Assembly: GCA_003164895.1 (NCBI GenBank)
Contig: PLUL01000072.1
Coordinates: 1-60,408, forward strand
DNA length: 60,408 bases
Source of the DNA: Bacteroidota bacterium
GTDB taxonomy: Bacteria > Bacteroidota > Bacteroidia > Palsa-948
Direction: 5' to 3'
Position numbers and translations under genes: made by a program. Position 1 is the stretch's first letter. Each line of letters opens with the position of its first letter. The notes beneath the pieces were generated by a model. That model ran no database searches. It worked only from the letters and a program-made list of their open reading frames with translations, and was not told where the DNA came from. Positions 1-60,408 of the stretch are shown here, in pieces.

Positions 1-123
1 CTGCATTCCTGAATCTATGTTTTGCCGCCAGCAGGGAATTGTTTTCTATTCTTTATTTGCTTCGCTTTTTGCATTTTCTGGCAGTAATACGTGATAAGCG
101 AATAGTAAATAGTTGTTGCACCC

Positions 124-2181
124 TTATGGCTTATCACCAAATTTGTCGTGTATAAGCTTTTCAAGAGAATCAATTTTTTCCTGTGTGCTTTTCAATTCTT
201 TGATAACCGGTTTGTGGATGAAGAAATACATGCCCAAAATAATAAGCAATGTGCAGGCAAGAATAATTACTATATAAAGTATCCTTTCACGGTAAGCAGT
301 CATATCAACAAAAGGAACAAGGCGTTTGGTAAACCTTATGGAAAAAGTTTGCTGCGCTTTATTTCCGGATTGATCTTTTACATTGATCTGTACAGTAAAC
401 GTCCCTTCGTGAACTCCTGAAGAATCTGTTATCAATCCGGCTTTGTCAATTCTTATCCAGGAAGGAGCATTGAGCAGTTCGTAATTTAATTTGTCGTTCA
501 CATTATACTTTGCTGCGATGACCTGGTAACGAAACGGATCACCGGTATAAATAAGAGTATCGGGTTTTGAAATGACATATAAAGGATTATCTAACTTTTT
601 ATTGAGTTTGAATCCTCCTATTTTTACTTCGCCCGATTTGTAATCTGTGCATGAAAAATCAAGATGAAGGTATGACCATTGTTGCGGGAAATTTACTTTT
701 TGTTTAGAATCTTTCAAGTCGTTCAAAGAATATTTAGTCCATTCTTTTTCGGTGGCGGGAATTTTAAAAGTAAGCATCTGGTTACTTTCCTGAAAGCGGA
801 TGGTAAGCGTGATAAAATCTCCCGGAGCGCCTTTGGTCCAAATGAAAAATTCGTTTTCTCCTTTTTCAAATCCTGCCAAACTATTGATCTTGCATAGTGT
901 TCCTTTCTTATCAATGGAAAGGGAATATTTTTCCTGTGGAGGAGAATCTGTTTTATTTAATTTTCCTTCCACCAGATCATAGCCATCGGGAATCCCATCT
1001 CCATTAATATCCGTATTTAATGGCGGAAAAATATTTGTATAAGGGTTTTGAGGAGTATCATAAAGCAAATTCGACCATTCCCGATAAGTTTTAACAGGTA
1101 TGTGTTCTCTTGAACACCATGCAAGGATGCTGTCAACCCTGCTCAAATATTTTTTCCATTCTATTGAAATTTCATAAAGGTGAGAGCCGCCAATCAGGAA
1201 ATAGTGTTTTGCCATTTGGTCGGCAATTAGTTTTTTATCCTTTGAAACTTCTGAAACACATCCTGAAAAATCTCCCCATTGCATGGCAAAGCGCGCATCC
1301 TTTCTCGCATCATTATAACATTGCAATCCTCCGTCAGAAGCACCGGAGGTATAATGAAATTTATCCCCATACGTATTTTTTATTTCTAAGGAAGAAAAGT
1401 GAGGTGTTTTCCCCCCGGGTTGAATCCATGATAATGGCCTTGATAAATGGTATTTTTCAAAAAGCCGCATGGATTCTTGTGCTAGAATTGATCTTGCATT
1501 GCGGGTAAGTTGTATGGACGAATTATCAATAAAGCAGAACTCAACTTTTGATATTTTGTTTACATACATCATCTCACCCCAATAACTTCTCATCACAATG
1601 GTATCGGGGTTGTTCGGATTTTTATTTTTGACTACAATGGGGCTTCCAATTTTCTGTAGTGAAGGGAAATAAATAAAAAGATTGTCGTTATAATCTTTAA
1701 ATCCACCTGCTGTTTCAGAAATAACCGTGTCGGTTGAAATATGAGCGGTACCCTGAAATAAATATTTTTTAGAATCTATTTCCTCATATTCAAGACAAAC
1801 CATACCCACTGAATTGAAATGATGCACTCCTGGTTGATTTTCATATACTGAAATTTCAGAATTGTCAATCCAAAATGCATTTGTGCCGTGGTTCGGGCAG
1901 TGATCCATAAGCTCAAAACCATGTTCGTCTAATTTTTTTAAGTAATCAGGATACTCATTTTGATCGGGTAGTGCAGCAAGATTTACGGCAAAGCAGTATT
2001 TATAATTGTACTTATTAAAAACTTCTTCAATTTGTTTTAATTTATCCAGGGGAGCATTATCATCATATCGAAAACAGATACCTCCTTTTTTATCATCAGA
2101 TGGCTGGGCAAATGTTAGGAGAGGGAAAAGACAAAAAATAAAATTTAATCGAAGGAGAATAATCAGGTAGTTTTTTTTCAT
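124..2181 (-). CDS. Secreted, membrane-anchored polysaccharide-deacetylase-like protein with Ig-like domain
   Basis: The protein starts with a signal peptide (MKKNYL.., start at 2181; an upstream in-frame Met at 2202 would bury it). Close to the mature N-terminus are a RYDDN segment and, about 50 residues later, DHCPNHG. Their spacing resembles the Asp-Asp and H-x3-H metal motifs of NodB-type polysaccharide deacetylases. A mid-protein stretch GDGIPDGYD looks like a calcium-binding thrombospondin-3-type loop. A cadherin/Ig-like segment follows (LNYELLNAPSWIRID). One transmembrane helix near the C-terminus is followed by a short charged tail with coiled-coil character. It would sit on the cell surface or in the periplasm and act on a glycan. 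It diverges from the glycan operon downstream, which fits that role. The deacetylase assignment rests on motif resemblance only; the ends of the gene are secure. Confidence 0.6.
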   Translation of the reverse strand: MKKNYLIILLRLNFIFCLFPLLTFAQPSDDKKGGICFRYDDNAPLDKLKQIEEVFNKYNYKYCFAVNLAALPDQNEYPDYLKKLDEHGFELMDHCPNHGTNAFWIDNSEISVYENQPGVHHFNSVGMVCLEYEEIDSKKYLFQGTAHISTDTVISETAGGFKDYNDNLFIYFPSLQKIGSPIVVKNKNPNNPDTIVMRSYWGEMMYVNKISKVEFCFIDNSSIQLTRNARSILAQESMRLFEKYHLSRPLSWIQPGGKTPHFSSLEIKNTYGDKFHYTSGASDGGLQCYNDARKDARFAMQWGDFSGCVSEVSKDKKLIADQMAKHYFLIGGSHLYEISIEWKKYLSRVDSILAWCSREHIPVKTYREWSNLLYDTPQNPYTNIFPPLNTDINGDGIPDGYDLVEGKLNKTDSPPQEKYSLSIDKKGTLCKINSLAGFEKGENEFFIWTKGAPGDFITLTIRFQESNQMLTFKIPATEKEWTKYSLNDLKDSKQKVNFPQQWSYLHLDFSCTDYKSGEVKIGGFKLNKKLDNPLYVISKPDTLIYTGDPFRYQVIAAKYNVNDKLNYELLNAPSWIRIDKAGLITDSSGVHEGTFTVQINVKDQSGNKAQQTFSIRFTKRLVPFVDMTAYRERILYIVIILACTLLIILGMYFFIHKPVIKELKSTQEKIDSLEKLIHDKFGDKP

Positions 2182-2353
2182 AAAAAAACCAAAGTTAAAC
2201 ATTATTCATCTCGTTAATCGGACTAATTACTTTTGTTATTACGCTGAATTATTTGACATACTATTCATCAACAAGCAACCTTTTTCCTTATTTTCGCGTC
2301 TTATTCTTAGTTTTGATGTTTAAACAATTAAATTGCCTACATATTGGTTGATC

Positions 2354-3472
2354 ATGAAAATTCCATTCATAGATTTAAAAGCTAATTACCTTAGTATTAA
2401 GGATGAAATACTAACAGAAATAAATCAAGTATTAGATACTACTGCTTATATACTTGGTTCAAAAGTTCAAAATTTTGAAAGAGAATTTGCAAAAGCACAT
2501 CAGGTAGAACATTGTATTGCTGTGAGTTCGGGTACGGATGCGAATCATTTGACGTTATGGGCATTAGGAATAAAAGAGGGAGATGAGGTAATTATTCCTG
2601 CAAACACTTTCATAGCAACAGCTTGGGGAGCTACCTTATGCGGAGCAACGCCTGTTTTTGTTGATTGCGAAAAGGAAAGTTATAATATTAACCCTGAACT
2701 GGTAGAAAAAGCAATTACACCCAAGACCAAAGCAATTGTTGCCGTGCATTTATATGGACAGCCTGCAAATCTTGACCCTTTGAGAGAAATTGCAAAGAAG
2801 CATAACATTTTTTTACTGGAAGATGCAGCCCAGGCTCATCTGGCAGAATACAAAGGGAAAAAGATTGGCGGCTTAACTGATTGTGCTTCCTTTAGTTTTT
2901 ATCCTGGAAAAAATTTAGGGGCTTATGGTGAAGGAGGAGCAGTTACGACCAATAATTCCGATCTTGCTAAAAAATTTAAAATGATTCGAGATCATGGTTC
3001 AAGCCAAAAATATTTTCATGAAGTTTGCGGGCATAACTACCGTATGGAAGGCATTCAGGGAGCGGTACTTGGAGTTAAACTTAAATATCTTGATTTGTGG
3101 ACTCAAAAAAGAAGAATAGCTGCTGAGAAATACAAGAAATTATTATCGGATATTGAAGAAATTACTTTGCCAAAAGAAATGAGTTATGCAAAACATGTAT
3201 ATCATCTTTTTGTAATACAATCGCCACATAGAGATGAATTACAAAAAATATTAACTGAACAAGGAATTGGAACAGGATTGCATTACCCGCTTCCTCTTCA
3301 TTTGCAACAATGTTTCAAACACTTGGGATATAAAAAAGGTGATTTTATTCAAACGGAAAATCTTGCACAAAATTGTTTATCGCTTCCAATATTTCCTGAA
3401 ATAACAGATGATCAGATTGTTTTTGTTTCTAATGTGGTTAGAGAATTTTACAAAGCAAAAGTTCTTTGCTGA
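2354..3472 (+). CDS. DegT/DnrJ/EryC1-family PLP-dependent sugar aminotransferase (WbpE-like)
   Basis: This is a fold-type I aminotransferase that makes amino sugars on a nucleotide-sugar substrate. Family marks are the N-terminal PFIDLKANY, SSGTDANHL (phosphate of PLP), EDAAQAH (the PLP-ring Asp), and SFYPGKNLGAYGEGG, whose Lys forms the Schiff base. The length (372 residues) is normal. The ATG at 2354 begins exactly where family members start; the longer frame needs a TTG at 2333. It is the first gene of a tight operon with a glycosylphosphotransferase, a Gfo/Idh dehydrogenase and a hexapeptide acyltransferase. The set aminotransferase plus dehydrogenase plus acyltransferase matches WbpE/WbpB/WbpD of UDP-2,3-diacetamido-uronate synthesis. 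That pathway is inferred from context. Confidence 0.9.
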   Translation: MKIPFIDLKANYLSIKDEILTEINQVLDTTAYILGSKVQNFEREFAKAHQVEHCIAVSSGTDANHLTLWALGIKEGDEVIIPANTFIATAWGATLCGATPVFVDCEKESYNINPELVEKAITPKTKAIVAVHLYGQPANLDPLREIAKKHNIFLLEDAAQAHLAEYKGKKIGGLTDCASFSFYPGKNLGAYGEGGAVTTNNSDLAKKFKMIRDHGSSQKYFHEVCGHNYRMEGIQGAVLGVKLKYLDLWTQKRRIAAEKYKKLLSDIEEITLPKEMSYAKHVYHLFVIQSPHRDELQKILTEQGIGTGLHYPLPLHLQQCFKHLGYKKGDFIQTENLAQNCLSLPIFPEITDDQIVFVSNVVREFYKAKVLC

Positions 3473-3484
3473 GATTTTAAGAAA

Positions 3485-4912
3485 ATGAAAAACATATTCA
3501 GAATTTATCCGAAATATAAATGGATGCTTGCTTTCATGGATATGCTGGCAATTCATTTATCTTTCCTCTTTTCATTATATATTCTTAACATTCATTCGGA
3601 AAATCTGCTAATGAATTATTTTTCTTTTTCAAAATTTTTATGGCTCTTTAGTTTTTCAGTTTTTGCAATCTATTATTTTCAATATTCCAACCTTTATAAA
3701 ATCCAAACTATTTATAATTCTTTCAGCCATTCATTCCTGATCGTGAAATCATCTATGTTCGTAGTATTGGGATTTATAATATTTCAATTTGCAACTACTC
3801 GGATTGAATATGAATCGAGATTATTTTTTCTAATATGGCTGTGTGTTCTTATTCTAGTTCTTCTGTGTTTGAGAGTACCTGTAGCTAAAATGCTTGCAAC
3901 TACAACTTTTTTAAAAGACAGAGTTATTATTATTGGAGCCGGAGAAAAAGGAAGAGGGATTTTAAATTTATTTCATACTCAAGTAAAATTTAAAGAGGCG
4001 GTTGGTTTTATTGATGATGATGTGAGTGTGCCGACTATTGATAATGTTCCGGTTATAGGAAAAATAAAGGATGCTAAAGAAATATTTGAAAGTAATTGTG
4101 TGGATTATTTTATTCTTGCAATAGATAATTTAAAACGCGAACAATTTTACGAAATTTTTAAATTTTTTAAAGAAAATAAATTGCCTTTCTATGTAAGTTC
4201 TACCTACGTAAAAGTAATTTATGAAAAACTTAATTTGGATCGTTTTGGCGAATCAGGAATGGTAAGGTTTAACAGCAGTTTGGATAATAAACTATTTGAT
4301 TATGCAAAAAGATTATTTGATATTGTTGCAAGTGCAATAGGAATTATTATTTTTTCTCCATTCTTTCTCATTATTGGTCTGCTCGTTAAGTTTTCTTCCA
4401 AGGGGCAACTTTTTTACAAACAAATCCGAATAGGTAAAGGAGGAAAACCATTTTATTTTTATAAATTCAGAACAATGTATCTGAATAGCGATAAAGATGT
4501 GGAAAGAAAGAAAAGTGTTGAAGCGTTTATTAAAGGAGAATTTGTTTCAGACAATGGATTCAATAAAATTGTTAACAAGTCACGCATAACACCAATTGGA
4601 TATTATTTACGAAAATATAGTCTGGATGAATTACCTCAGCTATTTAATGTCCTTAAAGGAGATATGAGTTTGGTGGGCGCCAGACCTTGCATAGTAAGTG
4701 AATGGAAAGTATATGATGATTGGCAAAAACTTCGTTTGGATTTTATACCCGGATGCACAGGATTGTGGCAGGTTTGCGGAAGAAGCGAAGTGGATTTTGA
4801 AGATTCAGTGTTGATGGATGTTTATTATAATCAAAACCACTCTTTATGGTTTGATTTTAAAATAATTTTAAAAACATTTTCAGTAATACTTAATGGAAAA
4901 GGAGGAGGATAA
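3485..4912 (+). CDS. Polyprenyl glycosylphosphotransferase (initiating sugar transferase)
   Basis: This membrane enzyme transfers a sugar-1-phosphate from a nucleotide sugar to undecaprenyl phosphate, the first step of building an O-antigen or exopolysaccharide unit. The N-terminal 130 residues hold four hydrophobic segments. A Rossmann-like CoA-binding-type domain follows (VIIIGAGEKGRGIL). After another membrane segment comes the catalytic bacterial sugar transferase domain with YKFRTMYLNSD, SLVGARPC and PGCTGLWQVCGRSEVDFED. The 475-residue length is typical of WbaP/EpsE-type proteins. It lies 12 bp after the aminotransferase and 3 bp before the dehydrogenase, so it is co-transcribed. The sugar transferred is not readable from sequence. 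Confidence 0.92.
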   Translation: MKNIFRIYPKYKWMLAFMDMLAIHLSFLFSLYILNIHSENLLMNYFSFSKFLWLFSFSVFAIYYFQYSNLYKIQTIYNSFSHSFLIVKSSMFVVLGFIIFQFATTRIEYESRLFFLIWLCVLILVLLCLRVPVAKMLATTTFLKDRVIIIGAGEKGRGILNLFHTQVKFKEAVGFIDDDVSVPTIDNVPVIGKIKDAKEIFESNCVDYFILAIDNLKREQFYEIFKFFKENKLPFYVSSTYVKVIYEKLNLDRFGESGMVRFNSSLDNKLFDYAKRLFDIVASAIGIIIFSPFFLIIGLLVKFSSKGQLFYKQIRIGKGGKPFYFYKFRTMYLNSDKDVERKKSVEAFIKGEFVSDNGFNKIVNKSRITPIGYYLRKYSLDELPQLFNVLKGDMSLVGARPCIVSEWKVYDDWQKLRLDFIPGCTGLWQVCGRSEVDFEDSVLMDVYYNQNHSLWFDFKIILKTFSVILNGKGGG

Positions 4913-4915
4913 TTT

Positions 4916-5917
4916 ATGAATATAGGAATTATTGGACTCGGATACTGGGGACCAAATATGGTTCGGAACTTCATGATGAATGAACACATTCAGAAAGTTG
5001 TATGTTGCGATTTGGATGAAAAACAACTTCTGAAGGCAAAAAGAAGTTTTCATTCGATTGAAACGACCAAGAATCCGCAGGATATATTTAAAGATAAAAA
5101 TATTGACGCCGTTGTTATTGTTACTCCTATCAGCACACATTTTTCACTTGCTAAAGAAGCGCTTCAAAGTGGAAAACATGTATTAGTGGAAAAACCCTTA
5201 ACGCCAACTGTTGAAGAGGCAGAAACTCTTATTAATTTAGCTGAACAAAAAGGATTGGTTTTAATGGTAGATCACACGTTCTTATATACTGCGGCTGTGA
5301 AGAAAATTAAAGAGCTTGTGGATTCGGATGTAATTGGAGATATTTATTATTTTGATTCTATCCGCATTAACCTTGGATTATTTCAGAGAGATGCAAACGT
5401 GATATGGGATTTAGCTCCGCATGATTTTTCAATCATGAATTATATTCTGAATAAAAAACCAGTTTCTTTGAAGGCGATGGGAGCTGATCATGTAGGGAAT
5501 GGAATGGAAAACATTGCCTATGTTCACGTAAATTTTGAGGATAACCTGATTGCACATTTTCATTTGAACTGGCTTTCTCCTGTTAAACTGAGAAAAGTAT
5601 TAATTGGGGGATCAAAGAAAATGATTGTGTTTGACGATATGGAGAATTCCGAGAAGGTAAAACTCTATGATAAAGGAATTAATATTAAAACGAAAGAAGA
5701 TGAATATCAAAAACTTGTTAATTACCGATTAGGGGATTCATATAGCCCGGCAATAAATAATATTGAAGCATTAAAAGGAGTGGTAGATGATTTTGTTAAT
5801 TCTATTAGAAATAAAACACAACCATTATCTTCAGGAGTAGAAGGATTAAAAACAGTACAACTACTTGAAGCTTCTCAGAAGTCAATAAAAAATAATGGCA
5901 AATTAATTTATTTATGA
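4916..5917 (+). CDS. Gfo/Idh/MocA-family nucleotide-sugar oxidoreductase (WbpB-like)
   Basis: NAD(P)-dependent sugar dehydrogenase. The N-terminal Rossmann motif GIIGLGYWGPNM and the EKPLT motif (the family's EKP) near residue 95 are both present. The C-terminal half has the alpha/beta substrate domain (WDLAPHDFSIMNY). The length of 333 residues is normal. It probably oxidises C3 of a UDP-sugar so that the neighbouring DegT enzyme can aminate it, as WbpB does for WbpE. Its stop codon overlaps the start of the acyltransferase by four bases (ATGA at 5914), which suggests translational coupling. Confidence 0.88.
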   Translation: MNIGIIGLGYWGPNMVRNFMMNEHIQKVVCCDLDEKQLLKAKRSFHSIETTKNPQDIFKDKNIDAVVIVTPISTHFSLAKEALQSGKHVLVEKPLTPTVEEAETLINLAEQKGLVLMVDHTFLYTAAVKKIKELVDSDVIGDIYYFDSIRINLGLFQRDANVIWDLAPHDFSIMNYILNKKPVSLKAMGADHVGNGMENIAYVHVNFEDNLIAHFHLNWLSPVKLRKVLIGGSKKMIVFDDMENSEKVKLYDKGINIKTKEDEYQKLVNYRLGDSYSPAINNIEALKGVVDDFVNSIRNKTQPLSSGVEGLKTVQLLEASQKSIKNNGKLIYL

Positions 5918-6405
5918 GTGAACTTTTTCAGAGCATTGCCTCGGATGTAAAATTGGGGAAGGATGTTAAAATATTTAAGTTTGTAAATCTTTATGGATGT
6001 ACAATAGGAGACAATACGAAGATTGGAGCTTTTGTAGAGATTCAAAAAAATGCTGTGATTGGGAAAAACTGTAAAATATCTTCTCACAGTTTTATTTGTG
6101 AAGGTGTGAATATTGAAGACAATGTTTTTGTTGGACATAGTGTTACTTTTATTAATGATATGTATCCAAAGGCTGCAAATGAAGATGGCACATTGCTAAC
6201 AGACAAAGATTGGCAAGTAGTAAAAACATTTGTGAAAAAAGGTACTTCTATTGGTTCAGGTTCAACAATTTTAGGCGGAGTAACTATTAATGCAAATGCA
6301 ATGATAGGTGCAGGTTCAGTAGTTACGAAAGATGTTCCCGCCAATACAATTGTTGCAGGAAATCCGGCAAAGATTATTCGTAAAATATTAGAAGGCGCGA
6401 AGTAA
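5914..6405 (+). CDS. Left-handed beta-helix (hexapeptide-repeat) N-acyltransferase, WbpD-like
   Basis: The protein consists mostly of hexapeptide repeats ([LIV]-G-x4), for example IGDNTKIGAFVEI, IGKNCKISSHSFI, IGSGSTILGGVTI and IGAGSVVTKDV. It ends with the usual NPAKIIRK helix. The family transfers acetyl from acetyl-CoA to an amino sugar. The combination with an aminotransferase and a Gfo/Idh enzyme makes N-acetylation of a 3-amino-sugar nucleotide the best guess. It is the last gene of the operon and converges on aroK. Confidence 0.88.
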   Translation: MSELFQSIASDVKLGKDVKIFKFVNLYGCTIGDNTKIGAFVEIQKNAVIGKNCKISSHSFICEGVNIEDNVFVGHSVTFINDMYPKAANEDGTLLTDKDWQVVKTFVKKGTSIGSGSTILGGVTINANAMIGAGSVVTKDVPANTIVAGNPAKIIRKILEGAK

Positions 6406-6433
6406 CAAAAAGCGGATTATAAATACTTACTTG

Positions 6434-6946
6434 TTATTTTTTTAAAAGCTTTTCAATGATTTCCGCAAGTTCATCCGCTGTTTTTTTTTCTGCTTGTATT
6501 ATATAATCTGCTTTTCCATAAAAAGGCAGACGATCTTCTATATTAGTATTAATAAAATATTTCAGATCAACTTCATTTATGCCGCGGATAAGAGGGCGTT
6601 TGTTTTGTACTTTTGATAATCTTTTTACGAGGGTATCAACACCCATTTCAATATAAACTGAAGTTCCATTTTGATTGATAAGTTCCATAGTGTTGTAAAA
6701 GCAAGGAGTTCCTCCTCCGAGGGAAATTACTACATTATTTTTGCTCATAAGTTTTTTTAGAAATTCGTGTTCGATGAAACGAAAACTTTCTTCTCCCTCA
6801 GTATCAAAAATTTCTTTGATTGTTTTACCGGTTGTTTCTTCTATATGTATGTCAAGATCTATAAAATCTTTTTTCAATTTTTCAGCCAATAGTTTCCCTG
6901 TCGTACTCTTCCCGCTACCCATGTACCCAATGAGAAAAACCTTCAT
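6434..6946 (-). CDS. aroK: Shikimate kinase
   Basis: Phosphorylates shikimate at O3 with ATP in the chorismate pathway. The P-loop is GYMGSGKST near residue 8, the shikimate-binding DLDIHIE follows at about residue 32, and SLGGGTPCF and RLPFY match the substrate and lid motifs. The length of 170 residues is normal. The ATG at 6946 gives the standard N-terminus MKVFLIGYMG; the two-codon longer frame starts with TTG. Chorismate made here also feeds the futalosine route started by MqnA (32.6 kb). Confidence 0.95.
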   Translation of the reverse strand: MKVFLIGYMGSGKSTTGKLLAEKLKKDFIDLDIHIEETTGKTIKEIFDTEGEESFRFIEHEFLKKLMSKNNVVISLGGGTPCFYNTMELINQNGTSVYIEMGVDTLVKRLSKVQNKRPLIRGINEVDLKYFINTNIEDRLPFYGKADYIIQAEKKTADELAEIIEKLLKK

Positions 6947-6989
6947 CTGCAAATATAATAGTGGAAATGATATTTGATAAAAATTCCTT

Positions 6990-7019
6990 TTTGAGCGTAA
7001 CGAAATGCTTATATCTTTG
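6990..7019 (+). promoter_or_regulatory. Bacteroidota-type promoter of tRNA-Lys
   Basis: TTTG at 6990-6993, an 18-bp spacer, then TATCTTTG at 7012-7019. This fits the phylum consensus TTTG/N17-23/TAnnTTTG. The predicted start lies about 20 bp before the tRNA. Confidence 0.75.
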
Positions 7020-7043
7020 CGCCTTGTTTTTTGAAATGCAATT

Positions 7044-7116
7044 GATCCCGTAGCTCAGCTGGTAGAGCATTACACTTTTAATGTAGGGGTCCTGGGTTCA
7101 AATCCCAGCGGGATCA
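7044..7116 (+). tRNA. tRNA-Lys (anticodon TTT)
   Basis: A complete cloverleaf is visible. The acceptor GATCCCG pairs with CGGGATC and the discriminator is A. The D arm GCTC..GAGC and the T arm CTGGG-TTCAAAT-CCCAG are intact. The anticodon stem TTACA/TGTAG encloses the loop CTTTTAA, giving anticodon TTT (Lys). CCA is not encoded; CTT follows the discriminator. Confidence 0.97.
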
Positions 7117-7118
7117 CT

Positions 7119-7149
7119 TAAAACCTTGGCTCTCCGCCAGGGTTTTTTA
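7119..7149 (+). terminator. Rho-independent terminator after tRNA-Lys
   Basis: AAAACCTTGGC and GCCAGGGTTTT form an 11-bp stem with one G-T pair around a TCTCC loop, followed by a T run. It lies directly behind the tRNA. Confidence 0.8.
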
Positions 7150-7524
7150 GTTTTTATAAGCAAATGGTACAGAATCCGGTCGAGCGGAATGCCTCTTTTA
7201 CTTGTTTTCATATAATCTATTTCCAATATTTATTTGATAAGTCATCATTGCAATGACGAATATATCTTTATTAGAGGAAGTCTCTTTACTTTTTTCTCCG
7301 ACAATAATGGAAATATTTTTGTTGTTGGCGGATACCAAAATTCTCTTCTCACCTCAACATAGCTGTTTCCTCTGATATTTTTTTAATAATAAACTATGAC
7401 TTTTATCATATTTTTATTTTTTGTATTAAAGATTTACTTATTATTGCGGCCTGAAAAATAAAAATACATTATTCAATTTAATATTTTTAATTTAAAAAAC
7501 AATCTCATCTATTAAAATCTCTCT
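7150..7524. other. 375-bp AT-rich intergenic region, no gene seen
   Basis: Very AT-rich spacer upstream of the giant secreted protein. No convincing ORF, no clean TTTG/TAnnTTTG promoter and no strong hairpin were found. It presumably holds the promoter and leader of the gene at 7525. Confidence 0.5.
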
Positions 7525-10500
7525 ATGAAAAAATCATTTTTACTCTTCGCCCTTCTTTCGTTTAATTTTGGAATTTGGACATTAAACTCTACTGCTCAAG
7601 GCGTGTGTTTTAAGCCGGTAACAAATTATGCAGCAGGAAATTGTCCAGCACCAATGTGTATCGCGGATTTTAACGGAGATGGAAAACCGGATTTTGCAGT
7701 TCCTAATAATTGCGATAACACCGTATCCATCCTTTTAAATAACGGATCGGGTATTTTTGGAGCTCCTATTAACTTGGGAGCAGGCTCTGGTAATGGTGTG
7801 TGGCAAGTTTGCAGTGCAGATTTTAACGGAGATGGAAAAGCCGATATAGCTGTAATTGATAATAATGTTAATACAGTTACTGTTTATCTTGGTAATGGAG
7901 CAGGTGGATTCGGACCTGGTCTTGCTTTACCTACAGGATCTGGTCCTGAATGGGTGATAAGTGCCGATTTTAACGGAGATGGTAAAAAAGATTTAGCAGT
8001 GGCTAATTGGAATGATCAAACTATTTCTATTTATTTAGGAAATGGTTCTGGTGGTTTTGCTACTGCTGTTACCACCGCTGCTTTAAGTGGAAGACCCAAC
8101 TCAATGGTGAATGCTGACATGAACGGTGATGGAAAACAAGATTTAGTAGTAGCTGATTATGGTAATGGTACTATTGATATTCTTCTTGGAAACAATGATG
8201 GGACCTTTCAATCACCATCAACTACCTATTCTGGTAATAGTCCGTCAAATGTTGTTGTTGCCGATTTTAACGCAGACGGGAAACTTGATGTAGCTGCGTC
8301 AAATAGATATAGTAATAATTTATCTGTATTATTAGGTAATGGTAATGGAACCTTGAATTCTGCAACTACTTTTAATACTGGAAGTCAACCTTATGGAATT
8401 GTTACTGCCGATTTTAACGGTGATGGAAATTTGGATTTGGCAGTTAATAATAATAATAATGCAACCGTTTCTGTATTGCTTGGTAATGGCAATGGATCAT
8501 TTGGAACACAAGCAGTTTTCAATATTGGAAATAGCCCATATAATATTGTATGTGCCGATTTTAATGGTGATGGAAAACCTGATTTGGCAACTCCAAACAA
8601 TAATGACGGTAATGTTTCCGTTTTATTAAATACTACTGCACCTACTGTTGCGGCAAGTGTTAGCCCTTCTTATACAGTTTGTCCAGGAACTTCAGTTATT
8701 CTTTCAGGATCTGGTGCTGGACAAGCTCATACTGTTACTTACCAAGTACCTTTTTCCAGTTTAACAAACTGTCCTAATAGCTGCGGAGCTGGAAGTTACT
8801 ACGGCACTAATCCAGGTTTTACATGGACAGGAACCGAGCCAGGTGGAGCTATTATTAATTCTGTCACCATTCAAGCAAATATTGGAGTGGATTGTAGCGG
8901 AGGATCACATTCAGCAACTTTAAACACCCATAATATCGGATCTCAATCAGATCCATCTTGGTGTTCTTGCGCTACAAGAAACCAAATAGTTACTTATAAT
9001 GTTAATCCTAGTAATTATGTTGTAGGTGGTTCTAACTCTTTTCAAACTTTTGGAAATACTTTTGGATTTAGCAACAATACAAATTGGTCATCTGGCATAT
9101 ATGCTATAGTTACTGTAACCTATAATAATCCTTATACATGGACAGGTGGTGTTAATGATGGCATTGCGTTTGTTCCTGGTTCAACTGCTGCGTATTCGGT
9201 ATATGCTACCACTCCAACAGGATGTGTAAGTAATATTTCAACTGTAACTGTTACCGTTCTTCCCGCAACTTCACCTACAGTTACTCCAACAGATGCTTCA
9301 TGTGTTTGTAATGGTTCAGCGAATATTTCTGTATCCGGTGGCACTGGTGCAATTTCTTATTCATGGTCTAATGGAAATACCACAACTGCAACGTCAGGAC
9401 TTTGCGCAGGAAATTATACAGTTAATACTACAGATTCAAAGGGTTGTAAAAGCTCTACTCCTGTAACTATTAATGCTGCACCATCAATGATTTTTTCTCC
9501 AACATCTGCTGATGCAACTTGTAATTGCAATGGAACTTCTGCTATGGCAATATCAGGAGGCACATCTCCATACACTTTTTCATGGTCAAATGGAGCAACT
9601 ACTTCTTCAGTTACTGGTCTTTGTGCAGGAACATATACGTTAACTGCTACTGACTCTTATAGCGTTGGTTGTCAAAACGTATCTATTGTTAGTATTGCAA
9701 ATACTCAATCAGTAACAGTTTCTTCAGAATCACATATTAATGCAAGTTGTTCGGCCGCATGTAATGGAGGTGCTGCGGTAACTATAACTAACGGAGCTAG
9801 TCCTGTTACGTATGCTTGGTCAACTTCACCGATTCAAACAACAGCATCAGCTTCGAGTCTTTGTGCTAATACTACTTATACACTAACAGCAACTGATGCA
9901 AATGGTTGTAAGACTGTAAGTGAATCTGTTATAGGTATTACACCTATGGTTCTCTCTACTCTAAATACAAATGCTAATTGCAGTACCTCTTGTAATGGTA
10001 CATCTTCTGCTTCAGTAAATGGAGGTAAAGCGCCTTACACTTATGCATGGTCAAATGGCGGAACCAATGCAATGGCAACAGGTCTTTGCGCAGGTTCAAC
10101 TTATACCTTAACTGTTACGGATGCCAGCGGATGTAATCAGGTTACTACTACGTCTATTGATGGTAATCCTGTAGCAAATATTGCTTCATTCTCAACCACT
10201 TTTGCAGCTTGTAAGGGTGTTTGTAATGGTACAGCAGTTCCGGTAGTTTCAGGAGGAACAGCACCTTATACTTATTTATGGTCTAACGGAAATACTACTT
10301 CTACAGCAACGGGTCTTTGTGCAAGCACATCTTACACTTTGACAGTTAAAGACGTAAATGGTTGTGGTAGCGTTGCAACAACTACTGTTACTGCAGATCC
10401 AAATCCTTTACAAATTGACCCTGGTAATTTTATAACTACTAACGCATCGTGTAATTCAGTTTGTAACGGAACTGCATATGCAACAGTATATAATGGATCA

Positions 10501-12849
10501 GGTTCTTATCATTTCTTGTGGATGCCGGGTGGAGCTACTACTCAAACAGCATCACATCTTTGTGGAAGCAATAATGGTAACACTTATACCGTAACTGTTA
10601 CCGATGGACTTGGTTGTAAGGCAAAAGATTCTACAAATGCAGTTATTTACTTGCAGAATCAAATGAGCTTCAATACTAATCTTAATGCTGCTACTTGTGC
10701 TGCTGCATGTAATGGAGTTGCTTCAATTAGTAATTTGACAAATGGTACTCACCCATATTCTTATCATTGGTCAAATGGTTCTACTACAACTATTGCAACT
10801 GGTCTTTGCGGTAGCAATAATGGTATTAATTATACTTTGACTATCACTGACTCAGTTGGATGTCATGTTAAAGATACAGTTGATTTTATGAATGTTATTA
10901 ATCAAAACAATTTAATTTCTGTTACCCCTTCAATAAGCAATGCTATGTGTTCAGCTGCGTGTGATGGAATGGCTACAATTAATAATTTTAATATTGGTGG
11001 TAACAGCACTCCTCCTTATACATATTTATGGAGTAATGGAAAAACAACCAGTTCTGTTTCTAATCTCTGTGTTGGTACGTATCCAAACATGGCAACTGTT
11101 ACAGATGCTGTTGGATGTAAAGCAATGGCTAATATAACAATTGGAAATGGCAATAATGGAGTTTCAATTGATTATAATACAACAAACAATAACATAGTGA
11201 ATACGTTCTGTAATGCATCGTGTAGCGGTTCTATTTCAGGTACAATAAATGTTGGTACAGGAACTCCCCCGTATATGTATAAATGGTTTCCTGGTGGACA
11301 AACTACTGCTACTGTTACCGGTTTGTGTGCAAGTGATTATACACTTACAGTTACTGATGCAAATGGTTGTAGTGATCAACAAAGTTGGACTGTAGGTACT
11401 AATTCTTCTGTTAATTTTAGCTTTAATGAAAATGATGCAACTTGTAATCAAAGATGCGATGGTAATATAATGGTTACAAATCCAACAGGTGGAACACCTC
11501 CTTTCTCTTACCTTTGGAATACAGGTTCCACTACTGCTTCTGTTACCGGGCTATGTGGTAACTATACTAGTGGTATAACATATACTTGTACTGTTAAAGA
11601 CGCGAACGGATGTACAACACGTGGTACTCAAAGAGTATATGCTAACATATCTCTTTCTATATCAACTACGAAGACTAATGCTTCATGTAATTTAGTTTGT
11701 AATGGTAAGGATAGTGTTACATCAGTAAATGGTGGTGGAAAGAGTCCTTATACTTATAGCTGGGTACCAAGCGGAGGTACAAATTCTGTAGCAACCGGAC
11801 TTTGTGCTAATTACAATAATGGTGTAAATTATTCTGTTACTGTTACAGATTCACTAGGTTGTAAAGCAGTGAAAAGTGATTTAGTTTATGCAAACGCTTC
11901 TCCTTCTTTGAATTTTACAACTACAAATGCAGTATGTAACACTTCATGTAATGGTACAGCTGCTGCTACTCCTGTTGGTGGAACTCAACCTTTCAATTAC
12001 ACTTGGTCAACCGGTGCCACAACGGAATCCATTTCTAATCTTTGCTCAGGTGCTTACAATTTAAGTGTTATTGATTCAAAAGGTTGTGCAGTGGTTTCTA
12101 ATTTTAATATTAGTGCAACATCTGCATCGACATTGACAACTACGGTTTCAAGTGTAAGCCCTTCTTGTCATGGTGTTTGTGACGGAACAGCTTCTGCACT
12201 GGTAGCTGGAGGTACTGCACCTTATGCATACCATTGGCTGCCAAGCGGTGGATCTGTGGCTTCCACTGCGAGTCTATGCGCCGGAAATTATTCAGTAAAT
12301 GTTACCGATATCAATGGTTGTGCTCAAACCTCAGTATTTAACATTATTCAGCCATCTGTATTGGTAACAAATGTAACCGGTGTTAATCCTGTTTCTTGCG
12401 TGAGTGGAAATGGATCTGCAACAGCAAATGTATCAGGTGGAACAGCACCTTATGGATACAATTGGACTCCAACAGGTCAAATAACACAAGTGGCTGTTGT
12501 TCTTCCAAATGGTATTTATAGTGTTACTGTAACTGATTCAAAAGGATGTACTGCTATCGGCGCAACGACAATCAGTTGCTCAAGTGGAGTCAATGAATTA
12601 TCTGATCCAAGTATTATATCGATTTATCCAAACCCATCCAATGGAATGGTTGAGGTTTCTGTAACAACTGGTAATATCAATGCAATTGAGGTTCTTAATC
12701 TTCTTGGACAAAGAGTATACCTTATGTCTAATGAAAGAACTCAAATGTCAAATTCAGTTGACTTATCTTCTCAGTCCAGCGGAGTTTATTTCATGAGAGT
12801 GAATACTGAATTGGGAACGGCTACTAAGAAGATTATTATCGAGAAATAA
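7525..12849 (+). CDS. Giant secreted FG-GAP / SprB-repeat protein with type IX secretion C-terminal tail
   Basis: The protein has 1774 residues. A signal peptide is followed by seven FG-GAP/VCBS repeats (about residues 45-365). Each carries the calcium-loop signature DFNGDGKxD or a close variant, as in integrin-like beta-propellers. A Ser/Thr/Gly-rich linker region (about 370-590) leads into 14 SprB-like repeats of roughly 75-85 residues to about residue 1690. They have the pattern C-x(1-3)-C-(N/D)-G, GG(T)xPYxYxWSNG, GLC, and DxxGC. The last about 75 residues (SIYPNPSNGM.., GVYFMRVNTE.., KKIIIEK) are a type A Por sorting domain, so it should leave the cell through the type IX system. SprB-type repeats are known from gliding adhesins. 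The precise role (adhesion, motility or matrix) is not readable. A terminator follows the stop, so it is probably monocistronic. Confidence 0.93.
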   Translation: MKKSFLLFALLSFNFGIWTLNSTAQGVCFKPVTNYAAGNCPAPMCIADFNGDGKPDFAVPNNCDNTVSILLNNGSGIFGAPINLGAGSGNGVWQVCSADFNGDGKADIAVIDNNVNTVTVYLGNGAGGFGPGLALPTGSGPEWVISADFNGDGKKDLAVANWNDQTISIYLGNGSGGFATAVTTAALSGRPNSMVNADMNGDGKQDLVVADYGNGTIDILLGNNDGTFQSPSTTYSGNSPSNVVVADFNADGKLDVAASNRYSNNLSVLLGNGNGTLNSATTFNTGSQPYGIVTADFNGDGNLDLAVNNNNNATVSVLLGNGNGSFGTQAVFNIGNSPYNIVCADFNGDGKPDLATPNNNDGNVSVLLNTTAPTVAASVSPSYTVCPGTSVILSGSGAGQAHTVTYQVPFSSLTNCPNSCGAGSYYGTNPGFTWTGTEPGGAIINSVTIQANIGVDCSGGSHSATLNTHNIGSQSDPSWCSCATRNQIVTYNVNPSNYVVGGSNSFQTFGNTFGFSNNTNWSSGIYAIVTVTYNNPYTWTGGVNDGIAFVPGSTAAYSVYATTPTGCVSNISTVTVTVLPATSPTVTPTDASCVCNGSANISVSGGTGAISYSWSNGNTTTATSGLCAGNYTVNTTDSKGCKSSTPVTINAAPSMIFSPTSADATCNCNGTSAMAISGGTSPYTFSWSNGATTSSVTGLCAGTYTLTATDSYSVGCQNVSIVSIANTQSVTVSSESHINASCSAACNGGAAVTITNGASPVTYAWSTSPIQTTASASSLCANTTYTLTATDANGCKTVSESVIGITPMVLSTLNTNANCSTSCNGTSSASVNGGKAPYTYAWSNGGTNAMATGLCAGSTYTLTVTDASGCNQVTTTSIDGNPVANIASFSTTFAACKGVCNGTAVPVVSGGTAPYTYLWSNGNTTSTATGLCASTSYTLTVKDVNGCGSVATTTVTADPNPLQIDPGNFITTNASCNSVCNGTAYATVYNGSGSYHFLWMPGGATTQTASHLCGSNNGNTYTVTVTDGLGCKAKDSTNAVIYLQNQMSFNTNLNAATCAAACNGVASISNLTNGTHPYSYHWSNGSTTTIATGLCGSNNGINYTLTITDSVGCHVKDTVDFMNVINQNNLISVTPSISNAMCSAACDGMATINNFNIGGNSTPPYTYLWSNGKTTSSVSNLCVGTYPNMATVTDAVGCKAMANITIGNGNNGVSIDYNTTNNNIVNTFCNASCSGSISGTINVGTGTPPYMYKWFPGGQTTATVTGLCASDYTLTVTDANGCSDQQSWTVGTNSSVNFSFNENDATCNQRCDGNIMVTNPTGGTPPFSYLWNTGSTTASVTGLCGNYTSGITYTCTVKDANGCTTRGTQRVYANISLSISTTKTNASCNLVCNGKDSVTSVNGGGKSPYTYSWVPSGGTNSVATGLCANYNNGVNYSVTVTDSLGCKAVKSDLVYANASPSLNFTTTNAVCNTSCNGTAAATPVGGTQPFNYTWSTGATTESISNLCSGAYNLSVIDSKGCAVVSNFNISATSASTLTTTVSSVSPSCHGVCDGTASALVAGGTAPYAYHWLPSGGSVASTASLCAGNYSVNVTDINGCAQTSVFNIIQPSVLVTNVTGVNPVSCVSGNGSATANVSGGTAPYGYNWTPTGQITQVAVVLPNGIYSVTVTDSKGCTAIGATTISCSSGVNELSDPSIISIYPNPSNGMVEVSVTTGNINAIEVLNLLGQRVYLMSNERTQMSNSVDLSSQSSGVYFMRVNTELGTATKKIIIEK

Positions 12850-12862
12850 ACAATAGCTAACC

Positions 12863-12899
12863 AAAAACTCAATCTGCTGAAAATGTAGATTGAGTTTTT
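12863..12899 (+). terminator. Rho-independent terminator after the giant secreted protein
   Basis: AAAAACTCAATCT and AGATTGAGTTTTT form a perfect 13-bp stem with an 11-nt loop and end in a T run, 13 bp after the stop codon. Confidence 0.88.
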
Positions 12900-13219
12900 G
12901 ATTGCTTAATTTAACAGGTATAAGTTAGATACAATCTTCCTGTTTTTTTTAAATTGTAGTAGGAATCCATATTATATATATTGTATTGATTAATTACTGC
13001 TGCATCCACTTTCACGTTCCTATAATACTGCGTACTCCAGTGATTTTTGAGTTCTTTCATCTATAGTGAGCCCAAAAATCTGGTTTGGGTTCACGTAGAA
13101 TCAGTGATTGTAAATGTTAGAAGTTAGGTAGAGATTAAAAATCAAAACCTGTCACGTTTAGAAGCGTAAGACACTGCACTCAATGCGGCACAGGAATAAA
13201 TTAAAATCTGATTTATTTT
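12900..13219. other. 320-bp intergenic region carrying one copy of a 25-bp repeat
   Basis: No ORF was supported here. It contains the left copy of the direct repeat at 13166-13190. The rest is AT-rich and unremarkable. Confidence 0.5.
13166..13190. repeat. 25-bp direct repeat, left copy
   Basis: GTAAGACAC(T)GCACTCAATGCGGCA matches 16089-16113 at 24 of 25 positions in the same orientation. The two copies bracket three minus-strand genes (13220-15825). Confidence 0.8.
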
Positions 13220-13930
13220 TCACTTACTGGGATAACCCCCAATAAAAAAATTTATATAAAAGTCAATGGAAGTTAAATTTGGAATCCGTGAGATAATTTG
13301 ATAATTGGAACCAGATGTTATTAACGGAAAAGTCCAGTCCGTATGTAATACATAAATCCTTGCTCCAAAATCCAGTCCTTTACACCAAAGGTTATTCCAC
13401 AATAATTTCAATGAAGGACTAAAAAAAAGTCCTTCCTGATTTAATTCCTGAGATGTAAGAGTATTAACGTTTGTCAGCAGAAAAGGAATGGGATTATTAA
13501 CTCTGGTCCGATAATATCCTAATGTTCCAGACAGAAAAATACATTTATGTCCATATCTGAAACTCTTTCCTACCAATGCTCCAATGCTCATTCGCAATGG
13601 ATAATGTGCTGTATCATTCAAAGAGCCATAAAAGTCAAAATCCAAACCAACCATAGTATTCGATTTTATAATTCTTGCAATAGTTGCTTTAAATCCCAGA
13701 TAATATATGTTGTGAATACTTTGACCATTATCGCTGAGCCATTGAGAGTATTTTTTGTCCATCATTGTAGAATATCCAAAACTCATCCCAAATAATGTAT
13801 GTGGATTAGCATTATGTGATACAGGCTTAGACTGATATTTATGTGTAGAATCTACTTTCTGTGCATCAACTACTTCCCCCATCCACAAAACCACTGAAAT
13901 GATTATAGATATTAGAATGGTAGGTTTCAT
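13220..13930 (-). CDS. Outer-membrane beta-barrel-like protein of unknown function
   Basis: A 236-residue protein with a signal peptide (about residues 1-24, ending VVDAQ). The remainder alternates polar and hydrophobic residues, with many Gly and aromatic residues (FGMSFGYST, GLDFDFYGSL, FLSGTLGYYRTR, GLDFGARIYVLH), as in small outer-membrane barrels. It ends with a hydrophobic strand (FYINFFIGGYPSK). I do not recognise the family. It is the most promoter-distal gene of the three-gene minus-strand block enclosed by the 25-bp repeats, 90 bp behind the next gene. Confidence 0.7.
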   Translation of the reverse strand: MKPTILISIIISVVLWMGEVVDAQKVDSTHKYQSKPVSHNANPHTLFGMSFGYSTMMDKKYSQWLSDNGQSIHNIYYLGFKATIARIIKSNTMVGLDFDFYGSLNDTAHYPLRMSIGALVGKSFRYGHKCIFLSGTLGYYRTRVNNPIPFLLTNVNTLTSQELNQEGLFFSPSLKLLWNNLWCKGLDFGARIYVLHTDWTFPLITSGSNYQIISRIPNLTSIDFYINFFIGGYPSK

Positions 13931-14020
13931 TTTGGAAAATTAAAAACTAAATTTCAATCTTGGTTTAATACCCTCTCACTGCTGGTCGTAATCAAGATTA
14001 ATCCATTAAATTAGACGAAT

Positions 14021-15154
14021 TCATTTCATCTCGGCAACAATATGCTCTCTCAAATTATAGTTTACAGTTTTTTCCAGTACACCCTCAGTCGTATAATATT
14101 CCCAAGTACCAATTTTAAAAAAATAATCCTCATTACCTCCGTACTTATGGGATGCTTTAAAACCTCTGCATTTAATTTTGCCATTCATATATTTGTATTC
14201 ATGGAATTCGTGAGAATTAATTTTAATATCCTGTTTTAATAATGATTCAAGTCTAACCATATAATTTTGATAGCTTGAATCAGATTTCGTGCAGTAAAGA
14301 ACGCTTAATAAATCTATTGAATGTTTTAAATTACTTGATTCGGAAGTATTGTCATTTGAATGTATTGCTTTTTGGGGATCGGAAGAAATGTTTAGTGGTG
14401 TATTATTGGGTGGACCTAAATTTTCATTATAGATTCTCACAGCATTTTTTGCATGTATTTTAAAATCATGTGCGAACATTATGGAAACACCAACCGAAAC
14501 TATAGCTATTCCGACTACAATTAAATTTACTTTTCCATTGATAAGCAACGATGCAGCCGATGCACCAAGACCACTGCCACCAACAGCACTAAAAAAACTT
14601 CCTGCATTGGAATTGCTTTTTGCAATTCTCATCTCCGTATATGCAACTTTATCTGCACTTGTAATTTCTAGAAGTTGTTGAATGGTCAATCTTTTACCAT
14701 TTTGCATAAAAATAATTCCATTATCTTGAACAACATAAATTTCATTTGATTGGTTCTTGTTGGTATTTAGAATTGAATTTTCTTTTTGAACATCCTGTGT
14801 TTTTTGTGTCTCTTTAATAGCTGGCTCGCCAAAAACCTTTTTCACCCCATTAGAAAACTTTATCATCAGGATGTTTGTACATAATTCAACTATAACGGGA
14901 GAATCCTTCACTTTACAAGACCTGTAATGAACAAAATCGGGATTTATTTCTGTCACTTTTGCAAATATAGTATCTCCATTTCTCATAAATATTAAATCAC
15001 AATTGGAAGAATCCTGAGAGTAAGAGCGATTGCTTTTAATTAAGTTCTTGGATTCAGGAGACAAAATTTTAGCGAATAATAACTGCGCAGTAATGACAAG
15101 TAACAATATTAAAATGACCTTTTTCATTTTGTGTTTCTTATTGCTTGAACTCAT
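14021..15154 (-). CDS. Exported protein, paralogue of the gene at 15151-15825
   Basis: I do not recognise a known family. After a signal sequence the protein carries CDLIFMRNGDTIFAKVTEINPDFVHYRSCKVKDSP, which I cite only as a roughly 60-residue block (about residues 53-115) shared almost word for word with the upstream gene. A transmembrane segment lies near residues 205-235. The C-terminal 120 residues are unique and contain MNGKIKCRGFK and a GTWEYYTTEGVLEKTVNYN stretch resembling MORN-type turn repeats. The ATG at 15154 overlaps the upstream stop (ATGA), which favours coupling; the internal Met at 15127 would give a more classical signal peptide. Either start is possible. Confidence 0.7.
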   Translation of the reverse strand: MSSSNKKHKMKKVILILLLVITAQLLFAKILSPESKNLIKSNRSYSQDSSNCDLIFMRNGDTIFAKVTEINPDFVHYRSCKVKDSPVIVELCTNILMIKFSNGVKKVFGEPAIKETQKTQDVQKENSILNTNKNQSNEIYVVQDNGIIFMQNGKRLTIQQLLEITSADKVAYTEMRIAKSNSNAGSFFSAVGGSGLGASAASLLINGKVNLIVVGIAIVSVGVSIMFAHDFKIHAKNAVRIYNENLGPPNNTPLNISSDPQKAIHSNDNTSESSNLKHSIDLLSVLYCTKSDSSYQNYMVRLESLLKQDIKINSHEFHEYKYMNGKIKCRGFKASHKYGGNEDYFFKIGTWEYYTTEGVLEKTVNYNLREHIVAEMK

Positions 15155-15825
15155 TTCTTTAATAATATCAAAGTTAAAACAACATTAACGCCAAATGCAA
15201 TTCCCCAGTTCGTCCAAACTTTTCTGGATTTTATTTTTTTTGCTCTTTGTGAGAATCCATTACTATAATCTGGATTCTGAAAAAGTTCTGTACGCTGAAA
15301 CCCTAAATTTTTTTGTCTTGGTGGAGTTGCAGAACATGCGATTGCCGGAACTAAGCCCACCAGAGGTGATAATAAACTTATAACCAAAGTAACAGTTCCT
15401 GCACCTTTGTAGTTAACATAGTATTTTGATGCGTCTATTTGCCCCTTTATAAACAGATTTTCATTGGGGAAAGGATTTTCCTTTTTTACCTCTTGAGTTC
15501 TTACCGGCTCTGCTTTATCTGGTTCACTAAATACTTGTTTCAATCCATTAGCAAATTTTATAATAAGAATATTTTTTCTGAGTTCAACAATTGCAGGACT
15601 ATCCTTCATGTTACATAATTTGTAATGGATAAAATCAGGATTTATTTCAGTAACCTTAGCAAAAACAGTATCGCCATTCTTCATTATTATCACATCACAT
15701 TTCGAAGAATCTTTTTTTAGGGAATCTGGTTTTAGAAAGGAAAGGTTGTTTGCAGATGATACCACCTGTCCGAAAAGCAATTGTGTTGTTACGACAAATA
15801 ATAAAATGAAAATTGATTTTTTCAT
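15151..15825 (-). CDS. Exported protein with N-terminal 'NGDTVFAKVTEI' domain, membrane-anchored
   Basis: A 224-residue protein. It has a signal peptide (residues 1-19, LLFGQ), then the domain shared with the downstream paralogue (CDVIIMKNGDTVFAKVTEIN). This resembles a small beta domain seen in many Bacteroidota exported proteins, with no function known to me. A hydrophobic segment (TLVISLLSPLVGLVPAIAC) lies near residues 145-165. The C-terminal helix FGVNVVLTLILLKK could anchor it. It heads a three-gene block with the paralogue at 14021 and a putative outer-membrane barrel, so an envelope role is likely. Confidence 0.7.
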   Translation of the reverse strand: MKKSIFILLFVVTTQLLFGQVVSSANNLSFLKPDSLKKDSSKCDVIIMKNGDTVFAKVTEINPDFIHYKLCNMKDSPAIVELRKNILIIKFANGLKQVFSEPDKAEPVRTQEVKKENPFPNENLFIKGQIDASKYYVNYKGAGTVTLVISLLSPLVGLVPAIACSATPPRQKNLGFQRTELFQNPDYSNGFSQRAKKIKSRKVWTNWGIAFGVNVVLTLILLKK

Positions 15826-16088
15826 GATTATATTTTAACAAAGAAGCAATGTGGGCGGGAGAGTGCTTCAATTATATGTAAAGGTATTAAATATTTTGAA
15901 AATACTTTTTTTGCTACCCCAGCAGAGTTGCCTATTATTGATTCGTAGCTGTAGAAAAATAATTTACCTAATTTCAATAAAGTTTCCTTCCAAATTGATA
16001 TTTAAAACTGTAACAACAATTAAATGAAGTTACAGTGGCTCTTAACTCTTCTATTCCACGCCTAAGTTTATCAGAACAAGCAAAACAA

Positions 16089-16113
16089 GTAAGACACAGC
16101 ACTCAATGCGGCA
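16089..16113. repeat. 25-bp direct repeat, right copy
   Basis: GTAAGACAC(A)GCACTCAATGCGGCA, one mismatch to 13166-13190. The copies lie about 2.9 kb apart and flank the three-gene envelope block. Confidence 0.8.
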
Positions 16114-16247
16114 ATGAAATCCATAAAACGTTTACAACTCGACTATGGATAGGTGGAAAAAGGAACATCGTTCACCCTTAACGGTAAAGGGTCATTGTCA
16201 CCGGATTCTAAAACCTATCCTGAAACTTGTTGATCTTGGCTGTGAGT

Positions 16248-16283
16248 GAGTACCTCTGATGCTATTGAAAATAGCAGGTACTC
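16248..16283. other. Imperfect hairpin
   Basis: GAGTACCT (16248-16255) pairs perfectly with AGGTACTC (16276-16283). Nested inside, GCTATT pairs with AATAGC around a GAA loop; a 5-nt bulge (CTGAT) sits on one side. There is no T tract, so it is not a classical terminator. Its orientation is unknown. Confidence 0.55.
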
Positions 16284-16301
16284 AAGGTTGGTAATATTCC
16301 T

Positions 16302-16318
16302 CTCCAAGAATCTTGGAG
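16302..16318. other. Short near-perfect palindrome
   Basis: CTCCAAGA-A-TCTTGGAG: eight paired bases around one central base, 18 bp after the preceding hairpin. It could be a protein-binding operator or part of a structured RNA. Confidence 0.5.
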
Positions 16319-16509
16319 GAAAGAACCACCTGTTAAAAGTTGTTTTGTTCCTACTTAGAGTTCACTTTCTGAATCTACGAGTGTCAAACCTCCGATTGTT
16401 GCAAAAAATATTGTCATAATAATTATTTTTATGGTTATGTAACCGTTAAAGTGTGATCGATAGAATTATTTGCTAAATGGGGTAAGGTGGAGTCCCAACG
16501 GAGAGGGGA

Positions 16510-17283
16510 TTAACTATTCTTCCAAACAGGTTTTCTCTTTTCGAGGAAAGCATTAATGCCCTCGTTGGCATCGTGGGTTTCCATGAGTTGCTTTACATAC
16601 ATAGATTCCAACTGCGGCAGAAAATTAGTGATAACATGATTGAGTTTTGCACGCAATGCTTTTACGGCAAAGCGCAGCGAGGAAGCGCTTTTGGGAACAA
16701 TATGGAGTTCGATCCACTTTGCAATTTCGGTTTCCATGGTTTCTTTATCGGCAAAGAGTTCGTTCACCAATCCGAGCGCTTTTGCTTCATCGGCAGCAAT
16801 GGTTCTTCCGGTAATGAGCAGTTCTTCGGCACGCGCAAAACCAATTTTTTCGGGAAGCAGAATGGATGCAGGCGGAGGAAATACGCCCAGCACCACTTCG
16901 GGCTGACCGAGCTTGGCGGTTTTATCTGCAAACAGAATATTGCACATCAGCGCAAGTTCCAGTCCGCCACCGAGGCATTGTCCGCTGATCTTTGCCACCG
17001 TAGGAATGGAAAGATCGCGCAGGGAATAGAACAACTGGTGAAATCCGCGAAGCATGGCTGAAGCAGAATCCTTCTTGTGTTCTTCTACGCTCGCACCAAA
17101 GGAAAAATGCTTTCCTGCACCTTCAAACACAAGAAGCTTCAAGTTATTATTCGTGGAAAATGAATTGAACAAATCCTGTAGCTCCTGCATCATTACATGA
17201 TCGAGCACGTTTCCTTTTCCATCGTCAAGAACTATTCTTGCAATGGAATTATCGTCCGTATAACTTATTTTTATCTTTTGCAT
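16510..17283 (-). CDS. dch: Cyclohexa-1,5-diene-1-carbonyl-CoA hydratase (crotonase superfamily)
   Basis: Adds water to the dienoyl-CoA made by benzoyl-CoA reductase, giving 6-hydroxycyclohex-1-ene-1-carbonyl-CoA. The 257-residue protein has the crotonase oxyanion-hole segments FSFGASVEEH (about residue 61) and QCLGGGLELALMCN (about 102), then LGQPEVVLGVFPPPAS. The last segment, with Pro-Pro instead of the catalytic Glu region of ordinary enoyl-CoA hydratases, is typical of dienoyl-CoA hydratases. It is the last gene of the 12-kb minus-strand operon, 3 bp behind oah and near had, the exact companions of Dch in Thauera-type clusters. Confidence comes from motifs and neighbours together; alone it would be only a crotonase-family protein. 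Confidence 0.9.
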   Translation of the reverse strand: MQKIKISYTDDNSIARIVLDDGKGNVLDHVMMQELQDLFNSFSTNNNLKLLVFEGAGKHFSFGASVEEHKKDSASAMLRGFHQLFYSLRDLSIPTVAKISGQCLGGGLELALMCNILFADKTAKLGQPEVVLGVFPPPASILLPEKIGFARAEELLITGRTIAADEAKALGLVNELFADKETMETEIAKWIELHIVPKSASSLRFAVKALRAKLNHVITNFLPQLESMYVKQLMETHDANEGINAFLEKRKPVWKNS

Positions 17284-17286
17284 AGA

Positions 17287-18384
17287 TCAGACTTTTGCTT
17301 GTTGAAATTGTGGAGAAATAGTTTTATGAAGTTCATCGTTCCATTCGTGTCCTTGTGCAAGCAATTGACGAAGTTTGATGAAATCTGCTTCGCGGTTTTC
17401 TTTCGGACCATCGTTGAACGCTCGGAAACCAGCTTTTGCTTCGGTCATCATGTTAAGTGCAAGCCATTCGCGGCTGCTTTCTTTGTTCTTATCCCAATGC
17501 TCCAATTTTTTCTTGCGCACTTCCGATAAAGTTTTTGCTGTGCAATTCGGGAAGGTGTGCAAGAGTTTTGCAATGAGTTTATTCACAGCTTCATCAAGCA
17601 AAGTCAAATCAACAACACCTTTTGCTAAAACCTCTTTTGCTTTTTTTAATTCTTCCCCTGTTTTCATGGTACCGAAAACAAGTTTTCCGAATTCATCGGT
17701 TTGTTTATCTATCACCACCAAAGGATTCGCCACAAATTTTCCATCTACTTTCAAGGCAGGAACAATATCGGTTATCATTCCAAAGTTGTATGCCTGATGC
17801 GCAGTCCATGGTTCGCAAAGTGTGAGCGACATCATGGCTCTTTCAATTCCAACATAGAGATGCAGAAAATCCGTTGCTCCGCCAATCGCAGCGCTTCCGT
17901 GCTTTGGTCCTGCCTGTCCGAAACGTGCCATGTCCTGAGCAATAGTAAAATCGCAAGCCATTCCGATCTCTTGTCCACCACCGATACGCATTCCGTTCAC
18001 GCGACAGATAACAGGTTTCTCGCATTTTAAAATTGCGCTCACCATATCATTGAATAAACGCATGTACTGAGAATATTCCTGAGGATTGCCTGCATAATAT
18101 TCTGCATACTCTTTTGTATTTCCGCCTGTGCAGAATGCTTTATCGCCAACACCCGTGAATACAACCGCAACAACACTTCGGTCGTTGGATGCTTCGCCAA
18201 AAGCAAGAATGATCTCCTTTACAGCAGCAGTGGTGTAAGAATTGAATTGCTTTGGATTATTAAGAATGATCCAAGCGTTAAATAAATCTTTTACAGGTTT
18301 GCCGTCATGATTTATACATGGACGTTTTTCAAAAAGAATTTCTTTGAAACTGTGTTCTACGATGTTGTGATTTTTGGTTTCCAT
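17287..18384 (-). CDS. oah: 6-oxocyclohex-1-ene-1-carbonyl-CoA hydrolase (ring-opening; Oah/BamA)
   Basis: Adds two waters to the cyclic 6-oxo-enoyl-CoA and cleaves the ring to 3-hydroxypimeloyl-CoA. It is the step used as a marker for anaerobic aromatic degraders. The 365-residue length is that of Oah/BamA, about 100 more than a normal crotonase. Recognisable segments are LNNPKQFNSYTT, FCTGGNTKEYAEYYAGNPQEY, RVNGMRIGGGQEIGMACDF, FGQAGPKHGSAAIGGATDFL and MMTEAKAGFRAFNDG. The last two are specific to this family rather than to crotonases in general. It is 3 bp upstream of dch and in one operon with had and bcrD. I regard the identification as secure. Confidence 0.95.
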   Translation of the reverse strand: METKNHNIVEHSFKEILFEKRPCINHDGKPVKDLFNAWIILNNPKQFNSYTTAAVKEIILAFGEASNDRSVVAVVFTGVGDKAFCTGGNTKEYAEYYAGNPQEYSQYMRLFNDMVSAILKCEKPVICRVNGMRIGGGQEIGMACDFTIAQDMARFGQAGPKHGSAAIGGATDFLHLYVGIERAMMSLTLCEPWTAHQAYNFGMITDIVPALKVDGKFVANPLVVIDKQTDEFGKLVFGTMKTGEELKKAKEVLAKGVVDLTLLDEAVNKLIAKLLHTFPNCTAKTLSEVRKKKLEHWDKNKESSREWLALNMMTEAKAGFRAFNDGPKENREADFIKLRQLLAQGHEWNDELHKTISPQFQQAKV

Positions 18385-18399
18385 GTTTTTTCGATTAAA

Positions 18400-19350
18400 T
18401 TATTTATGTTTCTTAAATGAGAAAGTATAAGCCAAAACAAGTTGCCCTTCTATAAAAGTAAAATGCTGACTTGCCTTTCCGCCTGTGGTGGTAGTGAGAA
18501 TATCCGGCAGGTTAATGTATCCGCTTTTTAGTTTCGCCAATAAAAAAAAGTGTTTGCAGAAATCAAACTGCAAACCAATATGCAATGAACCACTATATCC
18601 TGCCAAGTGATATGATTTTTTTCCTGTTGCCATATCATGCTTAGGAGGATAACCAAGTACATCAGCATCCGTATCCGGCACGACCAATCCGGCACCAACA
18701 CCACCAACTACCGAGAGAGCATCTTTTCCATTCTTCGACATCCAAATTTGTTCGAGTCGACCGATTTCAAAACTTGCATCGTTCAAACCATCGCAATGCT
18801 CAAAACCCTGAACAAAACCTTGCGGCAAAGCTTGAATGATAGATGCACCCATATTATTATCCGATCCTTCACCCACCAGAACTTCCTGATTATTGTACGT
18901 GCCAATTTGCGCAGTTCCATTCGCCTCTTTTGAAATGCTTCCAGTGAGATGTGTGGTTTGTGGAACAATATGATATTTCATATGGTCTTCGCCAAACGAA
19001 ACATAAACTTTATCGCTGAGATAATAACCTACTCGGTAATTATATTCCGGAACAGTAAAAGAAGTGAGCCCAATATATTCTTTCGAAATTGGATCGGGTT
19101 CATCCAATGCGCGCACATCGGTGATTTTAAAATTATAACCATCTCCCCAAAAACGTATATCGCTGTTCGAAAACATATCGCGGCTATAACCCCAGTAAAA
19201 GAAAAATGTTCCTTTGCGTTTGAACCATTCGCGTGTTTCGATAGTTCCTTTTGGGCGTTCAGCCGAAGTTGAGTCTTTTTTAATTTGTGCCGATGCGCAA
19301 AAGGCAACAAACAATAATGGAAGACAAACCATTAGTCTAAGTGTTCTCAT
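18400..19350 (-). CDS. Putative outer-membrane protein inside the aromatic operon
   Basis: A 316-residue protein with a clear signal peptide (ending CASAQ, about residue 22). The mature part is rich in aromatic and Gly residues in amphipathic strands (GTFFFYWGYSRDMFSN, YNYRVGYYLSDKVYVSFGEDHMKYH, GSLHIGLQFDFCKHFFLLAKLKSG). It ends with a strand typical of barrel proteins (LVLAYTFSFKKHK). I do not recognise a named family. It sits 15 bp after oah and 29 bp before had in reading order, so it is co-expressed with the ring-cleavage enzymes. A porin or outer-membrane uptake role for aromatic acids is a reasonable guess, not shown. Confidence 0.75.
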   Translation of the reverse strand: MRTLRLMVCLPLLFVAFCASAQIKKDSTSAERPKGTIETREWFKRKGTFFFYWGYSRDMFSNSDIRFWGDGYNFKITDVRALDEPDPISKEYIGLTSFTVPEYNYRVGYYLSDKVYVSFGEDHMKYHIVPQTTHLTGSISKEANGTAQIGTYNNQEVLVGEGSDNNMGASIIQALPQGFVQGFEHCDGLNDASFEIGRLEQIWMSKNGKDALSVVGGVGAGLVVPDTDADVLGYPPKHDMATGKKSYHLAGYSGSLHIGLQFDFCKHFFLLAKLKSGYINLPDILTTTTGGKASQHFTFIEGQLVLAYTFSFKKHK

Positions 19351-19379
19351 AATGTATTGTATTTTTTTTGTTATATAGA

Positions 19380-20444
19380 TTAATTAAAATCCGGTACCAT
19401 TACCGAACGTTTTGTGTATTTATGTTCCAATGTATTTTTAAACACTTCATTTATTTTCGACAAAGGAAAAGTTTGAACGAATTGTTCAATTTTTAGTTTT
19501 CCGTTTGCCACCAGTTCCAGCACTTCTGGATACAATTCCGCACGGCATCCCCATGTTCCGATAAGTTTCGCATCAAAAGCCATCAGGTTGCTGAGGCGAA
19601 CTTCCACTTTATCCATCGTGAATCCAACAATGGAAAGCGTGGAAGTGAATGTTATTAAGTTGAACGCCAAATCCTGTCCGGCTTTTGTTCCGCTAATCTC
19701 AAAAATCTTCCATCCGGTTTTCGGAGCTTTAATTTCTTTTGCAAATTCTTTCACTTTATCCTTGATGGTTTTTGAATCAAGCCCTTTAATGTTCAGAGTT
19801 GCATCCACTCCATTTGCTTTTGCAATTCCTAATTTCTCATCGTTAATATCAAGCGCAATAACTTTTGCACCAAATATTTTCGCGATGAGCGCACCATATA
19901 CTCCTACTCCGCCCACTCCGATGATAATTGCAAGGTCGCCTGATTCGAGTTCAGATTTTTTTACCACTTGGTAAGGTGTGGAGATAGCATCGGCAATTAC
20001 CGATAAAGTTTCGAGCGGATATTTTTTCAACACAGCATCGGGCACAGCGCACAAAAATTTTGATGGGACTTTTATGTGAGATGCAAATCCTCCATGAAAA
20101 TCATTTCCAGGCATGAGTTGATTTCGGCAAATGTTGCTTCGTCCTTTTTTGCAGAGTTCACATTCTCCGCAAGGAAGCACGGCAGGAATGATGACGGGTT
20201 TGTTAAGCCATTTTGCATCTCCGCCAACTACAATTCCGCTGATTTCATGCCCGAGCGTAAGCGGAAGCGCATGTTTTGTTTGAACGCCATAATGCCAGAA
20301 ACTTATATCTGTATGACATACACCGCATCCTGCAACTTTCACCAGCACTTCGCCTTCAGCCAGATCAGGGAAATTTATTTCCGAAAGTTTGAACTCTTTA
20401 TTGAGTTCTGTCATTTGCCATTGCTTAATTTTTGTATTGCTCAT
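19380..20444 (-). CDS. had: 6-hydroxycyclohex-1-ene-1-carbonyl-CoA dehydrogenase (Zn alcohol dehydrogenase family)
   Basis: Oxidises the Dch product to 6-oxocyclohex-1-ene-1-carbonyl-CoA with NAD+. The 354-residue protein shows the medium-chain dehydrogenase layout. Catalytic zinc ligands are in GCGVCHTDISFW and GHEISG. Structural zinc cysteines are in CGECELCKKGRSNIC. The Rossmann motif is IIGVGGVGVYGA and is followed by a helix ending in VIALDIND, whose Asp favours NAD over NADP. The substrate is assigned by position: it lies between oah and a thiolase in an operon that also has dch and bcrD, as in Thauera and Azoarcus. By motif alone it is only a zinc alcohol dehydrogenase. Confidence 0.9.
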   Translation of the reverse strand: MSNTKIKQWQMTELNKEFKLSEINFPDLAEGEVLVKVAGCGVCHTDISFWHYGVQTKHALPLTLGHEISGIVVGGDAKWLNKPVIIPAVLPCGECELCKKGRSNICRNQLMPGNDFHGGFASHIKVPSKFLCAVPDAVLKKYPLETLSVIADAISTPYQVVKKSELESGDLAIIIGVGGVGVYGALIAKIFGAKVIALDINDEKLGIAKANGVDATLNIKGLDSKTIKDKVKEFAKEIKAPKTGWKIFEISGTKAGQDLAFNLITFTSTLSIVGFTMDKVEVRLSNLMAFDAKLIGTWGCRAELYPEVLELVANGKLKIEQFVQTFPLSKINEVFKNTLEHKYTKRSVMVPDFN

Positions 20445-20447
20445 ATT

Positions 20448-21668
20448 CTATAAGTTTGGATTTTCAAATAAGATTGCTGTTCCTTGTCCTCCGCCAATGC
20501 AAGCCGAAGCAATTCCATATTTCACTTTTCTCAAATTCATTTCTCTTGAAATCGTAAGCGACAAACGTCCGCCCGTAGCAGCGAGAGGATGACCGATTGC
20601 AATTGCACCTCCGTTTACATTGCATTTATTTCTGTCAAGACCAAGTTCTCTTTCGCATCCGATAAATTGCGCTGCGAACGCTTCATTGATTTCAACCAAT
20701 CCGATATCAGAAATTTTCAATCCTGTCATTTCAAGAATTAATTTTATTGCAGGAACCGGACCTAATCCCATCACACTCGGATCAAGTGCGCTGGTTGCTG
20801 ATGCGATAACTTTTGTAAGTGGTTTCAGATTTTTATCTTTCACAGAATTTTTATGAGCTACCACCACCATTGCTGAACCATCTACTATTCCGCTTGAGTT
20901 GGCTGCCGTCTGCACTCCGTCTTTCACAAAAACCGAAGGAAGCTTTGCCATATCTTCCAAAGTTGAAGCGCGAATATGTTCATCCTTTGCAAAATCTTTT
21001 ACTCCTCTCGGCAAAAAAACTTTTCTTGGTTTCAATCCTTCCGCTTCAAACATGGTGGAATTCATAGGAAGAATTTCATCCTTGTAAAATCCTCTTTCCA
21101 CCGCAGCAATTGCTCTGTCCACAGAAAGTTTTCCAAACTCATTCGCATCGTTCTTTGTGATGCCATGTTTCTTGGCAACATTTTCAGCTGTGCATCCCAT
21201 CGGAACCGCAGCCGTATCATTCAGCGCTTCCCAAAGCATATCCACAAATCCGGGCTTGCCAAGCGCATATCCCATTCTGTTTCCGAAAGCTGCCGTTGGC
21301 GATAGCGACATGTTTTCTGTACCGCCGCAAAGTGCAACGCTTGCTTTTCCCAATGAAATTTGTTCAGCACCCGCGATGATAGTTTCAAAACCAGAACCGC
21401 AAATCCTTTGCAACATCACGGCAGGAATTCCAAAAGGAATACCCGCATACAAACCAATATGACGCGGAAGAAAATAAGTATCAGGTGAACTTTGTCCGAT
21501 ATTTGCGGCAAAAACCTGATCGATATCCGTTGGCTTTACTCCCGATTTTTCCATGGCGGCTTTCGCTGCATAAATTCCAAGATCCGTAGGAGAAACCTGT
21601 CCGATTGTGCCGCATAATTTTCCAAAGGGCGTACGCATTCCGTTCACCAAATAGATGTCATCGTACAT
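20448..21668 (-). CDS. Thiolase (acetyl-CoA acyltransferase), probably for 3-oxopimeloyl-CoA
   Basis: Cleaves 3-oxoacyl-CoA with CoA. The nucleophile Cys lies in QRICGSGFE. The C-terminal catalytic His and Cys lie in NVNGGAIAIGHPLAATGG and ASACIGGGQGTA. The ATG at 21668 gives the usual thiolase start (MYDDIYLVNGMRTPFGK); an in-frame ATG at 21707 would add 13 residues and is not excluded. It is 3 bp upstream of had. In the pathway, Oah gives 3-hydroxypimeloyl-CoA, a dehydrogenase makes the 3-oxo form, and this enzyme would yield glutaryl-CoA and acetyl-CoA. The substrate is inferred from the operon. Confidence 0.88.
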   Translation of the reverse strand: MYDDIYLVNGMRTPFGKLCGTIGQVSPTDLGIYAAKAAMEKSGVKPTDIDQVFAANIGQSSPDTYFLPRHIGLYAGIPFGIPAVMLQRICGSGFETIIAGAEQISLGKASVALCGGTENMSLSPTAAFGNRMGYALGKPGFVDMLWEALNDTAAVPMGCTAENVAKKHGITKNDANEFGKLSVDRAIAAVERGFYKDEILPMNSTMFEAEGLKPRKVFLPRGVKDFAKDEHIRASTLEDMAKLPSVFVKDGVQTAANSSGIVDGSAMVVVAHKNSVKDKNLKPLTKVIASATSALDPSVMGLGPVPAIKLILEMTGLKISDIGLVEINEAFAAQFIGCERELGLDRNKCNVNGGAIAIGHPLAATGGRLSLTISREMNLRKVKYGIASACIGGGQGTAILFENPNL

Positions 21669-21715
21669 TATTCCGATACCTTTTTCTTTGTTGTGAAATC
21701 CTTTCATAAATTATT

Positions 21716-23560
21716 TTATTTAATGGTTGCTGTTGATTTTTCAATTGAATCAGATTTTACAGTTGAATCTTTCGCGTATAACGCCGCGCCAAACGAAACG
21801 ACAAACTGAGATTTTTCTACCACTCCAACTTCTTTTTTGTAACGCTCCTGCAACAAAGTTTTTAAAACTGGATGATGCGCGATGACTCCGCCGATTAAAT
21901 AAATTGGCGCAGTGAAATCAATTTTCAATTTCGTTATGCGATTAACAATAGAAATATAAATTCCCTTTGCAATATTTTCGATTGGCAGTCCTTCAAACAT
22001 CCAACTCATAATTTCTGTTTTTGCAAACACAGTACAAAAACTATTTAGTTCCTTGCTGAAAGTTGATTTGCCTGCGAGGTCGCTCATGTCGGTGATGCGA
22101 ATGTCTGCGCGTTCCGCTACTTCAGTTATGAATGAACCGGTTCCCGAAGCGCATTTATCGTTCAGATAAAAATTCTCAATATTATTATCTGCTTTGCATT
22201 TTATCACTTTAATATCTTCTCCGCCAATATCAATTATATTTTTTGCTCCCGGAAAATATTTAGAAACACCAAGTGCAGCGCAATTCAATTCCGTTTTAAC
22301 AACATCTGCATCCGGAAAATGTTTGCGTCCGTAACCTGTGGCGCAGGTATGAGAAATCGGATATTCTTTTTTAACCGCTTCTATCACATGCCGAACCGAT
22401 ATCTTATCGCGATTCAGAGTTTTAAGTGCAGTTTGAAAAACAATTTTCTCATTCTCATCTATCACAGAAAACTTTGTATAGGCTGAACCAAGGTCAACTC
22501 CGAGAAAATAATTATGCGCTTTAGAATTTCCATTCATCGAAGGCATATCCTTCGATATTAAATTCTGAGCGATGGCAACTTTAGCCGGTTGAATGGAAGA
22601 AGAATAATTTTTATCCGACATCGCTTTCACCATGTTCGTGAAAGTGAGATTAAGCGAAGTTCTTATATAATGTTTTCTGCCATACTCAACAATTTTTCCG
22701 TTCAGATAATCAATTTCTGTAGGACGATTGTTCAGCAGATCGACTGCCAGCGAAGGAAAGTGATTTCCTGCTTTGCCGAGGTAGCGAAGACATTTCCTGA
22801 CGAAATCATCTTCAAATTTTATTTTTTCAGCTGCTGCAACTTCTACGGCTTCTTCAATTATTTGCTCTACAAGTTCAACCGTGTCTGAATTGCTCATTGC
22901 TTCCGCCATCGTCATTCTTCCAACTCCACACAACGCACTGAGCGATGCGTTTAAAATTGTTTTTTCCCAAGTGGCTTTCAGTAATTCAAACGATGTGATG
23001 GGTTTTGTTTCGAGTGAAACATTTTTCAGAAGTGCACAAATTTCTTCCACTTCTATTATTCTTGAATCATCTACAGAAGCCAAATAATTTGGCGGAGTGA
23101 AGAAAGTAACTTTCGTAATGTTTGGTGCGGTAAGATTTCCTGCATAATTAATTACCATTCTGAGTGCTCGGCTTTCTCCAATAACATCCGACACCATTTT
23201 TTCCACATCAATTCCATTCATGGCGCAAATAACTCCCATTGAAGTGTTGCTGAATTTCGCAATCTCTTTCATTGCTGCTGGAAGATGGGTTGTCTTCAAA
23301 CTCACGACCAATAAATCGGGATGAAATTTTTCAAGTTCAGCAATGGAACTATAAACATTTTTGAAGGAAGTTTTCTTTTCAATGCAACCGATAAGCGTAA
23401 CGCCATCTTTTTTTATAAGATTGGTTTTCATTTTATCTAGGTCGCAAACAGCGACTTCCAATCCGGCTTCCTGCAAATGAACCGCGAGAATCATTCCCAC
23501 CGGACCGATGCCAATAACGGCAACTTTTTTCTTTTGATTATCTGATAATATATCTTTCAT
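21716..23560 (-). CDS. Fusion protein: PanE/ApbA-type 2-oxoacid reductase + BadF/BcrA/HgdC-type ATPase
   Basis: A 614-residue fusion of two complete enzymes. Residues 11-315 look like ketopantoate reductase: Rossmann motif GIGPVG at 17-22, WEKTILNASL around 198 with the family's catalytic Lys200 and Asn204, and NNRPTEIDYLNG near 277-288. Residues 349-597 are an ATPase of the family that drives benzoyl-CoA reductase and 2-hydroxyacyl-CoA dehydratase. They show FLGVDLGSAYTK (phosphate loop), IIDIGGEDIK, the [4Fe-4S] cysteines Cys470 (KCASGTGSF) and Cys509 (FCTVFAKTE), and YLIGGV. A Ser/Lys/Asn-containing linker (about 318-348) joins them. PanE-like enzymes can reduce 2-oxoacids to 2-hydroxyacids; HgdC-like ATPases activate 2-hydroxyacyl-CoA dehydratases. 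The fusion may therefore couple the two steps. It is encoded close to the HgdB-like subunit at 24103. Confidence 0.85.
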   Translation of the reverse strand: MKDILSDNQKKKVAVIGIGPVGMILAVHLQEAGLEVAVCDLDKMKTNLIKKDGVTLIGCIEKKTSFKNVYSSIAELEKFHPDLLVVSLKTTHLPAAMKEIAKFSNTSMGVICAMNGIDVEKMVSDVIGESRALRMVINYAGNLTAPNITKVTFFTPPNYLASVDDSRIIEVEEICALLKNVSLETKPITSFELLKATWEKTILNASLSALCGVGRMTMAEAMSNSDTVELVEQIIEEAVEVAAAEKIKFEDDFVRKCLRYLGKAGNHFPSLAVDLLNNRPTEIDYLNGKIVEYGRKHYIRTSLNLTFTNMVKAMSDKNYSSSIQPAKVAIAQNLISKDMPSMNGNSKAHNYFLGVDLGSAYTKFSVIDENEKIVFQTALKTLNRDKISVRHVIEAVKKEYPISHTCATGYGRKHFPDADVVKTELNCAALGVSKYFPGAKNIIDIGGEDIKVIKCKADNNIENFYLNDKCASGTGSFITEVAERADIRITDMSDLAGKSTFSKELNSFCTVFAKTEIMSWMFEGLPIENIAKGIYISIVNRITKLKIDFTAPIYLIGGVIAHHPVLKTLLQERYKKEVGVVEKSQFVVSFGAALYAKDSTVKSDSIEKSTATIK

Positions 23561-23623
23561 AAAATAAGTTTAGTATTATTTTGATTTATGAATCTTCTCG
23601 ACCAAAATTGGAGACCGTTATGC

Positions 23624-24076
23624 CTAAATATTCTTAATAAAATAAATCTCTTCATCGGCAGGAATATTTTCACCGTGTTGCTTGCGAAGCAATAGCTTGT
23701 ATTTCTCAATAATTCCTGACGAATTATTTTCCGAAATTTCAGTATTGATAATTGTTGCTGATTTTATTTGTGATGAACCATCTTCTATCTGGCGATTCAC
23801 CAATTTCAAACAACCGGAAAGACATCTGCCAAGTTCTGAAATACTTCGAGGACAAAAACAACCTTCCTCCGGAGTTAATTTATAATCGGGTTGTTCGAGT
23901 AATTTTTTATTCGGGAAAATTAATGCAACCGGATTTTCTTTTTCATCTTCACTAACTGCAACGTATTTTATATAATGACAGGTCTCTCCAATCAGTTTTC
24001 CTAAATCAGCAGGGCTGATTTTTTCTCCGGTAGAAAGTTTATATATCCGGTTTTCAAAAGATCTTTTTTCGTTCAT
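23624..24076 (-). CDS. Free-standing acyl-CoA-ligase C-terminal-domain-like protein
   Basis: This 150-residue protein lacks any AMP-binding core. It resembles the C-terminal cap domain of long-chain acyl-CoA ligases: RIYKLSTGEKISPADL matches the A8 hinge region (loop after the Asp-Arg hinge), IKYVAVSEDEKENPVALIFPN matches the following strand pair, and KLVNRQIEDGSSQIKSATIIN matches the last helices. An insertion with four cysteines (CFCPRSISELGRCLSGC) is present. The C-terminus ends in YKLLLRKQHG, near where ligases carry TPTMKLKR. There is no full-length ligase next to it. It may complement an unlinked ligase or serve a new binding role. The domain call is from memory of the family; moderately sure. 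Confidence 0.6.
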   Translation of the reverse strand: MNEKRSFENRIYKLSTGEKISPADLGKLIGETCHYIKYVAVSEDEKENPVALIFPNKKLLEQPDYKLTPEEGCFCPRSISELGRCLSGCLKLVNRQIEDGSSQIKSATIINTEISENNSSGIIEKYKLLLRKQHGENIPADEEIYFIKNI

Positions 24077-24102
24077 GTTATTCTTTTTTACAATACGAAA
24101 AA

Positions 24103-25323
24103 TTAATGACTTAACACTTTGGAACTTTCTATCTGTTCAAGAAAAGTTTCGATTTTTGTTGTGCTTTGTCCTTCGGAATAAAATCTTAAATCGCACAAAT
24201 CCGCTTCAATTACCAACGTTGGAATTCCAAGTTTCTCGGATATTCTTTGAGGCATTCCAAAGCGCGAATTGGAATTATTAGCGCAGGTTTTTGCATCATG
24301 AAATATCATTCCGTCAATACGAAAATCTTTTACCAATCGAGCCAAGATTTTTTCTTTTGCATCTTCACTTCTGTTAATAAAAATTTCTGTGTATGCTTTT
24401 GCTGATGATTCAAAAGGATTTTTTTCATCGAACGCATCAAATACCCAACTGTTACAATAAGTGGAAGCAACAACTGCCGCTTTGTTTTCAATAAATAATT
24501 CTGACATCGGTCTTAGTTTGCCCCAAATTGGCATTCCATCCCAATAAATCCGACTGTTTTCTTCAGCAAGAAATCCAATCTTTTGAGAAACATTTCCTTC
24601 CAATTCTTTTAGCAATGCTGCATAATAATCTTTGGCAACTTGTGTTCCGCGTAAAACCACAATCGGTCCCATGTGAATGGTGGCGTCAAAAAAACTTATA
24701 GGTGCAGGAGAATTTGTTGCAGTCCATAATACTTTTTTCCAAAGGTCAGTTGCTTCTTTACTGAGCTTTAATACTTCGCGAAAACGGTCAATATCAAATT
24801 TCTTTCCGCTGGCTTTTTCGCACGCAGGAATTAGCGCTTTGAATTGTGCGCTGACATCGACAATATGCGTATCGGTTACTTCGTCCACATGGCGCGGTGG
24901 AGTAATTCCGGCAATCGGACAATTCATTTCTTTGGCAAAGTAATTCATCCAATCCTGAACTTCACGACATTGATTTGTGTTGTAAACAATCAGGTCGGGT
25001 TTCGGCGCGCCTTTCAAGCCATAATGTTCTTGCAGAGGAGTTTGTTTTTTAAGATATGAACCAATATCCGCAGTGAGATAAGAACAAATATCATTGTTGT
25101 AACCGAGCTTTGTACTTTCAGGAATAAAATCACCTGCCGTGCGTGTGGCGCCGAGTAACGCTCCATGATTTTCTGGAAAATGAACCTCGAAACCGAATGA
25201 GCGCAGCAATTCAGCAGGTCCTACGCTGGTACACCATGCCATTTTTTTAGAGGTGTCTTTCATTCCAAGGAAATAACTTGTCATTACTTCCTTTAACAAT
25301 TTTGCCGATTGAATTTTATACAT
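24103..25323 (-). CDS. HgdB/BcrB-like iron-sulfur subunit (2-hydroxyacyl-CoA dehydratase D-component family), without partner subunit
   Basis: A 406-residue member of the family of benzoyl-CoA reductase BcrB/BcrC, HgdA/HgdB and the double-cubane protein YjiM/DCCP. Cysteines at the usual cluster positions are Cys80 (NNDICSYL), Cys119 (NTNQCREV) and Cys347 (AKTCANN). Five more cysteines occur (31, 135, 168, about 282, 377). The C-terminal LVIEADLCDLRFYSEGQ matches the family's substrate/cluster region. Dehydratases and benzoyl-CoA reductase need two different subunits. Here only one is present, but a partner ATPase is fused to PanE two genes downstream. A homodimeric DCCP-like reductase is one reading; an alternative partner for BcrB or BcrC is another. 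Confidence 0.85.
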   Translation of the reverse strand: MYKIQSAKLLKEVMTSYFLGMKDTSKKMAWCTSVGPAELLRSFGFEVHFPENHGALLGATRTAGDFIPESTKLGYNNDICSYLTADIGSYLKKQTPLQEHYGLKGAPKPDLIVYNTNQCREVQDWMNYFAKEMNCPIAGITPPRHVDEVTDTHIVDVSAQFKALIPACEKASGKKFDIDRFREVLKLSKEATDLWKKVLWTATNSPAPISFFDATIHMGPIVVLRGTQVAKDYYAALLKELEGNVSQKIGFLAEENSRIYWDGMPIWGKLRPMSELFIENKAAVVASTYCNSWVFDAFDEKNPFESSAKAYTEIFINRSEDAKEKILARLVKDFRIDGMIFHDAKTCANNSNSRFGMPQRISEKLGIPTLVIEADLCDLRFYSEGQSTTKIETFLEQIESSKVLSH

Positions 25324-25339
25324 ACTTTTTTATTTTTAT

Positions 25340-25723
25340 TTATTTTAATGTCAACGAATGGTCTAATTCAATTTTTTTTGAAAGAGTATCTATTGATTTT
25401 ATCACATAAGTTAAATTGCCTGAATTAATCAGCTTTTCTCCTACATAATCTTTTGGCTTGAAAACATATTCTCGTTTTTTATTGTCTCGAAATTTTATAG
25501 CTCCTTTGGAATAAGCAACTTTAATTTTCACCCATTTTGTTTGTGAATTTGGAGCCAACGAAGGATAAGAAATTTTAGTTCCAGCCAGTTCCACATTCAC
25601 ATCTGATAAAATCATTTCGGTAGAATTCCTTAATGAAAAATTCAAATGCTTGTTATCAGACTGAAAATTACATAGCAAAAAAACAGAAATACTTATTAAT
25701 AATATTTTCAGTAATTTTTGCAT
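25340..25723 (-). CDS. Small exported protein of unknown function in the aromatic operon
   Basis: A 127-residue protein with a hydrophobic N-terminus (MQKLLKILLISISVFLLCNF), consistent with a signal peptide. The Cys at about 18 is preceded by Leu, a poor lipobox, so lipidation is uncertain. The mature part is predicted beta-rich (LNFSLRNST, VNVELAGTKISYPS, KREYVFKPKDYVG). I do not recognise it. It lies 16-18 bp from its neighbours, the HgdB-like subunit and the acyl-CoA synthetase, so it belongs to the operon. A cell-envelope protein between cytosolic enzymes is odd. Confidence 0.7.
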   Translation of the reverse strand: MQKLLKILLISISVFLLCNFQSDNKHLNFSLRNSTEMILSDVNVELAGTKISYPSLAPNSQTKWVKIKVAYSKGAIKFRDNKKREYVFKPKDYVGEKLINSGNLTYVIKSIDTLSKKIELDHSLTLK

Positions 25724-25741
25724 TATGCTGTTTTTTTTATT

Positions 25742-27877
25742 TCAAATTTTTATTCTTGCATCAACCACAAACGCTTTATTTTCAAATGCCATTATCGGAT
25801 TCAAATCCATTTCCTGAATTTCAGGAAAGTCAATTACCAATTGTGACAATCGCTGAATAATTTCAATTACGCTTTCCTTATGAATTCCTTTTTCTCCTCG
25901 AACTCCGTCTAAAAGTTTTGTCGCTTTGATAGACGAAAGCATTTCTTTTGCTTCCAACTCTGTTACCGGAGCAATTTTGAAAATCACATCTTTTAAAACT
26001 TCCACATAAATTCCTCCGATACCAAACATTATCAAAGGTTCTAATCCACGCTGCGCACTTACACCGGCAATTAATTCTCTTCCTCCGGGAAGAAATTTTT
26101 GAACAAAGAATTTTAAATCCTTGGCATCAAACTTTTTCTTCATCTTCTCGACAGTTGCGCGAACCTCATCTACATTTTTCAGATTTATAGCAACTCCGCC
26201 TAAATCACTTTTATGAACCAATGATTCTGCATCGGCTTTTATTACCACAGGAAATCCAATTTCGTTTGCAGCTTGAATTGTTTTATCCACATCATTTGCT
26301 ATTCTCCAATCAGCGACAGGAATTTCGTATTGCGTCAATAATTTATAGACCTGAGAAGAGGAAAGAAATGATTTGCCTTCTCTTTTAGCTTCATTGATAA
26401 TCGCTAAAGCGTTTTCTTTTTTGATACCTGAGAAAACTTTTGCTTCACCAATATTCCTCGAACGAACTTTGTGATATTTATACAATGCGCCAAGAGCTTT
26501 TGCAGCAGTTGTTGGAAATGCATAACATGGTACACCGCCATCTTTCATAATTTTTGTGGTAACCTGATATCGTTCCATGCTCAGGTTGGTCATGAAGTTG
26601 CAAACAATGGGCTTCTTCTTCATCTTGTTCACTTCCACAATTTGTCTAGCCACTTCATCCGTATCTGTAAAAGGAGCAGTTACAAAATTTATGTAGATGG
26701 AATCAATGGTATCTTCATCCACCAACACATCCAGCGCGCTGCGGAAATGTTTTCCTCCGCCTGTCGCCACCACATCAATAGGATTTCCAATTGATGCTTC
26801 GGGCAACATTGTTTCTTTTAAAATCTTTTTTGCTCTTTCAGAAAGTGGAGGAAGAACTAATCCTGCGCTTACCAATTCATCGGTTGCAATAACGGCAGGA
26901 CCACCCGTGTTTGTTATGATGCCTACACGATTTCCTTTCGGAATAGGCTGCGTTGAGAAAGCCATTGCAACCTGACACATTTCTTCTTCATTATTAAATG
27001 CAAGTATTCCTGTCTTTTCAAAAATTAATTCTGTGGCTATATCCACACCTGCAAGCGAACCGGTGTGTGAAGCTGCAGCTTTCGCTCCTGCTTCGGTACG
27101 ACCGGCTTTCATAGCAAGGATTGGTTTTTTCTTTGCAACCATCTTAGCCACATTCATAAATTCTTTGGGATTGTGAAATCCTTCGGTATATAAAATGATG
27201 GCTTTTGTTCCTTCGTCCTCGCCGTAATAATTCACCACATCCGAAATAGAAATATCGCAGGCATTTCCGTTGGAAGCATACATGCGCATTCCGATTTCCA
27301 AGTCAAACAAACTTTGCATGATGAACGCTCCAACGCCACCGCTCAAAGCGACAATGGAAATGGAACCCGGCTTTGGAAAAGTGAAAGTGAAATCGCAGTA
27401 AGCGTTATACTCAGGGTCGCAATTGATAATGCCTTGGCAGTTTGGACCAAAGATTCTTACGCCATATTCTTTTGCTTTTGCCAAAAAGGATTTTTGAAGT
27501 GCCATTCCTTCTTCGCCCATTTCGCTGAAGCCGGCAGAATTAATGATGACGGATTTGATTCCTTTCTTGCCGCAATCTTCAATTATCTGCGGAACAAATT
27601 TGCTTGGGATAATTACATGTGCGAGGTCAATGTTATCAGGAACATCAAAAATAGTTGGATATGCTTTTATGCCTCTTACTTCGGGCTCTTTGGGATTGAT
27701 GGGATATATTTTTCCTGTGTAACCGAAGTGAACCAAATTTTTCAGAATGACATTGCCAATGGAAAGTTCTTTTGATGATGCTCCAATGATGGCAATTGAT
27801 TTGGGTTTGAACAGAGAATCTAATTCATGAACAACCTTCGATTTTTCTTTTCTTTCTTTTGCTTCGGGGTAATTCAT
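25742..27877 (-). CDS. ADP-forming acyl-CoA synthetase (fused alpha and beta chains)
   Basis: Catalyses acyl-CoA + ADP + Pi = acid + CoA + ATP, reversibly, through a phosphohistidine. The 711 residues show, in order, a CoA-binding Rossmann domain (SIAIIGASSKELSIGN, about 27-42), succinyl-CoA-ligase-like domains with the catalytic His271 (AASHTGSLAG), and an ATP-grasp beta domain from about 490 with His555 (LVHKSDLGGV) and DLNPIMAF near the end. Alpha-beta fusions of this length are common. In the operon it could harvest ATP from acetyl-CoA or glutaryl-CoA, or activate the aromatic acid at lower cost than an AMP-forming ligase. The substrate cannot be read from the sequence. Confidence 0.9.
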   Translation of the reverse strand: MNYPEAKERKEKSKVVHELDSLFKPKSIAIIGASSKELSIGNVILKNLVHFGYTGKIYPINPKEPEVRGIKAYPTIFDVPDNIDLAHVIIPSKFVPQIIEDCGKKGIKSVIINSAGFSEMGEEGMALQKSFLAKAKEYGVRIFGPNCQGIINCDPEYNAYCDFTFTFPKPGSISIVALSGGVGAFIMQSLFDLEIGMRMYASNGNACDISISDVVNYYGEDEGTKAIILYTEGFHNPKEFMNVAKMVAKKKPILAMKAGRTEAGAKAAASHTGSLAGVDIATELIFEKTGILAFNNEEEMCQVAMAFSTQPIPKGNRVGIITNTGGPAVIATDELVSAGLVLPPLSERAKKILKETMLPEASIGNPIDVVATGGGKHFRSALDVLVDEDTIDSIYINFVTAPFTDTDEVARQIVEVNKMKKKPIVCNFMTNLSMERYQVTTKIMKDGGVPCYAFPTTAAKALGALYKYHKVRSRNIGEAKVFSGIKKENALAIINEAKREGKSFLSSSQVYKLLTQYEIPVADWRIANDVDKTIQAANEIGFPVVIKADAESLVHKSDLGGVAINLKNVDEVRATVEKMKKKFDAKDLKFFVQKFLPGGRELIAGVSAQRGLEPLIMFGIGGIYVEVLKDVIFKIAPVTELEAKEMLSSIKATKLLDGVRGEKGIHKESVIEIIQRLSQLVIDFPEIQEMDLNPIMAFENKAFVVDARIKI

Positions 27878-27895
27878 AGCGAAAGTTTTTGAATA

Positions 27896-28093
27896 TTAAA
27901 TATTATCACCGAAGCAATGATGCCAAGGCAGACAACAGGTGCCTGCCCTTTTAAGAGAATTTTTAAGAATGAAAGGCACGCGCATGGAAACCCCCATAGT
28001 TCCTAAGGCGTACAAGTTCAAACAAATTATATTCCCTCCGGCATCAAAGTTCAGTGAATAATTATTTTTATATGTTGTTACCAAATTTTTCAT
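27896..28093 (-). CDS. Doubtful 65-codon ORF overlapping the bcrD stop
   Basis: The ATG at 28093 overlaps the bcrD stop by four bases (ATGA), an arrangement often seen for real coupled genes. The product (MKNLVTTYKN.., ending CLPWHHCFGDNI) matches nothing I know. Its composition looks like translated intergenic DNA. It fills most of the 160-212 bp between bcrD and the acyl-CoA synthetase. Listed for completeness. Confidence 0.2.
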   Translation of the reverse strand: MKNLVTTYKNNYSLNFDAGGNIICLNLYALGTMGVSMRVPFILKNSLKRAGTCCLPWHHCFGDNI

Positions 28094-28929
28094 GCTGCTA
28101 CCGCTTTCTTTTCTTTCAATTTAATATGACGGAAACCTCCCCACAACGCAGCGCCAATAGCACCTGCATATCCTGCATCGGGATGAGTTTTTATTTCAAA
28201 CTTTTTTCCTGTTTCTTTTAATTGTTCTTCAATCGCCTGAAGCATTCCTTTATTTAACGCCATTCCTCCGGTGAGAATGATGGGAGATTCACCTTTGAGC
28301 GAACTCATTAGTTTAATAATTCTATTTGCAATGGAAAGATGTATTCCTTTAATAATATCAGGTGTAGTAATTCCGCGCGATACCATATTAATGACATCTG
28401 TTTCGGCAAGCACCGCACAGATACCCGAAGATATTTCAGGATTTTTTGCCGAGAGAGAAACTTCGCCCACTTCTTCGATGGATAAACCGAGATAGCGCGA
28501 AATATTTTCTACAAACTGACCTGAACCCGATGCACACTGACCCGTCATTTTATAATCTTCTACACGCGCATCGCCAGAAATCTTTACCGCTCTTACATAT
28601 AACGCTCCCATATCCACCACGGTTCTTGCATCGGGGAAAAAGAAGTTTGCGCCTTTTGCGTGTGTGGTCATTCCGTAAAAATGTCCGCGTTTGCGTTTTA
28701 CCAAATCACCTTCGCCAGTGGAAGCGAGGTAAGCAATGTCTTCGTATTTTAATTTATGTTTGGTGAGCATGGTTTGAATCATTTCATCGGCAACCTGTGT
28801 AGGATTTCTTTTACGGATTTTTTCGGTTTGCTTGTCAACTAATTTTGGTTTGTCAGAATAATCCATTAAAACTAATTTGATGAAGTTGCTTCCTACATCA
28901 ATGCCCATGGTGTTGAATGATTGTTTCAT
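28090..28929 (-). CDS. bcrD: Benzoyl-CoA reductase, ATP-binding subunit D
   Basis: One of the two ATPase subunits that form the activator module of class I benzoyl-CoA reductase. With BcrA it hydrolyses ATP to push electrons into the BcrBC active site. The 279-residue length fits BcrD (about 280). Motifs: TMGIDVGSNFIKLVL (phosphate loop), STGEGD, VVDMGALYVRAVKI, Cys132 (GQCASGSGQF) and Cys171 (GICAVLAETDV) that share the [4Fe-4S] cluster across the BcrA-BcrD interface, and ILTGGMALN. It opens the long minus-strand operon. The other three subunits lie 7-12 kb away on the opposite strand. Confidence 0.9.
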   Translation of the reverse strand: MKQSFNTMGIDVGSNFIKLVLMDYSDKPKLVDKQTEKIRKRNPTQVADEMIQTMLTKHKLKYEDIAYLASTGEGDLVKRKRGHFYGMTTHAKGANFFFPDARTVVDMGALYVRAVKISGDARVEDYKMTGQCASGSGQFVENISRYLGLSIEEVGEVSLSAKNPEISSGICAVLAETDVINMVSRGITTPDIIKGIHLSIANRIIKLMSSLKGESPIILTGGMALNKGMLQAIEEQLKETGKKFEIKTHPDAGYAGAIGAALWGGFRHIKLKEKKAVAA

Positions 28930-29125
28930 AGAATTTTTTTTTATTCAATTAATAAATGTTTTTTGAAATTTAAATAAGACAACTACTAAGTGGTAACAAA
29001 GGACTATGTTCATTGCAATGGGGGTTTTTGTTATCACAAAGTAACAACCATTCATTATTTCATACTATGACAATAATCATGTTTCGGAGAAAAATATTAT
29101 ACCAAGATTTCACTGATTTTAAAAA

Positions 29126-29146
29126 CCTGCCTGCCGGACAGGCAGG
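29126..29146. repeat. GC-rich palindrome
   Basis: CCTGCCTG-CCGGA-CAGGCAGG: an 8-bp perfect stem in otherwise AT-rich DNA. This kind of palindrome is often dispersed in Bacteroidota intergenic regions. Confidence 0.6.
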
Positions 29147-29229
29147 GATTACACCGATTACGTTGTTGCAGTTCATCGTTGTAATCTGGATTTGCAGTTT
29201 TTGAAATCGGTGTAATCCCAGTTTATACT
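29145..29229. repeat. 15-bp inverted repeat with 55-bp spacer
   Basis: GGGATTACACCGATT (29145-29159) and AATCGGTGTAATCCC (29215-29229) are perfect inverted copies. The left arm abuts the GC-rich palindrome. Confidence 0.7.
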
Positions 29230-29423
29230 GGCTAAAGGCAGTTTTATACCTGCCGAACCAAGTTTTGAAATGGCAGAAGCAAGTTCTATATCGGCTAAAG
29301 CATAAATTGAAAGAGCTAAAGGATTTATTGAAATGGCTAAGGGTCAGGCAGTTTTGGTAAGAGTAGTAACTTCAACGGTGTGATATCTTTTTGCTTTCTA
29401 AGACTTACCTTTCGAGAAAATGT

Positions 29424-31478
29424 CTAATCATTTTTTATTTCATTCCAATTTTTCCCATAATACTTTTCAATAACTCTCAACGCATTGTCATGAAAAAATT
29501 TATTTATAAACTTATCGGTGGCTTTATCAATATTAGAATCTAAAAGCAACAATGCTTTTTCGTGCATCCTTAAATTCGATTTAAAATCCAGTGGATTGTC
29601 GCAATAAATATTTCCATTCAATGCTGTCCATGAATTTTGTTTTACAAAATGAGGTAAATAAATTTTTATAAGCATTTTGAGATGGTTCACATCGGATGCA
29701 AGCGGAACCGGATCAACTGGATTTATCCAGCCATCAAAGTCGCTGCCGAAACAAATATGATTCCAAGCAGTAGAATTAGAAATACCAGAATTCTCTACTA
29801 TATAAAAAATATTTCTTAAAAAAGGTTCTATTTCTAAAAACTCAGGAATCAATTCTGTGTTTTCATTGTTCTTAAATGTTTTTATGGATAATTCCTTTGA
29901 TTTAATTCCCACATAACTTGACCAATCTTCGATGTAAAGTTTTTTCCTAATGATATCTTCATAATTGCGTTTTTCTTTTTTCTTTGTTGATCTTGAGGTG
30001 TGAATTAGATCATAAAGTTCTTTATTAAGTTTTGTTTGATCGCCATTATTATACAAAGTATCGTAGCGCAACGATTTTTCTGAAACATCACAAAATGCTT
30101 CGCTGTAATAATTTACCATGCTTCTGCCTAATGGTCGTTGATCAATCATAATTCCGATTAATCCATCCGAATCAAAAATTCTGTTGATCTCTTCATCGGA
30201 TAAATTCAACAGCCATGGGTATAACCAACCAACATACGGAAGATTTTTTTTACTTGCATTTTTTGAAATTAATTTTTCATCGCTGAAAGAACCAAAACCA
30301 GCATCTTCCTTTGGTTTATATGGAAACATACATGAATCGGAACGATCTTGAGTAAAACTTTTACTGAAACTTTTATTGTTATTAAAAAAAGTACGATCTA
30401 AAGATAATCCTGATGCCGCAACATGCGAAATAATTATAGGAATATTTTTTCCAGTATGATTTTTTATATCGCATAGCATATCGTAATAACGAATTCGAGA
30501 TTGCAGATTCATGTGCTTCACGTCAATTAAAATAGGAATGCCGGATAGCGTATGATTTTCCGGATTGTACCCTAGCAATTTGTAAATGACTTCTTCTCCA
30601 ATGGAGGTGATGGATACTTTTCTTTTCGCATGTTTTATCAATCCGAAATGCATAGCGGTTTCAATTAATGTCCTGTCTTCTTCTTTATCTTTTGACCACG
30701 CATATCCGCAAAGCTGGTTCCAATCATGGTGAGCAATTCCCATATAAAAAATAGGATGATCTAATTTTTTTAATGAATCTGCATGAGTTAGAATTTCATT
30801 CCTGAATATTTCATATTGCTTATATTTTTTGGAATCACGATCTTCATTCTTCCATTCACTAACATTTATTTTCCATAAATTTTTGTGCGAAGAATAATAA
30901 CTTCCATGCAAAGTATGTCCGCCTTCGATGGAATAAATGATACTGGTAGTTCCATGTTGCAGATGAAAAGTTTTTCCCATCGGAATAATTGCTAATTGAT
31001 CATAAAAATATTGTTGTTGATTGCTTGTGTTTTTGTAATCTCTGATAAATTCTCTCCAAGGACTTGTTGTTTCTGATCCGAAATATTTGCAAGCCGCATA
31101 AGGAATTTTTGCTTCTCGGTGAGCAAAAAATCTTTTAAAACCGTTATTGACATTGAGTTTTTCTAATTCGCAAAAACTATTTACCACAATGGCATAATTT
31201 CCTTTGGCAATGTTTGTATAATTCGCCTGAAAATAATTCCCGAAAGTAGATTCATATCCGTAAACAATGTCTGCTTTGTTAAGAGGTTTGTAATTCTGCC
31301 ACAAATCAATACTATCTAATACCCTTTTTGAAGTTTGTCCATTGTCAATAAAATTTTTCAACGAAGCATGGGAATGAATGTCAATATTCGGTTTATATGA
31401 ATTGGTTACATCAATTTCCTGTGCAATGCAGGCGTTAATAAATAAAATAAATTGAAATAAAAGTATTTTAGTTTTCAT
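29424..31478 (-). CDS. Exported peptidase M19 (membrane dipeptidase)-like protein, enlarged
   Basis: A 684-residue protein from the ATG at 31478 with a signal peptide (MKTKILLFQF.., CIAQ). The longer frame to 31574 would run into the murB start and hide the signal. M19 zinc-site features: DIHSHASLKNF at the mature N-terminus (H-x-H in place of the usual H-x-D), IPILIDVKHMN, PIIISHVAAS, and HICFGSDFDGWINPV near the C-terminus. Family members are usually about 400 residues; this has roughly 250 extra, spread over several insertions. It should be an exported metallohydrolase, but activity as a dipeptidase is uncertain. It separates bcrD from murB and is divergent from murB. Confidence 0.75.
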   Translation of the reverse strand: MKTKILLFQFILFINACIAQEIDVTNSYKPNIDIHSHASLKNFIDNGQTSKRVLDSIDLWQNYKPLNKADIVYGYESTFGNYFQANYTNIAKGNYAIVVNSFCELEKLNVNNGFKRFFAHREAKIPYAACKYFGSETTSPWREFIRDYKNTSNQQQYFYDQLAIIPMGKTFHLQHGTTSIIYSIEGGHTLHGSYYSSHKNLWKINVSEWKNEDRDSKKYKQYEIFRNEILTHADSLKKLDHPIFYMGIAHHDWNQLCGYAWSKDKEEDRTLIETAMHFGLIKHAKRKVSITSIGEEVIYKLLGYNPENHTLSGIPILIDVKHMNLQSRIRYYDMLCDIKNHTGKNIPIIISHVAASGLSLDRTFFNNNKSFSKSFTQDRSDSCMFPYKPKEDAGFGSFSDEKLISKNASKKNLPYVGWLYPWLLNLSDEEINRIFDSDGLIGIMIDQRPLGRSMVNYYSEAFCDVSEKSLRYDTLYNNGDQTKLNKELYDLIHTSRSTKKKEKRNYEDIIRKKLYIEDWSSYVGIKSKELSIKTFKNNENTELIPEFLEIEPFLRNIFYIVENSGISNSTAWNHICFGSDFDGWINPVDPVPLASDVNHLKMLIKIYLPHFVKQNSWTALNGNIYCDNPLDFKSNLRMHEKALLLLDSNIDKATDKFINKFFHDNALRVIEKYYGKNWNEIKND

Positions 31479-31518
31479 ATTAAAAATGCATATTTTTTGA
31501 GAATAAATATTTAAAAAG

Positions 31519-31526
31519 CAAATGTA
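31519..31526 (-). promoter_or_regulatory. -7 box of the M19 gene
   Basis: On the minus strand this reads TACATTTG (TAnnTTTG consensus), about 40 bp before the start at 31478. No clear -33 TTTG was seen. Confidence 0.5.
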
Positions 31527-31559
31527 TAGCAATTCTGTAATGCGGTGAAACTTTCCTTT

Positions 31560-31567
31560 TACATTTG
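31560..31567 (+). promoter_or_regulatory. -7 box of murB
   Basis: TACATTTG matches TAnnTTTG. It ends only 5 bp before the murB ATG at 31573, so the transcript may be leaderless or nearly so. The -33 element is unclear. Confidence 0.45.
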
Positions 31568-31572
31568 CATCC

Positions 31573-32586
31573 ATGAATCTTCTGGAGAATTATTCCCTCA
31601 AAAAGTTAAACACGTTCGGCATTGATGCTTCGGCAAAATATTTTCTGGAAGTAAATTCGGTTGCTGATGTTCAAGCATTTTTAGAAGACAAAAAAATAAA
31701 CACTGAGTTGCGATTAATTCTAGGTGGCGGAAGTAATATGCTCTTCACCAAAAACTTTGATGGAGTTGTTGTGAAGAATTGCATCAAAGGAATAGAATTA
31801 TTAAAAGAAGATTCAGAAAATTATTATGTAAAAGCTGGAGCAGGGGAGAGCTGGCATGGATTTGTGATGAATTGCATCAATAATAATTATGCCGGAGTTG
31901 AAAATCTTTCGCTTATTCCAGGTTCTGTTGGCGCAGCACCCATTCAGAATATTGGTGCGTATGGCGTGGAACAGAAAGAAGTCTTTTTTGAACTCGAAGC
32001 AATTGATCTGAAAGAGAAAAAATCGGTAACAATAAATAAATCTGATTGTCAGTTTGGTTATCGCGACAGTATTTTCAAACGCGAAGCAAAAGGGAAATAT
32101 ATTATCGCTTCAGTTACGTTCAAACTTTTCAAGAAACCAAAACTTAACACAAGTTACGGAGCGATCAATCAGGAAATGGAAAAAATGGGAGTGAAAGAAA
32201 TTTCCATTGCCACAATTTCACAAGCGGTGTGCAACATTCGAAAAAGCAAACTTCCAAATCCTGAAGTGTTAGGAAATGCAGGAAGTTTTTTTAAGAACCC
32301 AACTATTTCTGCTGAACAATTTCAAGCGATAAAGAAAAAATTTCCTGATTTAGTTGCTTATCCTTCCGATGTAAATTTTAAGTTAGCTGCCGGCTGGCTC
32401 ATCGAACAATGCGGATGGAAAGGAAAACACGTTGGCAACACGGGTGTTCACAAAGATCAGGCGCTGGTGCTTGTGAATTATGGAAATGCAAACGGCTCAG
32501 AAGTGTTTGAACTATCAGGTAAAATAATGGAATCGGTAAAAGAAAAGTTTAATGTGGAGTTGGAAAGGGAAGTTGTTGTAGTTTAA
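31573..32586 (+). CDS. murB: UDP-N-acetylenolpyruvoylglucosamine reductase
   Basis: FAD enzyme that reduces UDP-GlcNAc-enolpyruvate to UDP-MurNAc in peptidoglycan synthesis. FAD-binding motifs are LILGGGSNMLF (about residue 52) and LSLIPGSVGAAPIQNIGAYG. The catalytic Ser lies in LGNAGSFFKNP, and a C-terminal Glu in ELEREVVVV. The length of 337 residues and the Tyr-loop region are those of the type I enzyme. It is followed after 10 bp by mqnA. This housekeeping pair splits the aromatic gene region. Confidence 0.95.
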   Translation: MNLLENYSLKKLNTFGIDASAKYFLEVNSVADVQAFLEDKKINTELRLILGGGSNMLFTKNFDGVVVKNCIKGIELLKEDSENYYVKAGAGESWHGFVMNCINNNYAGVENLSLIPGSVGAAPIQNIGAYGVEQKEVFFELEAIDLKEKKSVTINKSDCQFGYRDSIFKREAKGKYIIASVTFKLFKKPKLNTSYGAINQEMEKMGVKEISIATISQAVCNIRKSKLPNPEVLGNAGSFFKNPTISAEQFQAIKKKFPDLVAYPSDVNFKLAAGWLIEQCGWKGKHVGNTGVHKDQALVLVNYGNANGSEVFELSGKIMESVKEKFNVELEREVVVV

Positions 32587-32596
32587 AATATTTTTT

Positions 32597-33355
32597 ATGA
32601 AAAAAACTGAATTGAAAATTTCCGCGGTGTCGTATATAAATTCAAAACCATTTATCTATGGAATTCAGCATGGCGGATTTCTAAAGAATTATTCCCTTTC
32701 GCTGGATATTCCTTCAGTATGCGCGGAAAAGTTGAAAACCAACCAGGTGGATATTGGCTTGGCTCCGGTTGCAATTATCCCTGAACTGAAAAATTATTTT
32801 ATCATTCCTGATTTTTGCATTGGTGCCAATGGTCCGGTAAAGACGGTGATGCTTTACAGCGAAGTTCCTTTGAAAGAAATTAAAAATGTTCTTTTGGATT
32901 ATCAGTCGCGCACTTCTGTGATGCTTGTGCGAATTCTTGCAAAATACTTTTGGAAAATTTCTCCTAAATGGACTCCTGCAAAAAAAGGATATGAAGAAAA
33001 AATTAAAGGAACCACTGCCGGAGTGATCATTGGCGACCGCAACTTTTTTCTTCCGAGAAAATTTAAACATGTTTACGATCTTGCTGAAGAATGGAAAAAC
33101 TATACCGGACTTCCATTTGTGTTTGCCTGCTGGATTGCCAACAAAGAGCCGAATGAAAATGTTATGGCGGATTTGTACAAATCACTTCGCTTTGGAGTGG
33201 AAAACAGAGATAAAGTGGTGAAAGAATTAAAAAACCAGTTTGATGAAAAGTTGATAAGCGATTATTTGCACCATCACATCAACTTTAGTTTTGATAAACA
33301 AAAACATACTGCAATGGAATTGTTTTTGAAACTCGGAAAGAAAATTCGCACTTGA
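32597..33355 (+). CDS. mqnA: Chorismate dehydratase (futalosine pathway of menaquinone synthesis)
   Basis: Converts chorismate to 3-enolpyruvylbenzoate. The 252-residue protein has the periplasmic-binding-protein-like fold of MqnA: ISAVSYINSKPFIYGI at the start, VDIGLAPVAIIPEL, and GVIIGDRNFF in the second half, with LPFVFACWIANK near 185. It indicates menaquinone-based (probably anaerobic) respiration or fumarate reduction. It is 10 bp behind murB. Confidence 0.93.
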   Translation: MKKTELKISAVSYINSKPFIYGIQHGGFLKNYSLSLDIPSVCAEKLKTNQVDIGLAPVAIIPELKNYFIIPDFCIGANGPVKTVMLYSEVPLKEIKNVLLDYQSRTSVMLVRILAKYFWKISPKWTPAKKGYEEKIKGTTAGVIIGDRNFFLPRKFKHVYDLAEEWKNYTGLPFVFACWIANKEPNENVMADLYKSLRFGVENRDKVVKELKNQFDEKLISDYLHHHINFSFDKQKHTAMELFLKLGKKIRT

Positions 33356-33375
33356 AAAAATGAAAACTTCTGTTT

Positions 33376-33406
33376 TTTGCGCTTAGGTTTATTATCCGTA
33401 TCTTAG
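33376..33406 (+). promoter_or_regulatory. Promoter of the small membrane protein gene
   Basis: TTTG (33376-33379), 19-bp spacer, TATCTTAG (33399-33406), one base off TAnnTTTG. The start codon follows 20 bp later. Confidence 0.6.
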
Positions 33407-33426
33407 CTACTCAATTATAGTTTTAG

Positions 33427-33939
33427 ATGAATAAAAGAATCTTTCAACGTATTCATTTCCTCTTTTTATCAGGAGTATTTTTCCTGACTTCCTGCGCTTC
33501 TCATTTTACTATTGTGAAACGGAAATATGAGCCGGGATATTATGTTGAATATTCCCAAAAGAAACTCCCATCATCAATTGCAAATGAAAAGCCTAAAGTT
33601 GTAAATTATGTTGCCGAAAAGAATGATGAAGAAATAAAAAATGAAGCCAATAATGTTTTAGCAAGTAATTCGGAAAGTATTTCAGAAAAGGAAAATCTCC
33701 AAAACAGTTACAATAAAAAACCAATTCTATTACACAATCATCTTTCTGATAAAATAAAATTTCAATATCTTTATTCGGATTCTACAAGTGTAAATCAAAA
33801 GAAAATCGAGAAACAAACTCCGCGGAAGATTTTAGTTGATGGCTGGTGGAGAAGACATTTTGGAACTATTTGTTTATTTTTTATAGGCATTGTTACATTA
33901 GTTCTTATAATTATTTTTCGTGTTGATGTTTTACTTTAA
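33427..33939 (+). CDS. Small lipoprotein-like protein with C-terminal membrane helix
   Basis: A 170-residue protein. The N-terminal signal ends in FFLTSCASH, a good lipobox (T-S-C). A charged, low-complexity middle (about residues 45-130) follows. One transmembrane helix lies close to the C-terminus (IGIVTLVLIIIFRVDVLL). The combination of lipid anchor and C-terminal helix suggests a periplasmic bridging or inner-membrane protein. Family unknown. It has its own promoter and converges with the SDR gene. Confidence 0.7.
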   Translation: MNKRIFQRIHFLFLSGVFFLTSCASHFTIVKRKYEPGYYVEYSQKKLPSSIANEKPKVVNYVAEKNDEEIKNEANNVLASNSESISEKENLQNSYNKKPILLHNHLSDKIKFQYLYSDSTSVNQKKIEKQTPRKILVDGWWRRHFGTICLFFIGIVTLVLIIIFRVDVLL

Positions 33940-33977
33940 TGTTTTTAATTGAATCTTAAATTTGAATTGCCCTAATT

Positions 33978-34715
33978 TTAAATCCCTGCTCCAATGCTTT
34001 TCCCGCCATCTACATAAATTGTCTGTCCGGTGATGAATTGAGTTTTTTCAGAGGAAAGAAAAGAAACAACATTTGCCACATCTTCGGGTTTGCCCATGGT
34101 TCTTGTCGGTTGAGCTTCAATCAATTTTTGCAGAACATCTTTTTCTAATTTCTGCGTTAGCGGTGTGTCAATCAACCCCGGTGCAACGGCATTTACCAGC
34201 ACATTATATTTTCCGAGTTCAAGCGCAAGCACGCGAGTGAGCGATACCACTCCGGCTTTTGATGCGGCATAATTTGATTGTCCTCTGTTTCCCAGCCATG
34301 CACGTGATGCCACATTGATGATGCGTCCTGATTTTTTTTCTTTCATAATTTTGGCGCACTCGCGGCACATGAGCCACACACCTTTCAGATTTATTTTCAT
34401 CACGAGGTCGAAATCATCCGTTGGCATATTCCAAATCATATTATCGCGAATGATTCCTGCGTTGTTCACCAGCACATCAATATGTCCGTACTTTTTAACG
34501 ATCTTTTCAAAAAGCAGGCGCACCGTTTTTTCATTGCTGATATCGGCTTTCGCGAAAAGAATTTTTTCCTTTCCGTATTGCGAAATTAATTTCTTGCCGT
34601 TCTTGTCATCCACATCCACGGCAATGACAATATAATCTTCAGCAATAAATTTATCGGTTATCGCTTTGCCGATTCCTTTTACTGCTCCAGTTACGATTGC
34701 AATTCTTTTTTCCAT
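33978..34715 (-). CDS. Short-chain dehydrogenase/reductase, candidate 3-hydroxypimeloyl-CoA dehydrogenase
   Basis: A 245-residue classical SDR. It has the cofactor motif TGAVKGIGKA, NNAG (VLVNNAGI), the catalytic Ser in INVASRAW, and Tyr-x3-Lys in SNYAASKAG. An AVDVDD segment after beta-2 favours NAD. It looks like FabG-type 3-oxoacyl reductases. Its start overlaps the end of xdhC by 25 bp, so it is translated with xdhC and the mocA-like gene, divergent from bcrC. Oah produces a 3-hydroxyacyl-CoA, and no other 3-hydroxyacyl-CoA dehydrogenase is in the window, so this is the best candidate for that step. The substrate is inferred. Confidence 0.85.
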   Translation of the reverse strand: MEKRIAIVTGAVKGIGKAITDKFIAEDYIVIAVDVDDKNGKKLISQYGKEKILFAKADISNEKTVRLLFEKIVKKYGHIDVLVNNAGIIRDNMIWNMPTDDFDLVMKINLKGVWLMCRECAKIMKEKKSGRIINVASRAWLGNRGQSNYAASKAGVVSLTRVLALELGKYNVLVNAVAPGLIDTPLTQKLEKDVLQKLIEAQPTRTMGKPEDVANVVSFLSSEKTQFITGQTIYVDGGKSIGAGI

Positions 34716-35479
34716 AATGTTACTTTATTTTTTACAGCGATTAATTTTGCAAAGATGCTTAGCGCAATTTCTTCCGGTCCTTCTGCGCCAATGTCAATTC
34801 CCATCGGCATATCGATTTTTTCAAGTTCTTCGGATGAAATATTCAATCCTTCGGTGAACATTTTTTTTGTCATCTCCACTTTCCGCTGACTGCCAATCAT
34901 TCCGAGATAAGCAAAAGATTTTTTCACACAGAAAGCGAGAATGTCCCTGTCGATCGGGTGGCTGTAAGTCATAATGCAAATATAAGTTTGCTCATCGAAC
35001 GGAAGTAATTTTAGTGCTTGTCCGAATGACAGATTCATTTTGTTAACGGCTTCCAGTTTGCAATCATCAATATATTCCTTTCGATCATCAATGACCACGG
35101 TTTCAAAATCGAATTCCGTGGCGAGTTTTGCGAGCGATTGTCCGGTATGTCCCGCTCCGAAAATGTAAAGTTTGTTTTTCTTCATGATGGGTTCGATATA
35201 AATTTCAACCGTGCCACCGCAGCACATGTCGTGTTGATGCAACAAATCGTGACGAAATAATTTTGGTTCTTTTGTCCCGATGAGTTCAATGGCATTTTTA
35301 ATTACATTTTTTTCAAGATCACCACCGCCAATCGTTCCGAATATTTTTCCGTTCTCAAAAACAATCATCTTTGCTCCAACTTTTCTCGGAGTGCTTCCTT
35401 TTGTGTTGACAATTGTGCATAACACCGCTTCCTTGCCGCCTTTTTGAATCTCAATTATTTTTTCAAAGATATTTTTCAC
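34691..35479 (-). CDS. xdhC: XdhC/CoxI-family molybdenum-hydroxylase maturation factor
   Basis: A 262-residue protein with both domains of the family. The N-terminal XdhC/CoxI domain has GSTPRKVGAKMIV and GTIGGGDLE, then LLHQHDMCCGG. The C-terminal Rossmann domain has LYIFGAGHTGQSLA. XdhC inserts the sulfurated molybdenum cofactor into xanthine-dehydrogenase-family enzymes. It overlaps the mocA-like gene by 4 bp and the SDR by 25 bp. Its presence beside benzoyl-CoA reductase suggests a molybdenum hydroxylase such as 4-hydroxybenzoyl-CoA reductase elsewhere in the genome. Confidence 0.88.
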   Translation of the reverse strand: MKNIFEKIIEIQKGGKEAVLCTIVNTKGSTPRKVGAKMIVFENGKIFGTIGGGDLEKNVIKNAIELIGTKEPKLFRHDLLHQHDMCCGGTVEIYIEPIMKKNKLYIFGAGHTGQSLAKLATEFDFETVVIDDRKEYIDDCKLEAVNKMNLSFGQALKLLPFDEQTYICIMTYSHPIDRDILAFCVKKSFAYLGMIGSQRKVEMTKKMFTEGLNISSEELEKIDMPMGIDIGAEGPEEIALSIFAKLIAVKNKVTLWKKELQS

Positions 35480-36066
35480 GATTTTACTGCGACATGTTTT
35501 TCGTAAATTTCAGGTGTGTTTATATTCAAAAGTACCGATTCATCTTCCACTTCAATAAATTTCTTACTGAAAGTTGAATAGAAATCTTTCAGATGAATGT
35601 TTGTGTCTTCAGTTGAAGAAATTTTCTTGAGAACTTTTTTTGAAACCAAAATTGGATGTCCGCTTTTCCTATTATATACCGGAATTGTAATGCCATTCAG
35701 ATTTTTATTTTTTATCATTTGACCCAATAGAAAAGAATTTACAAACGGATTATCTACATTCTGAATAAAACAATAATCACTGGAAATATTTTTAGCTCCC
35801 AACTGCAAAGAATAAAATTTCCCCTTATCGCTGTGATGATTCAAAACGATTTTACAAGTTTTATCAATAGCTTCAATTTTTTTTTCCCATTTTGATTCTG
35901 AAAGTTCCTGATTAAGCACAACTACAATTTCAGAAACTTCCTTATTATATGTATTAGCTAATTTTTGCAGAAAAGTAACTCCGTCAATTTCTAAAAAAGC
36001 TTTAGGGTAATTCATCCGTTCGGATTTTCCACCTGAAAGAATAATTGCTCCGAAAGTATTTTTCAT
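35476..36066 (-). CDS. MobA/MocA-like molybdenum-cofactor nucleotidyltransferase
   Basis: A 196-residue protein of the NTP-transferase fold. The N-terminal nucleotide-binding loop is ILSGGKSERMNYPKAFLEI. The central IQNVDNPFV has the metal-binding Asp, and SGHPILVSK lies further on, as in MocA/YgfJ proteins. Enzymes of this group attach CMP to molybdopterin for xanthine-oxidase-type hydroxylases. It is first in the mocA-xdhC-SDR operon, divergent from bcrC. Specificity (CTP rather than GTP) is inferred from the xdhC neighbour. Confidence 0.82.
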   Translation of the reverse strand: MKNTFGAIILSGGKSERMNYPKAFLEIDGVTFLQKLANTYNKEVSEIVVVLNQELSESKWEKKIEAIDKTCKIVLNHHSDKGKFYSLQLGAKNISSDYCFIQNVDNPFVNSFLLGQMIKNKNLNGITIPVYNRKSGHPILVSKKVLKKISSTEDTNIHLKDFYSTFSKKFIEVEDESVLLNINTPEIYEKHVAVKS

Positions 36067-36084
36067 AATCGGTTAATTTCTATC

Positions 36085-36092
36085 CGAAATTA
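36085..36092 (-). promoter_or_regulatory. -7-like box of the mocA-xdhC-SDR operon
   Basis: On the minus strand this reads TAATTTCG, one base from TAnnTTTG, 19 bp before the ATG at 36066. The FNR-like palindrome is centred about 41 bp upstream of the predicted start. Confidence 0.4.
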
Positions 36093-36114
36093 CTTTTCCT
36101 TCCTTTTGAAAAAC

Positions 36115-36128
36115 ATGATGAATATCAT
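36115..36128. promoter_or_regulatory. FNR/CRP-family-like operator between mocA and bcrC
   Basis: ATGAT-GAAT-ATCAT contains the TGAT-N4-ATCA core of the FNR box (TTGAT-N4-ATCAA). It lies in the 109-bp spacer between the divergent mocA and bcrC operons, about 41 bp from each predicted transcription start. That is the position typical of activation by FNR-type regulators. Other anaerobic benzoate clusters are controlled by FNR-like AadR or AcpR. Confidence 0.5.
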
Positions 36129-36150
36129 AGAATTTATTCTGTAATAAAAG

Positions 36151-36158
36151 TTACTTTG
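36151..36158 (+). promoter_or_regulatory. -7-like box of bcrCB
   Basis: TTACTTTG, one base off TAnnTTTG, 17 bp before the bcrC ATG. No -33 TTTG is present, as expected of an activator-dependent promoter. Confidence 0.4.
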
Positions 36159-36175
36159 CCTTAAATTACTACGAA

Positions 36176-37339
36176 ATGAAATCTTTTGAAGCCATCCTAA
36201 AAGAATGTGAAGGTTTAGCTTTCGACCTGAATTTTGCCAGAGCAAAAAAATGGAAAGCAGAAGACAAAAAAAGAATTCTTGTCGGCTATCTTCCTATTTA
36301 TGTCCCGCGCGAAATAATTCATGCAGCAAACGGATTGCCTGTTGGAATTATGGGAGCCGGAGACAGAAAGCAAATTATAAAGGGCGATGCTTATTATCAA
36401 TCGTACATCTGCCATCTTCCGCGAGGAATTATAGAAATGGCACTCGACAAGAACCTGGATGACTTTGACGGATTCATGTTTCCTGCTATTTGCGACTGCG
36501 TGCGGAATCTTTCGGGAATGTTCAAACTTTCCAAGAAAGGAAAGTTCCAACGCTACTTTGATTATCCTCAAAACTTTGATGTGCTCATCGGAGGAACATT
36601 TTATATCCAAGAGATGGAGAAGATTCTGGAAGATATGCAAGCAGTGAATGGTGTGAAAGTAACTCCTGAAGCAATTAATAAAGCCATCAAACTTTACAAC
36701 ACCAACCGTAGGCTGATCGAAGAGATATATAATATCCGCCAGCAATACCCATGGAGATTATCTGCTGTTGAAACCTATCACATTTTGCGTGCCGGAATTA
36801 CAATTCCTGTCGAAGAGCACAACGAAATGCTCGAACAGGTGGTAGAGCACATTCAAAGAGAACGAGGTGAGCCGATGGATAATATCCGCGTAGTGGTTAC
36901 AGGCTCATTCTGCGAACAGCCTCCCATCGGTTTGATAAAATCCATTGAGATGGCTGGATGTTATATTGTCGAGGATGATTTCATGCTTGGTTCAAGACAG
37001 ATCCAGGGAGATATAAATGATAACAGCAAGAACCCGCTGGAAGCTCTTGCAGATGCGTACATCCATCAGAGCACATTTACTTCCTGTTTTTACGATGTTG
37101 AAAATCCGAGAGGAAAAAGACTGGTCAAACTCGCGAAAGAAAGAAATGCCGATGGAATAATTTTTTCCGCGGCAAGTTTCTGCGATCCCGCTTTGCTGGA
37201 TCGTCCGCAAATGCAACAAGAATGTGATGCTGCGGGAATTCCACACATTAATTTCCAGTACCACGAAAATACCGGTCAGTTCAAGGTTATTAAAGAACAA
37301 GCAGGAACTTTTTCAGATTCAATCAAATTATGGGCTTAA
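36176..37339 (+). CDS. bcrC: Benzoyl-CoA reductase subunit C
   Basis: With BcrB it forms the active-site module that reduces the aromatic ring of benzoyl-CoA to the 1,5-diene. The 387-residue length matches BcrC. Candidate [4Fe-4S] ligands are Cys79 (SYICHLPRG), Cys106/Cys108 (AICDCVRNLSGMF) and Cys336 (ASFCDPALLDRP). The family's C-terminal INFQYHENTGQF is present. Members of the related 2-hydroxyacyl-CoA dehydratases lack the long near-identical stretches seen here (DGFMFPAICDCVRNLSG). It starts the + strand operon with bcrB 60 bp behind, downstream of an FNR-like box. Confidence 0.92.
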   Translation: MKSFEAILKECEGLAFDLNFARAKKWKAEDKKRILVGYLPIYVPREIIHAANGLPVGIMGAGDRKQIIKGDAYYQSYICHLPRGIIEMALDKNLDDFDGFMFPAICDCVRNLSGMFKLSKKGKFQRYFDYPQNFDVLIGGTFYIQEMEKILEDMQAVNGVKVTPEAINKAIKLYNTNRRLIEEIYNIRQQYPWRLSAVETYHILRAGITIPVEEHNEMLEQVVEHIQRERGEPMDNIRVVVTGSFCEQPPIGLIKSIEMAGCYIVEDDFMLGSRQIQGDINDNSKNPLEALADAYIHQSTFTSCFYDVENPRGKRLVKLAKERNADGIIFSAASFCDPALLDRPQMQQECDAAGIPHINFQYHENTGQFKVIKEQAGTFSDSIKLWA

Positions 37340-37340
37340 T

Positions 37341-37377
37341 CTTCGAAAAACGAAACTGTACGAACAATACGAAATAC
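37341..37377. repeat. Dispersed TACGAA-type intergenic repeat, copy 1
   Basis: A tract built on CGAAAAACGAA and GTACGAACAATACGAA between bcrC and bcrB. Related tracts lie at 39395-39426 and 45031-45065. Confidence 0.5.
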
Positions 37378-37398
37378 AAATTTTGTAAAACATAAATC

Positions 37399-38700
37399 AT
37401 GGCAGACCCCAAAGAAGCAATTAAAGAAAAAAGCATGGTCATTCAAAAAGACATGCTTGCAAAACAATTTCATGATCTCAGTAAAGCAAAGGAGCTCGGA
37501 AAAAAAGTGGTGTACACTTTTGTGCCGGGAAACCTGACGGAACTTATCCTTTCGTTCGATATGCTGCCTGTATATCCGGAGATCAACGCCCTGCAATCCG
37601 GAATGAGAAAAAAATCTGCTGCTTACATTCGTGAAGCGGAAAAGATGGGACACTCCGAAGACGTTTGTACTTACGTGAAGTGCGATGTCGGAATGATGCT
37701 CAACGGAAACATCGGCCCCACAGGAGAACAGCTTCCGAAGCCTGATCTCTTGTTATTAAGTTACACAGGATGTTTCACTTTCTTGAAATGGTTTGAAAAC
37801 CTAGAGCGTTTATATCCCGGAGTTCCGGTTGCCATGCTTCACACTCCTTACCAGGAAGACGGAAAGATCACCAAAGATCAAACCGATTACATGGTGAAGC
37901 AATTGAACGAGGAAGTGATTCCGAAAATGGAAAAAGTTACCGGAAAGAAATTTGATCCTGCTAAGCTTTCTAAACTAATGGAGAACTCTGCAAAAGCAGA
38001 AGATCTTTTGGTAAAGATTTTAGAAAGTGCAAAAAGAAAACCATCTCCTATTGATGCGTATTTTGCAGGGGTATATTACATCGGTCCTATTTTCACCGCA
38101 TTTCGTGGAACAGAATCTGCTGTTGAATATTACACTGAACTGTGGAGTGAAGTGCAGGAGAGAATTAAATTGGGATTGGGACCTGTTACTCCTGAAGGAG
38201 AATTGAAGGAAGAAAAATATCGTTTGGTAATGGAAGGTCCTCCAAATTGGACAAACTTCCGTGAGTTCTGGAAAATATTTTACGACATGGGTGCGGTGAT
38301 TGTTGCTTCAACTTATACAAAAGTTGGCGGAGTGTATGACCAGGGATTCCGCCATGACCCGAAAAATCCGTTGGAGAGTTTATCAAGATATTGCATGGGT
38401 GTTTATACAAATCTGAATCTTCCGCAGCGTGTGGATTTGATTGAGAAATATGTAAAAGAATATAAGGCAGACGGATTTCTCATCAATTCAATCAAGAGCT
38501 GCAATTCGTTTTCAGCAGGGCAGTTGATGATTATGCGCCAGATAGAACAGCGCACCGGAGTTCCGGTAGGATTTATCGAAAGCGATTTGGTTGACCCGCG
38601 CTATTTCTCTTACGCAAACATTAAAAACCGTTTGGAATCTTATTTTCAGATGTTAGAGCAAAGGAAAATTATATTGAAACAGGAGGGAGTAGCAGTTTAA
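37399..38700 (+). CDS. bcrB: Benzoyl-CoA reductase subunit B
   Basis: Partner of BcrC in the catalytic module. The 433 residues match the usual length. Candidate cluster ligands are Cys90 and Cys95 (EDVCTYVKCDVGMM), Cys125 (SYTGCFTFLKWFE) and Cys368 (IKSCNSFSAGQ). GFIESDLVDPRYFS is the C-terminal substrate-side motif of the family. It follows bcrC on the same strand; bcrA, normally next, is displaced by about 1.1 kb of inserted small genes. Confidence 0.92.
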   Translation: MADPKEAIKEKSMVIQKDMLAKQFHDLSKAKELGKKVVYTFVPGNLTELILSFDMLPVYPEINALQSGMRKKSAAYIREAEKMGHSEDVCTYVKCDVGMMLNGNIGPTGEQLPKPDLLLLSYTGCFTFLKWFENLERLYPGVPVAMLHTPYQEDGKITKDQTDYMVKQLNEEVIPKMEKVTGKKFDPAKLSKLMENSAKAEDLLVKILESAKRKPSPIDAYFAGVYYIGPIFTAFRGTESAVEYYTELWSEVQERIKLGLGPVTPEGELKEEKYRLVMEGPPNWTNFREFWKIFYDMGAVIVASTYTKVGGVYDQGFRHDPKNPLESLSRYCMGVYTNLNLPQRVDLIEKYVKEYKADGFLINSIKSCNSFSAGQLMIMRQIEQRTGVPVGFIESDLVDPRYFSYANIKNRLESYFQMLEQRKIILKQEGVAV

Positions 38701-38733
38701 ATACAGAACAATTGAATAACGAATGACTAATAA

Positions 38734-39021
38734 TTACTTCATCGCCTTGCCATGAATAACATTGTAAATAACAATCTGCTTGTGAATGATCTTGTAAACA
38801 AAAATATAGTTCTGTTCAAAAGTGGCACAGTGAAAATTTTCTTTGGCAAACTTTGCAAAACGGCAAATCGGGTATTTATCGGGAGAAATAGCCAAACTCT
38901 GAGCAAATCTTTTCATTCTATCCAAATATTCTTCAGCAGTATCGGGATACCCTTTTTCAGAAATGTATGCGCCAATGGAAGCAATGCTCTTTTCGGCTTT
39001 TGGTCTGGTAATAACTTTCAT
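38734..39021 (-). CDS. RelE/ParE-family toxin
   Basis: A 95-residue protein with the family layout: a helical N-terminus (KAEKSIASIGAYISEKGYPDTAEEYLDRMKRFA), PDKYPICRFAKFAKENFH, then FVYKIIHKQIVIYNVIHGK. RelE/ParE proteins cleave mRNA or inhibit gyrase. Its ATG overlaps the antitoxin stop (ATGA at 39021). It lies on the minus strand between bcrB and bcrA, so it is read against the reductase operon. Confidence 0.8.
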   Translation of the reverse strand: MKVITRPKAEKSIASIGAYISEKGYPDTAEEYLDRMKRFAQSLAISPDKYPICRFAKFAKENFHCATFEQNYIFVYKIIHKQIVIYNVIHGKAMK

Positions 39022-39302
39022 GAACGTTTTTTCAATCCTTTTTTAATGCGATTGAAAACAATCTCTACATCTTCCCCGGGACCATCATTTTCCATTTCAA
39101 TGATAAGTTGGTCAATTTCTTCGTCTGTGGCGGGGCGCGAAGGATTGGTCCAATTGTATTCTACCGCTGGTTCGCTCACAATATGGGTACTGACAGCATT
39201 CGGTTCAATAAATACGGATTTCACAAAACCAACTGTTTTTAAAAATGACGACAGAAACTTTGCATGAGCAACGCTGTCTGTTTTTACTATGAGTGTTTGC
39301 AT
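39018..39302 (-). CDS. Antitoxin of the RelE/ParE pair
   Basis: A 94-residue acidic protein upstream of and overlapping the toxin gene. NPSRPATDEEIDQLIIEMEND and a lysine-rich C-terminus (NRIKKGLKKRS) are typical of small Bacteroidota antitoxins. The N-terminal part (MQTLIVKTDSVAHAKFLSSFL) could be the dimer domain. Function is inferred from size, order and overlap. Confidence 0.7.
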   Translation of the reverse strand: MQTLIVKTDSVAHAKFLSSFLKTVGFVKSVFIEPNAVSTHIVSEPAVEYNWTNPSRPATDEEIDQLIIEMENDGPGEDVEIVFNRIKKGLKKRS

Positions 39303-39394
39303 GATTTAATTTTTTAACAAAAATACAAAAAAGTTTGAATAGATTATACGCGGCAAGGTGGCAGATTTGGAAGTGGGGATGAAGAAATAAAATC

Positions 39395-39426
39395 TACGAA
39401 AAACGAATCGGTACGAATTTACGAAT
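39395..39426. repeat. Dispersed TACGAA-type intergenic repeat, copy 2
   Basis: TACGAAAAACGAATCGG followed by TACGAATTTACGAAT. Closely related to 45031-45065 and more distantly to 37341-37377. Confidence 0.55.
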
Positions 39427-39435
39427 GAGGAGTGG

Positions 39436-39443
39436 TATATTTG
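39436..39443 (+). promoter_or_regulatory. -7 box of the small gene at 39473
   Basis: TATATTTG, a perfect TAnnTTTG, 29 bp before the ATG at 39473. It excludes the in-frame ATG at 39425 as start if used. Confidence 0.55.
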
Positions 39444-39472
39444 AGGAAACATTAATAATTAAAACAAATACA

Positions 39473-39706
39473 ATGAGAGAAGAAACAAGATGGGTCACAG
39501 TTGAACTCAACAAAAATTCAGGTCATAATATGTTTGAAATATTGACCAATTCTTCAAAATTTCTTCAATACTATACACGGATATTTAAGGATTATGAAGA
39601 AACAAAGCAATCATACATAAAAGATGGTTACAGAATAATTCAAGAAGAGCCTGACAAGTTCAAATTTGTTGCTGAAAAGAAGTTCACTTATAATGACGAA
39701 GAATAG
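39473..39706 (+). CDS. Small acidic protein of unknown function
   Basis: A 77-residue protein (MREETRWVTVEL.., ending FTYNDEE), predicted alpha/beta, with no signal or membrane helix. The upstream ATG at 39425 lies before a perfect -7 box, so 39473 is preferred. It has its own promoter and an inverted repeat behind it. It stands alone between the toxin-antitoxin pair and bcrA, and looks like part of the inserted segment. I do not recognise it. Confidence 0.55.
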   Translation: MREETRWVTVELNKNSGHNMFEILTNSSKFLQYYTRIFKDYEETKQSYIKDGYRIIQEEPDKFKFVAEKKFTYNDEE

Positions 39707-39739
39707 AAAAACGGCATATAACAAGGGGTTTGAGCTAGG

Positions 39740-39762
39740 GGCATTAAGATGTTCTTAGTGCC
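39740..39762 (+). other. Hairpin between small gene and bcrA
   Basis: GGCATTAAGA-TGT-TCTTAGTGCC: a 10-bp stem with one G-T pair. It is enclosed by ACGGCA/TGCCGT at 39711-39716 and 39759-39764. No T run follows, so termination is uncertain. Confidence 0.45.
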
Positions 39763-39811
39763 GTGTTGAAAATAAAAATGAAATGAATAACAATTAACGA
39801 AAAACCTTTTC

Positions 39812-41233
39812 ATGAACAAATACTATCTCGGAGTTGACCTCGGTTCAACCACATCCAAAGCGGTAATCATCAATGAGGACGATGAAATTATCGGTCGCGG
39901 CATCACTAACACGCGTTCCAATTATTCTGTTGCTGCGGATATTGCGCGCGACGAAGCCGTTTACAATGCACGCTTTTCCATCCTTCAGAAAAAAATGGAA
40001 GATGAAATGAAAGCCAAGCCCGAGTACAAAAGATATATCGTTGACTTGGAAAGTGTTTTTCAATACGAGCAGTTCAAGGTTCGCTTGGATAAATTGGGAG
40101 ATGAATTGGTGAAAACCTGCAATGCATTTTTTAAGGATGAAAAAAAGCGCGATGAAATTCTAGGATATCTGAGAAGCATTCGTAAAGTGTTCAAGCCCGT
40201 TATCAAGCACGATTATCTGTACAACAATCTCGGATCAAAAAATCAATTCTTTCGCGATATTGTTTCTGAAAAATATAACGAAGAGGTGAACAAGCTCGAT
40301 ATGTCGCTCTTCGAACCGCTGATGACAGTGTGGGATAAGAGCATCAGCCCTGCCGAAAACGAACGCGTTACCTTTAATTTCAAGGAACTTGTTCATAAAG
40401 CGATGGATGAACTTAAAGAGAAGTACAAAAACCTTCCTGAAACTTCTGCCGATAACAAGAGCGTGAACTTTGATGCTGAAATGAATTTGCTGAAAGGAAA
40501 TTTCGACCATGTTTCAGAAACCCTTCGTCAGCATATTGACGAAATTGCTGATATAGAATTTCATATTGAGAACATGACAGGCACTGGTTACGGTCGTGCC
40601 TTGTTGCCTTTCCCTCAGGATTGCATTCGTTCCGAAATTTTATGTCATGCTTTTGGCGCGCACGCAATTTTTCCTGAAACAAGAACAGTTCTTGATATTG
40701 GCGGACAAGACACAAAAGCAATTCAAGTAGATAAATACGGATTAGTAACAAGTTTCCAAATGAACGACCGTTGCGCTGCAGGTTGCGGACGCTATCTCGG
40801 TTACATTGCTGATGAAATGAGCATTTCACTGAATGAATTGGGTCCAATGGCAATGAAGGCGGATAAAGAAGTGGTGATTTGTTCTACCTGCACCGTGTTT
40901 GCCGGAGCAGAGCTTCGCGAACTTACCAACCTTGGCGAAAAACGCGAAGACATTCTTGGTGGATTGCACAAAGCCATCATCATGCGTGCGATGTCGCTCA
41001 TTGCCCGTTCGGGCGGTGTATTCAACGAATTTACTTTTACCGGAGGCGTTGCACGTAATCCTGCAGTTATAAAATATCTCACGCAATTGGTTAAGGAGAA
41101 TTACGGCAATAACATCAAAATAAACATTCACACAGATTCTATTTTCATGGGTGCGCTTGGTGGTGCCATGTTTGCCCGCAGAAATATTCAGGCGGAACTA
41201 CCCTCAGCGAAGAAAGGGAAGCAAGTAGCGTAG
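39812..41233 (+). CDS. bcrA: Benzoyl-CoA reductase, ATP-binding subunit A
   Basis: The larger ATPase subunit of class I benzoyl-CoA reductase. Motifs: YYLGVDLGSTTSKAVII (phosphate loop), TGTGYGRALLPFP, VLDIGGQDTKAI, the cluster cysteines Cys321/325 (DRCAAGCGRYLG) and Cys357/360 (VICSTCTVFAGAE), and FTGGVARNP. A roughly 200-residue insertion lies between the phosphate loop and TGTGYG. BcrA/BadF (about 440 residues) also carry an insertion there; BcrD does not. At 473 residues this is slightly longer. It has the same strand and order as bcrCB, but is separated from bcrB by the toxin-antitoxin pair and a small gene. Confidence 0.92.
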   Translation: MNKYYLGVDLGSTTSKAVIINEDDEIIGRGITNTRSNYSVAADIARDEAVYNARFSILQKKMEDEMKAKPEYKRYIVDLESVFQYEQFKVRLDKLGDELVKTCNAFFKDEKKRDEILGYLRSIRKVFKPVIKHDYLYNNLGSKNQFFRDIVSEKYNEEVNKLDMSLFEPLMTVWDKSISPAENERVTFNFKELVHKAMDELKEKYKNLPETSADNKSVNFDAEMNLLKGNFDHVSETLRQHIDEIADIEFHIENMTGTGYGRALLPFPQDCIRSEILCHAFGAHAIFPETRTVLDIGGQDTKAIQVDKYGLVTSFQMNDRCAAGCGRYLGYIADEMSISLNELGPMAMKADKEVVICSTCTVFAGAELRELTNLGEKREDILGGLHKAIIMRAMSLIARSGGVFNEFTFTGGVARNPAVIKYLTQLVKENYGNNIKINIHTDSIFMGALGGAMFARRNIQAELPSAKKGKQVA

Positions 41234-41255
41234 GAGTTATTGATTCTTCTCGCGG

Positions 41256-41708
41256 ATGTTTGGGCGCGCCTCTCGCTTCGCTCAAGTCAGGCTATCCGTT
41301 TCAATCTTTGCGAGGCGCGAAGGATTTCCACTTCTATCCTTCGCGCAACATGCAACCAATACCCTCAAAAAAACATTACAGATGCATGTATCTGAAGGCA
41401 CAGACACCAAAACAACTGTATTTGCCCATGTATCTACAGGCATAGGCACTAAAACAACTGTATTTGCTCATGTACCTGCAGGCATAGACACACAAACAAC
41501 TGTATTTGCCCGAGTCTCTGCAGGTACAGACACCAAAACAACTGTGTTTGCCCATGTATCTACAAGCATAGACATCAAAACAACTGTATTTTATATTGTA
41601 CCTGCAGATATAGACATCAAACCAACTGTAATTACCCATGTACCTGCTGGTACTGACAGCATTGTAATTGCTTTTAGGTCTGTTCATCTAAATATAAGGA
41701 AGAATTAA
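41256..41708 (+). CDS. Doubtful repetitive ORF over a 42-bp tandem repeat
   Basis: An ATG-started 150-codon frame. The first 40 codons (MFGRASRFAQV..) are arginine-rich and look like translated intergenic DNA. From about codon 44 it consists of 14-residue units of the type GTDTKTTVFAHVST. Because 42 is a multiple of three and the repeat avoids stops, at least one minus-strand frame is open too, so openness is weak evidence. If translated, it would be a small beta-repeat protein. Confidence 0.25.
   Translation: MFGRASRFAQVRLSVSIFARREGFPLLSFAQHATNTLKKTLQMHVSEGTDTKTTVFAHVSTGIGTKTTVFAHVPAGIDTQTTVFARVSAGTDTKTTVFAHVSTSIDIKTTVFYIVPADIDIKPTVITHVPAGTDSIVIAFRSVHLNIRKN
41385..41678. repeat. Seven-copy 42-bp tandem repeat
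   Basis: Contiguous units starting at 41385, of the form CATGTAYCTGCAGGCATAGA then CACCAAAACAACTGTATTTGCC. Units 1-4 are close to each other, units 5-7 increasingly diverged. No spacers separate them, so it is a minisatellite rather than a CRISPR. Confidence 0.9.
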
Positions 41709-41712
41709 TTTG

Positions 41713-41720
41713 TATCTTTG
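41713..41720 (+). promoter_or_regulatory. -7 box of the lipoprotein gene at 41783
   Basis: TATCTTTG, a perfect TAnnTTTG match, 62 bp before the start codon. No convincing -33 box. Confidence 0.5.
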
Positions 41721-41782
41721 GCTTCACAACGAGATATTTTATAACCTATTATTACTTTTCTTTCTAAAACAATAAGATTAAT

Positions 41783-42160
41783 ATGAAAATGAAATTATTT
41801 TTATTTATGACCTTGTTGTGCATAATGATTTTCAGTACAACATGCAAAAAAATATGGTTTTCTGGTTTGGTTTATTCTGGAAACGTTACCGACTTGCATG
41901 GCAATCCGGTTCAAGGTGTACTAGTAACCTTAAATGCATGTGGAGGTGGACGTGCTGATGAATGGCAGTTGGCATGTTGGGGTCATCAGATTGAAATTGG
42001 AAATTCCACGACTGATGCTTCGGGACATTTTAGTATTCACGGAAGAAAATCGAGAATTAATTCTTACTTTGTTATTGTAAGTCATAATAATGTGAATTAT
42101 GGGATAAATCCAGATGGACTTAATGAAAATCAATTAAGTAGTAATTTACAAATACCGTGA
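41783..42160 (+). CDS. Small lipoprotein with carboxypeptidase-regulatory-like (CnaB-type) domain
   Basis: A 125-residue protein. The signal ends in FSTTCKK, a usable lipobox. The mature part begins YSGNVTDLHGNPVQGVLVTLNA and continues with TTDASGHFSI. This is the hallmark of the carboxypeptidase-regulatory-like/CnaB beta-sandwich found in many Bacteroidota envelope proteins. An inserted segment has two cysteines. Probably an outer-membrane lipoprotein with a binding role; partner unknown. Confidence 0.75.
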   Translation: MKMKLFLFMTLLCIMIFSTTCKKIWFSGLVYSGNVTDLHGNPVQGVLVTLNACGGGRADEWQLACWGHQIEIGNSTTDASGHFSIHGRKSRINSYFVIVSHNNVNYGINPDGLNENQLSSNLQIP

Positions 42161-42307
42161 TAAATTTAAAATTGATATTTAGAACACGGTGATATCTATT
42201 TGATTTGGTAATAAAATGTAGGATTATCAAATTCAAAAATGCTCAACACCACCAAGCTAAAAGCCATCCTTCTTAAATACACCGTATAGTTCGATATGAA
42301 TGATAAT

Positions 42308-42342
42308 AAAAAAGGCGAGAAATATTCCTCGCCTTTCTTTTT
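42308..42342. terminator. Bidirectional terminator at the end of pckA
   Basis: AAAAAGGCGAG and CTCGCCTTT(C)TTTTT form a 9-11 bp stem with an 8-nt loop. It lies 18 bp past the pckA stop on the minus strand, with A and T runs on both sides. Confidence 0.8.
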
Positions 42343-42359
42343 GAATATGCTTGAAACTA

Positions 42360-43991
42360 TTACGCGTTCACAGTAACCTTAGGAGCAGCAGACAGAATTT
42401 CATCATTAGCTGCACTTGCGTATTGCGCAAAGTTCTTTACAAATGATTTTGCAAGTTCGTTTGCCTTTGCATCGTAAGCATCTTTATCCTTCCATGTGTT
42501 GCGCGGGTTCAGCATTTCTGCAGGAACACCAGGGCAAACTGTTGGCATTTGGAAATTAAACACAGGCAAGGTTTCAAATTTTACTTTTTCAAGTTCTCCG
42601 TTCAGTGCCGCAGTAATGAGCGCGCGGGTGTAGGAAAGTTTTATTCTGCTTCCAACTCCATAAGAACCGCCTGTCCAACCGGTATTCACTAACCAAACAT
42701 TTATGTTTTTGTCTTCTTTTAATTTCTTTCCAAGCAGTTCAGCATATTTTGTCGGGTGAAGCGGAAGAAATGCTTTTCCGAAACACGCAGAGAAAGTCAG
42801 CGTTGGTTCTGTAATTCCCATTTCTGTTCCTGCAACTTTTGCAGTATAACCCGAAATGAAATTATACATCGCCTGTCCCGTAGTTAATTTAGAAATAGGA
42901 GGAAGCACGCCAAAAGCATCGCAGGTAAGGAAGAAAATATTTTTTGGAATTCCACCAACAGAAGGTTCCACCGCATTATCAATAAAATGAATCGGGTAAG
43001 CAACGCGGGTATTTTCTGTAACCGAAATATCTTCGTAGTTCACTTTTTTTGTTGCAGGATAGAATCGCACATTTTCCAAAAGCGCGCCTTCGTGAATAGC
43101 ATTGAATATCTGAGGTTCTTTTTCCTCGGTGAGGTTCACGCATTTTGCATAACATCCACCTTCAAAATTGAAGATTGTTTTCTCCGCCCATCCGTGCTCA
43201 TCGTCTCCGATAAGTCCGCGATTAGGGTCAGCAGATAAAGTTGTTTTACCGGTGCCGCTCAATCCAAAGAAGATAGCTGTGTCGCCTTTCTTGCCAATGT
43301 TTGCTGAGCAATGCATGGAAAGAACTCCTTTTTCGTGCGGAAGAATATAATTCAGCAATGTGAATATTCCTTTTTTGATTTCGCCTGTGTAAGCGCTTCC
43401 ACCAATGAGAATAATTTTTTTGGTGAGATTCAGAATGGTGAAATTATGTTGGCGAGTTCCATCGGCAGCAGCATCAGCAAGGAAACCCGGAGCATTTAAA
43501 ATAGTCCATTCAGGATTAAAAGATGGAAGTTCTTCTTTTGTAGGACGAAGAAAAAGATTATTCGCAAATAAATTTGACCAGGGTAATTCTGTTACCACGC
43601 GAACAGACAAACGGTAATTTTTATCAGCGCAAGCATAACTGTCGCGCACATAAATTTTCTTTCCCGAAAGATAATTGGTAACTTTGGTGCAAAGTGCATC
43701 AAACTTTTTAGGATCAAATTTGAAATTAACATCGCCCCACCAAATAGTGTCTTTTGATTTATCATCCAGCACAACGAATTTATCTTTCGGCGAGCGACCG
43801 GTAAATTCTCCGGTATCAACCGCAAGAGCGTTGGTGTCGGTTAACACGCCTTGTTTTAGGTTCAGCGTTTCTTCAGTAAGTTCGGCGGCAGAAAGATTCC
43901 AGCAAGCATTTGCGTTGTTGATGCCGATTGATTTGAGCCATTGAAGGTCTTTCTCTTTTCGGGATTGACCATTAAGATTTTGTGCATTCAT
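42360..43991 (-). CDS. pckA: Phosphoenolpyruvate carboxykinase (ATP)
   Basis: Interconverts oxaloacetate + ATP with phosphoenolpyruvate + CO2 + ADP. The 543 residues match the ATP-type enzyme. The kinase 1a motif is FFGLSGTGKTTLSADP, the metal site is LIGDDEHGW, and NFEGGCYAKC and EFTGRSPKDKF are present. Acetyl-CoA from aromatic degradation would need such an enzyme for gluconeogenesis; in anaerobic Bacteroidota it often runs toward oxaloacetate with ATP gain. It is monocistronic, with a terminator behind it. Confidence 0.96.
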   Translation of the reverse strand: MNAQNLNGQSRKEKDLQWLKSIGINNANACWNLSAAELTEETLNLKQGVLTDTNALAVDTGEFTGRSPKDKFVVLDDKSKDTIWWGDVNFKFDPKKFDALCTKVTNYLSGKKIYVRDSYACADKNYRLSVRVVTELPWSNLFANNLFLRPTKEELPSFNPEWTILNAPGFLADAAADGTRQHNFTILNLTKKIILIGGSAYTGEIKKGIFTLLNYILPHEKGVLSMHCSANIGKKGDTAIFFGLSGTGKTTLSADPNRGLIGDDEHGWAEKTIFNFEGGCYAKCVNLTEEKEPQIFNAIHEGALLENVRFYPATKKVNYEDISVTENTRVAYPIHFIDNAVEPSVGGIPKNIFFLTCDAFGVLPPISKLTTGQAMYNFISGYTAKVAGTEMGITEPTLTFSACFGKAFLPLHPTKYAELLGKKLKEDKNINVWLVNTGWTGGSYGVGSRIKLSYTRALITAALNGELEKVKFETLPVFNFQMPTVCPGVPAEMLNPRNTWKDKDAYDAKANELAKSFVKNFAQYASAANDEILSAAPKVTVNA

Positions 43992-44192
43992 GGTTTTAAA
44001 TTTTAGGAAGCGAAATTAAAAAAATCACTAAAAGAGGTTTATGATTTAGGTCAATGTTTATGAACAGATTGAACTTTTGTGCCGTAATGAACAAATTTTG
44101 AATTATTAGGAATCGCAGTTGCTTTTTTAACGAAATCTGCTTGTTTACTTGTTGATAATTTGGAGAGTTTTAAACAAAAAATAATTGGTGGT

Positions 44193-45026
44193 TTATTGTA
44201 ATCTTCCTTCCCATACCAGATACTTTTCAAATTTATTTTTAACCTTCGGTTCTTTCTTGAAAATTCCATACACAGCCGAGCCGCTTCCGCTCATGGAAGC
44301 ATACACCGCGCCAAGCGAGTAAAGTTTTTCTTTTATCTTTTTTATTTCAGGATGTTGGGGGAAAATAGCATCTTCAAAGTCATTGTGAATATTGTTTTTC
44401 CATTTTTCAATCGGCAGTTGAATTAAATTTTCCAAACTGTTTTTTGAATTATCAATTTTCAATTGTGAATTATCAATTTCTTTGTATGCTTCCGCAGTAT
44501 TAATATGAATGTTCGGATAAACCAGCACAATATGGTAATTGCTTAAACTGAAACTGAGCGTTTCCAATTCATCGCCTTTTCTTTTTGCAAATACAGGTTT
44601 GTTGCTTATAAAAAAAGAGCAATCGCTGCCAAGTTGTTTTGCGTAATGATGCATTTCTCCCCATGCCAAACCCAATTCAAACGTATCATTCAGCAAGCGG
44701 ATAAAAAATGCCGCATCGGCAGAACCTCCGCCCAATCCGGCGCCAATCGGAATAGCTTTGTGTAAATAAATTTTTATAGGAGGAAGTTGCGGATAATCTT
44801 TTTTGATAAGGTTGTATGCTTTTACACAAAGATTTTCATTTTCATTTCCTTGTATTTTTAAACCTGAAATCTGTAACCCGAAATCTTTAACCTGAACTAT
44901 TTCCAGCGCATCGCAAACAATTCCTTTCAGCGGGTACATCACACTTTCTATATTATGAAAGCCATCTTCCCGCTTCTCAATAATATTTAAGCCGATATTT
45001 ATTTTTGCGTTCGGAAAACAAATCAT
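44193..45026 (-). CDS. ispE: 4-diphosphocytidyl-2-C-methyl-D-erythritol kinase
   Basis: GHMP kinase of the MEP isoprenoid pathway. PNAKINIGLNI at the N-terminus, the ATP loop PIGAGLGGGSADAA at about residue 90, and YASMSGSGSAVYGIF near the C-terminus are the three GHMP motifs. At 277 residues it has the normal length. It is divergent from accA across a spacer that holds a TACGAA-type repeat. Confidence 0.95.
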   Translation of the reverse strand: MICFPNAKINIGLNIIEKREDGFHNIESVMYPLKGIVCDALEIVQVKDFGLQISGLKIQGNENENLCVKAYNLIKKDYPQLPPIKIYLHKAIPIGAGLGGGSADAAFFIRLLNDTFELGLAWGEMHHYAKQLGSDCSFFISNKPVFAKRKGDELETLSFSLSNYHIVLVYPNIHINTAEAYKEIDNSQLKIDNSKNSLENLIQLPIEKWKNNIHNDFEDAIFPQHPEIKKIKEKLYSLGAVYASMSGSGSAVYGIFKKEPKVKNKFEKYLVWEGRLQ

Positions 45027-45030
45027 TGGA

Positions 45031-45065
45031 TACGAATAACGAATTGCCGCGAATTTACGAATAAC
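45031..45065. repeat. Dispersed TACGAA-type intergenic repeat, copy 3, with an inverted partner
   Basis: TACGAATAACGAATT then GCGAATTTACGAATAAC. The segment CGAATAACGAATT (45033-45045) has a perfect 13-bp inverted copy at 45134-45146, on the other side of the accA promoter. Confidence 0.6.
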
Positions 45066-45099
45066 AACAAATTAAAAAATTTGTCTTTCGTTTTTAACT

Positions 45100-45128
45100 T
45101 TTGACTTTTCACTTCTTTTGTATATTCG
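45100..45128 (+). promoter_or_regulatory. Promoter of accA
   Basis: TTTG (45100-45103), 17-bp spacer, TATATTCG (45121-45128), one base from TAnnTTTG. The ATG at 45152 follows 23 bp later. This rules out the upstream in-frame start at 45101. Confidence 0.6.
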
Positions 45129-45151
45129 CCCTTAATTCGTTATTCGCACCT

Positions 45152-46126
45152 ATGAATTATTTAGATTTTGAAAAACCTATTCAGGAGCTTTCGGAGCAAA
45201 TAGAAAAGCTGAAACACATGGCTGTGAAAAGCAAAGTGGATGTAAGTAAATCTATTCGTGAGCTGGAAGAAAAAATGAATGCTGAACGCAAAAAAGTTTT
45301 TTCCAATCTAACTCCATGGCAGCGCGTACAGCTTTCCCGCCATCCCGACCGTCCATACACATTAGATTATATTCAGGCGATTACCGAAGGAAATTTTACG
45401 GAGTTTGCTGGCGACAGATTTGTAAAAGATGACAAAGCAATGGTGGGTGGTTTTGGTTCGGTAAACGGAAAAACAATTATGTTCATCGGGCAGCAGAAAG
45501 GCAGAACTACCAAAGAACGCCAAATCAGAAATTTCGGAATGGCGAACCCGGATGGATACAGAAAATCTTTGCGCTTGATGAAACTTGCCGAGAAATTCAA
45601 TAAGCCGGTTGTTACTTTTATTGATACTCCCGGTGCATTTCCGGGCATTGAAGCTGAAGAACGCGGACAAGCGGAAGCCATCGCGAGAAATCTTTTTGAA
45701 ATGGCTCGACTGAAAGTTCCTATCATTTGCATCATCATTGGCGAAGGTGCTTCCGGTGGTGCGCTTGGAATTGGAGTTGGCGATAAAGTGTTGATGCTTG
45801 AAAACGCTTGGTACTCTGTGATCTCCCCAGAAAATTGCTCTACTATTTTATGGAGAACTTGGGACTTTAAAGAAAAAGCTGCTGAGGTTTTAAAACTTAC
45901 TGCCGTTGATATGCTGAAAAATAAATTGATAGATGGAATTATTCCTGAACCGCTGGGCGCGGCACATTCAAATCCTGAAGAAAGTTATAAGTTTGTTAAA
46001 GATGAAATTCTTAAACAGTTAACTATTCTTCAAAATCTTCCGACAGATAAAATGGTAAAAGAACGCATTCAGAAGTTCTGCTCGATGGGAGTGGTGGCGA
46101 AGGAAGTTGTTGAAAAAGTTCAGTAA
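45152..46126 (+). CDS. accA: Acetyl-CoA carboxylase carboxyltransferase subunit alpha
   Basis: With AccD it transfers the carboxyl group from biotin to acetyl-CoA, giving malonyl-CoA. The 324 residues from [10 protein letters not shown] match AccA. Recognisable are [54 protein letters not shown] and [16 protein letters not shown] (the oxyanion segments). The start at 45152 is supported by homology and by the promoter just upstream. Confidence 0.96.
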
Positions 46127-46156
46127 AATTATTTAAACCGAATTACGAGAATAATA

Positions 46157-46164
46157 TATCTTTG
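46157..46164 (+). promoter_or_regulatory. -7 box of the lipoprotein gene at 46194
   Basis: TATCTTTG, a perfect TAnnTTTG, 29 bp before the start codon; the -33 box is not evident. Confidence 0.5.
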
Positions 46165-46193
46165 GCACACAAATTAAACAAATAAATAAAATT

Positions 46194-47045
46194 ATGTTTA
46201 GAAAATTTTCCCCCATTCATCTAACATTCGTTGCAGGAATTGCAGCAGCATCTTTTTTATCTTCATGCGGTGGCAAAAAAGATGATGACCCTTCGTTAAA
46301 AGATGTTGAAGTTACCAAAGACACTATTAAATCAGAAGTAAGAAATGATTTTGATTTGATTCGTGTAAATATTCCTTCTCCGGGTGAATTAACTAAAAAA
46401 CTTTCTGCTGCTAAAATTGCGTACAATAAAAGTTTTTTGCTTTCGCCAAGCAAAGGATCAAGTTATTCTTCCAATTATCAGAAAGCCATCGGCATGGGAG
46501 CTTTAGGAGCAGATCTCGGAATGGCAGCTTCTTATAATCAACCGCAGGATGCGTTGGAATATCTAACTAATATGAGCAAACTTGCAGGTGATCTTGGAAT
46601 CAGTACTGCATTTGATCCTGAGTTTTCAAAGAAACTTCTTACAACTATAAATAAACCGGATACGTTTCAACTTATGCTTGACAAAGCATTTGATAAAGCA
46701 GAACGCAATCTTCGTTCCAATCAGCGTGTTGCTACTACTGTTCTTTTGGTTGCTGGCGGATGGGTGGAAGGACTTTATACTTCTATTGAAGAATTAAATA
46801 CAAATCCTACTGGTCCAAATACAAAAGATATTTATAATGATATCAGCGTTCATTGTTATTCATTAACTTATGTATTCCAGCTTTTGGAATCGTATAAAAG
46901 CAATGCGGATTGCGCTAAACTTTTACAGGAGATGCAGCCATCAAAGGCAATCTTACTCGGCTATGGAAAAGTTGGATGGGATCCAAGCGCTTTGCCTAAA
47001 CTTCGTGAAACTGTTAGTGCATTGAGAAATAAAATAACCAGTTAA
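46194..47045 (+). CDS. Lipoprotein of unknown function
   Basis: A 283-residue protein. The signal ends FLSSCGGKKDD, a strong lipobox followed by charged residues. The mature protein is mostly helical (LTKKLSAAKIAYNKSFLL.., MGALGADLGMAASYNQPQ, VLLVAGGWVEGLYTSIEELN). It is a pattern seen in a set of Bacteroidota lipoproteins without a known function. It has its own -7 box and a terminator behind it, so it is monocistronic. Confidence 0.75.
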   Translation: MFRKFSPIHLTFVAGIAAASFLSSCGGKKDDDPSLKDVEVTKDTIKSEVRNDFDLIRVNIPSPGELTKKLSAAKIAYNKSFLLSPSKGSSYSSNYQKAIGMGALGADLGMAASYNQPQDALEYLTNMSKLAGDLGISTAFDPEFSKKLLTTINKPDTFQLMLDKAFDKAERNLRSNQRVATTVLLVAGGWVEGLYTSIEELNTNPTGPNTKDIYNDISVHCYSLTYVFQLLESYKSNADCAKLLQEMQPSKAILLGYGKVGWDPSALPKLRETVSALRNKITS

Positions 47046-47063
47046 TAATTTTAATATGTAACT

Positions 47064-48409
<1,346 letters not shown>

Positions 48410-48541
48410 TTGTAAACTTTATCTCGGTAGATGAAGATGATAAATGTCATAGTTTGATTTTCTGTTTCTTTTTATTTTTACTCTCTGTTGAAAAAAATAG
48501 TAGGTGTTTTTAAATTGTAAATTATAAAACTAAAAATCATC

Positions 48542-49864
48542 ATGGATACATTAAAGGAAAAATTTTCGGAAAAAGCTCTGCCTGCTGTTGCCGATGTTAA
48601 AGCGTTCATCAAAGAGCATGGCGAAAAAAAATTAGGCGAGTACACTATTGCTCAAACCTATCAGGGAATGAAAGGAATAATCGGGCTTGTTACCGAAACC
48701 TCCAAATTGGATCCTGATGAAGGAATTCGTTTTCGAGGATATAGCATTCCTGAACTTCGCGAAAAACTTCCTAAAGCTCCAAAAGGTTTTGAGCCACTTC
48801 CTGAAGGAATTTTTTATCTCATGCTGATGGGAGAACTTCCTACTAAGGAAGATGTAATGAATTTGAGCAATACGTGGGGAAGACGTGCAATTGTTCCTAA
48901 ACATGTTTTTGATACGCTTGATCACCTTCCTGCTAACACTCATCCAATGACAATGTTTAGTATTGGCGTGATGGCATTGCAGACAGAATCTGAATTTGCA
49001 AAAGCATATCAGAAAGGAATCAATAAAAAAAATTATTGGGAATATGTGTATGAAGACGCAATGAATTTGATTGCACGTTTGCCTCGTGTTGCTGCATACA
49101 TCTATCGAAAAAAATATAAGAACGATGTGCATATCGAACCCGATCCGAAATTAGATTGGGCGGCAAATTTTGCACACATGCTCGGCTACGAATCCATTGA
49201 TGTGCGAAGATTGATGCGTTTGTATCTCACCATTCATGCCGATCACGAAGGCGGAAATGTTTCGGCACATGCAACGCATCTTGTGGGTTCTGCACTCAGC
49301 GATCCGTATCTTTCTTTTGCGGCAGGATTGAATGGACTTGCAGGTCCATTGCACGGTTTGGCAAATCAGGAAGTGATTCATTGGATAATGGAAATGCAGG
49401 ATGAACTGAAAACAAAACTTCCAACAAAAACACAAATTGCAGATTACATTAAGAAAACTTTAGAAGAAGGAAAAGTTGTTCCGGGTTATGGACACGCGGT
49501 GTTGAGGAAAACAGATCCCCGCTTTACAGCACAACAGGATTTTTACAACCGTTACATAAAAAAGGACGGCAAAACTGCCGAACTCTGCGAGATCGTACAG
49601 ATGATTTATGAAGTTGCTCCTCCAATTTTGGAGAATACTGGAAAAATTAAAAACCCTTGGCCCAATGTAGATGCACACAGTGGAGCGCTGCTCATGTATT
49701 ATGGAATTACTGAATTTGAATTCTACACAGTTCTTTTTGGAGTGTCGCGCGCACTTGGTGTAATGGCATCTTTAATTTGGGATCGTGTTCTTGGTTTGCC
49801 ACTTGAACGTCCGGGTTCAATTACCATTTCAGGATTGAAAAAGAAAGTTGGAGTTACGGTTTGA
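48542..49864 (+). CDS. gltA: Citrate synthase, eukaryotic (mitochondrial)-type
   Basis: Condenses acetyl-CoA with oxaloacetate. The 440-residue protein is far closer in its signatures to mitochondrial citrate synthases than to the usual bacterial hexameric type: [72 protein letters not shown] and [11 protein letters not shown]. Catalytic His and Asp residues are in these segments. A eukaryote-like enzyme is known from Geobacteraceae and some other anaerobes, so transfer within anaerobic bacteria is plausible. Monocistronic, with a terminator behind it. Confidence 0.95.
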
Positions 49865-49885
49865 TTAATAATTATTGAAACAACG

Positions 49886-49916
49886 AAAAGGCGGGAAGAA
49901 ATTTTCGCCTTTTTTA
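49886..49916 (+). terminator. Rho-independent terminator after citrate synthase
   Basis: AAAAGGCG and CGCCTTTT form the stem, followed by a T run, 22 bp after the stop codon. Confidence 0.82.
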
Positions 49917-49932
49917 TTTCTAAAAAATAAAA

Positions 49933-50445
49933 ATGCGCAAAACAGATTTCAAACTTCGTCCTTGGGAAATGAATGACTTGGATAGTTTGGTTCATCACGC
50001 AAATAATTTCAACATTGCAAAATTTATGACGGATGGTTTTCCTTATCCTTATACAATTGAAAATGGAAAAACATTTATCGCTTTTGCAATGAAAGATAAT
50101 CCTATTCATATTTTCGCAATAGATGTTATTGGAAAAGCAGTCGGCGGAATCGGCATTCATCCTCAAACAGACATTCACAAAAAAAATGCAGAGCTTGGTT
50201 ATTGGTTAGCGGAACCGTTTTGGGGACAAGGAATTATTTCAAGTGCAATAAAAGAAATAACTGATTTTGCTTTTAAAACGTATGATATTAACAGAGTTTT
50301 TGCCAGACCATTCGGAACAAATGCTGCTTCGCAACGAGTACTTGAAAAATCAGGATTTGTTTTGGAAGCGCGATTTGAAAAAACTTTATTTAAGAATGGA
50401 GAATATTTAGATGAACTGGTTTATGCAATCAGGCGCAATAAATAA
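49933..50445 (+). CDS. GNAT-family N-acetyltransferase (RimJ/RimL-like)
   Basis: A 170-residue protein of the GNAT_3 type. It begins with FKLRPWEMNDLDSLVHHANN. AVGGIGIHPQTD and AELGYWLAEPFWGQGIISSAI carry the acetyl-CoA-binding motif (G-Q-G). NRVFARPFGTNAASQRVLEKSGF is the typical C-terminal segment. RimJ/RimL relatives acetylate protein N-termini or small amines; the substrate here is not readable. Confidence 0.85.
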   Translation: MRKTDFKLRPWEMNDLDSLVHHANNFNIAKFMTDGFPYPYTIENGKTFIAFAMKDNPIHIFAIDVIGKAVGGIGIHPQTDIHKKNAELGYWLAEPFWGQGIISSAIKEITDFAFKTYDINRVFARPFGTNAASQRVLEKSGFVLEARFEKTLFKNGEYLDELVYAIRRNK

Positions 50446-50490
50446 TTATATCAGATATTCTACATTTTTTCACTATGTAAATTACGGTTA

Positions 50491-51246
50491 TTAAAAATGT
50501 ATTCTGAATCCTATCTTTAAATCATATCTGTTCATCTTAATATTGCTTTGCAGGTCATCATGAAATTTTGAAAAGTTCAATAAATCTAATCCTACAAATA
50601 ATCCAAAACTTGTAAACACTTCAAAATAATGTTCCCATATTTTGGGAATATTTTCTGTTTCATGTTTTCCATTTGCATATTGAAACAATGGACCGGTAGA
50701 AACTCTTAGTGCCAGCCAATTAGTGAATACTCTATCTATATAGATATTGGGTCCTGCGCACATCCAGTCATTCCCTTTGTTTTCTTGTTGTCCGTTAATT
50801 ATAAAATGTGTTTGTGTAATGAAATAACTGTTATTCACTCCGATATTGATAACAGTATTCTCTTTTCCAATTACATTTAATCCCAAGCGAAAGTTAGGAA
50901 GCAATCCAAAATCAGATAAGTAATAGAGGTTCCCAAAATCTTTTGCATTGGCGTTCTTACCCATAATACCTTTTAGCAAAAACATCATATCGCCCATCTG
51001 GCGTTCGCCAACATATAATGAAAAACCCCATGGTTTAGATTTTGAAAGCGTATTGCTTAAATTTAAAACTCCCCAAAAATTTAATCGCTGTTTATATCCA
51101 AGTAAATCTCCTGTTTTTGAGTTACTGGACATTCCGCTGAATGGAGTGTAAAGTTCAAAGGTTTTATTGTAAAATTTATCAAGCGATTGAGCGAATGAGA
51201 AAATTGAAATAGTCAACAGCGTAATAACAATACATGCTTTTTTCAT
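50491..51246 (-). CDS. Outer-membrane barrel-like protein of unknown function
   Basis: A 251-residue protein with a signal peptide (ISIFSFAQS, about residue 20). The mature part has alternating strands (LNFWGVLNLSNTL, PWGFSLYVGERQMG, NFRLGLNVIGKENTVINIGVNNSYF, FGLFVGLDLLNFS). It ends in an aromatic residue (LKIGFRIHF), the usual C-terminus of outer-membrane barrels. Family unknown. Last gene of a three-gene minus-strand operon divergent from the histidine kinase. Confidence 0.72.
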   Translation of the reverse strand: MKKACIVITLLTISIFSFAQSLDKFYNKTFELYTPFSGMSSNSKTGDLLGYKQRLNFWGVLNLSNTLSKSKPWGFSLYVGERQMGDMMFLLKGIMGKNANAKDFGNLYYLSDFGLLPNFRLGLNVIGKENTVINIGVNNSYFITQTHFIINGQQENKGNDWMCAGPNIYIDRVFTNWLALRVSTGPLFQYANGKHETENIPKIWEHYFEVFTSFGLFVGLDLLNFSKFHDDLQSNIKMNRYDLKIGFRIHF

Positions 51247-51253
51247 ATTAATA

Positions 51254-52324
51254 TTACTTTGCTGGTTCTGGTTGTTTAATTAAAAAACCTTTATGCACAC
51301 TAAGCGAAAAAGAAAATCCTACTCCCATATTAAAACCGTTATCCATAATGCTTTTCACCCCTCCATGTTCTACCTTTTGCGCAGGATTATATCCAATTCC
51401 CCAATGCCATCCAACAACTCTGAATTGCTTTGCATATTCCAGATTCCATCCCAAATGACGAGTTAACTTTTTAGTAGTAGCTTCATATTGCCACTCAACT
51501 CCTGCATTATCAGTAAAATGATCCATCTGTATATCAAACGCATAAAGCAGATTAAATGAGAAATCGTTTATTTTTCGCACCTTTCGTTCGCCCCAATTAT
51601 CCACATTAACAAAAAGATTCTCTATGGTTCTAAGATTATACCCCACTTTTATTCCTGATAATCTTTCCATAATTGATGGGCTATCCTTAATCCCGAAAGG
51701 TTGGACATCTGTTCCACTATAACCAGCCCAATCATGAATGGGTACATTTAATGAACCATCAGCTTTAGCATAGTGATAATAAGAATTTATGCCATTTGCT
51801 CCATCATTTGATGATTGACCATTTGTAATAACCATTGGCGTTGTCCAGTGAAAATATCCAAAGTAAAATGAAGAAATCCTTTTTATAGTTGCAGGCACAT
51901 TAATATATTTTTCATGTGTAACTCTATAATTCCCTTCAGTTGTGGTAGAGGAGTGTAGCGTTACATGTACATCTTGCTTATCAACATTCCTTTCACTAAT
52001 AATGAGTTTTGTTCCTAATTCATAAGTTGAGCGAGTTGCCGGTCCTTTATCTACATTTGCTTCAAAATATGCCCTGCTATAACTTACCTGAGGTACAAAT
52101 TTGCTTATTTGAGTTTCTAATTTTGCAGCGAATGAAAGGGATGTACCCATATACAAATCCACATTTATTGGGTCAAGAGTTAAACGAGTGCGGTTGTATT
52201 GATCGGGGTCGTTCTTCGTAACAGTATATTTTATTTTTTCGTTTGTAACAGTTTCCACACTTTTTTGTGCCATCATATTCGCTGAAACAATTCCAGCAAT
52301 TAACACGAATAGAATTTTTTTCAT
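51254..52324 (-). CDS. Exported outer-membrane-associated protein of unknown function
   Basis: A 356-residue protein from the ATG at 52324, which gives a clean signal peptide (MKKILFVLIAG.., NMMAQ). Beta-rich, with VDLYMGTSLSFAAKLETQI, SYYHYAKADGS, NDFSFNLLYAFDIQMD, and GMGFSFSLSVHKG near the end. The pattern of strands and turns suggests an outer-membrane barrel. It is 7 bp upstream of the next gene, so they are co-translated. Not recognised. Confidence 0.7.
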   Translation of the reverse strand: MKKILFVLIAGIVSANMMAQKSVETVTNEKIKYTVTKNDPDQYNRTRLTLDPINVDLYMGTSLSFAAKLETQISKFVPQVSYSRAYFEANVDKGPATRSTYELGTKLIISERNVDKQDVHVTLHSSTTTEGNYRVTHEKYINVPATIKRISSFYFGYFHWTTPMVITNGQSSNDGANGINSYYHYAKADGSLNVPIHDWAGYSGTDVQPFGIKDSPSIMERLSGIKVGYNLRTIENLFVNVDNWGERKVRKINDFSFNLLYAFDIQMDHFTDNAGVEWQYEATTKKLTRHLGWNLEYAKQFRVVGWHWGIGYNPAQKVEHGGVKSIMDNGFNMGVGFSFSLSVHKGFLIKQPEPAK

Positions 52325-52367
52325 AAATAATTTTAGTTTTAAAATTTGGAACCTCAATTAGAATAAC

Positions 52368-53354
52368 TTATTTTTTTACTTTATTAATTACATAATTGCA
52401 AAGTCTTCCTGATATAGCTTTCAACACATTATCCATACCATCATAACTTAAAGTTTTGTCTTTTTCATTTTGAAATTCTAACATGCCTTCGCTGTAAAAT
52501 CTTACACCGCAATAAAACTGCCCGCGATTTTTGTCGTCTTCGCTTTCTATTTTAGGGTTTGGTCCGAACATGTAAAGATTCACAGCATTTACATCATAAT
52601 TTTCTTTATTCATTTTTGGTTTACGTGTAACGATATAACATACCACCACGGCATCAACTCCCAAACCTTTACATAACTCATAACCAAGACTGGAACTCAT
52701 TTTTCGGTTTGCACCCAATACACCGGTATTTAAAAAGTGTGTAGAATTAGATGCTGTCATTTCCTCATTCGAAACAAAAAATGCTCTGTATCCTTTATCG
52801 GTTGGGCATACTTTAATGGTAGAAATAGTAGCTTCAGCCATTGTAGAATAGCGAGAGGTTCTTTTTACTGTTACCGCTGATTTTTCTTTTTTTGCAGTTT
52901 CCTGATTAAAGTTATAGAAAAAATCTGCCTTTTCATCCGTATCAATAAATTCTGACGGAGTTAATAAATCCATTCCATATCGTTTAAATTGCGCTTTTAG
53001 TGTGTCAATGCTTTTCGCATAAAAACCATCTATATGCGTTTGTGCGAGTGCATCCGGTGTTCTCCAGCATGAAGCTTTTGCTACACCTACATTGGATGAT
53101 TTTCCACATGCAGGATCGTATAGGTAATAGCTAACGAGTGCTACTTTTTTGGGTTTGGGTTCGAGCAAATCAACATTGGCACTGTAGCCGCCACCTTTAT
53201 TTGCATTTCTTCCTTCGGTAGGAAAATCAAGCCACGATCCTATTTTATCAACATTGGATGTCTTTTCCGAAAATTCGGTTGTAGCAGTTTGTATGAATGA
53301 TGGCATTACAAACATGGCACATACTAAACTACCTGCAAAAATTGTTTTTTTCAT
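52368..53354 (-). CDS. Exported protein of unknown function, first gene of the envelope operon
   Basis: A 328-residue protein with a signal peptide (about 22 residues). The mature part looks globular alpha/beta: PKKVALVSYYLYDPACG, IDTLKAQFKRYGMDLLTPSEF, GYELCKGLGVDAVVVCYIVTRK. This resembles periplasmic proteins in which two strand-helix halves surround a cleft. Five cysteines are present. No family recognised. It heads the minus-strand operon and shares its upstream region with the divergent histidine kinase, which probably controls it. Confidence 0.7.
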   Translation of the reverse strand: MKKTIFAGSLVCAMFVMPSFIQTATTEFSEKTSNVDKIGSWLDFPTEGRNANKGGGYSANVDLLEPKPKKVALVSYYLYDPACGKSSNVGVAKASCWRTPDALAQTHIDGFYAKSIDTLKAQFKRYGMDLLTPSEFIDTDEKADFFYNFNQETAKKEKSAVTVKRTSRYSTMAEATISTIKVCPTDKGYRAFFVSNEEMTASNSTHFLNTGVLGANRKMSSSLGYELCKGLGVDAVVVCYIVTRKPKMNKENYDVNAVNLYMFGPNPKIESEDDKNRGQFYCGVRFYSEGMLEFQNEKDKTLSYDGMDNVLKAISGRLCNYVINKVKK

Positions 53355-53405
53355 ACTTTCTAATTTTTTAGTTTTTTATTTTTTGATTGAGTTTTAAATT
53401 AAATA

Positions 53406-53436
53406 CAAATGTATATGTAAGAAACCGATTGGGAAA
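53406..53436 (-). promoter_or_regulatory. Promoter of the three-gene envelope operon
   Basis: On the minus strand TTTC (53436-53433), 19-bp spacer, TACATTTG (53413-53406). The -33 element overlaps the left half of the GAAATAGTGCA motif. Confidence 0.55.
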
Positions 53437-53443
53437 TAGTGCA
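53433..53443 (+). promoter_or_regulatory. Candidate response-regulator operator, copy 1
   Basis: GAAATAGTGCA, inverted and repeated exactly at 55135-55145 (TGCACTATTTC) just before the response regulator. Both copies are followed on their own strand by a TACTA segment. Confidence 0.5.
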
Positions 53444-53473
53444 GATGTACTATACGCTTGATGGTATTTATTT

Positions 53474-53503
53474 TTTGCGCTTTAGATTAAATAATTATAT
53501 TCG
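53474..53503 (+). promoter_or_regulatory. Promoter of the histidine kinase gene
   Basis: TTTG (53474-53477), 18-bp spacer, TATATTCG (53496-53503), then ATG at 53520. The element lies inside the longer frame that starts at 53439, which supports 53520 as the true start. Confidence 0.6.
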
Positions 53504-53519
53504 AAAAATTTATTTAGTA

Positions 53520-55133
53520 ATGCGAAATTTGCAGGTGATTTTAGTTTGTGTGATGAGTGGAGTATTCATTACGAACATTTTCTCGCAAGACACGATTGAT
53601 AGTTTATATAAAATATCTCAACAACAGTTTAGCAGCGGCAACTATGCCGATGCCTTAAACAGCAACTTTAAAGCACTTAAAATAATTGAGGAAGGAAAAG
53701 ATTGCAATCTACTTGCATACGGAAATATCAAGGTTGGTAAAATGTACTACTTCCTTCACGATAAACAATTAGCCCTGCACTATTTCTTTAAAAGTTCACG
53801 GATGGCTGACTCCTGTAATATTGATTCTTTAAAACATCTTTCATTGTATAATATCGGAGTGATATATACGGAGAAAGGAAAAAACGATTCCGCTTTGTTT
53901 TTTTTAAATCGCGCAAAAAATATTTTAGAAAAAGATACTGCTGATTACAATAATCTGGCAAAGGTAAATGCCGTTTTAGCCGATTTGCATTTATTGCATA
54001 CTCACAACTTGGAACTGGCTTTAAAATATATTAAGGATGCAGAAAAATACGCAGAGAAATCCGGCAGCAAAGACTGGATGCCTTTTATCCAGATAAAATA
54101 TTCGATTTATTACAGATTAATAAAAAACTATCCAATGGCAATCAAACATGCTCAAATTGCATTGGAACTATATGAGAAGAATGGCGCAGTAGAAGACAAA
54201 ATGTATGCATTGTATGTGCTGGCAGGGAGCTTTGCATTAAGCGGAGATTCTAAATCTTATGGTTTGTTTCAAAAATTGTTTGCGTTAAAAGATTCTGTTT
54301 TTAAAATAGAAACTGCAAAAAAAATTGCCGATTACAGAACATTATATGAAACGGAGAAAAAAGAAAAAGAAAATATTCTATTAAATGAAAAAAACAAAGT
54401 AAATCAATTGCAGATTGATTCGAAAAACAAAACCATTATCGGATTATTGATATGCCTATTGCTATTTATAATAATTGTCTTTTGGAGAATAAGCGTCATT
54501 AATTTAAAAAAGAAAGAACGCTTATTGGAAGCACAACAAAAACTGCAAATTGAAAGAGAACGCATTTCACGCGACTTACATGATAATGTGGGAGGACAAC
54601 TATCTTATGTTTTATTTTCATTAGAAGCAAACGAAGAAACAACTGCGGAAAAGAGAAAAGAAAAATCAACCGATCTTGCTTCTTCCATAAGAAGTATAAC
54701 AAGGAACCTGCGTGAAACTATTTGGGCGCTTAATCAGGAGAAATTATCCTTAAAAAATTTGTCAGATAAATTAAAAATCTACACGCGTAACATTTTTACT
54801 TATACCAATACTCAAATCAGATTTAAAGAAACTATTGAAAACGATTCCGAGTTAAACCCAGCATTTGCGTTAAGTTTATTCCGAATATGTCAGGAAGCAG
54901 TTAACAATGCATTCAAACATGCAAACGCAACCGAATTAGTTATATCAATAGAAAGAAAAGAAAAAATAACAATAATAATTTCGGATAATGGAATTGGCTT
55001 TGACAGAAATAATGTGAATGAGGTTGAGCATTACGGACTTGCAAATCTGCTTACACGGTCAAAAGAAATAAATGCAACCATCAATATGGAAAGCGCTGTA
55101 AATAATGGATGTAAAGTTACGCTTGTAGTATAG
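53520..55133 (+). CDS. TPR-containing sensor histidine kinase (NarX/LuxR-pair type)
   Basis: The 537-residue protein has a signal peptide, about 290 residues of tetratricopeptide-like helices facing the periplasm (ALNSNFKALKIIEEGKDCN, LFFLNRAKNILEKD, ALKYIKDAEKYAEKSG), a coiled stretch, and one transmembrane helix near residues 315-335 (IGLLICLLLFIIIVFW). The kinase follows: HisKA_3 dimer helix with the phospho-accepting His in RISRDLHDNVGGQLS, then the HATPase N box (CQEAVNNAFKHANA) and G box (IIISDNGIGFD). This type phosphorylates NarL-type regulators; one lies 60 bp downstream. The ligand or partner of the TPR domain is unknown. The divergent envelope operon is a likely target. Confidence 0.9.
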   Translation: MRNLQVILVCVMSGVFITNIFSQDTIDSLYKISQQQFSSGNYADALNSNFKALKIIEEGKDCNLLAYGNIKVGKMYYFLHDKQLALHYFFKSSRMADSCNIDSLKHLSLYNIGVIYTEKGKNDSALFFLNRAKNILEKDTADYNNLAKVNAVLADLHLLHTHNLELALKYIKDAEKYAEKSGSKDWMPFIQIKYSIYYRLIKNYPMAIKHAQIALELYEKNGAVEDKMYALYVLAGSFALSGDSKSYGLFQKLFALKDSVFKIETAKKIADYRTLYETEKKEKENILLNEKNKVNQLQIDSKNKTIIGLLICLLLFIIIVFWRISVINLKKKERLLEAQQKLQIERERISRDLHDNVGGQLSYVLFSLEANEETTAEKRKEKSTDLASSIRSITRNLRETIWALNQEKLSLKNLSDKLKIYTRNIFTYTNTQIRFKETIENDSELNPAFALSLFRICQEAVNNAFKHANATELVISIERKEKITIIISDNGIGFDRNNVNEVEHYGLANLLTRSKEINATINMESAVNNGCKVTLVV

Positions 55134-55134
55134 A

Positions 55135-55145
55135 TGCACTATTTC
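55135..55145 (-). promoter_or_regulatory. Candidate response-regulator operator, copy 2
   Basis: TGCACTATTTC on the + strand, directly after the kinase stop codon and before the regulator start. Inverted exact copy of 53433-53443. Confidence 0.45.
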
Positions 55146-55192
55146 ACAATACCCAACCAATGATGACCTTTGCTGAAAATAAAATAAACAAA

Positions 55193-55867
55193 ATGACCTA
55201 CATCGCAATTGTTGACGACAAAAAATCCATCCGAAATGCATTGTTACAACGCTTAGAATCATTTGAAAATTTCAAAATATTATTTTCGGCAGAAAACGGA
55301 AAAGTGTTTTTAGAAAAAATGATGGAAGCAAGAAAAATGATTACACCCGATGTAGTATTAATGGATATTGACATGCCTGTAATGAATGGAATTGAAGCAA
55401 TAGCAAAGGCAAAAGATATTTATCCAAATACAAAATTTCTAATGCTCACAATTTTTGATGATGACGATAAAATATTTGAAGCAATAAAAGCAGGCGCAAA
55501 CGGATATTTGCTGAAAGATGAACCGGTAGAAAAAATAAAAGATGCCATCCGGAATTTATTATATGACAATGGCGCACCCATGTCTCCAAGCATTGCCCGA
55601 AAAACGCTTGAGCTATTAATTAATGCCAAAATTGATTCTAAAAACAATTCAATCAATGATAATTTTGTCGTAGATCATAATTTGACAGAACGAGAAAAAG
55701 AAATTTTGAAACTTCTAGTAGAAGGATTGGAGTACAAAGAAATTGCTAAAATCACTACTACCAGTCCAAATACCATCCGAAATCATATAACAAACATTTA
55801 CAGAAAATTGCACGTTACTTCCAAAGCACAGGCAATAAGATTGGCAATGAATAAAAAATGGTTCTGA
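55193..55867 (+). CDS. NarL/LuxR-family response regulator
   Basis: A 224-residue protein. The receiver domain starts IAIVDDKKSIRNAL, with the phosphorylated Asp in VVLMDIDMPVMNG and the Lys in GYLLKDE. The LuxR-type helix-turn-helix is at the C-terminus (LTEREKEILKLLVEGLEYKEIAK, TIRNHITNIYRKLHV). The ATG at 55193 gives the standard receiver start; 55160 would add 11 residues. Partner of the upstream kinase; a shared motif near both genes suggests autoregulation. Confidence 0.92.
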   Translation: MTYIAIVDDKKSIRNALLQRLESFENFKILFSAENGKVFLEKMMEARKMITPDVVLMDIDMPVMNGIEAIAKAKDIYPNTKFLMLTIFDDDDKIFEAIKAGANGYLLKDEPVEKIKDAIRNLLYDNGAPMSPSIARKTLELLINAKIDSKNNSINDNFVVDHNLTEREKEILKLLVEGLEYKEIAKITTTSPNTIRNHITNIYRKLHVTSKAQAIRLAMNKKWF

Positions 55868-55877
55868 TATCGGAAGT

Positions 55878-56336
55878 TTATTTCCAATAGTTTTTCATTA
55901 ATTCCGAAACCCATTTGGGCTGCACAATTTTTCCTTTAAGTTGGAATTCTTTAAACACAGGTTTAATATCCAACACAGGAGTTCCGTCAATTGCATCAAG
56001 ATATTTCACTTTGATTTTCCTTGCAGAATGTTCTAAAAATTCAACGGTGCAAAGTCCTATGGCATTGGGTCTATCTTTTTTTCGTTGTCCAAAAATTCCA
56101 ACGACAGGAAAATCAGGATTACCTCTTGGTCGGCTTGAAAAAACAATTTCATTGCTTTTTACTTTATCAAAACAATAAATGATTTCAAGATGCGAAAAAC
56201 CAGAAATGCCATCGAATGCTTCTGTCGGAATATCATCTGAAAGTTCAATTTCCGAAATCACTTCTTCCCAATGATCATCAGTTGGAGTTTTGCGGGAATT
56301 TCTTACCGTTCCTATTGATTTGAATTTTAATTCCAT
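55878..56336 (-). CDS. trmO: tRNA (N6-threonylcarbamoyladenosine37-N6)-methyltransferase (TrmO/TsaA family)
   Basis: A 152-residue protein of the TsaA/YaeB beta-barrel family, which methylates t6A37 in some tRNAs. Family segments are FKSIGTVRNSRKTPTDDHW, FDGISGFSHLEIIY, RPRGNPDFPVVGIFGQRKKDRPNAIGL and VKYLDAIDGTPVLDIKPV. Shorter than E. coli TrmO (about 235 residues), as in many bacteria where the C-terminal domain is absent, so the activity on tRNA is likely but not certain. Confidence 0.85.
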   Translation of the reverse strand: MELKFKSIGTVRNSRKTPTDDHWEEVISEIELSDDIPTEAFDGISGFSHLEIIYCFDKVKSNEIVFSSRPRGNPDFPVVGIFGQRKKDRPNAIGLCTVEFLEHSARKIKVKYLDAIDGTPVLDIKPVFKEFQLKGKIVQPKWVSELMKNYWK

Positions 56337-56442
56337 ATTTCTTATTTCCGACTGGAAATGTAAAAGTATAAACTTCCTTTTGATTTACTTGGAACTTTCC
56401 TTTGAGTGTTTACTTGGCACCACTACAAAAAATGGTGGACTT

Positions 56443-57444
56443 TCAGTTCTTAATCCATATCGGTTGCCCGTTGTAACCGGAACATTTTGATAGATTAATT
56501 TTTTCTTTTCCGTCAGATTTCATTCTGAATATTTGATGTGAAGCAGAAGAAAAAATAATGTATTTACCGTCATAAGACCAGCTTGGATCTTCATCTCGCT
56601 GCGGATCTTTTGTTAATTTTTGTTTGTCTGAACCATCAGGATTAATTGTACAAATGTCAGGATTGCCGTCTTCCCAAGTTACATAAGCAATTTTTGAACC
56701 ATCGGGCGACCAATTAGGATCGCAGTTGCCTTCAACCTGAAAATTAGGGTCGCGATGACGAAGATTAAAGGAATTGGTTAACTGAATAAAATTATTTCCG
56801 CTGCTGTCTATTACATAAAGTTGTGGACCTTTCCAATCTTTCGATACAAAAGCAATTTTATCTCCGTTAGGAGAAACTTGCGGATTAGAAAAACATTTTT
56901 CATAGGGAGAAATATGTTTTTTATTCTTGCCGTCAATCGTCATTGTGTAAACGCCACAGGTGTCGTTGCTCTCTGAATAGAATGCAAATTTATTATTGTC
57001 AGGAAACCAAGATGGAGAATTGCTGCGACCATCATTTGTGATTTTAAATCGTTTCTCTTTTGTAAAATCATAAAGATAGATGTTACTTTTATCCCCATCT
57101 TTTTCTACATAAAGAAGTTTTTGCCCGTCATATGACCATGTTGGATTTTCTCCTGTTTTGGAAATACGTTTTAAATTGCTGCCATCTTTATTGATCACAT
57201 GAAGTCCTTGTTTTATTGTTATGAATGCAATTTTATCTCCGGTTAAAGTTCCGAAAATCGGACCACAAATAACATAATCGTCTAATAATTTTTGTTGATT
57301 TTTGCCTTTCTCGTCCATTTTATAAATTAAATATCCATCCGCGCCATCTGTTCCACTGGAGATAAAAGCAATTTCATCTTGAGCTGTAGCAAATAAATAA
57401 CTTGTCAGAAAAATTATTACTGCAACAATATTTTTCATCCTCAT
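56443..57444 (-). CDS. Exported TolB-like beta-propeller (WD40-like PD40 repeats)
   Basis: A 333-residue protein with a signal peptide (LFATAQ). Six or more PD40 units with the motif S-x-D-G-x-K-I-A: NPTWSYDGQKLLYVEKD, SPSWFPDNNKFAFYSE, NPQVSPNGDKIAFVSK, DPNWSPDGSKIAYVTW, DPSWSYDGKYIIFSS. TolB propellers bind other proteins. Without the N-terminal TolB domain this is probably a secreted or periplasmic binding protein rather than Tol-system TolB. The Met at 57438 is an equally good start. A CRP-like palindrome lies about 130 bp upstream. Confidence 0.82.
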   Translation of the reverse strand: MRMKNIVAVIIFLTSYLFATAQDEIAFISSGTDGADGYLIYKMDEKGKNQQKLLDDYVICGPIFGTLTGDKIAFITIKQGLHVINKDGSNLKRISKTGENPTWSYDGQKLLYVEKDGDKSNIYLYDFTKEKRFKITNDGRSNSPSWFPDNNKFAFYSESNDTCGVYTMTIDGKNKKHISPYEKCFSNPQVSPNGDKIAFVSKDWKGPQLYVIDSSGNNFIQLTNSFNLRHRDPNFQVEGNCDPNWSPDGSKIAYVTWEDGNPDICTINPDGSDKQKLTKDPQRDEDPSWSYDGKYIIFSSASHQIFRMKSDGKEKINLSKCSGYNGQPIWIKN

Positions 57445-57571
57445 GAAATTGGGTTTTAATTGTTTGTTTCTAAACCTTTTAATAGATGAGAAAAAGTTTT
57501 TTTAGGTGGCGAATTTAAAGTGATTATTTCTATAGAACAAATAAAACGACTTGTTCTTTCACACTTTCTAT

Positions 57572-57587
57572 TGTGATTAATCTCACT
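57572..57587. promoter_or_regulatory. CRP-like palindrome upstream of the TolB-like gene
   Basis: TGTGA-TTAATC-TCACT matches the TGTGA-N6-TCACA consensus at nine of ten conserved bases. It lies in the 240-bp spacer upstream of the minus-strand gene that starts at 57444. Confidence 0.35.
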
Positions 57588-57684
57588 TATAAAGCAAATT
57601 AAAAATTTACTACAGTTGGAGAAATTAATTGAAGAGAAATCTATTATAATTATTAGACGCAGTGATGGTAGAGGATAGTTGCAG

Positions 57685-59238
57685 CTATTTATTCTTCATA
57701 TTGAAAAATTTATTGATGATCTCGTCATCAATCCAGCGCGGATTGTTTACAAACTCCTGAGCTTTTTTGAATGAATAATATGCGGTTGAAACATCGCCGT
57801 CATTCAAAAGACAAATTCCTTGCAGAAAATACATGGAATAATTATTAGGGTTTATTTTATTTGCTTTTTCTAATTGTACAAAAGCATCTTTGGTGTTTTT
57901 ATTTATCAGATCAATCGCAGCAAGACAGATGTAGGCATTGTCTTGGTTTTCGTCCATTTGTAATGCATCTGTTGCTAATTTTTTTGCTTTTTCGTAATCT
58001 TTATGATAGAAAGATATTTTTGCCATTCTTATATAATCTTCAGTCAATGGATTGATGGCGGGCTTTATCTGAAATTTTTGAGTGATTGTTTTTTCAAAAG
58101 AAGTTGTATCTTTTAATAATAAATATGCCGCCGCCAGATTATCGTAATCTTCGGAAGCATTATTCATGAACTTACTTTTATTTAAAGGTTTATGTTTGAT
58201 CGCTTCTTGTAAAAATGGAATTGCATCTTTTGTTTCTCCTTTCAGTAAATGAATGTTTCCAAGCGCTTTGTAAATAATAAATTTATTGGGTATTCCGGTG
58301 TTATTCAAACACGAGAGATAAAATTTTTCCAGATCATTAAATTCAACTACATCTTTTTCATCAATAATAAATTTTTGATTTTTGGGAGTTACAGATGTAT
58401 CATTCAACGTAAGTAGCATTGATTTTGCGCAAACCGAAAGATGCCGCGTGAACCGATAAACCAATTCAAACGGAATATTGTCTTTATGATTTTTATAAGC
58501 ATTTTCAATCAAGGTGAGATCAATAATTTCTTCCGGAGTTTTATTTTTCAGCAATAACTTTATACTGTTCCCGTCTAATTTTGTAAGCTCCACATATTTT
58601 TTGAAGTATAAATAAAACGACAAATAAACATAGCCGCAAATATTATCGGGCTCTGCATTTATTTCTTTTTTAATAATGGTTAGTGCGGGCTCAAAATCTC
58701 TTGAAAAAACATACGCCATCGGAATCATAAATTTTGCAATGCTGTCTTTGCTGTTAATGTCGTATGCGTGCTGAGAAGTTTTTCCGGCTTCGGTAAAATT
58801 TTCAAGATCAAAATAAATAGCCGCAAGCAAATCGTAAGAAGTGGAACTATCGGGTTTTGCTTTTACTAATTCTTTTGCAAGAGCAAGTGCTTTGTTGAAG
58901 TTTTTTGCAGCAACTTCTTTTTTAAAAAGTCCCCGGTATTCTAACCCTATGTTGTTATAAATATTGGCATCCGAATAATTTCCTTTTAATTTCTTTTCCA
59001 GTTCTTTAATGTGAGCCATGCTGCTTGACTTATCTGCCTTTACATTTTTAGTATCAAAAAAATCGTTTGAAAGAAAACTGAAATTTACTGAAGCTTCGTA
59101 ACCAAAACAATCCATTGCTTCTTTTTGCAAATACAATTTATCGCTTTCTGTTAAAGGATTCTTTAAAGAAATTTGCTGAGCAAAAAGTAAATGTATTTGT
59201 AAAACCAGAGCAAATGAAATGGAGATTTTATTTTTCAT
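57685..59238 (-). CDS. Exported tetratricopeptide-repeat protein
   Basis: A 517-residue protein with a signal peptide (LLFAQQ, about residue 21). TPR units are spread over the whole length: YNNIGLEYRGLFKKEVAAKNF, SYDLLAAIYFDLENFTEAGKT, IYKALGNIHLLKGETKDAIPF, YICLAAIDLINKNTKDAFVQL, YFLQGICLLNDGDVSTAYYSF. A central part (about 225-310) departs from the pattern. TPR proteins scaffold complexes; no partner is evident. A perfect TAnnTTTG box lies about 30 bp upstream. Confidence 0.82.
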   Translation of the reverse strand: MKNKISISFALVLQIHLLFAQQISLKNPLTESDKLYLQKEAMDCFGYEASVNFSFLSNDFFDTKNVKADKSSSMAHIKELEKKLKGNYSDANIYNNIGLEYRGLFKKEVAAKNFNKALALAKELVKAKPDSSTSYDLLAAIYFDLENFTEAGKTSQHAYDINSKDSIAKFMIPMAYVFSRDFEPALTIIKKEINAEPDNICGYVYLSFYLYFKKYVELTKLDGNSIKLLLKNKTPEEIIDLTLIENAYKNHKDNIPFELVYRFTRHLSVCAKSMLLTLNDTSVTPKNQKFIIDEKDVVEFNDLEKFYLSCLNNTGIPNKFIIYKALGNIHLLKGETKDAIPFLQEAIKHKPLNKSKFMNNASEDYDNLAAAYLLLKDTTSFEKTITQKFQIKPAINPLTEDYIRMAKISFYHKDYEKAKKLATDALQMDENQDNAYICLAAIDLINKNTKDAFVQLEKANKINPNNYSMYFLQGICLLNDGDVSTAYYSFKKAQEFVNNPRWIDDEIINKFFNMKNK

Positions 59239-59264
59239 GAATTAAACACCTAATTTTTTACTCG

Positions 59265-59272
59265 CAAACTTA
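59265..59272 (-). promoter_or_regulatory. -7 box of the TPR gene
   Basis: TAAGTTTG on the minus strand, a perfect TAnnTTTG, 26 bp before the start at 59238. -33 not clear. Confidence 0.5.
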
Positions 59273-59418
59273 GTTCTTTTTAATGAGGGAATATTACATT
59301 GTACAAGTGTTGTGCTTGTTTTTCAAAAATTAGTCGTTTAATAGTTTAGATTCATCGATAAATATTAACATTTCGGCTAAATTGATTGGTAGATGCATTA
59401 ATGTTATAACATTTAATG

Positions 59419-59426
59419 TATATTTG
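59419..59426 (+). promoter_or_regulatory. -7 box of the secreted protein gene at 59477
   Basis: TATATTTG, a perfect TAnnTTTG, 50 bp before the start codon. Confidence 0.5.
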
Positions 59427-59476
59427 TTTTGTGGTATAAAACATGATGTTCCTCATGTTTAAAAAGTTTGCATATT

Positions 59477-60408
59477 GATGAAAAAAGAATTACTCACACT
59501 ATTTTTATTATTTGCAACGCTTCTTAGTGGAGGTTTTCTTTTTGCTCAGGAGCAGATAATAAATAAATCTGCTTTGCCGAACGATATTGTCAACCAAAAA
59601 ATTGCTTTTCTCGACAGCGTTCGTAAGGAGAATAATTTCAAACATCAAAAAGAGCAGCAGGATCATATCTATTACAAATCACTCACAGAACAAGGTTACA
59701 CTCGCCGACAGGTAGATAGTTTACATAAAGTTGCTGACCCAAATTTTATTGTCCCGGCATATTCTCCTTCTGCTGATGAAACAGGTGTGCATACTAAGTT
59801 TCAAAATCAAAACAGCAATAATGAAAAGAATAATAATCTAAATCCTCCTCCTGTTGTTTTAACAACAGGTCCTGAGCAGGATTGTATAAATGGTATTCAG
59901 GTTTGTCAAACATCTTACACTCAAAGTACATCCTACACCGGCTATGGAACGGTGCAGGAAGTTTACAACACATGTTTGCTTTCAGATGAAACTTACTCGG
60001 TATGGTATATTTTCACTTGTACAGCCAGCGGTACTTTTGGCTTTAATATTGTAACATCCCATGACTACGATTGGGCGCTTTATGATCTTACTGCCATTGG
60101 CGGCTGCAGCAATGTTCCCACTTCCACTCCTGTGCGTTGTAATTATTCCGGTACCTATGGAAATACAGGTTTAACTCTTCCCGGTGCAACTGAACTTCCT
60201 CCTATTGGTATAAACGCAGCAGGGGTTCCTACTGAGTCAGGTATTTCAAATATGGTAGCCGGAACTACCTATGCGTTGATGGTTAACAACTATTCTTTGG
60301 ATGCTATGGGTTACACTATCTCCTTTGCCGTTGGTACTGCTGTAATTACAGATAATGTTGCTCCCACTATTAGTTCAGCAGTTAATAATTGTAATAACAC
60401 TGTTACTC
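59477..60408 (+). CDS. Large secreted protein, 3' end cut by the window
   Basis: An open frame from ATG 59477 runs to the window end (310 codons, no stop). A signal peptide (GGFLFAQE, about residue 25) is followed by a charged helical pro-region with a QQDHIYYKSLTEQGYTRRQVD segment. An Asn-rich linker leads to a beta-sandwich domain with paired cysteines (DCINGIQVCQ, CLLSDETYSVWYIFTC, FNIVTSHDYDWALYDLT, VAGTTYALMVNNYS). This domain is common in Bacteroidota proteins exported by the type IX system and is often followed by PKD or HYR repeats (VAPTISSAVNNC.. is such a start). The true C-terminus is outside the window. Confidence 0.85.

Follow-up and report, generated by a model that had tools for sequence, protein, structure and literature searches.

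The window (the whole stretch of DNA analysed here, 60,408 nucleotides) encodes a protein in which a PanE/ApbA-type reductase is covalently joined to an HgdC/BadF-type activator ATPase, and the same window holds all seven genes of the class I benzoyl-CoA reductase (BCR) pathway (bcrA-D, dch, had and oah). The protein is best filed as a joining of two known families, an activator and a reductase, in a new setting. Very likely, its ATPase half is the activator of hgd406, a HadB-like protein of the HGD-D family, because it is the sole activator in the operon beyond BcrA and BcrD and the two have a common phyletic profile. About one in eight of the genomes sampled from the window's Bacteroidota class carries a class I BCR operon, always with this uncharacterised ATP-dependent radical-enzyme module added.

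The fusion protein and its halves

The open reading frame starts with ATG and contains no internal stops, and the plus strand across the same positions carries many. The protein consists of a reductase (aa 13-314), a linker (aa 318-347) and an ATPase (aa 351-600). Pfam places ApbA at aa 13-151 (4.9e-17), ApbA_C at aa 194-314 (6.5e-29) and BcrAD_BadFG (PF01869) at aa 353-596 (5.1e-36; 125 bits against a cut-off of 31.5). The curated NCBIfam cut-offs are exceeded for both TIGR00745 apbA_panE (159.4 bits; cut-off 141.35) and TIGR00241 CoA_E_activ (170.3 bits; cut-off 125.4). A two-domain fusion had been proposed in an initial annotation made from the DNA alone, and one intact frame with matches for each half bears this out. 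The same annotation had worried about a frameshift or missing stop; frames of full length (about 600-640 aa) turn up again in dozens of independent assemblies, which rules out a sequencing or assembly artefact. Its remark that no such protein has been described agrees with what we found: among the Foldseek matches listed, no solved structure covers both halves, and none of the papers listed in literature searches describes the fusion or a Bacteroidota BCR.

Residue conservation was assessed in a 41-row alignment of diverse fusions (37-74% identity to the window protein). The reductase half retains both PanE/ApbA domains and the catalytic Lys, Asn, Ser and Glu; G17, G19, P20, G22, K89, N115, K200, N204, S270, D274 and E282 are invariant in all 41 sequences. 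Equally invariant in the ATPase half are the cluster cysteines C470 and C509 and the phosphate-loop residues D356/G358, G446/G447 and G557/G558, and these cysteines and loops could be aligned to HgdC (1hux). The key residues originally assigned (GxGPVG at 17-22, Lys200, Asn204, Cys470 and Cys509) were thus all correct, and the loss of catalytic residues in homologues, raised as a possible objection, is not seen in any of the 41 fusions. At position 40, where the second Rossmann strand ends, 35 of the 41 fusions have D or E. An acidic residue here favours NAD(H), which suggests that the reductase half uses this cofactor.

In Foldseek searches, the matches listed for the ATPase half include MbdQ, HadI and HgdC. 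For the reductase half, D-mandelate dehydrogenase (5x20, 3wfi, 8wl1) is no less close a match than true ketopantoate reductases, and D-mandelate dehydrogenases also rank first in the sequence search. These resemblances suggest a preference for aromatic or branched substrates, and we consider it likely that this half is a working 2-oxoacid reductase. It shares the fold, the Rossmann motif and the Lys/Asn/Ser/Glu set with the solved PanE/ApbA members (i.e. D-mandelate dehydrogenase and ketopantoate reductase), although it is only about 20-25% identical to them. Unlike those enzymes, the fusion bears a C-terminal ATPase and is linked to the benzoyl-CoA pathway.

An AlphaFold2 model built from the 41 fusions (mean pLDDT 85) has two well-folded domains and disorder at residues 318-347, and the linker measures 26-48 residues between alignment landmarks. 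The pTM is 0.54, so the relative orientation of the halves is not predicted.

The halves also occur apart. In the complete chromosome G549, which comes from another part of the phylum, they are separate genes of the same operon, which reads bcrC-bcrB-bcrA-bcrD-ligase-hgd406-PanE(330 aa)-hcrB-hcrA-ATPase(269 aa)-thiolase-had-oah-dch. They are neighbouring genes in G219, and G424, whose BCR is of the BZD type, has kept hgd406, the ATPase and two PanE genes, though on different contigs. Since the halves are separate in these three genomes, the module appears to function without covalent linkage, which suggests that function resides in the set of hgd406, ATPase and PanE. In trees, fused and unfused PanEs fall into two separate clades, the long G161 branch excepted, and the two unfused ATPases pair together. 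This topology fits a single fusion or a single fission event; the outgroup-rooted tree of the ATPase half is unreliable because its outgroups are long branches, so fusion versus fission is not firmly datable.

The operon, hgd406 and their distribution

The genes surrounding the fusion are collected in the table below. In sister genomes the operon reads bcrC-bcrB-bcrA-bcrD-[acyl-CoA synthetase]-hgd406-fusion-thiolase-had-oah-dch, often ending with a FadJ-type enzyme and sometimes with korAB; in the window, this order is interrupted by unrelated genes. Among 76 loci, the gene directly before the fusion is hgd406 or p150 in 69 (median gap 9 bp), and the gene after it is a thiolase or FadB-type enzyme in 62 (median gap 7.5 bp). 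The order hgd406-fusion-FadB-type is found in 13 loci. The synthetase slot holds an AMP-forming ligase in 34 loci and an ADP-forming synthetase in 28, never both together; here, the ADP-forming synthetase takes the place of the sister operons' AMP-forming ligase. It may be that this synthetase merely activates benzoate. In p150, the catalytic-lysine motif is lost and the cysteines are conserved, and by fold it matched adenylate-forming ligases only weakly (E about 2e-3). The XdhC-like and MobA-like genes beside bcrC (Mo-cofactor maturation) fit an enzyme of the hydroxybenzoyl-CoA-reductase type whose genes lie elsewhere in the genome.

Table. Positions in the window of the fusion gene, its neighbours and the benzoyl-CoA pathway genes
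Feature	Position	Strand	Model match or remark
dch, cyclohexa-1,5-diene-1-carbonyl-CoA hydratase	16510..17283	minus	TIGR03189, 232 bits, below cut-off 292
oah, 6-oxocyclohex-1-ene-1-carbonyl-CoA hydrolase	17287..18384	minus	TIGR03200, above cut-off
Predicted exported protein between had and oah	18400..19350	minus	Also in some sister operons
had, 6-hydroxycyclohex-1-ene-1-carbonyl-CoA dehydrogenase	19380..20444	minus	TIGR03201, above cut-off
Beta-ketothiolase, BktB-like	20448..21707	minus	Next gene downstream of fusion
Fusion protein, 614 aa	21716..23560	minus	PanE/D-mandelate-dehydrogenase-like reductase, linker, HgdC/BadF-type ASKHA activator ATPase
p150, C-terminal-domain relic of AMP-forming acyl-CoA ligase	23624..24076	minus	
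hgd406, HGD-D family alpha-type subunit, HadB-like	24103..25323	minus	Pfam HGD-D 2.9e-61
Small predicted exported protein, 127 aa	25340..25723	minus	Between hgd406 and synthetase
ADP-forming acyl-CoA synthetase, 711 aa	25742..27877	minus	
bcrD, benzoyl-CoA reductase activator subunit	28090..28929	minus	TIGR02261, 307.9 bits, just below cut-off 312.9
SDR, XdhC-like and MobA-like genes beside bcrC	33978..36066	minus	
bcrC, benzoyl-CoA reductase relay subunit	36176..37339	plus	TIGR02263, above cut-off
bcrB, benzoyl-CoA reductase catalytic subunit	37399..38700	plus	TIGR02260, 699.5 bits, above cut-off
bcrA, benzoyl-CoA reductase activator subunit	39812..41233	plus	TIGR02259, 439 bits, below cut-off 578

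The genome encodes only three HGD-D proteins (BcrC, BcrB and hgd406). The best PDB match of hgd406 is HadB (3o3m_A). In a tree with HadB, HadC, MbdO, MbdN and BzdN, using sequences taken from HMMER alignments, its place is within the substrate-binding alpha clade (100/100), where it clusters with HadB plus a BzdO-like protein (96/87) and not with BcrB/MbdO; this grouping contains the long BzdO branch, and the placement is not beyond doubt. It scores 217.7 bits against the HadB model NF052455 (cut-off 750; a narrow model) and 159.9 bits against the BcrB model TIGR02260 (cut-off 486.6), so it is the equivalog of neither. The curated TIGR02260 cut-off, which the BcrB of the window exceeds at 699.5 bits, also rules out hgd406 as a second BcrB. 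Shared with HadB are a W-x-T-S-V motif, a P-E-N motif and three aligned cysteines (C80, C119, C345), and S33 and the PEN glutamate align with the HadB Ser/Glu pair. In the BzdO structure, an aqua-[4Fe-4S] cluster sits on three cysteines with Ser and Glu nearby, and HadB has the same coordination (PMC11971306). The corresponding cluster-cysteine and Ser/Glu residues of hgd406 are conserved in 70 homologues; C31, C292 and a cysteine within DLCDLR are conserved as well. By its residues and its place in the tree, hgd406 is a probable catalytic 2-hydroxyacyl-CoA dehydratase.

To our knowledge, all known dehydratases and BCRs of the HGD-D family are alpha/beta heterodimers. For hgd406, the genome offers no beta-type HGD-D partner besides BcrC. 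As a lone alpha-type subunit, it would therefore either form a homodimer, which would be new for this type, or borrow BcrC. Sharing of BcrC is disfavoured, because the BCR of G424 is BZD-type.

A scan of a wider collection returned 79 loci, most with the same architecture and nearly all from Bacteroidota MAGs, while a few carry the labels Calditrichota, Ignavibacteria or Chlorobiota; the fusion is also present in genomes of the window's class. In a sample of 295 genomes of that class, hgd406 occurs in 37, never without the fusion or its split halves (G219 being the split case). The fusion search matches 40 genomes, namely these 37 together with G139 and G172, which match in the ATPase half only, and G161. 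The latter, an 82%-complete MAG that also lacks oah, carries a distant fusion and is the sole one of the 295 to have a fusion without hgd406. Co-occurrence of fusion and hgd406 gives a Fisher value of 2e-46, a descriptive figure that ignores shared ancestry. All 35 genomes with oah lie within the 37; the two without detected oah (G068 and G089) are MAGs that each comprise several hundred contigs. Among 395 genomes drawn separately from the phylum, the PanE set and the oah set are identical (G000, G339, G424 and G549). Moreover, a Mo subunit like that of 4-hydroxybenzoyl-CoA reductase (TIGR03194-like, all below the curated cut-off at 763-963 vs 994.6 bits) was found in 37 of 37 fusion- or triad-positive genomes and in none of the 17 negative genomes tested. 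So tight a link to ring cleavage might reflect a core function, or an operon inherited whole, and not an entry route.

A proposed route and its alternatives

We propose that the fusion serves as a dedicated activator of hgd406, covalently joined to the enzyme of the preceding step. The reductase half would use NADH to convert phenylpyruvate or 4-hydroxyphenylpyruvate to the (R)-2-hydroxyacid, and the adjoining acyl-CoA synthetase (AMP-forming or, as in this genome, ADP-forming) would make the CoA thioester. The ASKHA half probably forms a homodimer, in which Cys470 and Cys509 would hold a single bridging [4Fe-4S] cluster; it would then spend ATP and put a low-potential electron into hgd406, which would remove water via a ketyl radical to yield cinnamoyl- or 4-coumaroyl-CoA. 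A FadJ/FadB-type enzyme and the BktB-like thiolase would release benzoyl-CoA or 4-hydroxybenzoyl-CoA and acetyl-CoA, with ring opening by the 4-hydroxybenzoyl-CoA-reductase-like Mo enzyme, BCR, Dch, Had and Oah.

Confidence in this scheme differs among its parts. Converting a 2-oxoacid to an enoyl-CoA takes three activities, those of a 2-oxoacid reductase, of an acyl-CoA synthetase and of a HadB-like protein plus activator. Here all three adjoin one another, and hgd406 and the fusion probably carry out this dehydratase chemistry. Aromatic substrates are indicated because the operon degrades benzoyl-CoA and is accompanied by a hydroxybenzoyl-CoA-reductase-like enzyme; arylpyruvates (phenylpyruvate and 4-hydroxyphenylpyruvate) are plausible, just short of an even call. 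Step order and substrate are what we infer, and the overall sequence from arylpyruvate through aryl-lactate, aryl-lactyl-CoA, aryl-acryloyl-CoA and (4-hydroxy)benzoyl-CoA to BCR is put forward tentatively. For a benzene degrader, a route from phenylpyruvate via phenyllactyl-CoA and cinnamoyl-CoA to benzoyl-CoA has already been put forward on paper (PMC13416013). Such a phenylpyruvate-to-benzoyl-CoA route is chemically sound. As far as cinnamoyl-CoA, the phenyllactate dehydratase of Clostridium sporogenes performs the same chemistry. It is rather unlikely that the full picture holds, that is, a new anaerobic route in Bacteroidota from phenylalanine/tyrosine via aryl-lactyl-CoA to benzoyl-CoA with a homodimeric alpha-type dehydratase, a reductase-fused activator and p150 (a cysteine-bearing ligase relic) as accessory subunit. 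The earlier suggestion that the fusion joins two steps of one pathway is the one we favour, and it gains from hgd406 and the synthetase lying just upstream, from the near-perfect co-occurrence with hgd406 and from the D-mandelate-dehydrogenase-like reductase; what it missed is the benzoyl-CoA operon setting.

Other readings of the same genes have to be weighed. Instead of a dehydratase, hgd406 and the ATPase half could form an auxiliary reductase of the benzoyl-CoA pathway, acting on a substituted arenoyl-CoA or an alicyclic intermediate, with the reductase half incidental or working on a ring-derived keto acid. The roughly 1:1 occurrence with oah (35/35) is more core-like than peripheral, hgd406 also resembles BcrB/MbdO (133 bits to MbdO), and in G128 (L107) a standalone PanE adjoins a second had and oah. 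We still think this unlikely, since the operons already hold a BCR whose BcrB is far above the equivalog cut-off, whereas hgd406 reaches 160 bits where 486 are required and groups with HadB, and an aromatic 2-hydroxyacid-type reductase would be left without a role. We also know of no such module in the BCR pathways of Proteobacteria. The tight coupling to the core pathway, together with korAB in several operons, would be accounted for by a C5 module in which glutaconyl-CoA derived from glutaryl-CoA is hydrated to 2-hydroxyglutaryl-CoA, the synthetase hydrolyses the thioester with ATP formation (a reverse reaction possible for the ADP-forming type) and the PanE half makes 2-oxoglutarate, from which a 2-oxoacid:ferredoxin oxidoreductase feeds electrons to BCR. 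However, an AMP-forming ligase, which works in the activating direction, fills the same slot at 34 loci, the nearest PanE-type enzymes are aromatic/branched D-2-hydroxyacid dehydrogenases and not 2-hydroxyglutarate dehydrogenases, and korAB is present in a minority of loci only, all of which makes this reading very improbable.

The reductase half might also not be a catabolic enzyme at all. As a sensor or gate, it would bind NAD(P)H or a keto acid and so control the ATPase and electron transfer, and the domains are indeed joined in nearly all genomes and rarely separate. Yet catalytic residues invariant in 41/41 sequences are unexpected in a pure sensor, a linker of about 26-48 residues predicted to be disordered does not fix the domain orientation, and the parts are separate proteins in G549, G219 and G424; we regard this role as improbable. 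The initial annotation's specific version, gating of electron transfer by NAD(P)H, is left without support by the linker, the pTM, the separate halves in at least two genomes and the lack of flavin or Fe-S in PanE. A one-electron path that leads from NADH to the [4Fe-4S] cluster by way of the PanE fold is ruled out, as this fold has no flavin or other one-electron carrier. A PanE half that does no more than serve coenzyme A synthesis as the cell's ketopantoate reductase, and was fused by chance because the genes were neighbours, is scarcely credible: every catalytic residue of that enzyme is kept and no second PanE homologue was found in the genome, but, G161 excepted, the gene is restricted to benzoyl-CoA-pathway genomes, most of the class lacks it and the nearest folds are D-mandelate dehydrogenases.

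Two narrower assignments were rejected. The PanE half is not a 3-hydroxypimelyl-CoA dehydrogenase, since FadB/FadJ-type enzymes are present in the same operons and the PanE catalytic residues are unlike those of 3-hydroxyacyl-CoA dehydrogenases. Mandelate/phenylglyoxylate is ruled out as the substrate pair for hgd406, because mandelyl-CoA has no beta hydrogen to eliminate.

Relation to known systems

The closest parallels to the proposed dehydratase module are HadBC/HadI, HgdAB/HgdC and FldABC/FldI (Clostridium sporogenes). Here as there, an HgdC/HadI-type activator with both cluster cysteines adjoins a HadB-like subunit, and 2-oxoacid reductase and CoA activation precede; the Fld route has the same phenylalanine chemistry as the proposed module until cinnamoyl-CoA. 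In contrast to these systems, the activator is fused to the 2-oxoacid reductase, there is a single alpha-type HGD-D subunit, a CoA ligase/synthetase stands in place of a CoA-transferase, and the predicted product enters benzoyl-CoA degradation and is not reduced as an electron sink. Dehydratase activators are required in catalytic amounts only. The benefit of a 1:1 activator-reductase fusion is not obvious; channelling, co-localisation and operon drift are candidates.

With the class I BCR clusters (Thauera bcrCBAD, MbdONPQ, Aromatoleum bzdNOPQ) the operon has in common bcrC, B, A and D, had, oah, dch and a 2-oxoacid:ferredoxin oxidoreductase. It differs from them in the inseparable block of hgd406, fusion and acyl-CoA synthetase, which occurs in Bacteroidota and relatives. 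Should the module prove to be an aryl-lactyl-CoA dehydratase, aromatic amino acids would be broken down anaerobically all the way to ring opening, and we found no description of such a route for any cultured degrader. Moreover, one alpha-type HGD-D subunit working with a fused activator would offer a compact experimental system for studying how ATP is used to energise the electrons of radical chemistry. The module recalls DCCP:DCCP-R (7yyl), where one HGD-D protein and one activator are likewise enough, although in our tree the DCCP-like protein falls in the beta-type clade and hgd406 in the alpha-type clade.

The p150 gene and the acyl-CoA ligase

The small protein p150 has its counterpart in the benzoyl-CoA operons of relatives that carry the fusion of a PanE-type reductase with an HgdC/BadF-type ATPase. 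There, the AMP-forming ligase (LIG580 homologues, e.g. L091:5635-7383) carries the p150 equivalent as its C-terminal domain. Where an ADP-forming synthetase takes the place of this ligase, the C-terminal domain is kept as a gene of its own (27 of 28 loci). The TLTPSMK motif is absent from p150. Four of its cysteines are invariant (C33, C73, C85 and C89) and a fifth, C75, is nearly so; these conserved residues could possibly form a metal or Fe-S site.

Features of the window discussed here
Feature	Position	Strand	Description
p150	23624-24076	-	equivalent of the C-terminal domain of AMP-forming ligase
Exported protein (predicted)	18400-19350		between had and oah
Repeat ORF	41256-41708		short repeats (TVFAHVSTGIDTKT...), downstream of bcrA

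Reductase gene order and possible peripheral functions

In relatives the class I benzoyl-CoA reductase (BCR) genes form a single operon, whereas in the window they are split. Here bcrCBA is encoded by the plus strand and bcrD, like all the others, by the minus strand; unrelated genes (murB-like and others; 28929-36066) separate bcrD from bcrCBA. The repeat ORF is probably not a real gene. In another genome, G007, one contig carries two adjoining benzoyl-CoA reductase gene sets (L110:2001-10585): bcrC-B-A-D, which is BCR-type, and a BZD-type set of bzdN/O with activators.

The predicted exported protein has homologues at the same position in L023 and L130; it may sit in the outer membrane and serve to take up aromatics. 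At 7-8 loci (L048:8540-10699, L046:14785-16461 and similar), a hydantoinase/caprolactamase/acetophenone-carboxylase-like gene pair lies downstream of the fusion, often accompanied by RidA-like, acyl-CoA dehydrogenase and thiolase-like genes; the pair possibly serves another peripheral substrate.

Divergent fusion and standalone PanE genes

The most divergent fusion (G161, L105:3780-5618) is 37% identical and retains every key residue. Its contig is just 6.8 kb long with unrelated neighbours, and neither oah nor hgd406, the HadB-like companion of the fusion, was detected in this 82% complete genome.

PanE also occurs as a standalone gene. In G128 (L107:5682-10614), it is 48% identical to the PanE half of the fusion, which this genome also carries, and its neighbours are a sodium:solute symporter-like gene and a second copy each of had and oah. 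In G424 (L119:6681-9909), standalone PanE is followed by mobA-, xdhC- and XdhB-like genes, an arrangement that is a second link between Mo-hydroxylase maturation and this PanE clade.
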